Notes under the pieces: generated by a model | Told to the model about the DNA's origin: nothing | The model's database searches: none | Seen by the model: the letters and a program-made list of their open reading frames with translations, nothing else | Source of the DNA: a virus | DNA length: 25,156 bases | Strand: one strand, 5' to 3' | IMG/VR virus record: IMGVR_UViG_3300005435_000048 | Coordinates: 1-25,156 of that record | Translations under genes and position numbers: made by a program | Shown here: in pieces, positions 1-25,156 of the stretch | How the letters are laid out: every line of letters begins with the position of its first letter | Position numbering within the stretch: the first letter of the stretch is position 1

Positions 1-42
1 ACGCCCCCTCGTGGGTAAAAGTAAATGAGGGATGCGCTACGT

Positions 43-85
43 CCGGCAAAGCGCCGGAGACGCCGTGAGCGGCGTCCTCGGAACT
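43..85 (-). repeat. Double-hairpin element, copy 1
   Basis: Minus strand: TAG stop, AGTT, CCGAG, stem GACGCCG-CTCA-CGGCGTC, TCTCCGG, CCGGC-GCTTT-GCCGG. The downstream gene would lie beyond the window edge. No U-tract is present. Confidence 0.85.
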
Positions 86-316
86 CTACTCTTCCAGTCT
101 TGATAAAAAATTTACAATGTGGTCACCCAGCAACCGTGCCTCATCGGGGGTGAATTCCAACTCCAACGATTGTCCAGGATCCCCGACCTGTGTAGCCAGT
201 AACGTCAGGGAAATTAACCGCGCTGTTAAAGGGGCGTACATGATTCCGGTTTCGATAACTACGTTGCGGGCTAACGCCAGGTCTACACGTTTCGCCCAGC
301 CTCTTACCGATGCCAT
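86..316 (-). CDS. Hypothetical small protein
   Basis: 76 aa. Contains RVDLALARNVVIETGIMYAP, then QSLELEFTPDEARLLGDHIV. The last part resembles a short helix-strand unit. Its TAG is the first triplet of double-hairpin copy 1. Not recognised. Confidence 0.6.
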   Translation of the reverse strand: MASVRGWAKRVDLALARNVVIETGIMYAPLTARLISLTLLATQVGDPGQSLELEFTPDEARLLGDHIVNFLSRLEE

Positions 317-322
317 TACTGT

Positions 323-709
323 CTAGCTCCTTAGTATCTTGTCGAGGATAGCCAGCAGCCCGAAGGCGAGTTGTTGCTGCGGGGTGGCGCCGCGTGGTGA
401 GGGCTCCGCCGACGGCGCTCGCTTGGCCACCTTGGCCGTCTTCGCGGGGATGGCGTCGAGCGGGAAGTGTTGCTCCGGCCCGACGGGCGTCTTCCTGCGA
501 CGGCGCTTGACCGGTTTCGGCTTTACCGGCGGGCCGGAGCGTATCGTCCAGAGATCGCCCTTCTTTATGACTTTGCCAGCCAGCTTCGACTGATAGAGAG
601 CGTTGTACGCCACTCGCTTATCGATGCCGGTAGCGGTGGCCACGTCGTTGGTCGATTTCGGGCTTTCCGCTAGCGACTCCACGAGTTTACGTCGAATGCC
701 CTTATCCAT
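323..709 (-). CDS. Winged helix-turn-helix-like DNA-binding protein
   Basis: 128 aa. Residues 5-58 (RRKLVESLAESPKSTNDVAT, then ATGIDKRVAYNALYQSKLAG and KVIKKGDLWTI) have the helix-helix-turn-helix-wing order of winged HTH domains. A strongly basic linker (KPKPVKRRRRK) and a Pro/Ala-rich region follow, then a short helix at the end. It is probably a DNA-binding regulator or silencing protein; no specific family is claimed. Confidence 0.6.
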   Translation of the reverse strand: MDKGIRRKLVESLAESPKSTNDVATATGIDKRVAYNALYQSKLAGKVIKKGDLWTIRSGPPVKPKPVKRRRRKTPVGPEQHFPLDAIPAKTAKVAKRAPSAEPSPRGATPQQQLAFGLLAILDKILRS

Positions 710-980
710 GGTTGCCCCCGAGGAACTTAACCGAATTCGACGTGCGTGTGTACTGCCCGAGCAGCCGTCCGGTAAGGATGTTGAAGACTTCCACCGTCGC
801 GCCGACCTTGGCCCAGCGAGCTTCGATCAGCGCGCCCATGTGCGCGCGCTTCGGGTCGGCATAGTAGCGGTACGGGTACGCCTTGCGCGCGTTCGCGTCC
901 CAGAGGCGATAGGGACGGGCGGTGCCGTCCGTCGTCGGCTTCGGGTAGTGCTTGCGGTAGAGAATGTTGACGACGCTCAT
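702..980 (-). CDS. Hypothetical small basic protein
   Basis: 92 aa from an ATG overlapping the previous stop; the longer frame beginning at 1064 is rejected. Aromatic-rich N-terminus (VVNILYRKHYPKPTTDGTAR; PYRLWDANARKAYPYRYY), then GATVEVFNILTGRLLGQYTR, which looks like a beta hairpin. It overlaps the winged-helix gene by 8 nt. Confidence 0.6.
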   Translation of the reverse strand: MSVVNILYRKHYPKPTTDGTARPYRLWDANARKAYPYRYYADPKRAHMGALIEARWAKVGATVEVFNILTGRLLGQYTRTSNSVKFLGGNHG

Positions 981-1219
981 CCCTGCACCCCTTTCTTCAA
1001 CGATGCGTTGCGGTGCTTCGAGCAGCCGGGCATGTGTCCGAATGCTGAGCCGCACTCGCTGCACTCTTCATACTCGGTTGCGATCGCTCCGCTCAACTTC
1101 TCGCAACGCATCGTTGCGTCGGCTACGTCGCGACCGTCGTACACGATCACTTCCCGCCCTTCTTCGTCAGTGAACAGCACCGCGCTGCCCTCGACGTAGA
1201 ACTTTCCACACGCACTCAT
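977..1219 (-). CDS. Hypothetical small Zn-finger-like protein
   Basis: 80 aa from the ATG after leader copy 1. N-terminal MSACGKFYVEGSAVLFTDEE, later CEKLSGAIATEYEECSECGS and HMPGCSKHRN: three or four Cys plus His in C-x2-C...C-x2-H spacing, likely one zinc site. Function unknown. The stop overlaps the next ATG (ATGA). Confidence 0.65.
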   Translation of the reverse strand: MSACGKFYVEGSAVLFTDEEGREVIVYDGRDVADATMRCEKLSGAIATEYEECSECGSAFGHMPGCSKHRNASLKKGVQG

Positions 1220-1222
1220 TAG

Positions 1223-1240
1223 TAGTCTCCGTATGAGAAG
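1223..1240 (-). promoter_or_regulatory. 18-nt leader motif, copy 1
   Basis: CTTCTCATACGGAGACTA, minus strand, 3 nt before the ATG at 1219. Confidence 0.8.
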
Positions 1241-1250
1241 AGTTAAAATC

Positions 1251-1298
1251 CCGGCAAAGCGCCGGAGACGTGGTCCTTTCGTCCACGTCCTCGGTACT
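1251..1298 (-). repeat. Double-hairpin element, copy 2
   Basis: Minus strand: TAG stop, AGTA, CCGAG, stem GACGTGG, 9-nt loop, CCACGTC, TCTCCGG, then CCGGC-GCTTT-GCCGG. Leader motif copy 1 begins about 10 nt later. Confidence 0.85.
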
Positions 1299-1532
1299 CT
1301 ACTTGCCCCCATAGCAAGCGTCCCACCCGTGCTGCAGCAATCGCTCCGCTTCCGGACGCGGTACGTCAACCTCCTCCGCACTAGCGCGCTCCGGATCGAT
1401 CCGGGGTAGCCCGAGCTTGGCCGCTCGGCGCGCTAGCCGGCGAATGCGCTCCGACGCTCCCGTGTACCGGGCTAGATGGAGGCGTACCGGCCGGCCGTCC
1501 ACCGCGAGCAGCGTCACGCGTAACAGCTTCAC
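1299..1532 (-). CDS. Hypothetical basic small protein
   Basis: 77 aa, with many Arg residues (RLHLARYTGASERIRRLARR) and a terminal EAERLLQHGWDACYGGK. Its TAG is the first triplet of double-hairpin copy 2, as in two other genes here. Confidence 0.6.
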   Translation of the reverse strand: MKLLRVTLLAVDGRPVRLHLARYTGASERIRRLARRAAKLGLPRIDPERASAEEVDVPRPEAERLLQHGWDACYGGK

Positions 1533-1738
1533 CGCCGCACCTGTCCGGAACCGGTCGGCACCACGGGGTAATCGAAGGTCGTTACGTGCTCCAGCGACCC
1601 CTTGGCTGCTGCTTGGAATAGCGGGTCGGCGGGGTCATAGCCACCGGCCCAACCGCGCACCGCGTCAACGACGTACTCGGCCCAGTCGGCGTTGGTAACA
1701 TCCGGCACCGCCGGTAGGCTAATCACCAGCATTGGCAT
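1529..1738 (-). CDS. Hypothetical small protein
   Basis: 69 aa. Starts MPMLVISLPAVPDVTNADWA and continues with EYVVDAVRGWAGGYDPADPL. Not recognised. It overlaps the preceding gene by 20 nt and the following by 4 nt (ATGA), which favours translation. Confidence 0.6.
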   Translation of the reverse strand: MPMLVISLPAVPDVTNADWAEYVVDAVRGWAGGYDPADPLFQAAAKGSLEHVTTFDYPVVPTGSGQVRR

Positions 1739-2048
1739 CGTCTTGCCCCTTCCGTATTGGGTGGCCTTCCGCGTCGTACCGCGTCGGGTCGGCCGCTGGA
1801 ACGTTCCAGCCGAACATGCTGCCCGCGACCATCGCCTCGCGCTGCGCGGGTGTTACCCCCAACGTGCCATTGAGGCGATCGACGACCCCCGGCGTCGCCG
1901 CGAGCAGCAAGGACTCGTCGTCTTGTAATTCGTGATAAACAGCTTCACCACGCCTGATCAAGATCAGGCGCTTCGTGACGTCGTTCATCGCATAACACAT
2001 CTTCGGCAACCCGTCAGCGACGGGCCGCGTCCTATCTTCCCTGGACAT
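1719..2048 (-). CDS. Hypothetical protein
   Basis: 109 aa, Shine-Dalgarno GGGAGAG before the ATG. Contains NDVTKRLILIRRGEAVYHEL, then DDESLLLAATPGVVDRLNGT and a helix with TPAQREAMVAGSMF. Not recognised. It overlaps the next gene by 20 nt. Confidence 0.6.
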   Translation of the reverse strand: MSREDRTRPVADGLPKMCYAMNDVTKRLILIRRGEAVYHELQDDESLLLAATPGVVDRLNGTLGVTPAQREAMVAGSMFGWNVPAADPTRYDAEGHPIRKGQDDANAGD

Positions 2049-2069
2049 GATGCTCTCCCGTTACTTCTC

Positions 2070-2119
2070 CCGGCAAAAGCGCCGGAGATAGCGCGCAGTA
2101 CTCGGCGCGCTATCCTCGG
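2070..2119 (-). repeat. Double-hairpin element, copy 3
   Basis: Minus strand CCGAG, stem GATAGCGCGC, loop CGAGTACT, GCGCGCTATC, then TCTCCGG and the constant hairpin with one extra T in its loop. The variable stem is 10 bp, longest of the four. It lies before the 109-aa gene, which has GGGAGAG rather than the leader motif. Confidence 0.85.
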
Positions 2120-2219
2120 GGCTTTAATACCCGACGTTACATGTTGTCCTCCGTTGGTAAAGTGTCGACGGGCTCAAGCCCCCGTCGTGGCATCGTCTAT
2201 TCGTCAGGTCGTCAGGTCT

Positions 2220-2543
2220 TCATGTGTCATCCAGCCAAGTCAATAGGAACGCTAGAAAGACTTCGCGCTTCCGTTGCCCGGTCGCCGTACACGGCCAGTA
2301 GTCGAAGCCGTCGGGCACGCCACCGAGCGCATTCAGCATCCGTGGGACGAGCTGGTACATGTCCTTTCCAGGGTGTGCCAGGTTAAAGCGGTAACAGAGG
2401 CCGAAGCGTGTCTCATCGCCCCACTTATCTTTCACGTCGATCGCGTCCACCACGTCGTCGTAGGTAAGAAGCTCGCGCACCGCGTCGAGCGGATCCGCGT
2501 ACGTCTTCGGTGGTGGCAGGGGTTTAACGTCGCTTAATCGCAT
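2220..2543 (-). CDS. Hypothetical protein
   Basis: 107 aa. Begins MRLSDVKPLPPPKTYADPLD, with later GDETRFGLCYRFNLAHPGKD and a terminal helix with REVFLAFLLTWLDDT. Not recognised. After its stop come about 100 nt with a GACGGG/CCCGTC hairpin (2168-2187) and a possible 18-codon frame (2193-2137) that has no Shine-Dalgarno. Confidence 0.6.
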   Translation of the reverse strand: MRLSDVKPLPPPKTYADPLDAVRELLTYDDVVDAIDVKDKWGDETRFGLCYRFNLAHPGKDMYQLVPRMLNALGGVPDGFDYWPCTATGQRKREVFLAFLLTWLDDT

Positions 2544-2555
2544 GTCGGTCTCCCG

Positions 2556-2735
2556 TCAGTGGACCGTCGCCTTCGGGTCCGTCCATTCCAGGAACTCCAC
2601 GAAGCCGTCGCGGTCGATTAACCGCTCAGCGTAAAGTCCGCGTGCTTCCGGGGTCTTGAAGTACTTCTCGCGGGTAAGCAACCCCGCGCTGCTGCGCTTG
2701 CCGAACTCGCGCCACCTTAACCCGTACTCCAACAT
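2556..2735 (-). CDS. Hypothetical small protein (59 aa)
   Basis: Reads MLEYGLRWREFGKRSSAGLL, TREKYFKTPEARGLYAERLI, DRDGFVEFLEWTDPKATVH. The ATG is preceded by AAGGAGA at 7 nt, and codon third positions are GC-rich like the neighbours. The stop is 13 nt before the next ATG. Function unknown, but the Shine-Dalgarno and the fit in the gap make it a convincing gene. Confidence 0.65.
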   Translation of the reverse strand: MLEYGLRWREFGKRSSAGLLTREKYFKTPEARGLYAERLIDRDGFVEFLEWTDPKATVH

Positions 2736-2749
2736 CGGTATTCTCCTTG

Positions 2750-2971
2750 TTAGTGGGATTTCGCCCGCTCGTACTTGTCGGGCAACTCTACGTCGTCGCG
2801 CTCCAACCTATTCATCAAGTCCAATGTACCGACCGCCCAGCACTCGGCCTCTATGTAGCAATCTTCGCAGCCGATCGTCAGCACGTGCCGCACCCCTTCA
2901 GCATCGCGGTAGATGACCGCGAGCCACTCCTGACGGCGCCGGCTGAATAGGATTCGCGCGTTGCGATTCAT
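2750..2971 (-). CDS. Hypothetical small protein
   Basis: 73 aa from the ATG after leader copy 2; the in-frame upstream ATG would read through the leader. Contains RILFSRRRQEWLAVIYRDAE, then LTIGCEDCYIEAECW with three Cys. Not recognised. Confidence 0.65.
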   Translation of the reverse strand: MNRNARILFSRRRQEWLAVIYRDAEGVRHVLTIGCEDCYIEAECWAVGTLDLMNRLERDDVELPDKYERAKSH

Positions 2972-2974
2972 TAC

Positions 2975-2992
2975 AATCTCCGTATGAGAAGG
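2975..2992 (-). promoter_or_regulatory. 18-nt leader motif, copy 2 (two changes)
   Basis: CCTTCTCATACGGAGATT on the minus strand, before the ATG at 2971. Upstream are an ATGCG.CG/CG.CGCAT imperfect stem and a GGTGC-GATT-GCACC hairpin, a diverged double hairpin. Confidence 0.7.
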
Positions 2993-3049
2993 TTGCAGGT
3001 GCAATCGCACCACCATGCGGCGCTCGTTAGAACGTCGCATAGGAGCTGA

Positions 3050-3361
3050 CTACTTGCTTGTCGTTCCAAGTTCCATGTTGCCTATCTGCACTAAATCACC
3101 ACCGCCGGTGGATACGACCGACGAAACGTACTTGTGAAACTCGATCTCAGTCATGACGCTGTCGGCTACTGAGTTAGCCAACATCGCTACTGACCGCGCT
3201 CGCGCTGGATTCGATTCGCCACGTCGAAGCGCATCCATTTCGTCGAATAGGGCATCGCGCAACCCTTTAGCGGTGCGTGTCATGGGTTGCGGCAACCGCG
3301 TCGCGTTCCCGGCAACCCTCTTTCCGGGTACCATCGATAGGTCTGCTTTCGATCTTGACAT
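3050..3361 (-). CDS. Hypothetical protein
   Basis: 103 aa with a good Shine-Dalgarno (AAGGAGA, 9 nt before the ATG). Helical middle GLRDALFDEMDALRRGESNP, then ARSVAMLANSVADSVMTEIE. The arrangement of a helix pair around a conserved N-P/A-R-A-R resembles small phage proteins of unknown function. No family claimed. Confidence 0.6.
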   Translation of the reverse strand: MSRSKADLSMVPGKRVAGNATRLPQPMTRTAKGLRDALFDEMDALRRGESNPARARSVAMLANSVADSVMTEIEFHKYVSSVVSTGGGDLVQIGNMELGTTSK

Positions 3362-3980
3362 TTGCTAATCTCCTTAGTTCAGACGACGCTGACATAATTT
3401 CAGCGACGACGCGAGCGCCACGCGTACCGCTGATCCTAGCCACTGCTCTTTTAACTTTCAACGGCCATTGCTTCATTACTTCCTGGCATCCGGTAGCCCG
3501 CTCGCTGGGGCAGACACTATCGATCAATGCGATGGGAACGAACGACTCGGCATACCCAAGTAAGCCTCCGCACACGCAGCAGAAATACTGCCCAACGTAA
3601 GTACGTGGTGGCGGAGTGGGGTCTGTTACATAGTACATGAAATAAGTGCTGTCGCGAACTACGGGTTTACCTCCGGGGGAGTAGGGGAGTTTCACGTCTA
3701 GTCGGCGTTCTATGGCGCGAGCAACGCCCGAAGCTCCGTGATAGCACCAGCGCTCTACCCACTTCTGGGCGATTCCCCCGACTGTCACTTCATCACCCCA
3801 CGTACCGTGCATCGCTAGCGTTCGGTACGCGGCCCATATACAGGCATCGGCTACCGTTGGGAAAACGCGCCCGTGCACGATTTTCGTAGGATAGCCACTG
3901 TGCGCTTGGAGGCGTATCTCCATTCGGTCTCGCCAGACGAAGTATATTGGGGCAAAGTACGTCTCGGGTTGTACTATCAC
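3267..3980 (-). CDS. Hypothetical protein with Zn-type cysteines; long overlap with the next gene
   Basis: 237 aa from a GTG overlapping the preceding TGA. Contains TYFAPIYFVWRDRMEIRLQA, VFPTVADACIWAAYRTLAMH, and a FCCVCGG with a later VCPSERATGC that might bind zinc. The last 31 codons overlap the next gene and its Shine-Dalgarno by 95 nt, much more than any other pair here. So the C-terminus may be an undetected frameshift or a lost stop. Not recognised. Confidence 0.55.
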   Translation of the reverse strand: MIVQPETYFAPIYFVWRDRMEIRLQAHSGYPTKIVHGRVFPTVADACIWAAYRTLAMHGTWGDEVTVGGIAQKWVERWCYHGASGVARAIERRLDVKLPYSPGGKPVVRDSTYFMYYVTDPTPPPRTYVGQYFCCVCGGLLGYAESFVPIALIDSVCPSERATGCQEVMKQWPLKVKRAVARISGTRGARVVAEIMSASSELRRLANVKIESRPIDGTRKEGCRERDAVAATHDTHR

Positions 3981-4729
3981 GCCATCCTCCCTTCGCACTC
4001 CGGCCCGTAGCCCGAAGCGACCGAGGACGGCACCGTCAGCTTGCGCCCGCACCGACCGCACCGGCCTTCGTGCCACACCTCGCACTTCGCCAGTTCGGCG
4101 TCGTTCTTCGGAGCCAGCGCCGTGCGCAGGAACCAGACGAGCGCCTTGACGGACGGTGCCTGCACGCTTATGCGCGACTTAGCTGAGTGCCGGTAAACCT
4201 GCGCACCGTCGGGCCAGCGTCCGTCCTCGGGCCACATCGTTCCGACGAACGTGAAGTCCTCATTGTTGTCCGGTCCGGTCATCACCTTACAGAACGTCGG
4301 GGCGACCGGGCGCTCCGAGGTAGGTGTCCAGTCCTTCGGCCGCTGAAATTGATACGTGAACCGCGTACCGGTGGACCGCGACACGACCGTGACCGCGGCG
4401 TTGCCAGCGCGCACGAACTCCAGGATGCGCTCACGTCCGGCGAGCTGGCCGTTGAGTACTTCGGGCGTAAGCTGCAAAGCAGTGCGGGGCTGCGGTGCTT
4501 GTAGGTGCGCGCTGCAGCCGTGTAACGACTGGTAGCGCGACGTGTCCCGCGACGGCCGCGCGGCGTAGTACTTAGCATCATCGGTCGGGAGGCCCGCTTC
4601 GCGCCGGAAGAGGACGTCAAGATCGGATGCTGGCACGTCGGGCTTAATCGATTCCGCTGCCCGCGCGTTGTTGTAGAAGTCGTTCGCGTCGGTTTTCTGC
4701 TGATCTGTAGGTTTGCATCTTCGTACCAC
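3977..4729 (-). CDS. DUF6011-type protein with C-terminal Zn motif
   Basis: 250 aa. The last 40 residues read CEVWHEGRCGRCGRKLTVP, SSVASGYGPECEG, the DUF6011 zinc finger (C-G-R-C-G-R-x-L...S...G.GP.C). The middle (RFTYQFQRPKD; PTFCKVMTGPDNNEDFTFVG, then TMWPEDGRW) is a beta-rich domain often found with it. The family is common in phages and has no assigned activity. The TGA overlaps the next GTG (GTGA). Confidence 0.75.
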   Translation of the reverse strand: MVRRCKPTDQQKTDANDFYNNARAAESIKPDVPASDLDVLFRREAGLPTDDAKYYAARPSRDTSRYQSLHGCSAHLQAPQPRTALQLTPEVLNGQLAGRERILEFVRAGNAAVTVVSRSTGTRFTYQFQRPKDWTPTSERPVAPTFCKVMTGPDNNEDFTFVGTMWPEDGRWPDGAQVYRHSAKSRISVQAPSVKALVWFLRTALAPKNDAELAKCEVWHEGRCGRCGRKLTVPSSVASGYGPECEGRMA

Positions 4730-4731
4730 GA

Positions 4732-4749
4732 TAGTCTCCGTATGAGAAG
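4732..4749 (-). promoter_or_regulatory. 18-nt leader motif, copy 3
   Basis: CTTCTCATACGGAGACTA, minus strand, 2-3 nt before the start codon at 4729. Confidence 0.8.
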
Positions 4750-4795
4750 GTGCTGCAAGAGCGCAGCGGTCAGCGCACCGGGGTGAATGCGTTGA

Positions 4796-4814
4796 CCGAC
4801 GCGCTCGGCGTCGG
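4796..4814 (-). repeat. 7-bp hairpin in intergenic gap
   Basis: Minus strand CCGACGC-CGAGC-GCGTCGG, perfect 7-bp stem, about 45 nt before leader motif copy 3. It is a diverged counterpart of the double-hairpin elements. No U-tract follows. Confidence 0.55.
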
Positions 4815-4825
4815 ATTACTTACAT

Positions 4826-5098
4826 CTACTCCTCGACGTGTACGCCCTTGGCGTCGCTTACAAGCTCGCCCGGCGTCCAGGTCCAGCCCGCGCGCAGCGC
4901 GTACTGGAACGCTTCCTTCTTGTCGAATACGCGTGCCTTGCGCTGGTCAATAGTCGATGGCACTTCGTTCTCCACCATTCGCTTGTCGCTATCGTCGCGG
5001 TCCATGAACGTCGTTGCGTATTCCCGCGTCGCCGTGTTGCCCTTGTCGTCGCGCGATATGACGCGATAGACGACGTACATCTGTGAACGTTGTGTCAT
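4826..5098 (-). CDS. Hypothetical small protein
   Basis: 90 aa. MTQRSQMYVVYRVISRDDKG, then a charged middle and FQYALRAGWTWTPGELVSD near the end. Not recognised; possibly a mixed alpha/beta single domain. The start is fixed by the leader motif. Confidence 0.65.
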   Translation of the reverse strand: MTQRSQMYVVYRVISRDDKGNTATREYATTFMDRDDSDKRMVENEVPSTIDQRKARVFDKKEAFQYALRAGWTWTPGELVSDAKGVHVEE

Positions 5099-5102
5099 TG
5101 TT

Positions 5103-5120
5103 TAGTCTCCGTATGAGAAG
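5103..5120 (-). promoter_or_regulatory. 18-nt leader motif, copy 4
   Basis: CTTCTCATACGGAGACTA, minus strand, 4 nt before the ATG at 5098, immediately after double-hairpin copy 4. Confidence 0.8.
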
Positions 5121-5122
5121 GG

Positions 5123-5165
5123 CCGGCAAAGCGCCGGAGACGCGGTGTGCCGCGTCCTCGGAACT
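5123..5165 (-). repeat. Double-hairpin element, copy 4
   Basis: Minus strand: TAG stop, AGTT, CCGAG, then stem GACGCGG-CACA-CCGCGTC, TCTCCGG and the constant hairpin CCGGC-GCTTT-GCCGG. Leader motif copy 4 follows at once. Flanks match copies 1 and 2 while the variable stem keeps pairing with different bases. Confidence 0.85.
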
Positions 5166-5699
5166 CTAAACGGGGGTCAGCGTCTTCAGCTTCCATGCCG
5201 TGCGGCGAGCGCGCAGCCACTTGATGTACTGCAGGGTCTTCTCCGCGTCGTGAGCGAACGCCTCGGCGCGCCTAGCGTTCAACGCAACTACTATGTCGCC
5301 CCCACCGTAAGTCCGTTCGACATGACGCTTACCGTTATTCGCCGTCCAGACGACCGTACCGTGCTCGATGGTTACTTCACTCAGCGGAAGCCGGTGCCAT
5401 ACCCCTGATGAGTGCCTAACCCCAAACGTGGCGGGGATGTATTCGCGCACCCACACCGCGTCGCGCAGCGACCGTGCTTCGGTCGCCTGCGCGCGTTGCT
5501 CGATCAGCCGCGCTTCCTGCAAGACCGCCTGCACTTCCAGCAAGTCGCGAGAAAGTTCGTACGGCGCGTGCCCCGAGCCGGGGCAGACGCCCTGAAACGT
5601 ATTCCACTGGACTGCGTAGCCGTGCTTCGCTAGCACGCTGTTGGGAAGTCGTTGCTTACGACCGCAAAGTTGACACTCGCCGTAGTGGGTAGCTTTCAT
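5166..5699 (-). CDS. Zn-finger phage protein of unknown function
   Basis: 177 aa from the ATG after leader copy 5. The first 50 residues contain GECQLCGRKQRLPNSVLAKH, GYAV, then FQGVCPGSGHAPYELSRD, a pattern widespread in phage proteins that read C-x2-C-G-R...L..HGY......G.C.GS....E.S. A coiled-coil segment follows (LLEVQAVLQEARLIEQRAQA). The C-terminal 80 residues are mixed. Function unknown. Its TAG is the first triplet of repeated hairpin element copy 4. Confidence 0.75.
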   Translation of the reverse strand: MKATHYGECQLCGRKQRLPNSVLAKHGYAVQWNTFQGVCPGSGHAPYELSRDLLEVQAVLQEARLIEQRAQATEARSLRDAVWVREYIPATFGVRHSSGVWHRLPLSEVTIEHGTVVWTANNGKRHVERTYGGGDIVVALNARRAEAFAHDAEKTLQYIKWLRARRTAWKLKTLTPV

Positions 5700-5703
5700 T
5701 TCG

Positions 5704-5721
5704 TAGTCTCCGTATGAGAAG
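5704..5721 (-). promoter_or_regulatory. 18-nt leader motif, copy 5
   Basis: CTTCTCATACGGAGACTA, minus strand, 4 nt before the ATG at 5699. This is the one copy with no hairpin in front, because the preceding gene ends almost on it. Confidence 0.8.
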
Positions 5722-5724
5722 GGT

Positions 5725-5967
5725 TTACCGCATCGCGGCGCGGTACCAACGACGTACGTCGCTGGGTAGTTCAGTTCCTCGGTAATACCACGGCTCAGCG
5801 TTGTATACTTCACCACACGGCACAACGAACGTCTTGCCATGGTCGTAGTAGATATCCAGCGTCGTAGCTCCAACGTCGCTAGTCAATCCCGTATTTACCG
5901 TGACGTCGGGAGCACGGCCGGGTACGCGGTGCGTCGTGGTCAGCTTGGGTTCGGGGCGCTTAGCCAT
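5725..5967 (-). CDS. Hypothetical small protein
   Basis: 80 aa. Basic, proline-containing N-terminus (AKRPEPKLTTTHRVPGRAP), then a beta-type stretch ending FVVPCGEVYN and RWYRAAMR. Not recognised. It starts right after the 68-aa gene and ends 3 nt before leader motif copy 5, so no hairpin separates it from the next gene. Confidence 0.6.
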   Translation of the reverse strand: MAKRPEPKLTTTHRVPGRAPDVTVNTGLTSDVGATTLDIYYDHGKTFVVPCGEVYNAEPWYYRGTELPSDVRRWYRAAMR

Positions 5968-5968
5968 G

Positions 5969-6175
5969 TTACACCAACTTCAGGTCGCGAGCGTACTCGA
6001 ACGCGCTGCGGTGATAATCCCGCGGGTCCAGGAAGCCGTCATCGATCGCTTCGCTGACGTCGTCGTCCCACCACTCGATCAGCGTGTTACCGTCGAGGTC
6101 GTTAAGGCAGACGTGCGCGCGGTCGCGCTCGAACCACGTTTGCAGCGTCGTGTCTTGCATCGTGTACAGGGCCAT
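5969..6175 (-). CDS. Hypothetical acidic small protein
   Basis: 68 aa from the ATG at 6175 placed directly after leader motif copy 6. The longer upstream frame is rejected because it would run through that motif. Contains TTLQTWFERDRAHVCLNDLD, then TLIEWWDDDVSEAIDDGFLD. Not recognised; an acidic accessory protein. The next gene starts 1-2 nt after its stop. Confidence 0.7.
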   Translation of the reverse strand: MALYTMQDTTLQTWFERDRAHVCLNDLDGNTLIEWWDDDVSEAIDDGFLDPRDYHRSAFEYARDLKLV

Positions 6176-6177
6176 CG

Positions 6178-6195
6178 TAGTCTCCGTATGAGAAG
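6178..6195 (-). promoter_or_regulatory. 18-nt leader motif, copy 6
   Basis: CTTCTCATACGGAGACTA on the minus strand, ending 2 nt before the ATG of the 68-aa gene. It contains the Shine-Dalgarno CGGAGA, but the CTTCTCATA part is conserved well beyond ribosome-binding needs. Confidence 0.8.
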
Positions 6196-6221
6196 GGTTA
6201 CATCGAGCCCAGATGGACTCA

Positions 6222-6246
6222 GACACGGTGCTCATAACACCGTGTC
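6222..6246 (-). repeat. 9-bp perfect hairpin before a leader motif
   Basis: Minus strand GACACGGTG, loop TTATGAG, CACCGTGTC: a perfect 9-bp stem. No U-tract follows, so it is not a standard terminator. It lies 27 nt before the leader motif of the 68-aa gene and occupies the place of the double hairpins found before other leader motifs. Confidence 0.6.
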
Positions 6247-6248
6247 GG

Positions 6249-6763
6249 AAGCATCTAGTGGTGACGATCTACTCCGCTCGTCGTCCGTCTTCGCGGTCAG
6301 CGGGGTTGTTCGCCCCGGCTGTCTCTTGTTCAATTCCCTTTCCGCGTGAGTTGGATTGGAGCGCGGCCGATCAACACGCGCTTGATGTAAGGACGCCGAT
6401 CGTCGGAGCGGATAGCGGTGGCCGTTTCCGGATGCACGCATTTAACCACTGGATCGGTACTACGGCCGAGTCGACGGCGCCTTGGAGCGGGCCTGCAATC
6501 CACCTTGGTTCTTTTTGTCTTTTTTCCCGTGCCCTCGGGGCTTGACTTTCAATTGACCGGGGCGGCAGCGTGGGAGGTGTTAGCTGAATGATGAGGCCTG
6601 CCTTTGAGGAAGTAAAGCCCCACCTTTAAGCTCCCGCAAGTCTCGGTTTTAACAGGGCTTTTACCCCTAAGCGGGTCGCCAGCCACGGCATTATAGTACC
6701 GCGTGCGCCCGCGCGGGGCGTGTTGGGCTTGTCCCCCTATAGACCGCGCCGCGCGTCGATCCA
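6249..6763. other. Gene-poor stretch of about 515 nt, no convincing gene
   Basis: No frame on either strand shows a family, codon bias or Shine-Dalgarno-supported start; the frame at 6767-6549 is probably chance. The stretch holds an interrupted inverted repeat at 6612-6664. It also has a GCCCTCGGGGC hairpin next to a T-rich run (plus strand, about 6506-6542), a CGGGG/CCCCG hairpin near 6300-6320, and a TATAAT on the minus strand near 6690. It could be an origin, a structured RNA or a remnant of an insertion. Confidence 0.4.
6612..6664 (-). repeat. Interrupted inverted repeat
   Basis: On the minus strand GTAAAAGCCC (6664-6655) and GGGCTTTAC (6620-6612) are complementary apart from one extra A. 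The enclosed 34 nt contain TTAA on both sides and a GACTTGCGGGAG segment. A later CTCCC could pair with GGGAG. This supports a folded RNA or a cruciform next to the helicase gene. The function is unknown. Confidence 0.45.
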
Positions 6764-6829
6764 TCACGAAGCGCGACTTCCACGTCGCGACGTATCGAGC
6801 AGCCGGTAGGTGCCACGTTTAGGTTTCAT
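6764..6829 (-). CDS. Possible 21-residue peptide overlapping the helicase stop
   Basis: ATG at 6829 overlaps the helicase TGA (ATGA). It encodes MKPKRGTYRLLDTSRRGSRAS and then stops. The coupling resembles real genes elsewhere in the window, but the peptide is short, basic and unrecognised. It could also be the truncated beginning of a gene lost in the gene-poor stretch that follows. Confidence 0.3.
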   Translation of the reverse strand: MKPKRGTYRLLDTSRRGSRAS

Positions 6830-8271
6830 CGACGCTTCCTACTGTACGCGCGCAGCGCATCCAGTAGCGCGCCTTGCGTGCGGGCTTTTCCGCGCAGTCC
6901 ACCCAACACGGCTTCGTCCGTCGTACCGCGCGCGACTAGGTGGTGTAGGAAGACGCGCTCTGTCTGGCCTTGCCTCCAGATACGCTGGATGAACTGGTCG
7001 TACAGCTCGTAGTTCCACAGTAACGAGTACCAGATGACTGCGCGCCCCGTCTTCTGCAGGTTAAGCCCGTGCGCTACGGACTGCGGCTGCGCGACGATGC
7101 ACGCTAGCTCGCCAGCGTCCCACGCCGCTACGATAGCCGCCGTGTCCTTCATGCTGACGCCCCCACCGACTCTAGGTACGTCACCGTAGCCGGCTTTCTT
7201 CAACGCGCGCTGGATGCGCGCCGCGTCGTGTAGGAACTCGTACGCGATCAACGTCGGGTGGCCCTGTAACTCCCCCATGAGCTCGACTAGTGCGACGCTC
7301 TTCGCGTCGTGGAACTCCTTGACGCGGCGTTTAGCTTCGTTCGGTTGCGCGTCGAGGTAGACGCCGCCGTTCGCCAGTTGGCGCAGCTTGCCCCCCAGGA
7401 CGGCCGCGTTCACCGCCGTAATCGCTTTGTTACGCCCAAACTCCAGTAGGAAGTCGCTCTCGAACTTGTCGTACGCTGCGCTCGCCTTCGGTGGTAGCTC
7501 GACGTAGGTGTTGGACGCGACCAACGCGGGGAGGTCCAGGTAATCGGCGCGGTCCATGCGTAGGATGTACGGCGCAATGGCAGCGTAGATCTTCTCTTCC
7601 GCGCCGGGGCGCGGTACATAGGTGTACCCGCCGAAGCCCGTCTGGTCGAAGTACTGCATCCGGTAGTGCGTGATGTACTTGCCTAGAGATTTCCCTAGGT
7701 CGAGGCAAAAGACCTGCGAGAATAAATCGTGCAATCCATTAGGGGCAGGCGTACCGGTCAGGATGTAGCGCCGCCGGAACTGGTGCAGCATCCGCCGGAT
7801 GATCTTGAATCGAAGAGTGCCGGAGTTCTTCACTAGCGTTGACTCGTCGATGCAGAGTATATCGAACGGCCACTTGTCGCGATTCTTGCCTAGCTTTTCT
7901 TCCAACCATGAGAGACCGTCCGGGTTAATCAGGTAGATGTCGGCCTTGCGCCGCAGCGCGGCGTCCTTGCGCGGTCCGTGCAGTACCTCCATCTTCAGGT
8001 GCTGGAAGTCGCGCCACTTCGTGCGTTCGGCCGGCCAGACTAGGTGAACCACGCGCAGCGGGGCTATGACCAGCATGCCCCTAGTCAGCTTCTGGGAACG
8101 GAGGACGTCGAACGCGGCGAGCGTGATGCTCGTTTTACCTAGGCCTACTCAGCCCGGATCGAGAAAGAGCCCCGCTGCCCCTCGGGACACGAGAAAGCGT
8201 ACAGCCTTCTGAGCGTATGCCTTGGGCTTCCACGGGAGTCCGCTCGAGCCGGGCGATCCTCCGTTATTTTG
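6826..8271 (-). CDS. SF2/SNF2-like helicase, interrupted in Walker A by a stop-containing 9-nt insertion
   Basis: The frame opens at a GTG (8271) overlapping the HNH stop, with GGAG 11 nt upstream. No ATG precedes the P-loop. It reads WKPKAYAQKAVRFLVSRGAA, then GLFLDPG, TGA, V, G, LGKTSITLAAF. The rest is intact: MLVIAPL (Ia), ILCIDESTLVKN (II), YILTGTPAPNG (III), QSVAHGLNLQ (V), QFIQRIWRQGQ (VI). The C-terminus KARTQGALLDALRAYSRKRR is typical. Removing TGA-GTA-GGC gives D-P-G-L-G-K-T and 478 residues. Starting at the ATG at 8076 would leave 416 residues with no ATP site. So either ribosomes bypass the insertion or the gene is dead. TGA at 6826-6828 is its normal stop, so the code is not reassigned. 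Confidence 0.88.
8143..8151 (-). other. 9-nt insertion TGAGTAGGC in the helicase P-loop, candidate translational bypass site
   Basis: On the minus strand the codons run GAT CCG GGC, then TGA GTA GGC, then CTA GGT AAA ACG. The glycine codon before the stop (take-off, 8154-8152) and the last codon of the insertion (landing, 8145-8143) are both GGC. A peptidyl-tRNA-Gly that leaves the first and re-pairs with the second would resume at CTA and make a canonical P-loop. T4 gene 60 uses the same logic: GGA take-off, stop codon next, GGA landing. No experimental evidence exists here. Confidence 0.6.
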
Positions 8272-8917
8272 CACGATTTAATAATCTCCAGCGTTTCCAA
8301 TACAGTCGGACTCGTTTACTGGCGCTTTGACGACGTTCCGGTGTCCAACACTTCTTCAAAGATTCGTGCAGTGCTTTTCGTGATTCTTCGCTCCTATTTT
8401 CATATGTATTTTTACAGGAAGAAGATATCCTACGACGAGCTTCTTCTGTATGGTGTCTGCCAAACATCGGGTGTTTGCTACCTGTACGACCATAAGCAGG
8501 GGACAATGGCCCGTCGCGGCCGTACATTGGGTTTCCGCTGCCGCTTTTCAGTTTACCCCAGGCTCTACGTTGTTCTGGAGTCCAGTAACGCTTGAAGACA
8601 CCTTTTCGTGAAGCATCCATCTGGTTATCACGATTAGTTCCTAGCCACAGGTGATCCGGATTTACACAACGTTTGACGTCACAAGAATGGCATACCATTA
8701 AGCCTTCAGAAATAGGTCCTAGGTACCATAAGTAAATTAAAACATGTACGCGCGAGCTAGTGCCGGGCATGCACCTATGTCTACGCAACCTAGGATAGCC
8801 GTTCGTCCATAATAGCCCCGTCCAAATCCAGCAGCCAGTTATCAGGTCTTCTACAATACAAGATTCTAATTGCTCGATGTAATCGTAGAAGCGTTCTTCG
8901 TCCGAACGATAGGTCAC
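8264..8917 (-). CDS. HNH homing endonuclease with NUMOD3-type repeats
   Basis: 217 aa from a GTG overlapping the VRR-NUC stop. The HNH core reads CWIWTGLLWTNGYPRL, RVHVLIYLWYLGPISEG and LMVCHSCDVKRCVNPDHLWL, followed by GTNRDNQMDASRKG. The middle has NUMOD3-like short repeats (GSGNPMYGRDGPLSPAYGRT; SKHPMFGRHHTEEARRRIS). The C-terminus is basic. It is inserted between the usually adjacent VRR-NUC and helicase genes and is markedly AT-richer than both. Its TAA overlaps the presumed helicase GTG start. About 110 nt downstream is the 9-nt stop-containing insertion in the helicase P-loop, so this enzyme is the candidate agent that brought it. Confidence 0.9.
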   Translation of the reverse strand: MTYRSDEERFYDYIEQLESCIVEDLITGCWIWTGLLWTNGYPRLRRHRCMPGTSSRVHVLIYLWYLGPISEGLMVCHSCDVKRCVNPDHLWLGTNRDNQMDASRKGVFKRYWTPEQRRAWGKLKSGSGNPMYGRDGPLSPAYGRTGSKHPMFGRHHTEEARRRISSSCKNTYENRSEESRKALHESLKKCWTPERRQSASKRVRLYWKRWRLLNRAK

Positions 8918-9243
8918 AGCTTCGCTTTCGCCTTCCCGAAGACGCGCTGTAGCTTCAGCAACTCACCTAGCCACGCGATCGCGGCATCGCTGTCGTCGGT
9001 CCACGTTGCGTATTGCTTACGGTCCACCAATTCTCGAAGGAACTTGTTCTGCAACGGCGTCAGCTCTTCCTTCGGTTTCTTAAATTCGACGAACGCTGCT
9101 ATGCCGTTCGGTAGCAGGAAGAGTTGGTCGGGCCACCCTTTGTGTCCTAGCCCGTCCATCTTGCGGTGCATGATCCCATTCGCGACGGCCCACCGCACGA
9201 CGCGGTCCTCGATCGCCGACTCCTTCTCTCGACGCTTACGCAC
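8914..9243 (-). CDS. VRR-NUC domain nuclease
   Basis: 109 aa from GTG, overlapping the J-domain gene end by 8 nt. Reads ESAIEDRVVRWAVANGIMHR, then KMDGLGHKGWPDQLFLLPNG, then IAAFVEFKKPKEELTPLQNK. It has the E...GWPD...ExK catalytic set of VRR-NUC (PD-(D/E)XK superfamily) enzymes. Stand-alone viral members are structure-specific nucleases and are commonly encoded directly before an SNF2-type helicase. Here the HNH gene separates the two. The TGA overlaps the HNH GTG (GTGA). Confidence 0.92.
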   Translation of the reverse strand: MRKRREKESAIEDRVVRWAVANGIMHRKMDGLGHKGWPDQLFLLPNGIAAFVEFKKPKEELTPLQNKFLRELVDRKQYATWTDDSDAAIAWLGELLKLQRVFGKAKAKL

Positions 9244-9847
9244 TTGTTACCCAAATGAAAGCAGAGGGAGTCTCGTACACGTAACCGTACGCGTCGAAGA
9301 ACTTCCGCACGTCTCGCAGGTTTTCCATCTTAGCTCCCAGCTGCTGCCGGCCGCGCTCCAGCTTATCGATCTCGTAGTCGATCGCCAACAGCACTGGGTC
9401 CTCCGCTTCTCCGCCGTCGCGGTGCATTAGCCGTCTCCGCGCGGACTTGCGGCGGTCTATCAAGGCAGGGAGTTCAACGTCGCGCGTCTTGGTCAGCTCA
9501 GCGATCTTCTCTGCCAAGAATTGCCGTACACGTCCTACCATGTCGACGGTGTCCACGTCTGGGCTATTGTCGATGACGGCAATTAGCACTTCGGTAGCTT
9601 GCGCACGAATGAATTGTTCACGCGCGTCGCCGTAGTTCGCGCTATCCATGACCCCGAACTCATCGTACCGTTTGCGCTTCTCCGGGTCGCGCAGCGTCCG
9701 GTAGGAAGCGTTCAGCCGTTCGAATCGGCCGTGGTCGCCGCCCTTGTCCGGGTGGTGCTGCTGCGCTAGGCGCTTGTATGCGGCGCGGACGTCCTGCTCC
9801 GTCGCGTCGGGGGCGACACCTAGTTCCTGGTAGGGGTCAAGATCCAC
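9236..9847 (-). CDS. J-domain (DnaJ-like) co-chaperone
   Basis: 203 aa from GTG. The N-terminal 65 residues are a full J domain: DPYQELGVAPDATEQDVRAA, YKRLAQQHHPDKGGD (HPD tripeptide), FERLNASYRTLRDPEKRKRY. The remainder lacks the G/F, Zn-finger and C-terminal domains of DnaJ. It is instead helical and charged, with a coiled coil near residues 145-190 (VLLAIDYEIDKLERGRQQLG). It should recruit host DnaK; in lambda-like systems such recruitment remodels replication complexes. Its position between two nucleases and upstream of the helicase fits a replication role. Confidence 0.9.
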   Translation of the reverse strand: MDLDPYQELGVAPDATEQDVRAAYKRLAQQHHPDKGGDHGRFERLNASYRTLRDPEKRKRYDEFGVMDSANYGDAREQFIRAQATEVLIAVIDNSPDVDTVDMVGRVRQFLAEKIAELTKTRDVELPALIDRRKSARRRLMHRDGGEAEDPVLLAIDYEIDKLERGRQQLGAKMENLRDVRKFFDAYGYVYETPSAFIWVTSA

Positions 9848-9848
9848 G

Positions 9849-10613
9849 TCAGTACACGCAGGGGCCAGATTTCGCCTTGCTGAACGCGCACCAACGACAC
9901 TGGGGGCCGGGCCTAGGGGCGAATACCGCGTCGTTGAGCATCGGCGTTATGCGCTGCTCCCAGAGCTTGATCAACTTCGGCAACTCGGCGCGCTTGAAGA
10001 CCCCCTCCTTGGGATCATCCGGAGCGATCAACCCTTGGTCAAGGTACCAGAGCCGAGTATCTGCTGTCGCCGCTTGCGGGTAACGTAGGAATGCGCCGAT
10101 GGCGTAGAGTTCCAGTTGCTCATCGTAATCGTCGCGCGGGCGCCCGGTCTTATGATCGATTACCTTGACGACCGGCGCCTTTATCGTCGGGGGCAGCAAT
10201 AGATCGATCTTGATGCGGACCCAAGCCCGGTTCCAGTCGCGCCAATCGCACGCGTCCCACTGCGAGGTGAACGCCAGCATCAATTCCGTCTCGACGCCCT
10301 TCGTCTTGCGTGCGGCAGCGAACTCTTTAGTGAAATTCCCAAGTTCCTCCGGTAGCTTGCCCTTCTTAAGCAGCTCTACCGTCCCGTTCGCATGCGCCGG
10401 GGCTAGGGCTTTGAACTCCGTCGCGGGGGGCGCCGTACCCTTGACCGCGTGCTCCGCCATCAGGTGGATGTCCGATCCACGGTCCATCGCCGTGCTGCCT
10501 GGTTCCTGCCGCTTCTCGATGAACTTGTACTTCGCTAGCGCGGGGCACTTCTCGTACGTCGAATAACGTGAGTACGACCAACTCTTGATTCTTTCAACTC
10601 GTTTTGTCGGCAC
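9849..10613 (-). CDS. PD-(D/E)XK nuclease, RecB/Cas4-like
   Basis: 254 aa from GTG. The RecB-family nuclease order is seen. SWSYSRYSTYEKCPALAKYK is the N-terminal substrate segment. DRGSDIHLMAEHAV has the His before the core. VRIKIDLLLPP with VVKVIDHKTGRPRD gives the D and DxK catalytic residues. QLELYAIGAFLRYP is the Q-x3-Y helix. C-terminal CRWCAFSKAKSGPC, with YSTYEKC, could form the Fe-S or zinc cluster of the AddB/Cas4 type. Such phage nucleases act in recombination or end processing with the helicase and polymerase nearby. Confidence 0.9.
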   Translation of the reverse strand: MPTKRVERIKSWSYSRYSTYEKCPALAKYKFIEKRQEPGSTAMDRGSDIHLMAEHAVKGTAPPATEFKALAPAHANGTVELLKKGKLPEELGNFTKEFAAARKTKGVETELMLAFTSQWDACDWRDWNRAWVRIKIDLLLPPTIKAPVVKVIDHKTGRPRDDYDEQLELYAIGAFLRYPQAATADTRLWYLDQGLIAPDDPKEGVFKRAELPKLIKLWEQRITPMLNDAVFAPRPGPQCRWCAFSKAKSGPCVY

Positions 10614-10938
10614 TACCAGCTCCCTGGAGGGGTTCTTTTTGTTGTGTTTCGGATATCCCTAGTCGGATGGTAAATTCTATAGCTACGGCGGTCGCGGCGT
10701 GCTGGTGATCGATCAAGGCCCACCGTTGCGCGTCGCTGGCCAACCGAGCGGATAGCTCGCACGCTACCACGCTAAACGCTTTGAAAATGCCCTCCGTCGA
10801 TGTGGGGTAACGGTCCAGCACCAGCAGGATTCGGTCCGCCACGTCGAGGGGGCACACTTCCTCACGACAGTTCCCAGCGTGTACGTCGATAGCGGAGTCG
10901 AGCTTACGCAATTCACGTAACTGGTGCAGCACTGTCAT
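10594..10938 (-). CDS. Hypothetical helical protein
   Basis: 114 aa from an ATG overlapping the preceding stop (ATGA). The upstream in-frame ATG is rejected because it would run through the previous gene. The helical content contains LHQLRELRKLDSAIDVHAGN and a segment with VADRILLVLDRYP and LSARLASDAQRWALIDHQHA. Function unknown. It overlaps the RecB-like nuclease start by 20 nt. Confidence 0.55.
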   Translation of the reverse strand: MTVLHQLRELRKLDSAIDVHAGNCREEVCPLDVADRILLVLDRYPTSTEGIFKAFSVVACELSARLASDAQRWALIDHQHAATAVAIEFTIRLGISETQQKEPLQGAGSADKTS

Positions 10939-11138
10939 CGAAGCAGCTCCTTGATTTCCGGGGGTATTCTCGGCAGTGGCGCCCACGCTACGTAGCCACC
11001 CGCGTCGTTGGTAAGCACCCCAATTACCGCGACGCCGCCGCGCGTCAGCAGGATGCACTTATGCCCGCGCGGCATGGTAGCTAGCGGCTGGAACGTCGAG
11101 TCGTCGGTAGTAACGGGGTCAAATAATAGTTCCATCAC
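10935..11138 (-). CDS. Hypothetical small protein
   Basis: 67 aa, beginning GTGATG, so either the GTG or the ATG at 11135 can start; both overlap the nicotinamidase stop. Beta-rich centre GHKCILLTRGGVAVIGVLTN, then AGGYVAWAPLPRIP. Not recognised. The stop overlaps the next ATG (ATGA). Confidence 0.6.
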   Translation of the reverse strand: MMELLFDPVTTDDSTFQPLATMPRGHKCILLTRGGVAVIGVLTNDAGGYVAWAPLPRIPPEIKELLR

Positions 11139-11704
11139 CGCACCCAGTGGACGGTGCGCGCTCGCGCTCCGGCGGCGTACATCTCCGTCAGCGCGCGCTC
11201 TCCGTCGTCCGACTTAACGTTCACCGCAGCGACCGCGTCGCAGAGTAGCACGGTCTCGAAGCCCAGCTTGAGCGCGTCCAGCACCGTCGCTCGCACGCAG
11301 TAGTCGGTAGCTAGCCCGCCGACGAATAGGCGACGCGTACCGTAGCTCAGCAAGTTGCTCGCTAAGTCGGTGTCCTCGAAGCCAGAGTAGGCGTCCTTAG
11401 CGGGATGCTGTCCTTTCTGCACCAGCGTTCCGTAGGTCGTGCCGAGCGGGTAAGCTAGCGCCGCGCCGTTCGTTCCGCGCACGCAGTGCGCCGGCCACGT
11501 ACCGCCGTACTCCTTGAATGAACAGTGGTCGACCGGGTGCCAGCACATGGTCAGGAAGATTGGTAGCTTGCGCTCTTGGAACTGCATCGCTAGGCCGTGC
11601 AGCGGCGCGACTACGCAGCCACCGTAGGGCACGGGCAGCGTGCCGGTGATGAAGTCGTTCTGCACGTCGACGATGATCAACGCGTCGGTGGATTCAGTCT
11701 TCAT
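11135..11704 (-). CDS. pncA: Nicotinamidase / isochorismatase-family hydrolase
   Basis: 189 aa. The cysteine-hydrolase fold is clear: ALIIVDVQNDFITGTLPV (catalytic Asp), CWHPVDHCSF and WPAHCVRGTNGA (metal site and substrate loop), LVQKGQHP (catalytic Lys), and GGLATDYCVRATVLDAL (nucleophilic Cys). WPAHC and the metal-site layout favour nicotinamidase, which turns nicotinamide into nicotinate for NAD salvage. One oddity: the usual metal-ligand Asp in D-W-H-P is Cys here (C-W-H-P). Phage nicotinamidases could rebuild NAD after host NAD-depleting defences; that link is an inference. No partner NAD-synthesis gene is seen nearby. The stop overlaps the next GTG/ATG. Confidence 0.85.
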   Translation of the reverse strand: MKTESTDALIIVDVQNDFITGTLPVPYGGCVVAPLHGLAMQFQERKLPIFLTMCWHPVDHCSFKEYGGTWPAHCVRGTNGAALAYPLGTTYGTLVQKGQHPAKDAYSGFEDTDLASNLLSYGTRRLFVGGLATDYCVRATVLDALKLGFETVLLCDAVAAVNVKSDDGERALTEMYAAGARARTVHWVR

Positions 11705-11713
11705 ACGCTGTCC

Positions 11714-12169
11714 TTAGTGTGCTTGAAATCGCCGAGCGTACTCGGTACGGCAGATATTCCACGTATCCAAGTCTCGGTACATAGGGTGTTCTGGAGAACG
11801 AAATTGCGCACCGTGTCGTTGGTCATGGTACTTCTTATGAACTCGGTCACGAAATACTGGGATTATATCTTGCACATCCCCGCCCACTAACGCACGCTCG
11901 AACATGGCGCAGAGTGCTTCTATGGGGTAATACTGCTCTACCCATTGCCACATCTCCACCCACCGATCATCGCCCCACTTTCCATTTGCAGAAAACCACT
12001 TTTCTGGGGTGTCGCCGTACAGGTGCTCCATCCGAATGCAAGCAATACTTACGATCTTTGCTAATTGAGGATTTTTAGCCCATGGCATCTTTGGGTTTTT
12101 GTTTCCATGTTTGCCCGGTTGTTTGAATCTTTTTGATTTTCTTAGATCCTCGATGGCGTTGTACGTCAT
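11714..12169 (-). CDS. Hypothetical protein, low-GC, Trp-rich
   Basis: 151 aa. Opens with a basic segment (DLRKSKRFKQPGKHGNKNPK). The middle is Trp-rich (EKWFSANGKWGDDRWVEMWQ, then WVEQYYPIEALCAMF), and the end has CRTEYARRFQAH. No catalytic motif recognised. It is 13 nt downstream of the preceding gene, of almost equal length and similar AT-rich composition. The two may have entered as one unit. Confidence 0.6.
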   Translation of the reverse strand: MTYNAIEDLRKSKRFKQPGKHGNKNPKMPWAKNPQLAKIVSIACIRMEHLYGDTPEKWFSANGKWGDDRWVEMWQWVEQYYPIEALCAMFERALVGGDVQDIIPVFRDRVHKKYHDQRHGAQFRSPEHPMYRDLDTWNICRTEYARRFQAH

Positions 12170-12182
12170 GGTCTATTCTCCT

Positions 12183-12641
12183 TTACTTAACAGTTTTCCA
12201 ATCACTTCCAGCATCGAGTTTGCGCATCCTCAGCCTTACTCTTCCTGCTGCGCTGAACCTTCGCAGTTCTCCGGTCTCTGTCATTTCCGACCGACGAGCA
12301 AACTTTTCATCAGATACCTCGTCGCGTTTCGCTTTATCCCGTAATGAGCGAGTCGACGGCTTGGAACGCACTAACAGTCGCAGTGCCGATTCGAACTTAC
12401 CTTCCCATAGTAGATCAGATACCACGCTAAATCTTTTCCCCATGTAAGTTCTACTATAGAAAGAGCACCCATGATGCTGCTTTCTAGTTCTCACCATCTT
12501 CATTACGCGTAAAATGATGTCGTTCGTTGTTTCGCCGGTCTCCGTTATCACTTCCACGAAAGTAGGAAAAGTCGACGGACCTGGAATCATCTCTTTGTTC
12601 TTCCATGCCTCGATCAATGCTTCAGCGAAGCGGCGTTCCAT
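12183..12641 (-). CDS. Hypothetical protein, low-GC
   Basis: 152 aa from the ATG at 12641, which overlaps the polymerase stop. No family recognised. N-terminal helix RRFAEALIEAWKNKEMIPG, middle segment TGETTNDIILRVMKMVRTRK, and a basic C-terminus with GELRRFSAAGRVRLRMRKLD. Base composition is visibly more AT-rich than the flanking polymerase and nicotinamidase genes. Together with the next gene it looks like a transferred pair. Confidence 0.6.
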   Translation of the reverse strand: MERRFAEALIEAWKNKEMIPGPSTFPTFVEVITETGETTNDIILRVMKMVRTRKQHHGCSFYSRTYMGKRFSVVSDLLWEGKFESALRLLVRSKPSTRSLRDKAKRDEVSDEKFARRSEMTETGELRRFSAAGRVRLRMRKLDAGSDWKTVK

Positions 12642-14554
12642 CACTCTCCTCTCGGTAACTTGGTCAACTCCGTCCACCGCGTCGCGCTCCACGCGCCCTC
12701 GGACAGCATCGGCACGTCGAACGCTACGTCGGCCATCGCGTCGCGGAGGCGCCGCATCTCCGGCACCCGCGCGCCCTTCGGACACTCCGCCAGCAGTTCG
12801 TCGTGCACGTTAAGGTCCAGTTCACCGTCCTTCGCGATCTCGGCGTAGTTGCACATGGCCTGCTTGGTATTGTCTGCTGCGCTGCCCTGGATGAGCGTAT
12901 TCAGCATCTTGTACTCGAACGTAATCGTCTTCTTCGCACCGTTAGGTAGCTCGATCTCGCGCGGCGCTTCGCAGTAGTACTCCCTCCCGCCCCACGTACG
13001 CAGCGGCTGGTTCCGCGCCGCGCGGTCGCGTAGCCCCTCCGACAAGTCCTTGATGCCGGGGATGCCTCGTTTGTGCGCGTTACGCAGCTGTGTGGCGGAC
13101 TCCACCGAGAGCGCCATGGCGCGCGCCAACTTACCGATGCCCATGCCGTAGATCAAGCCGAAGTTGAGTATCTTGATCGGCTTGCGCTTGACTTCCATGT
13201 TCAACATCTCGGAAATCAACTTCTGCACGAAGACGTGCATATCCAGCCACGGGTCTTTCTGGTAAGCTTCCAGTAGCAAGCCGTTCTCGTAGTGTGCTAA
13301 GATGCGCAGCTCTTGCGAGTGGTAGTCGCGATTGAGCAGCACGCGCCCCTTACGTGGCACGACGTAGCTGCGCACCATCGGCAGCGGCGCGCGCTGCAAT
13401 AGTTGCGACAACGCTGGCAACTTCTGCAAGCCCGCCAGCGCAGCCATCAGCTCGTCCTTCTCCTCCAGATTCGTGGTTATATTCTGCAGGTTCGGCACGC
13501 TGGAAAGCCGGCCGGTGCGCGTACCCTTCCGGGCGCCGCTGGAGTGATAGTCCTGTGCCACCTGATTCCACGACGTATGGATCAACCCACCGGTCCGCTG
13601 CGCGGTAGCCAGCCACGGCGTCAGGAAGCCCCGTAGCGCGCCGGCCACCGTGGCGCGGTACGTCAGCGCGGCGAGCAGGGGGGCGTCCGTTATAGCCGCC
13701 GCTAACGCGGTCTTTTTGGTGGACAACTGGCCCGTTGGGGTACGCTCCCACTTAGTCTCATCCATCAGTCCGGATCGCTGGAGCGCGATCACTAACTCAT
13801 CGTCGCTGTCAACGTTGAGCCCCTTCGTCTTCAGTCGCTTGCATAGCCACGCGTCCGCGTCGTTCAACGCAGCGTTGTAGCGGGGTACGTCGCGCTCCAG
13901 CCCGCGCAGGTCCACCGCTAGCCCGCGCCGCTCCGACGCTAGTAGGATGGGCATCAGACGCCGCTCGCGGTCGTAAGCTGCACCCATGCCCCGGTCCACC
14001 ACGACTTCTTGATAATACTTTTGAAAGAGCGCGTAAGTTCGGTCCACGTCGCCGATCGCGTAGCGTCCTACTAGGTCGCCGGGCGCCTCGCTGATGTGCG
14101 CCCCCCACTTCTTGTCGTTCTTCTTGACGATCCCCTGCGCGATGAGCCACGCGCGGACGGCGTCGCGCTCGTTCGGGGGCAGCCCCAGCACCTGCTCCGC
14201 CACCGGCTTCAAGGAGAGAGTCGAGCGGTCGGGGTTCTGAAGGAATATCAACAACAATGTATCGTGAGTACGGTCCCAAGGAGGCAGTGGAAGACCGAAA
14301 TAGCTTTCTGCTAAATCTCCATCAAATTTGAAATTGTGAGCAAGAATAGGCAACCCAGATGACCAAATACGTTTCAAATGCGAACGAGCATCATTGAATG
14401 AACAGTTATTTCCGGAAGGGTGTCCCCACGCTAAGTAGTACGACTTCACGCCGGGCACCCTAATGGCGACGCCGACTGGCTTCGGCGGATAGTCCGGTCT
14501 CGGAAGTATCCCTTCCGACTCGAAGTCCACGACAACACAACTAGGGGTTGACAA
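12641..14554 (-). CDS. DNA polymerase, family A (Pol I type) with 3'-5' exonuclease domain
   Basis: 637 aa. The start is taken as TTG at 14554, because GGAGG lies 7 nt before it; a TTG nine codons earlier is possible. The exonuclease domain shows VVDFESEG (Exo I), LAHNFKFDGDLAE (Exo II) and GRYAIGDVDRTY (Exo III). The polymerase domain shows RDYHSQELRILAHY (motif A), KRKPIKILNFGLIYGMG (motif B) and LNVHDELLAECP (motif C). All catalytic acids are present, so the enzyme should replicate and proofread. There is no sign of a 5'-3' nuclease domain, as in T7-type phage polymerases. The start lies inside the end of the HNH gene. Positions 14290-14420 are distinctly AT-richer than the rest of the gene. 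The stop overlaps the next start (TGATG). Confidence 0.95.
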   Translation of the reverse strand: MSTPSCVVVDFESEGILPRPDYPPKPVGVAIRVPGVKSYYLAWGHPSGNNCSFNDARSHLKRIWSSGLPILAHNFKFDGDLAESYFGLPLPPWDRTHDTLLLIFLQNPDRSTLSLKPVAEQVLGLPPNERDAVRAWLIAQGIVKKNDKKWGAHISEAPGDLVGRYAIGDVDRTYALFQKYYQEVVVDRGMGAAYDRERRLMPILLASERRGLAVDLRGLERDVPRYNAALNDADAWLCKRLKTKGLNVDSDDELVIALQRSGLMDETKWERTPTGQLSTKKTALAAAITDAPLLAALTYRATVAGALRGFLTPWLATAQRTGGLIHTSWNQVAQDYHSSGARKGTRTGRLSSVPNLQNITTNLEEKDELMAALAGLQKLPALSQLLQRAPLPMVRSYVVPRKGRVLLNRDYHSQELRILAHYENGLLLEAYQKDPWLDMHVFVQKLISEMLNMEVKRKPIKILNFGLIYGMGIGKLARAMALSVESATQLRNAHKRGIPGIKDLSEGLRDRAARNQPLRTWGGREYYCEAPREIELPNGAKKTITFEYKMLNTLIQGSAADNTKQAMCNYAEIAKDGELDLNVHDELLAECPKGARVPEMRRLRDAMADVAFDVPMLSEGAWSATRWTELTKLPRGE

Positions 14555-15173
14555 GTCGCCGCCTCCGATTAGGATTGTCAACGGACTTTAACCAAGCTAT
14601 TCGGTTCTTACGCCATACGGGGTTCTGCCATAAGGCTCGAAAACGTTGAGCCGACTCTCCACGTCGCCGAGCTGCGCTAGCTTTTTGCGCAGTAACCATC
14701 TTTGCACGGTAGGCTGGGTCTTTCCACAACTTTTTAAGATTTTCACTTACACCCTTACTTACGTTCTTACGAAACTGTGGATCTATAGCCCACTTCGTTT
14801 TTAACGCCTTGTTTATCGCCTTACGGCGTTTCTTGGCTAATTCAAGGTCCGCCCAAAGTTTCTCAGCTTCCTTTCCAAATCGCCGTCTTTGCTCAGGGTC
14901 TGAAGACACATGCCGACCCTTACGAGCGGCGTCCCTCATATTATCGGTGTGGCTGCCCGTGAATAAATGTCTAAAATTTATACACGACGGGTTGTCACAC
15001 CGATGCAGCACGTGTACATTCGGTGGCAAGGGTCCGTACTTTAGTTGGTATACATGGCGAGAAATCCTACCACGTGACGGGTGCTCCAAGCACGCACCCA
15101 CGCGCGTAGCTTCCTTTCGATACTGTGTTAGAGTCTTTAATGGAGGGGCCACATCGACTCCATCGCTACGCAA
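14541..15173 (-). CDS. HNH homing endonuclease with helical DNA-binding repeats
   Basis: 210 aa from TTG at 15173; an in-frame GTG at 15152 is an alternative. The HNH/Zn core is RISRHVYQLKYGPLPPNVHV, continuing LHRCDNPSCINFRHLFTG and NMRDAARKGR. The C-terminal 110 residues hold repeated basic helices (LKKLWKDPAYRAKM; RALWQNPVWRKN), like NUMOD-type minor-groove readers. The family makes free-standing homing endonucleases that cut a phage gene lacking the insertion. It sits immediately upstream of the DNA polymerase gene and overlaps its start by 14 nt. It is more AT-rich than the polymerase, consistent with transfer. Confidence 0.85.
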   Translation of the reverse strand: MRSDGVDVAPPLKTLTQYRKEATRVGACLEHPSRGRISRHVYQLKYGPLPPNVHVLHRCDNPSCINFRHLFTGSHTDNMRDAARKGRHVSSDPEQRRRFGKEAEKLWADLELAKKRRKAINKALKTKWAIDPQFRKNVSKGVSENLKKLWKDPAYRAKMVTAQKASAARRRGESAQRFRALWQNPVWRKNRIAWLKSVDNPNRRRRLVNP

Positions 15174-15432
15174 TTGGGAACTCCCACTGGCGCCCCTCCT
15201 TCCTCTTGTTGGTAGCGTCCAATAGCGCCGCGTGCTCGCGTTGGTGTCGCAGGGTACTGTACCGTTGATAGAGCCGTTCGATCACCTGCGTTCGCGCCCC
15301 CAATTCTATCGCACGCCGCAATAGTGGCAGCAACACGCGGTCTTCGGTGGCGGAACGCAGGTAATTATTGAGCCCTTCCCAGCTACGCAGCAACCGCGCG
15401 GTCGGGTCAGTACTTGGCTCGACGCGCGGCAC
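15166..15432 (-). CDS. Hypothetical protein, GTG start
   Basis: 88 aa. The start GTG at 15432 is preceded by GGGAGGT with 4-5 nt spacing inside the previous gene's last codons. The upstream ATG of the same frame would add 35 residues of low-complexity Arg/Ser sequence. The protein is helical (RLLRSWEGLNNYLRSATEDR; RTQVIERLYQRYSTLRHQRE). Not recognised. The next gene, an HNH endonuclease, overlaps its end by 8 nt. Confidence 0.6.
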   Translation of the reverse strand: MPRVEPSTDPTARLLRSWEGLNNYLRSATEDRVLLPLLRRAIELGARTQVIERLYQRYSTLRHQREHAALLDATNKRKEGRQWEFPIA

Positions 15433-16297
15433 CCTTACCTCCCTTCGCCGCCGGCCGGTCGACCGTCGTCGGGTCCACGTAGACGTACGGTTCGTCGAGA
15501 ATGCGCTCGGCTTCCTTGACGCGGGCCAGGATGGCATTGTAGAGCTTGTCCGGCAACGGCTTACGGTCGCTCGACTCGAAGCACAAGCGATACTGGCTCT
15601 TCGCGTCCGGTGTACACCAGAGCCGCGACTGCCACGCCCACGACGGCAGGTTGGATTTAATCGCGAGATCTTTGACGTACAACGAGTAGCCCTTCACCGA
15701 CATCACCGGCACGCCGATGGTGGCGATCTCCGCTTCCTCCACGTCCTTCACCGTGAACGGCGCTTGCAGCGGCAGAATGGCGAGTCGGCGCGAGTTCTTG
15801 CACGCCTTGCCACGGCCGGTGTCCGCGGACCCGAACTCATTGTGAGGACAACCGTGGCACGTTTCGTGCTGCGGTTCGTGCGACTTCTCGTGGGGGGCCA
15901 TCTCCTCACCGTCTTCGCTAAACGCGAAGCAGACGGGCGCCGTCGGCGCGTCGGGGTTGTACTTCCCTGGGTAGTACGCGTTCTCGATCAACGCGCAGAG
16001 AATAATGCCGTGCAGTTCGTTGTCCTTCAACGGAGTTTGCTTGTACGTCAATACCCCGCCCTTGGTGCTGATGCGGTTACCCGCCTGCACGCTTTCCTCC
16101 ATCTTCACCGTCTTCGCGGCGTAGGCGGCAACTTCCTTCCGCCAGTCGTACGTCTCCGCTAGGGCGGTGGTCTTCCGGGGGGCTACGGCACGGGACTTGC
16201 TACCGTTGGACGGCTCCGCGTCGATCGTTACTGGCTCGCGCTTCGGCTTGCGAGCGGTGCTGGGTTCTTCGAGTACTGCTGTGGTCTTACGTGCCAT
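15407..16297 (-). CDS. Phage protein with Zn motif, probable ssDNA-binding protein
   Basis: 296 aa from the ATG at 16297, chosen over 16312 because GGAGAAG lies 6 nt before it. A disordered basic N-terminus (residues 1-50) is followed by a globular core. Landmarks are GIILCALIENAYYPGKY, CFAFSEDGEEM, a Cys cluster CHGCPHNEFGSADTGRGKAC with a following RRLAILPL, and SVKGYSLYVKDLAI. Proteins of this type lie beside polymerase and RecB-like nuclease genes in many phages and are usually left hypothetical. The ssDNA-binding role is inferred from position and from the OB-like, Zn-containing core. Confidence 0.55.
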   Translation of the reverse strand: MARKTTAVLEEPSTARKPKREPVTIDAEPSNGSKSRAVAPRKTTALAETYDWRKEVAAYAAKTVKMEESVQAGNRISTKGGVLTYKQTPLKDNELHGIILCALIENAYYPGKYNPDAPTAPVCFAFSEDGEEMAPHEKSHEPQHETCHGCPHNEFGSADTGRGKACKNSRRLAILPLQAPFTVKDVEEAEIATIGVPVMSVKGYSLYVKDLAIKSNLPSWAWQSRLWCTPDAKSQYRLCFESSDRKPLPDKLYNAILARVKEAERILDEPYVYVDPTTVDRPAAKGGKGAARRAKY

Positions 16298-16322
16298 GCT
16301 GGGCTTCTCCATTATTTGAAAT

Positions 16323-16466
16323 TTAAGTGCTCTTGGATTTCACCAGCGGTACCACCTTTTGTTCTTTCTCCCGCTGTTGCTGTCTTCGCACTCGAGCGAA
16401 GGTCTTACGTAGATCAGTATTTACACTGCTGGTATACTTGAAGGTAGGATCGAGGATGGACTTCAA
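16323..16466 (-). CDS. Conserved phage small basic protein, TTG start
   Basis: 47 aa. The TTG overlaps the previous TGA (TTGA) and is preceded by GAGGGGGA at good spacing. An upstream in-frame ATG would force a long overlap and non-conserved sequence, so the TTG is chosen. The reading KSILDPTFKYTSSVNTD, then LRKTFARVRRQQ, is a layout I recognise from small phage proteins located before ssDNA-binding or polymerase genes. The function is unknown; the basic helix suggests nucleic acid binding. Confidence 0.7.
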   Translation of the reverse strand: MKSILDPTFKYTSSVNTDLRKTFARVRRQQQREKEQKVVPLVKSKST

Positions 16467-16789
16467 TCGCGTTCCCCCTCGGCATAGGCGAACTCTAAGG
16501 ACGTCGCGCGCAGTTCCTGCGCGCCGCGTCGGTCTTCCCGACGCCACTTTGCCAATTCGCCCGACCACATGGCTTCTCCGATGCGGCTGCTTTCTAGCGT
16601 GCTGCACGCCGCTCGGAGGAGTCGCTTGAGTCTATTTACTTCTACCAACAGGGAGCGACTAACTGCTAGTGCTTCGTCGGCTGAAGGGGTTGGCAGTGGT
16701 GCGTGTGGACGCGTGAGTAAGCGCCGCTCCGCCCGCAACTCCTCGCGCACGACGCGCCGGACGTCGGATTCCGTACAGTAGCCTGGCAT
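16463..16789 (-). CDS. Hypothetical helical protein
   Basis: 108 aa. Starts next to the stop of the previous gene. The N-terminal part ESDVRRVVREELRAERRLL and the middle LLVEVNRLKRLLRAACSTLE are amphipathic helices, so a coiled-coil oligomer is likely. Not recognised. It ends in GAGGGGGA, which also serves as Shine-Dalgarno for the following TTG start. Confidence 0.55.
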   Translation of the reverse strand: MPGYCTESDVRRVVREELRAERRLLTRPHAPLPTPSADEALAVSRSLLVEVNRLKRLLRAACSTLESSRIGEAMWSGELAKWRREDRRGAQELRATSLEFAYAEGERD

Positions 16790-16790
16790 T

Positions 16791-17291
16791 TTACTGGACT
16801 CGCTTCTTAAGCGCCGTCAACTTCAGCTTGACGACGGTGAACGACTCGACACCGGGGATCACGCGCTTCGCCGCCCAGCGCTCATTGCACGCGGTCGTAC
16901 TCAATCGCTTATGTAGAAGATCGAACGCCCCAGTCTTCTTGATGTAGGCGTAGAGCTTATCCCAATCCTTAGCGGTCGGCACCGGCTTGCGGTCGAGCTC
17001 CACGCGGGCGGTCTTGCCCGTCGCGCCTTGCAGGTCCTCCTTAGGAATCGACTCGATCAGGTGCGCCTCCAGCGCGCGGTACTCATCTTCCACCACCTTC
17101 AACTGCGCCTTGATCGCGTCCGCCTTGACGTCCAGCGTCTTCAGCCGGTCGACGCACGACCCCAGCGACTTAGGGAAGATGTACTTCGATTCTTCGAGCT
17201 TTACCACTTCCGCCGCTGGCCGTTGCAGCAACTTCGCTTCCGCCTTCGTCGTCGGCGCTACGCGCACCGCTGCTCCGTTACTTCTTGGCAT
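16791..17291 (-). CDS. Hypothetical protein with central coiled coil, possible replication accessory factor
   Basis: 166 aa. A central helix (CVDRLKTLDVKADAIKAQLK, continuing VVEDEYRALEAHLIESIP) resembles the helical host-nuclease-inhibitor-type or Gp157-type proteins of phage replication clusters. The C-terminal half has KDWDKLYAYIKKTGAFDLLH, followed by an ERW and VPGVESF segment. It precedes a probable ssDNA-binding gene by two small genes. No enzymatic motif is visible. Confidence 0.6.
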   Translation of the reverse strand: MPRSNGAAVRVAPTTKAEAKLLQRPAAEVVKLEESKYIFPKSLGSCVDRLKTLDVKADAIKAQLKVVEDEYRALEAHLIESIPKEDLQGATGKTARVELDRKPVPTAKDWDKLYAYIKKTGAFDLLHKRLSTTACNERWAAKRVIPGVESFTVVKLKLTALKKRVQ

Positions 17292-17553
17292 TCGTTTTCT
17301 CCTTGGACTTTATCCACGCTTGTACTTCACTAGCTACCGCTAGGTACTCGGCGCTAGGGTCTAGGCGGTCTTCCTGCCCCACCACGTACGTAGCCCAGAT
17401 CTTAGCTCGCAGCGCGTTGGGTAACCGGAACCAGTGCGGCCCGCAGCCCCACATCGCCGGGGGCACCTGTCTAGCACACCCCGGCCAGTGGCAAGCGTGC
17501 GCCCGCGTCTGCGCTGCGTGTTTAACGTGTGCGACTTTCTCAGCGGCGCTCAC
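17278..17553 (-). CDS. Conserved phage Zn-binding hypothetical protein
   Basis: 91 aa from GTG overlapping the previous stop. The core HACHWPGCARQVPPAMWG, continuing CGPHWFRLP and RAKIWATY..GQE, is a pattern I recognise from many phage genomes, with Cys and His spaced for one zinc site. The function is not established. The tail is Lys-rich. It overlaps the next gene by 14 nt. Confidence 0.7.
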   Translation of the reverse strand: MSAAEKVAHVKHAAQTRAHACHWPGCARQVPPAMWGCGPHWFRLPNALRAKIWATYVVGQEDRLDPSAEYLAVASEVQAWIKSKEKTNAKK

Positions 17554-17807
17554 TGCTTATCCCAGTTGCGCCGTACGATCTTCACCTTGCGCGAAGGCAA
17601 CCACTCGCGGGCCAGCGCCCGCCCCGACACCCGCACGTACTTGCCGACCGACGCCACCGCCATCACCGTACCGATCGTCTCGACGACATCCCCGGCACGC
17701 ACCTCGTCCGCTCTAACCTCCAGCGACTCGGCATATGGGCGTCCATCATCTGGACGCAGTGCCGGCTCGCGCAGCGTTTCGTGCTCGAATATCCGTGGAC
17801 GTCCCAT
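17550..17807 (-). CDS. Hypothetical protein, probable small beta-barrel
   Basis: 85 aa from ATG (an overlapping GTG one codon upstream is possible; GGAGGA lies just ahead). The centre reads VRADEVRAGDVVETIGTVMAV and later YVRVSGRALAREWLP, alternating strands like a small OB or SH3-type barrel, but no family is recognised. Its TGA overlaps the next GTG (GTGA). Confidence 0.6.
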   Translation of the reverse strand: MGRPRIFEHETLREPALRPDDGRPYAESLEVRADEVRAGDVVETIGTVMAVASVGKYVRVSGRALAREWLPSRKVKIVRRNWDKQ

Positions 17808-17890
17808 CACGCCTCCTCCGGTGGCAGCAGCAATCTACCTAGCAAAACTACCGCGAGGATGACCAACAACACATATAAGGAGTCCATCAT
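17807..17890 (-). CDS. 27-residue single-span membrane peptide
   Basis: Begins MMDS, followed by LYVLLVILAVVLLGRLLL, an 18-residue hydrophobic segment with one Arg, and ends PPEEA. The ATG overlaps the Ro60 stop (ATGATGG), with GGAAG 9 nt upstream. Its TGA overlaps the following start, which is preceded by GGAGGA inside this gene. Such coupling on both sides argues for translation. The role is unknown: a small inner-membrane peptide, perhaps tethering or host-modifying. Confidence 0.6.
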   Translation of the reverse strand: MMDSLYVLLVILAVVLLGRLLLPPEEA

Positions 17891-19314
17891 GGCGCTACTT
17901 CCTCCGCTTCCAATTCACGAATGTAGTCGAACACCGCTTCGCTCCAGCCGTCGATGCGGTTCCACGCGCCGAAGCCGACGCCGTTCTTGTACGTCGCTAC
18001 GTTTATCATGTAAGCGATCTTACCAGCGTCCGGCGCTCCTACTGCGTCTTGCGATTCTTCGTCCGTCATGACGATTAGCCGCTGGTACCGTCCCGACACC
18101 CCCAGCACCGCGCTTCCGATCCGCGTACCGTTCGAGGGCACCGCACGTTGGATTGCGTCCGCCAGGGCGAAGCCCCGTCGCGCGGGTACGAGAGCGTGTT
18201 CATTCGAAAATGCGTAGATGTCGATCTCTTCGCACACCTCTCGTGCTAGAATGGCGAGACCCAGCGCGGCGTCCTCTCGCGTTAGCTCCGACTTCGCCGA
18301 AACTTGCGACTGCCGCATGGAAGGCGACGTATCGATCAGCAGCACGGTCTTACCGGGCAATCTATCGCGCCCTTCCAGGCAGCGCAGCATCGCCGGCTCG
18401 ATCAGGTCTTCCCAGCCGGGGCAAGCTCGCGCCGCTGCGATAAACCGGAACGGTAACACGCGATCGACCTTGACGTTATCCAGCGCGCCAGCCACCGCCT
18501 TGCGATCGACGCCCGCGTCGCGCATGTTGCGCAGGTTACGGAGCAGCGCCAACGCGCCCAGCTTATTGTCGGCTAGCAACCGCTCGAACGTCTCGCGTTT
18601 GTCCGCGCCGCCAGAGAGCGCGACCTCCCACGTATCGGGGGTCGTCAACTCACCCGCGATGAGCCGGCGGTACAGGTCTTCGCGCGGCGACAGCACGCGA
18701 CGCATGTTCAGCGCGCGCTCCGCTTTCGTGTAGACCGTGGTGGCTTTCTCGCCAACACCGATCGTCGGGCGCCCCTTCAGCGCAGCGGCAGTGCGGTCGC
18801 CCGGCTTAGCGTGGCTCAAGAACAGCGCGTCACGCAGCCGCACCTTACCCTCTCGGTCGTACTTCGCTAGCGAGTACTCGTTGAACTTCTCGAACGCACG
18901 CGCGAGCCCCTTCTTGACTTGCGCCGATAGTGGTTGCTTGCCGTCCTTCCAGTAGATGGCTAGGAATTCCGTAATCTCATCTGGACGCTCGATGATCGCT
19001 TCTAGCGTGTGCGCGACGAGCGTCTTGTGCTCCGGCAACCGCGCCATCTCGCGCGCCAGCAGGAGCGGCACGTGGCGGAGCTTCATCTCGTGGCGTGCCT
19101 TGATTGCGAGCGCCATGACGTCCACTGGCACGCACTTAGCGACCAACGACTTAATGCGATCGGCGGTCGAGACACCGCTCTCGTAGAATGAATCCTCCCA
19201 GAGCAGACACGCCAGAACGGCGCGACGCAGTTCGCGCAGAGGGGTCGAATGCACGGCACGCGTGCCTTCGTGATTATAGGCCGGGGGTGCTTTTACCGGA
19301 GTATTGAGTTTCAT
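17887..19314 (-). CDS. rsr: TROVE-domain Ro60 orthologue (Rsr-like), Y RNA-binding protein
   Basis: 475 aa. The N-terminal about 310 residues form the alpha-helical TROVE repeat ring, with blocks such as RELRRAVLACLLWEDSFYESG near residue 28 (quoted to 21 letters at most in parts: LACLLWEDSFYESG), VRLRDALFLSHAKP near 155 and ALLRNLRNMRDAGVD near 262. The C-terminal part is a von Willebrand A domain with an intact MIDAS: VLLIDTSPSM, then SNGTRIG, then IVMTDEESQD. Ro60 rings bind misfolded RNA ends and Y RNAs; in Deinococcus, Rsr works with PNPase. A Shine-Dalgarno-like AAAGGAAA lies before the ATG. The stop overlaps a 27-codon membrane-peptide gene. The Y RNA just upstream on the same strand makes this a Ro60/YrlA locus, and the two are probably cotranscribed. 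Confidence 0.92.
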   Translation of the reverse strand: MKLNTPVKAPPAYNHEGTRAVHSTPLRELRRAVLACLLWEDSFYESGVSTADRIKSLVAKCVPVDVMALAIKARHEMKLRHVPLLLAREMARLPEHKTLVAHTLEAIIERPDEITEFLAIYWKDGKQPLSAQVKKGLARAFEKFNEYSLAKYDREGKVRLRDALFLSHAKPGDRTAAALKGRPTIGVGEKATTVYTKAERALNMRRVLSPREDLYRRLIAGELTTPDTWEVALSGGADKRETFERLLADNKLGALALLRNLRNMRDAGVDRKAVAGALDNVKVDRVLPFRFIAAARACPGWEDLIEPAMLRCLEGRDRLPGKTVLLIDTSPSMRQSQVSAKSELTREDAALGLAILAREVCEEIDIYAFSNEHALVPARRGFALADAIQRAVPSNGTRIGSAVLGVSGRYQRLIVMTDEESQDAVGAPDAGKIAYMINVATYKNGVGFGAWNRIDGWSEAVFDYIRELEAEEVAP

Positions 19315-19592
19315 TGATGTTTTCCTTTACGTAGGGAACGACCACTGCGTTTAGGGTTGAAAGCGGGGAACTGCCATCGACGCTTGCGGCCCTCCGGCCG
19401 CACGGCACAACTGTCGAAGAAGAACGCGTCAATATCGCCACCGCACGCGAGACTTACATTCCGGGAACAGTCGACAACAAGGTTTTGGCGAGCTTGCAGC
19501 CACGCGCCGGACTTGAACCGGCTACCTTCGGACGTTGTTATCGCCCGACGCTCTAACCTCGGGATGAACTTGTCATCTACGCCACGGGACAC
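19311..19592 (-). CDS. Doubtful open frame between the Y RNA and the Ro60 gene
   Basis: 93 codons. The only support is its TGA overlapping the Ro60 ATG (ATGA). That overlap arises automatically in this frame because the Ro60 gene starts ATGA. The frame reads through the second tRNA-like fragment (residues about 11-31), has no recognisable domain and is unusually rich in Arg and Phe. The neighbouring frame 19811-19593 is equally unconvincing, since it runs straight through the Y RNA core. Listed so the 550-nt stretch is accounted for. Confidence 0.2.
   Translation of the reverse strand: MSRGVDDKFIPRLERRAITTSEGSRFKSGAWLQARQNLVVDCSRNVSLACGGDIDAFFFDSCAVRPEGRKRRWQFPAFNPKRSGRSLRKGKHQ
19499..19560 (-). 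ncRNA. Second tRNA-like fragment, conventional order but no 5' acceptor partner
   Basis: Minus strand reads GGTTAGAGC (D-arm 3' half), G, then an anticodon-type stem TCGGG/TCCGA, AGGTA as variable loop, a perfect T stem-loop GCCGG-TTCAAGT-CCGGC, and GCGTGGC where the acceptor 3' strand should be. The stem loop between TCGGG and TCCGA is 11 nt (or two further pairs around a 7-nt loop ATAACAA), longer than in a working tRNA. No GCCACGC-type partner strand exists upstream. It resembles a tRNA-Ile 3' half and is best read as a remnant or a second, degenerate Y-RNA-type element. It also lies in an open frame. Confidence 0.4.
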
Positions 19593-19601
19593 TCAAAAGC
19601 A

Positions 19602-19739
19602 AAAATCGGGGAACCAACGACCACGGATAGTTACGCGCTCTAACCGCTGAGCTACCAGCGCCGCTAAGCGCCGAACGGGATTCGAACCCGCGACCTCGTC
19701 CTTAGGATGGAAGTAACCGTAATCTACGCCACCGATTTT
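19602..19739 (-). ncRNA. yrlA: YrlA-like Y RNA with closed, circularly permuted tRNA-like domain
   Basis: Read on the minus strand, the order is T arm, acceptor, D arm, i.e. a permuted tRNA. The T stem-loop is GCGGG-TTCGAAT-CCCGT (19691-19675). The acceptor 3' strand TCGGCGC (19674-19668) and a 6-nt loop TTAGCG follow. Then come the acceptor 5' strand GCGCTGG (19661-19655), TA, and the D arm GCTC-AGCGGTTA-GAGC (19652-19637). The acceptor strands form 7 pairs (two G-U) only in this order. The remains of the anticodon stem (ACG/CGT) lead into flanks that close as AAAATCGG-(T)-GG with CCCCGATTTT, ten pairs with one bulged nucleotide. Bacterial YrlA RNAs are known to have this shape: tRNA mimic, no free CCA end, Ro60-binding stem in place of the anticodon arm. 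The Ro60 gene follows 290 nt downstream. The middle of the stem has several alternative pairings. Confidence 0.75.
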
Positions 19740-19867
19740 CTTAAAGCTGAAGCCGGGAACAAGTGAGCAACGAGGTTTCATCACCAAGAGGAACTCGTCG
19801 CCGCGCGCCACGGCAGTTTTGCAAGGTGTGGAACTTTAACCTTTCTCCATGGTAACGGTAAAGCCCT

Positions 19868-20098
19868 TTATTTAGGAAGTCCTTTTCCATTCCAGGCGTC
19901 CACCGCCGCGTCCGTCGCCCACTGCTTAGTGTGGCCCACGCGCGACCGCAACAGGAACGATGGACCGGTAGCAAAGCAGGTATTGCAGTGTACGTGCGCC
20001 AACTCACCGAAACCATGGGCTAGTTCCACGTCCGTGCTATTACAGAAAATACAAGGGCGAAGTTTGTCCATCGTCGTCGGGTAGCTCGTAGGAGTCAT
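19868..20098 (-). CDS. Lar-like Zn-ribbon protein (restriction-alleviation family)
   Basis: About 76 aa from the ATG at 20098; a second ATG at 20071 begins MDKLRPCIFCNS and is equally possible. No strong Shine-Dalgarno separates them. The layout LRPCIFCNSTDVEL, then VHCNTCFATGPSF, ending with AVDAWNGKG, matches the two CxxC knuckles and the terminal AxxAWN of the Lar family. Rac prophage Lar relieves host type I restriction; whether this distant relative does so is not known. It overlaps the preceding gene and is followed by the noncoding RNA region. Confidence 0.65.
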   Translation of the reverse strand: MTPTSYPTTMDKLRPCIFCNSTDVELAHGFGELAHVHCNTCFATGPSFLLRSRVGHTKQWATDAAVDAWNGKGLPK

Positions 20099-20450
20099 AA
20101 TCGTAAGGCGTCGGATGCCACTCGTACGTCTCGTAGTTGTACCAGCCACGGTCTTCCACGTCGAGCCACGGATCGGGCCACGCCGCTGCTAAATCGCGCA
20201 ACGCGCTAGCGGGAGCCGTGGGACGTAAGCGTTCACCGTCTCCGACGTGCTCGTGCCAATAATTGCGCTGATAGGCCGCTAAGCAAGTACGACAACGTGA
20301 CCGGCGCTTCCCCTCTTGCATGGGGTAGTTAGCGGCGGTCTGCCACCCTACGGGGCAATTCTGGTTGGAGCACTTGTATTGCTCCACCCCGTCGCGAGTG
20401 CGCGTCGTTATGTCGTTAGCAGTCGAGCGGGTAGCCACTTTTAGGGGCAA
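20040..20450 (-). CDS. Zn-finger hypothetical protein
   Basis: 136 aa. The N-terminal half has CSNQNCPVGW and, 25 residues later, CRTCLAAYQRNYW, a four-cysteine arrangement like small phage recombination-endonuclease or HNH-associated Zn fingers, but no nuclease motif follows. The C-terminal half is acidic and Tyr-rich (WYNYETYEWHPTPYDYDSYE). It overlaps both neighbours. Function unknown. Confidence 0.6.
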   Translation of the reverse strand: MPLKVATRSTANDITTRTRDGVEQYKCSNQNCPVGWQTAANYPMQEGKRRSRCRTCLAAYQRNYWHEHVGDGERLRPTAPASALRDLAAAWPDPWLDVEDRGWYNYETYEWHPTPYDYDSYELPDDDGQTSPLYFL

Positions 20451-20932
20451 CGATGGTACTTATGCGGGTTATCGTGCGGCGGAGCATACACCTCAGCAGC
20501 GCAGTTTTGGCAAGTGAATAGAAACCCCTCTGCGTTGGCCCCTTCGAAGACGAACCCGATCCACCCCGTCGGAGCGACCTCGGCGCCGTACTCTCGCACG
20601 TGTGGGTGGGGGTGTTGCGCCGATGCCAAGTTACTTAGGTCGCGTATCGTACTACTTACCGCCCTCGACAGTTCACTGAACTTAGCTTCCTCCTTCGGCC
20701 CTAACGCCCACGTGGGCTTTTCCGGCGTGTGTAGCTCGATGTACTTATCCAGGAAGTGCCGCGCTTTTTCGAGATCTTGCAGCCCGTTCTTTTTCCAGCA
20801 TCGTTCTACGTATTTCGTTATGCACGCTTGGAAGTAATCAAGACCTAGGCGGTACACCCGCGTCCAGTGCTCCTCGCCGCCGTTCTCGTCCTTGTAGTGG
20901 TTTCCACCTACTTGCCTTTCGTCCGCACTCAT
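20441..20932 (-). CDS. DUF3310 (SaV-like) protein with C-terminal Zn-binding motif
   Basis: 163 aa. The N-terminal part has the DUF3310 signature: QVGGNHYK at residue 7, then LGLDYFQACITKYVERCWKKNG and DLEKARHFLDKYI. The same domain occurs in T7 gp1.7, reported as a nucleotide kinase. The C-terminal part has CQNC near residue 143 and a closing HKYHRC, which could bind zinc. It overlaps the previous gene by 4 nt and the next by 10 nt. A nucleotide-metabolism role is plausible but unproven. Confidence 0.7.
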   Translation of the reverse strand: MSADERQVGGNHYKDENGGEEHWTRVYRLGLDYFQACITKYVERCWKKNGLQDLEKARHFLDKYIELHTPEKPTWALGPKEEAKFSELSRAVSSTIRDLSNLASAQHPHPHVREYGAEVAPTGWIGFVFEGANAEGFLFTCQNCAAEVYAPPHDNPHKYHRCP

Positions 20933-21111
20933 ACTTGCTCCGCTCCTACCAGCGCGTACGCTAGCTGGCTTACATCCCCGTATTTAAGCAGCACCGCGCG
21001 AAGCTCGGCCGCTGCGGCCTCCACCTTTCGTACGTCCTCCCCCGACAACTCGGAAATTATGCCTTTGATGACCAGACGAATTGTCGCAGCTTGCGCGCTT
21101 TGGTCGCTCAT
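20929..21111 (-). CDS. Hypothetical small helical protein
   Basis: 60 aa, mostly predicted helix (IRLVIKGIISELSGEDVRKVEAAAAELRAVL in positions 11-41). Not recognised. It is linked to both neighbours by 4-nt overlaps, so it sits in one translationally coupled string. Confidence 0.6.
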   Translation of the reverse strand: MSDQSAQAATIRLVIKGIISELSGEDVRKVEAAAAELRAVLLKYGDVSQLAYALVGAEQV

Positions 21112-21335
21112 TTTCCCCTCGCCAGCAACATCGCATCGGCGTACTCATACGCAGCGCCCGCGATATTCTCAGTGTCGGTGGCCTGTAGCGCGACGCTGAC
21201 GATTGCTTGCATCGCCTTCGCGGCGAAGTAATCGCGCAGCGACATGCCGGGATTACCTCTTAATGCAATTTCTTGAGTTTCATCATTTACCTTAGCGTTC
21301 TCGATTACGGGAAATGCCTGTCCGCCGTCCTTCAT
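21108..21335 (-). CDS. Conserved phage hypothetical protein
   Basis: 75 aa. The segment GMSLRDYFAAKAMQAIVS, followed by a helix with AYEYADAML, is a pattern common in small phage proteins of unknown role. Its ATG overlaps the stop of the HD-nucleotidase gene (ATGA), and its own stop overlaps the start of the next gene (ATGA). Function unknown. Confidence 0.7.
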   Translation of the reverse strand: MKDGGQAFPVIENAKVNDETQEIALRGNPGMSLRDYFAAKAMQAIVSVALQATDTENIAGAAYEYADAMLLARGK

Positions 21336-21904
21336 GTCAGCGCTCCGTTAAATTCGTCGATGAATTTTAAGCCTAGGTTGTCCAAAAACGTGTGCTCGCC
21401 GGTAATCTTCCCGCGCAGGTAGGATTCGATGTTAGTCGCTACCGCCCGGTACGCCGCGACGCCGTTGCGCGCTCGCTGTAGGGAGTATAGGAACAGTTCC
21501 AACTTATCCGCCCACCAGAGCACGCGCTTGTCCCAGTCGGTCAATCGGTCCGCGAACCAGATGCCGTGCGCCACCTCCTCGTGCGTTTGCGCCGCGTTCA
21601 GCCCCTCGGTTAGCGCCGGGTGCGCCCAGCCGACGTGCGCGGGCAAGTCGGCGGTCCAGTACTCGGCTAGGTCGTGCGTCAGCGCCGCGCGCAGCAGCAA
21701 CGTTGATGGCGTTACCGTGGACCGCACGCAGAGCTCCACGCACAACATAGCTACCCCCCACGAGTGTTCCGCGAGGTTCTGGTGCGGCGTTCCGGAGTAG
21801 TCCGGCGTGGTGTGGAATCGCTGCACACGGCCGGCGTCGTACAGTTTCAGAAACATCGACGACGTAGCGGTCACGGGATAGTAGCAATCATTGACGTCGC
21901 TCAT
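21332..21904 (-). CDS. HD-domain 5'-deoxynucleotidase (YfbR-like)
   Basis: 190 aa from an ATG that overlaps the preceding TGA (ATGA). The HD metal-binding pattern is clear: QRFHTTP, then NLAEHSWGVAMLC (first His), then AALTHDLAEYWTADLPAHV (the HD pair), and a later DWDKRVLWWADKLEL. This resembles the YfbR family, which removes the 5' phosphate from deoxynucleoside monophosphates. In a phage with altered thymine, such an enzyme can deplete an unwanted canonical monophosphate. Direct translational coupling to the TS-family gene supports a shared nucleotide-pool role. Substrate choice is not visible from sequence. Confidence 0.8.
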   Translation of the reverse strand: MSDVNDCYYPVTATSSMFLKLYDAGRVQRFHTTPDYSGTPHQNLAEHSWGVAMLCVELCVRSTVTPSTLLLRAALTHDLAEYWTADLPAHVGWAHPALTEGLNAAQTHEEVAHGIWFADRLTDWDKRVLWWADKLELFLYSLQRARNGVAAYRAVATNIESYLRGKITGEHTFLDNLGLKFIDEFNGALT

Positions 21905-22920
21905 CGCTGCGCTCCTCGGTTCACTTCCCGTCGCCGCAGCCACGCTTCTCCCGCCCCCAACCACGGGTCGTCGAGTTCCAGCCGCGACGCCGCTAGGTGC
22001 TCGATCGCCGTCTTCAGCGCGCCGCACCTATACATCGCATGCGAATCGAGCAGCGGTAGCGCTACCCGCTTAATCCACGGCTCCGTGTAGTTATACAGCC
22101 CCGGCGTGCCGTCCGGTGGCGCGGTCAGCGCGGTGGCTTCCTCGAGAAACGCTTCCCAGGAAACGACGAGAGGTAAGTGCGGTATCAGGGATTCGTAGCG
22201 TTGCAGTAACGGTGGAGGCGCCGACGCGCACCGTTGCCACACGTCCCCTGCTTTTCCTTCGAGATAGACATGCAGGGAATTGCTTACCTGCGTGTAAGCA
22301 CCGACGCGGGCGCCGACAGCGGCGGCGAGGAATTGCAGAAGGATAGAAAACTGCACGGCGTTAGCGCCATAGGCACCCCACACGGCGTCATTAGATCGGT
22401 TACACACGGTAATGTTCAGCGCACCCTCGCGTAGCTGTAGATACGCCTGTGTATTACATGGAACATCGAGTCCACTGTCCGCCGCTATCAAGTCCTCGGC
22501 GTCCCACATCGCGAGCACCGCGCGGCGCGTATCGGGGTCTTTCCTAAGAAGTAGTATCAACGCCAAGAGCTGGTCAAACTCGAAGTATTGTCGCCACCTA
22601 AAGCCGTACGCCCCGTGGAACGTCAGCGCGTCGTCGCTGTAGGCTGCGATTTGGGGGGAATAGAACTTGACCCGTGCGACGTCCTCTCGGCCGGCGAGCA
22701 TCCAAAGTGCCTCGTACAAATGGAATGCCGGGTTGCAGTCGCGCGTTGGGTCGAGCAGCACGCACTCCTCGGGGTGCGTGTAAGTTGTTGCGACCGGGCC
22801 GATTATCTCTCGCGTCAGCACCCCGCGTGGCCGAACTTCGCGCGTCGCGGTGGCGTACCCCATGACTCGGTGGAAGACCGCCCACGCCTCGCTGACGTTA
22901 CGGGCTTGTATCGTTTGCAT
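21901..22920 (-). CDS. Thymidylate synthase-family enzyme (TS or dUMP hydroxymethylase)
   Basis: 339 aa. Catalytic-core landmarks of the family are visible: RRAVLAMWD, then DVPCNTQAYLQLREG with the nucleophilic Cys in PCN (about residue 159), then NRSNDAVWGAYGANAVQFS (the RSxD phosphate/folate region with the pyrimidine-binding Asn), and QVSNSLHVYLEG near the end of the core. The family methylates dUMP using methylene-tetrahydrofolate. The RSNDAVWGAYGAN variant is the type I associate with phages carrying modified thymines, where the homologue makes 5-hydroxymethyl-dUMP; this is an inference from context. Its stop overlaps the HD nucleotidase start as ATGA. Confidence 0.85.
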   Translation of the reverse strand: MQTIQARNVSEAWAVFHRVMGYATATREVRPRGVLTREIIGPVATTYTHPEECVLLDPTRDCNPAFHLYEALWMLAGREDVARVKFYSPQIAAYSDDALTFHGAYGFRWRQYFEFDQLLALILLLRKDPDTRRAVLAMWDAEDLIAADSGLDVPCNTQAYLQLREGALNITVCNRSNDAVWGAYGANAVQFSILLQFLAAAVGARVGAYTQVSNSLHVYLEGKAGDVWQRCASAPPPLLQRYESLIPHLPLVVSWEAFLEEATALTAPPDGTPGLYNYTEPWIKRVALPLLDSHAMYRCGALKTAIEHLAASRLELDDPWLGAGEAWLRRREVNRGAQR

Positions 22921-22930
22921 AGTTCCCTCT

Positions 22931-23182
22931 CTATCGCAGGTGCCCGAGTCGCTTCATGCGCTCGTACAACAGCATTAAGTGCAAGGCGTAAGTCTTAGCT
23001 TCGCTAAAGCCTACCGCTCTTGCCGCCCGGTTAGCACGGCGCGTGTACTGCACGCCTTCGCGCAACGTATTCGCTGTGTTGCCACAACTGCGCGTCGAAC
23101 GCACATAGATCGTACCGCGCTTCGGCGCGGGCAGCGGTTTACGAACCTTGCGCTTGCGCGGCCCGCTGTGCGTCGTCTTCAT
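22931..23182 (-). CDS. Hypothetical basic small protein
   Basis: 83 aa, very rich in Arg and Lys in the first half (RKRKVRKPLPAPKRG). The middle contains RSTRSCGNTANTLREGVQYTRRANRAARAVGFSEAKTYA (positions 29-67 approximately), and the end is helical. No family recognised. It lies directly upstream of the thymidylate-synthase-family gene with a 10-nt gap and is likely co-translated with it. Confidence 0.6.
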   Translation of the reverse strand: MKTTHSGPRKRKVRKPLPAPKRGTIYVRSTRSCGNTANTLREGVQYTRRANRAARAVGFSEAKTYALHLMLLYERMKRLGHLR

Positions 23183-23318
23183 CTAGGTCCTCTTGGGTTA
23201 AGAATGGGTCGTCGTCCGGTAAGTCGGTGTTCGCGTCGGGCAGCGGCGCACCACACCGTACGCACTGCCAGAATGGGCCGATGTAGTGCTGGTAGTTGCA
23301 GAAGGCGCAAGCGCGCAT
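23139..23318 (-). CDS. Small Zn-ribbon protein (59 aa)
   Basis: A 59-residue frame beginning MRACAFCNYQHYIGPFWQCVRCGAPLP-type sequence (quoted in two parts here: CAFC at residues 4-7 and CVRC at residues 19-22), the two CxxC knuckles of a single zinc ribbon, followed by an acidic tail. The ATG is immediately after the TAG of the preceding gene. It overlaps the start of the next gene by 44 nt, so either this tail or the next gene's start may be shorter in reality. Function unknown; such ribbons bind nucleic acid or protein. Confidence 0.6.
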   Translation of the reverse strand: MRACAFCNYQHYIGPFWQCVRCGAPLPDANTDLPDDDPFLTQEDLDEDDAQRAAQAQGS

Positions 23319-23504
23319 CTAGACCTCCACTCGGAGTGTCACCGTTGCGACGCGCATGTACGGACCCCCGATTGTCTGCGTGTAGCTATGATCGACGTCC
23401 TTGATCGTCACTCCGTACTTCTCCAGGGCTTGCAACTCCTCCAGGATGAGCTGCTCCGCGGTCTTCCGGTACTTGCGAAATTCTGCTAGCGTCATGTCAG
23501 TCAT
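23319..23504 (-). CDS. Hypothetical small protein
   Basis: 61 aa, not recognised. It has a charged helical N-terminal half (AEFRKYRKTAEQLILEELQA) and a beta-rich C-terminal half ending RVATVTLRVEV. It starts by overlapping the DUF1737 stop by 8 nt. Its TAG stop abuts the ATG of the following Zn-ribbon gene. Conserved gene packing supports that it is translated. Confidence 0.6.
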   Translation of the reverse strand: MTDMTLAEFRKYRKTAEQLILEELQALEKYGVTIKDVDHSYTQTIGGPYMRVATVTLRVEV

Positions 23505-23703
23505 ATCTTCCCTTTGGCGTTGGTGGTTCGATCTTCCGTATCTTCACCATCGCTTGATAGACGGTAACGAAGCCGTCATCGTCGATCGTTACGGAGGGGC
23601 TACCCAGCGGTACCCATCCACCCTTTAGCATCTCATTAACTACCACTTCCACGCGAGCTTCCTCTTCGGTGACGAGCTTGTACTCTTCCACGTATTGAAT
23701 CAC
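23497..23703 (-). CDS. DUF1737-like small protein
   Basis: 68 aa from a GTG whose last bases overlap the TGA of the HNH gene (GTGA); a TTG one codon earlier is possible. A purine-rich AAGGGGG lies just upstream. The pattern YKLVTEEE....VVNEMLKGGWVPLGSPSV, then VYQAMVK, matches the DUF1737 layout (a short domain ending in YQAMVK). No biochemical role is established for this family. The next gene starts inside its last codons, suggesting translational coupling. Confidence 0.7.
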   Translation of the reverse strand: MIQYVEEYKLVTEEEARVEVVVNEMLKGGWVPLGSPSVTIDDDGFVTVYQAMVKIRKIEPPTPKGRYD

Positions 23704-24262
23704 CAATCCCCCTTGACATTTTCACGTTTTGCCCGTTGTACTTCCTGACTCCGCTTACCAGCCCTGACATGGACTTCGTGGGGAATGGAAAGTAACGCTC
23801 GTAAGGTATTCGGGTGCATTGGTCTTCCAACTGCTTTCGCTCTCACGCGTTCTCTACTTTCTTCGGTCCACGTTGATTGCCCAAAGTTGCCTTCTCTATG
23901 TTGCTTCTTTGCTCGTTCGCTTATCATCTTGGTGTATTCGGGTCGAGCATTTCGCTCTTTCGCAGATTTACTCATCTTTACCTTAACAGCCAATGAAAAC
24001 TTTCTTCCCGTGCCGTGCAGTGTAGCGTGCTGCGCTCTAGTTAGTAATTCTAAATTTCGCGAAATCGATTATCAGTCTTATTTTCATTCCTATGGTGTAG
24101 CACGTGCCCGCGCGGCACCCTCTTACCAGTGTGCTTCCAGTAAATCCAGTGGTGTTTCTTCACCCATGGCTCGCCGGGAAACACAGGGTGGTCCAGGCGC
24201 ACCCAAACGTATCCGTAGTAATTGCAAATACGAGTGCTACCAAGTTTCGCCGCGATTCTCAT
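23700..24262 (-). pseudogene. HNH homing endonuclease, broken by a single-base deletion
   Basis: Two reading frames together make one HNH endonuclease. The upstream frame (24262-24050) has YYGYVWVRLDHP, then WVKKHHWIYWKHTGKRVP and the HNH core HVLHHRNENKTDNRFRE, and stops at TAG. The next frame continues without a gap as NLELLTRAQHATLHGTGRK, which is exactly the expected continuation, and then a basic C-terminal DNA-binding part (23993-23700). Restoring one A in the short A run at about 24055-24057 (minus strand GAAATTTAG to GAAAATTTAG) rejoins the frames into about 187 codons. It may be a decayed free-standing homing endonuclease, a sequencing indel, or a frameshifted gene. It lies between the thymine-modification gene and the DUF1737 gene, and its 3' end overlaps the next start as GTGA. 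Base composition is more AT-rich than the neighbours, as for the other HNH genes here. Confidence 0.8.
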
Positions 24263-25145
24263 ATGGTGTATACCTAGATCTTAGATGCCCTTCTCCACTA
24301 ACTGCTTTCACCCACTTCGAATACTCACAAAGTGAGTGTTCTATTTCTCGCAGTTCCAACGCGGGCCACTCCCTCGGCCACTTCGTCTGGATGTTGCCCA
24401 ACAACCACACCATCGCGTCCACCGCTTCCTTATCGCTTAGGAACGGTCGTTCCTTGGCCCCCTTTCCTAGTAGCCGGTTGAGTCCGCGCTTCGCCCCGGG
24501 TCCGGCGTGCGCCCACGTGAGCTTGTCCGGCGCGTCGCGTAAGTAACGAGTGTAGCGCAGGTCACACGCCACCTCGTAGGCCATGAATCCCCCGAAGCCT
24601 ACGTGCTTCCCGTTCAGAGCCCCCACCGCTCCCTGCAACGATGAGTGTATCGTCGGCTCCAGCGCGGCGCGCGCCTTCCACACGCCGTTAAGCACCAGCT
24701 TGCACGTCAGCTCCGGCTTGTCGAACTTCCCCGGCACCTTGTTGAGCAGCCCACCCCCATTCGCCGTCAACATGTAAGCCCCGGTGTAGACCTTCTCGCC
24801 ACGCTTCGCGATGGAGCGCATCACCCTCATCGCGCGGCGCCAATCCCACTCCGTCTCCGTGGGCCACCCGCCTCCCTCCATCAGCGCGCGCAGCGTCGGG
24901 GGCCAGTTAATCTGCCGCGCGATGCAGAGCATGAACCACAGGTGCGGGTGCTCCGCGAAGGGCTCGCGTATGTTCTCCCTTATCCAGATCGTGACACGAT
25001 CCAGTTCTCTAAAGCAATTCGTGAACTTGTACGTATCCAGAATCGGGTCGTCCGTCCACGGCGCGGGTGCTCCAGCCTGCCGCCGTAGGTAGATGCGGTG
25101 CCGTTCCAACATGAACTTCAATAGTGGCTTGTACGCCAGTTTCAT
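24237..25145 (-). CDS. Thymine hypermodification enzyme, alpha-glutamyl/putrescinyl thymine pyrophosphorylase (clade 3-like)
   Basis: 302 aa. The protein reads like the phage family that displaces pyrophosphate from 5-(pyrophosphoryloxymethyl)uracil in DNA and attaches an amino acid or polyamine. Visible family landmarks are FTNCFRELDRVT near residue 40, a REP..P.LWF segment followed by IARQINWP near residue 75, GEKVYTGAYM near residue 117, and GFGGFMAYEVACDLRYTRYL followed by TWAHAGPGAKRGLNRLLG in the second half. The family and its role are known from comparative genomics of hypermodified phages; the exact adduct cannot be read here. It is the first complete gene in the window and overlaps the following HNH gene by 26 nt. 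A thymidylate-synthase-family gene and an HD nucleotidase lie about 1.3-3 kb downstream and fit the same pathway. The kinase expected for the pathway is not in the window. The start lies close to the window edge and no clear Shine-Dalgarno is visible. Confidence 0.75.
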   Translation of the reverse strand: MKLAYKPLLKFMLERHRIYLRRQAGAPAPWTDDPILDTYKFTNCFRELDRVTIWIRENIREPFAEHPHLWFMLCIARQINWPPTLRALMEGGGWPTETEWDWRRAMRVMRSIAKRGEKVYTGAYMLTANGGGLLNKVPGKFDKPELTCKLVLNGVWKARAALEPTIHSSLQGAVGALNGKHVGFGGFMAYEVACDLRYTRYLRDAPDKLTWAHAGPGAKRGLNRLLGKGAKERPFLSDKEAVDAMVWLLGNIQTKWPREWPALELREIEHSLCEYSKWVKAVSGEGHLRSRYTPYENRGETW

Positions 25146-25156
25146 CGTTGCTGCTC

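Follow-up and report, generated by a model that had tools for sequence, protein, structure and literature searches.

In bacteriophage T7, RNase III sites lie between genes, and the put antitermination RNA of HK022 consists of two adjacent hairpins that modify RNA polymerase. The T7 R1.1 site, a model RNase III processing signal, is described in the relevant parts of two reports as a hairpin of 60 nt that contains bulges and mismatches (PMC4858673, PMC8708148). A different arrangement is known from Cluster K mycobacteriophages and from Microbacterium phages of Cluster EF, in which SAS, as portrayed in the pertinent sections, is a short sequence that recurs at the ribosome-binding sites of several non-structural genes, with most copies oriented alike, and ESAS is a second repeated feature found directly upstream at many SAS and sometimes without one (PMC3203893, PMC7302621). 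In the passages of these reports that deal with ESAS, the authors state that, as a rule, RNA pairing is not supported by the changes between its arms. The palindromic repeats of Cluster O are outlined in one section of a further report as short (17 bp), dispersed and sequence-conserved, without orientation, with many intergenic copies and about one third inside genes (PMC4351075).

Seven intergenic elements and a shared leader

The window (the whole analysed stretch of 25,156 nt from IMG/VR record IMGVR_UViG_3300005435_000048) carries seven copies of a double-hairpin element, all of which are intergenic and belong to the minus strand, which encodes the neighbouring genes (Table 1). The copies occupy nearly every gap within one group of small co-directional genes, and the minus strand gives the more stable RNA at six of the seven. 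Four copies (43, 1251, 2070 and 5123) are related in sequence; a previous sequence-only reading of the DNA had placed them correctly and listed the arms of their first stem as we find them, but all four are on the minus strand. The constant second hairpin that it described has the 5-nt loop in three copies (CCGGC-GCUUU-GCCGG) and a 6-nt loop at 2070 (CCGGC-GCUUUU-GCCGG). That reading overlooked the remaining three copies (2998, 4752 and 6205) and the 16-nt leader at six genes.

Table 1. Copies of the element and of the leader in the window
Feature	Position	Strand	Stop codon or stem	Hairpin 2	Context
Copy 1	43..89	-	UAG stop 86-88 at base	43-57, competing
Copy 2	1251..1302	-	UAG stop 1299-1301 at base	1251-1265	AUUUUAAC, then leader 1225-1240
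Copy 3	2070..2125	-	upper stem 11 bp, loop 8	2070-2085, 6-nt loop	no leader
Copy by structure only	2998..3053	-	UAG stop of ORF 3050-3361 at base	GGUGC-GAUU-GCACC, 2998-3011	leader 2976-2991
Copy by structure only	4752..4806	-	7/6/6 bp, 1x1 mismatches U.C and A.C	GCUGC-GCUCUU-GCAGC, 4752-4767	leader 4734-4749
Copy 4	5123..5168	-	UAG stop 5166-5168 at base	5123-5137	leader 5105-5120
Copy by structure only	6205..6258	-	upper stem 11 bp	GAGUCC-AUCU-GGGCUC, 6205-6220	leader 6180-6195
Leader	1225..1240	-			before AUG near 1219
Leader	2976..2991	-			one mismatch; gene 2750-2971
Leader	4734..4749	-			gene 3977-4729 (GUG start)
Leader	5105..5120	-			gene 4826-5098
Leader	5706..5721	-			gene 5166-5699; only leader lacking the double hairpin; 25-nt gap to the gene upstream
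Leader	6180..6195	-			gene 5969-6175

The three additional copies were found in a structure-only search of the window and are unrelated in sequence to the first four. The structural descriptor was composed after the folds at 2998, 4752 and 6205 had been seen. In its strict form, which permits 1x1 mismatches only and is a description of the four original copies, the only new match was 4752, with none in 400 shuffles. Once 1x2 loops were permitted 6205 was matched too, and 2998 followed when the upper stem was allowed a further mismatch; this loosest form detects seven copies on the coding strand, whereas shuffled strands give about 0.1 each, and it also matches the plus strand once, at 2963-3011. 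A covariance model of the four related copies, the approach suggested earlier for finding more, scored 64.9-75 bits on those copies and at best 9.0 bits elsewhere on the minus strand. The outcome that the earlier reading had named as refuting, an absence of further copies, is half borne out: neither the window nor the relatives yielded more on the basis of sequence, whereas structure produced three. Since these three are visible by structure only, similar devices may be overlooked in phage genomes that are searched by sequence alone.

The element is carried by no relative examined. The best score of the covariance model against 27 loci and 16 full related IMG/VR records was 15.9 bits, with no convincing copy; the two best matches in relatives were rejected, as neither adopts the fold of the element and the better-scoring one is within coding DNA. 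Rfam covariance models gave no match at gathering score in the window and, in positions 1-6600, two weak matches far below gathering (E up to 5), neither of them plausible. An exact 17-mer of hairpin 2 occurs in 10 IMG/VR contigs, none of which has stem 1 in the flank, and the element pattern matched once among 84,980 genomes, in a Microvirga coding region without stem 1, which we regard as chance. The closest IMG/VR relatives are 46% identical in the helicase and 53% identical in the 5-hmdU kinase, and the protein of gene 3977-4729, near the elements, has no relative in IMG/VR.

The UAG of the upstream ORF lies at the hairpin base, with an offset of 0-1, in four of the seven copies (43, 1251, 2998 and 5123), three of which had already been recognized as opening with this stop codon. 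At 4752 the upstream stop is 22 nt upstream of the element, and at 6205 a UAG is present at the base, yet no ORF having a start codon ends there. The earlier description of the original copies as marking four gene ends is true for three, because 2070 overlaps just the UAA that closes a 17-codon, TTG-started frame. A start-stop AUG-UAA is situated at 2137-2142, a short way upstream of the 2070 copy.

The 16-nt leader, CUUCUCAUACGGAGAC, contains the Shine-Dalgarno motif GGAG and precedes the start codons of six genes with 0-1 mismatch, always on the minus strand, compared with a mean of 0.18 occurrences in 100 shuffles. Five of the seven elements are just upstream of a leader. A pyrimidine run opens the leader. 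No IMG/VR contig contains its 18-mer; a 14-mer is found in at least 120 stretches, among which two hold the shorter core TCATACGGAG more than once, though without this architecture.

Two mutually exclusive folds

The covariation claimed for the first (upper) stem is complete in the four sequence-related copies: 64 of 64 cells are paired, and four pairs are changed on both sides. In the minimum-energy fold these copies each form a single long hairpin, interrupted by two 1x1 mismatches, in which the lower stem UAGAGU/GCUUUG pairs as well, giving 17-19 pairs. Copy 1, for example, has a lower stem of 7 bp, a 1x1 mismatch, CCG-CGG, an A.C mismatch and an upper stem of 8 bp with a loop of 4. Across all seven copies the long fold comprises 17-21 pairs, which amounts to some two turns of A-form helix, and contains internal loops of 1x1 or 1x2. 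Because the lower 3' strand of the long hairpin is formed by the loop and the 5' arm of hairpin 2, the two folds are mutually exclusive; with the lower stem also paired, the competition is stronger than the sequence-only reading had claimed.

All four related copies have an identical sequence, CCGGCGCUUU, in the strand that takes part in both folds, while the unshared arms differ only with pairing kept, in the upper stem on both sides and in the lower arm by GU to AU and UG to CG. This combination is the pattern that selection on two folds would predict. By predicted energies the tandem fold is less favourable than the long fold by 2.1-8.6 kcal/mol, and both folds are predicted to be possible in all seven copies. 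When the first 12 nt are blocked, hairpin 2 is predicted to form in every copy. Hairpin 2 does not covary in the four related copies, where its sequence is constant, and the case for selection on it rests on the three sequence-unrelated copies (2998, 4752 and 6205).

A candidate processing junction and rival readings

The hairpins are probably a processing or coupling signal, and an mRNA processing or stability site, as raised by the first reading of the sequence, stays the leading idea. The explanation that we favour, tentatively and at somewhat less than even likelihood, is a reusable intercistronic module for mRNA processing or insulation that would be cut by RNase III in its long form and shifted towards its tandem form by terminating ribosomes. 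With no ribosome near the upstream stop, the RNA would adopt the long form, which as a hairpin with mismatches is of the RNase III-substrate type. Processing at the junction would then part the messages, so that the upstream one would have a 3' end protected by a hairpin and the downstream one would begin with a short leader. Where the UAG is at the hairpin base, a terminating ribosome would cover the lower and middle 5' arms; the upper stem and hairpin 2 would remain, both too short to be good RNase III substrates. An upstream gene that is being translated would in this way postpone processing and keep the transcript in one piece. All seven copies have the layout of a putative RNase III signal (a hairpin between cistrons, about two helical turns long and interrupted by a mismatch or loop), and direct gating by the ribosome fits four of them only, the exceptions being 4752, 6205 and 2070. 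It is possible, if doubtful, that the whole operon is organized by standardized two-state RNA junctions, in which stop-codon-anchored hairpins are toggled by terminating ribosomes between processed and protected folds, each junction is cut or kept according to upstream translation, and the copies have diverged until architecture alone remains. Phage operons need unequal amounts of neighbouring proteins from one transcript; if the proposal is true, a stop-codon-anchored hairpin that recurs between genes and has two folds would compactly leave it to translation where the message is to be cut and where it stays whole.

Translational coupling, in which the hairpin would draw the upstream stop near the leader or hold a reinitiating ribosome, with proportional downstream translation tuned by the choice of fold, seems rather unlikely. 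The UAG at the base of four copies and the common Shine-Dalgarno leader following five are consistent with it, and models of RNA unfolding and ribosome scanning are established, as set out in part of one report (PMC12548453), but the stop-to-start gaps at the element junctions are at least 67 nt, long for classical coupling, and at five sites Shine-Dalgarno accessibility is predicted to show no consistent change between the folds. We also rejected masking of the Shine-Dalgarno sequence by pairing of GUCUCCG with CGGAGAC of the leader, which is possible only at 1251 and 5123, and stop-codon readthrough, as the frame after the UAG, though open, leads into the downstream gene at 2998 alone and is out of frame at 1251 and 5123. 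An unlikely reading is that of a transcript 3'-end stabilizer or a weak or Rho-type termination point between small genes, where either the long hairpin or hairpin 2 would act as a barrier to exonucleases and the bistability would be incidental. GC-rich hairpins do occur immediately 3' of stop codons, the pyrimidine run follows at the start of the leader, and the earlier statement that there is no U-tract, which is correct for every other copy, fails at 1251, where GAUUUUAAC follows and is terminator-like in a consensus scan. That site is nevertheless the only one of the seven to pass even a loose scan, which bears out the view that the element is not a simple terminator; the region holds four such sites against 5.5 in shuffles, and no promoter or terminator signal is consistent across the element sites. 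The strand shared between folds, moreover, is present in all seven copies, although a plain barrier needs none.

The six nearly identical leaders, a mini-hairpin that can form at the Shine-Dalgarno sequence in leaders of this phage, Cluster K and Cluster EF alike, and a TROVE RNA-binding protein encoded in the genome would suit a regulator of the phage that binds these sites on RNA or DNA, with leader and hairpins forming an SAS/ESAS-like operator regulon. Nothing connects the TROVE protein with the hairpins, however, and sequence-specific binding cannot explain hairpins of which three have no sequence in common with the other four, so that we consider this reading quite improbable. A Y RNA for the TROVE protein was rejected, as the gap after its gene holds a short membrane-peptide frame and the Rfam search there was empty; an N4-type DNA hairpin promoter was rejected by reasoning, because the loops of hairpin 2 are not alike. 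REP-type palindromic repeats of mobile or recombinational origin, with no role in expression, are very improbable. Some REPs begin with GUAG, as do two of the four related copies, and these four are near-identical outside the stem, but the stem differences are compensatory, all copies are on the coding strand and between genes, three share architecture only, and the searches of the 16 related records and of the 84,980 genomes gave no convincing copy and one chance coding match, respectively. The same variation of the stem with pairing kept, the sharing of architecture only and the coding-strand, intergenic placement make a recombination boundary, as suggested initially, or a DNA-binding site less likely. 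REP/BIME repeats are headed by GTAG and come with a RAYT transposase; no transposase was found among 10 large proteins scanned.

Comparison with known systems

By analogy, the layout resembles that of SAS/ESAS in actinophages. The leader, like SAS, is a conserved short repeat at ribosome-binding sites in one orientation, although its sequence is unlike the K and EF consensus. The elements differ from ESAS, a sequence-conserved 17-bp inverted repeat with a variable spacer directly upstream of SAS, in that three of the seven are unrelated in sequence, the upper arms vary with compensation and the changes in the arms do support pairing. In our own reading the ESAS halves of TM4 are conserved DNA repeats of the GTTGAC/TCAACAG type, and the two-fold architecture is absent at the SAS sites of TM4 and AnnaSerena. 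If the proposal is true, the unexplained SAS/ESAS repeats of actinophages would gain a specific counterpart at the RNA level.

The Cluster O repeats are likewise dispersed palindromes in a phage genome, many of them intergenic, but the present elements are long, oriented, intergenic and covarying. Like RNase III signals of the T7 R1.1 type, they are mismatched hairpins about 60 nt long, and they differ in having a second hairpin that competes for the same strand and a stop codon built into the base. The principle that the position of a ribosome on the upstream frame would select between two folds is that of translation-controlled attenuators and coupling hairpins, as far as it is laid out in the source (PMC12548453); unlike attenuators, the elements are serial copies between genes, are linked with stop codons, not with codons at which ribosomes stall, and have no terminator fold.

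The repeated element and its two folds

The four related copies proposed in the sequence-only reading are present as claimed, on the minus strand (the copies are named here by their lowest window coordinates: 43, 1251, 2070 and 5123). Their RNA consensus (alignment A1) is UAGAG(U) - CCGAGGA - variable stem - UCUCCGGCGCUUU(U)GCCGG. Folded in isolation, each copy has as its minimum-energy structure a single long hairpin that comprises, from the base upward, a lower stem from the stop codon, a 1x1 mismatch, a CCG/CGG segment, an A.C mismatch and the upper stem. The covariation reported for the first stem is borne out: in the long fold on A1, standard pairs occupy 64 of 64 cells and two-sided changes are seen in four of 16 pairs, with no two-sided changes in slid controls of the pair count. 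This evidence is modest in number, with only four sequences, yet without exceptions.

The same reading proposed competing folds, and these are also found. GCUUU(G) forms both the lower 3' strand of the long fold and the loop of a compact second hairpin (hairpin 2), and the CGG of the long fold also lies in the 5' arm of hairpin 2. Because both structures use these bases, the long fold and hairpin 2 are mutually exclusive. The long fold has the energy advantage in all copies (see the table). When copy 1251 is folded with longer flanks, the predicted optimum is the tandem form (upper stem plus hairpin 2), and the balance between the folds is therefore close. Across the four copies the bases that need two partners are invariant, while the unshared arms vary with pairing kept; judging from these four sequences, this is the pattern that would be expected if both folds matter.

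Further copies and placement between genes

The leader CUUCUCAUACGGAGAC, a 16 nt repeat with a Shine-Dalgarno core, precedes six same-strand genes (mean of 0.18 in 100 shuffles). Folding of the regions upstream of all six leaders revealed the architecture of the element, in unrelated sequence, at 2998, 4752 and 6205. A sequence-free structural descriptor, shaped after the sites in the window had been inspected, was applied at three stringencies. The strict form matched five minus-strand sites (the four related copies plus 4752), none on the plus strand and none in 400 shuffles; the intermediate form gained 6205 and the loosest gained 2998. In the window the loosest form gives seven minus-strand matches and one plus-strand match versus a mean per shuffled strand of 0.105 (200 shuffles) or 0.10 (400 shuffles). 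In 105 other viral loci (~1.6 Mb, both strands) it gives seven matches versus 9.3 in shuffles, which is background. Six named phages have 0-3 descriptor matches per strand versus 0-1.7 in shuffles, with peaks on the AXL_3 minus strand (three versus 0.2) and the TM4 plus strand (three versus 0.4). Both sets were rejected as copies of the element: the AXL_3 matches are antisense inside annotated plus-strand structural genes, and none of those in TM4 is at a Start-Associated Sequence (SAS).

By manual reading of the ORF list, the segment 86-6,329 contains six complete intergenic gaps of 45 nt or more; each of them holds one element, as does the cut gap 1-85. An automatic gene call, which differs in detail from the manual reading (one gene mis-started, two dropped), counts 18 gaps of 45 nt or longer in the entire window and places five elements in them. 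Under this call, four genes have both leader and element, one has the leader only, one the element only and 44 neither (Fisher P 1e-4). Four of the seven copies have the stop codon of a long ORF, UAG, starting at hairpin base 1 or 2.

Coordinates of the element copies and other features, with the energy advantage of the long fold
Feature	Position	Strand	Advantage (kcal/mol)	Observation
Related copy	43	minus	5.6	
Related copy	1251	minus	5.6	
Related copy	2070	minus	2.1	UAA closing a 17-codon frame
Start-stop pair AUG-UAA	2137-2142	minus		Behind strong GGAGG, shortly before copy 2070
Structure-only copy	2998	minus	3.2	
Structure-only copy	4752	minus	8.6	Stop codon 22 nt upstream
Second AUG-UAA pair	4820-4825	minus		Shortly before an element
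Related copy	5123	minus	2.3	
Leader	5706	minus		No element; gap of just 25 nt
Structure-only copy	6205	minus	2.5	UAG at hairpin base; no start-bearing frame terminates there
Helicase ORF	6826-8917	minus		Match confined to the second part of its family profile
Direct repeat 1 (31 nt)	8953-8983			
Direct repeat 2 (31 nt)	13829-13859			74% identical to first
Direct repeat 3 (31 nt)	17825-17855			68% identical to first
TROVE (Ro60-like) RNA-binding protein	17887-19314	minus		46-49% identical to Brevundimonas jumbo phage and Xanthomonas phage proteins
Thymidylate synthase-like enzyme and 5-hmdU DNA kinase genes	21901-22920 and 24237-25145	minus		

The phage and its genes

The window is an entire IMG/VR virus record of 25,156 bases, probably a fragment. 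Almost all genes of the window are carried on the minus strand, and the encoded products include a helicase, an HNH endonuclease, DnaJ, a PD-(D/E)XK nuclease, an isochorismatase, a family A DNA polymerase, a TROVE protein, a thymidylate synthase-like enzyme and a 5-hmdU kinase. The helicase and polymerase share 43-47% identity with their counterparts in Pseudoxanthomonas phage PW916, Stenotrophomonas phage AXL_3 and an uncultured spring phage, from which a Gram-negative, Lysobacterales-like host can be guessed. No close nucleotide match to the window was found among 50,697 phage records. The thymidylate synthase-like enzyme and kinase pair suggests phage DNA with hypermodified thymine. An HNH/NUMOD3 endonuclease gene lies upstream of the partially matched helicase ORF, so that a homing endonuclease insertion may interrupt or truncate the helicase gene. 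An Rfam search found no Y RNA in the window.

Possible function and comparison with known phage elements

We favour an intercistronic processing element, in which the long fold would be the substrate for processing between genes and the choice of fold would be gated by ribosomes where UAG lies at the hairpin base. When the first 12 nt are blocked in folding, a length modelled on the footprint of a ribosome sitting at a stop codon, hairpin 2 forms in seven of seven copies. This result and the resemblance of the long fold to phage RNase III signals in size and mismatched character underlie that preference; T7 R1.1, one such signal, is a 60 nt hairpin that contains mismatches and bulges. A different reading, in which the element simply masks the next gene, is opposed by the lack of a one-directional shift in the predicted accessibility of the downstream Shine-Dalgarno between the folds. 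A role as a terminator is poorly supported, with a terminator-like call at only one of the seven sites.

Word searches of one open-access library found no description of the two-fold junction. The Cluster O repeats are another palindrome set without explanation, and the authors on Cluster K found little support for hairpins in the extended sequences (ESAS). In agreement with those authors, the two-fold architecture is absent from the sites in TM4 (Cluster K) and AnnaSerena (Cluster EF) at which it was sought. What the element and leader do have in common with the SAS/ESAS of actinophages in Clusters K and EF is their layout. A small hairpin at the Shine-Dalgarno can also be folded in the published Cluster K and EF SAS (TM4 and AnnaSerena loci) and in the leader here (-1.9, -3.1 and -2.8 kcal/mol), and this predicted mini-hairpin is possibly a feature common to all three.

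Follow-up and report, generated by a model that had tools for sequence, protein, structure and literature searches.

We found that the SNF2-family helicase gene in a viral contig, IMG/VR record IMGVR_UViG_3300005435_000048, is likely expressed by compact programmed ribosomal bypassing, and that the short insert splitting its P-loop is likely one of a class that has arisen repeatedly at this site. The whole stretch analysed, positions 1 to 25,156 of that record, is called the window below. The layout of the element is shown directly, whereas the hop and its efficiency are inferred.

Motif I of the helicase, which lies on the minus strand, was read and translated as GAT CCG GGC|TGA GTA GGC|CTA GGT AAA ACG. 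The codons GAT (8160-8158) and CCG (8157-8155) precede the take-off codon GGC (8154-8152), which encodes the first P-loop glycine. The stop codon TGA (8151-8149) lies directly 3' of it and is followed by the spacer codon GTA (8148-8146), the landing codon GGC (8145-8143) and the resumption codon CTA (8142-8140), after which GGT AAA ACG continues the motif. The nine extra nucleotides are thus TGA, GTA and the landing GGC (8151-8143), and they can equally be written as GGCTGAGTA because the flanking codons are identical. ORF1 (8149..8274, minus strand) has 41 codons, from a GTG at 8274 that overlaps the stop of the preceding HNH gene to the take-off glycine, and then ends at TGA. ORF2 (6826..8142, minus strand) resumes with CTA GGT AAA ACG (LGKT) and is open for 438 codons (8142-6829) before its own stop. 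After removal of the gap, Pfam and alignment showed the features of a SNF2-like SF2 helicase, i.e. the N- and C-terminal helicase domains and motif I. The read-through protein matched SNF2-rel_dom (1.3e-16) and Helicase_C (3.8e-5), and the other SNF2 motifs were present. A first-pass annotation, made from the sequence alone, had claimed that a 9-nt stop-containing insert splits the Walker A motif between two GGC codons, with the frame open on both sides and the other helicase motifs intact, and all of this held. So did its expectation for relatives aligned at motif I, as the uninterrupted ones read LDPGLGKT with no additional residues and lack the 9 nt.

A VRR-NUC nuclease gene (8914..9243, minus strand; Pfam VRR_NUC 9.5e-5, just under the cut-off) is the customary upstream neighbour of the helicase in relatives, and in the window a gene for an HNH homing endonuclease (8264..8917, minus strand; HNH_3 and NUMOD3 by Pfam) sits between the two, its end 110 nt upstream of the P-loop interruption. 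No close relative of the window was found by helicase (best homologs about 46% identical) or by DNA polymerase, and no plasmid matched it. A search within the window for a template of the 9 nt gave only a weak match with one mismatch, GCTGACTAGG at 8089.

Searches of related helicases revealed stop-containing inserts of 4-10 nt in the same P-loop at 92 loci, 88 of them distinct including the window. The stop directly followed the P-loop codon in every distinct element, and excising the extra bases restored GxGKT in every one. The take-off codon was GGY (GGT or GGC) in 86 of the 88; the remaining two used CTN and were perfectly matched, namely the 6-nt elements CTT-TAG-CTT (L202) and CTG-TGA-CTG (L212). 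The first two bases of the landing codon equalled those of the take-off codon in 76 of the 88 elements, and in the other 12 the landing codon was AGC, AGT or GAC. Fusobacterium phage phiPaco has AGA, and pairing in all such cases would involve two of three bases. An early impression that 5-nt elements with TGA or TAA land only on AGY was dropped after the phiPaco AGA.

These loci came from searches of different stringency. Two of the first relatives, L003 and L014, have the HNH gene placed as in the window, with VRR-NUC on one side and the helicase on the other, and in both the P-loop glycine codon is followed at once by a stop, the inserts being 10 and 4 nt long, respectively. A survey of helicase proteins used a classifier that sought any disturbed P-loop, without requiring a stop. 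It returned 31 interrupted loci besides the window, and in all of them the extra bases started with a stop immediately after a P-loop codon and GKT (or SKT, DKT) was retained right after the gap. The pattern scans, unlike this survey, required a stop-like TRR or TGA and, partly, glycine codons. When one genome per prokaryote species was scanned, 39 matches were obtained, all in the same helicase. Most belonged to Bacillota, as genomes or MAGs, and among them were two complete genomes, those of Geosporobacter ferrireducens IRF9 and Anaerocolumna sp. MB42-C2 (loci in complete genomes: L261, L284). Two matches were titled Cloacimonadota and Micrarchaeota MAGs; in the contig titled Candidatus Micrarchaeota (L259) the element sits in a prophage helicase of Bacillota type, and this contig is probably a binning error. 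Scanning for GGY-TGA-NNN-GGY ahead of the remaining P-loop codons added three true helicases with the exact window layout (L308, L314, L317), which is found in L298 as well, and a Ruminococcus phage has GGT TGA AAA GGC. When landing codon and gap length were left free, 24 true helicases were recovered, all 24 landing on GGN with gaps of 5-9 nt; TAG, TAA and TGA were all used, and TGG never replaced the stop. Four pattern matches (L335, L349, L357, L359) were left out as they read as intact genes in another frame.

Recurrence of the element is thereby shown. Gaps of 5, 6, 7 and 8 nt occurred inside one clade, covering all three frames, and in nearly all other interrupted loci a coupled 5' piece, roughly 30-60 codons long, was present. 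In the tree at least 19 changes between the interrupted and the intact state were forced by starred branches, and the interruption has therefore been gained or lost many times. A different alteration was seen in L027, L045, L060 (around 2540) and L087 (about 2498), in which the second P-loop glycine is replaced (GLRKT, GGRKT, GMRKT, GLEKT); no adjacent HNH gene was found for these four helicases.

Cultured phages carry the element as well, i.e. phiPaco, Paenibacillus phage Pd_22F and Erysipelothrix phage phi1605. In the public annotations the helicase of phi1605 starts after the P-loop, Pd_22F is given an HNH gene and a short helicase also starting after the P-loop, and phiPaco is given a 31-aa hypothetical protein and a helicase.

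Selection on the interrupted genes was measured from substitution patterns. In one family, represented by 17 distinct interrupted genes, the mean dN/dS was 0.07, and in a 14-member clade with mixed gaps of 5, 6, 7 and 8 nt the median dN was 0.12 and the median dS 2.0. The 5' pieces were constrained too (pN/pS 0.18 and 0.31), and none of 211 distinct surveyed helicases was broken by an early stop or a frameshift over the 370 or more codons that follow the P-loop. From these observations we conclude that the two coding pieces are both maintained as protein, and with them the Walker A lysine that follows the gap; this is shown by selection, without protein data. The same count, set against the 87 further distinct loci interrupted at one place, indicates that the insert in the window is more than chance. 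In the family with 5-nt gaps the codon of the first glycine was GGC in 56 of 56 genes, as compared to 8 of 45 intact relatives. This synonymous fixation was local to the site, and no excess synonymous constraint was detected 3' of it in the same comparison. Selection in the window's own lineage after the insertion could not be measured, because no close relative has the same insert (homologs about 46% identical).

The association with HNH genes is also shown. Among distinct survey loci, 8 of 24 interrupted helicases had an HNH gene ending fewer than 200 nt upstream, as compared to 4 of 172 intact ones (Fisher p 5.7e-6), and an HNH gene lay directly upstream in 20 of 78 interrupted loci, i.e. 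in the window and in 19 of the 77 other distinct elements with enough upstream DNA. These counts are uncorrected for shared ancestry. In L062 (1757-2530) a related HNH gene at the same place has a copy of the helicase 5' end on either side, about 27 nt from the take-off codon. The upstream copy is truncated at EKP where the HNH gene begins, and the second copy comes after the HNH gene and leads into the interrupted P-loop. By analogy with T4 gene 39-mobA-60, this arrangement is what would be expected of a cassette inserted next to its own target. No duplicated helicase 5' remnant was found in the window. The link to the HNH gene made in the first-pass annotation is thus supported by the enrichment and by L062, and we consider it likely that the inserts spread with, or as protection against, HNH enzymes targeting the conserved P-loop DNA, where both cleavage and immunity are inferred. 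Interrupted genes without an HNH gene also exist (e.g. L115-L127), and for this reason the element can possibly outlive loss of the endonuclease gene. Seven loci (L067, L104, L149, L151, L152, L154, L208) have an adjacent HNH gene and an intact P-loop, and in every one of them the glycine is preceded by cysteine (LDCG or LNCG), which may be another escape from cleavage.

Further HNH genes were observed in the window. A second HNH_3 gene (14541-15173, minus strand) lies directly upstream of, and overlaps, the DNA polymerase A gene, whose product (646 aa) looks uninterrupted. An HNH-like gene at 23703-24262 (minus strand) is apparently frameshifted; it reads DNRFRE-stop and continues as NLELLTRAQHATLHGTGR in another frame, which fits one base missing in an A run (GAAATTTA).

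In the mechanism that we propose, ribosomes would translate the 41-codon ORF1 and stall at the take-off GGC, to which peptidyl-tRNA-Gly is paired while TGA occupies the A site. The peptidyl-tRNA would then release GGC, the mRNA would slide by 9 nt, and the tRNA would re-pair at the second GGC so that decoding restarts at CTA. The predicted product reads LDPG-LGKT with an intact Walker A motif. We also looked for helper signals. No consistent excess of folding energy, indicative of a stem-loop at the take-off site or downstream, was detected in 16 elements. The ORF1 peptide matches the sequence encoded by intact relatives, and no dedicated nascent-peptide (KKYK-like) signal was seen. A Shine-Dalgarno-like GAG 6 nt before the landing codon was not present, as the GAG in the window is 2 nt before the landing GGC, and most gaps in the class are too short for one at that distance. 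Possibly the short hop allows the element to work without stem-loops or a nascent-peptide signal, but this is an inference.

The elements resemble T4 gene 60 in the stop directly 3' of a glycine take-off codon, the matched glycine landing codon, the HNH homing endonuclease gene directly upstream (mobA in T4) and the location in a DNA-metabolism ATPase gene (PMC3014915, PMC5009743, PMC11194080), and also in the short ORF1 (46 codons in T4, 41 in the window). They differ in the gap, which is 4-10 nt as compared to 50 in T4, and in the codon, as T4 uses GGA and the helicase elements GGY. GGY codons are read by tRNA-Gly-GCC. Moreover, bypassing of gene 60 depends on the nascent peptide and stem-loops (PMC5009743, PMC11194080), whereas no shared signal of either type was found in the helicase class, which consists of many independent cases in a different gene and at the P-loop. 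Synthetic stop-hops in E. coli likewise have matched codons around a stop at short distance (PMC5009743), and L202 and L212 have exactly that layout; those, however, were artificial constructs (PMC5009743), and a 2016 review stated that natural in-frame stop hopping was not known (PMC5009743). The byp elements of Magnusiomyces mitochondria are similar as many short inserts bypassed by ribosomes, some with imperfectly matched landing codons (PMC5009743). They differ in being mitochondrial, in occurring in many genes and in having an unused codon instead of a stop (PMC5009743), and a homing endonuclease beside each insert is not described there (PMC5009743). In the terminase of Streptomyces phage Hau3 a short bypass is likely in a phage gene (PMC5009743), but with UUA in place of a stop, in another gene and without an HNH link in that source (PMC5009743). 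No report of such helicase elements was found in the open-access literature searched; subscription papers and preprints were outside its scope.

Several other explanations were considered. Neither readthrough nor one fixed frameshift can serve the class, because the gaps cover all three frames. Readthrough of TGA by a near-cognate tRNA would give DPG-x-V-G-LGKT. It is formally possible for the 6- and 9-nt cases, since the window insert leaves the frame unchanged, as do four further 9-nt inserts and those of 6 nt, and GLGKT would still be present in the window product, and yet we regard it as very improbable. Gaps of 4, 5, 7, 8 and 10 nt shift the frame, lengths of 5, 6, 7 and 8 nt occur together in a single clade, the glycine match across the gap is left unexplained, and no suppressor tRNA was found in the window. 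Gene-specific frameshifts, such as +1 at GGT TAG C or -1 at TTA GGT TAG, could join the ORFs in single cases (e.g. L014 and the 5-nt family), but this is no more credible, as no frame is common to the class. A -1 slippage from GGT to AGG or CGG would not be cognate, a +1 shift is useless for the 6- and 9-nt genes, and in the window the +1 frame meets TAG at once.

Loss of function would make the insert no more than a scar or a homing protection, the helicase then being dead, or else used as a truncated protein that begins past motif I. The adjoining HNH gene and the annotated starts in phi1605 and Pd_22F would agree with this. It is nevertheless very hard to reconcile with a dN/dS of about 0.07 over large synonymous change while interrupted, with the GKT (or SKT, DKT) kept after the gap throughout the survey, and with conserved 5' pieces and no breakage elsewhere in the 211 loci; nor does inactivation need a stop directly after GGY. 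Assembly or sequencing error could be raised because no reads accompany the window, a single IMG/VR contig, and another of its HNH genes seems short of one base in an A run, but it is all but excluded, since the same layout recurs in contigs unrelated to it, in complete bacterial genomes and in cultured phages. Phase variation via the TTAGG repeat of the 5-nt family was rejected, as elements of the TGA type do not consist of repeats and genes have stayed interrupted across large synonymous distances.

The claim of a miniature bypass like that of T4 gene 60, made in the first-pass annotation, is thus supported comparatively, by recurrent P-loop inserts with glycine codons on both sides and by purifying selection, the hop itself remaining an inference. 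The alternatives of assembly error and dead-gene scar, which it had left standing, are effectively ruled out for the class because the same element is found in isolate genomes and cultured phages.

Two further genes of the window were noted. A 475-aa protein (17887-19314, minus strand), recognised by eye only, resembles the Ro60/TROVE type with a VWA-like segment LLIDTSPSM. Another gene (24237-25145, minus strand) encodes a 5-hmdU DNA kinase helical domain (Pfam 2.9e-49), which suggests that the DNA of this phage has hypermodified thymidine.

Programmed bypassing in phages has so far been known mainly from T4 gene 60, with its 50-nt gap and several helper signals. On balance we lean, by a modest margin, towards a bolder reading of the bypass hypothesis, in which helicase P-loops of phages and prophages harbor a widespread and repeatedly evolved class of minimal stop-hops, co-selected with homing endonucleases, that would be a second natural bacterial bypass system, including in-frame stop hopping and without the stem-loops of T4. 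If the bypass holds, many phage helicases, such as those of phi1605 and phiPaco, would be mis-annotated as a small hypothetical protein and a helicase without Walker A. The dozens of independent elements of 4-10 nt, with their matched glycine codons, would then amount to a natural mutational series for the requirements of ribosome release and re-pairing. They would also be the first stop hops collected from nature, and they would allow a direct test of whether homing endonucleases drive the origin of bypassing.
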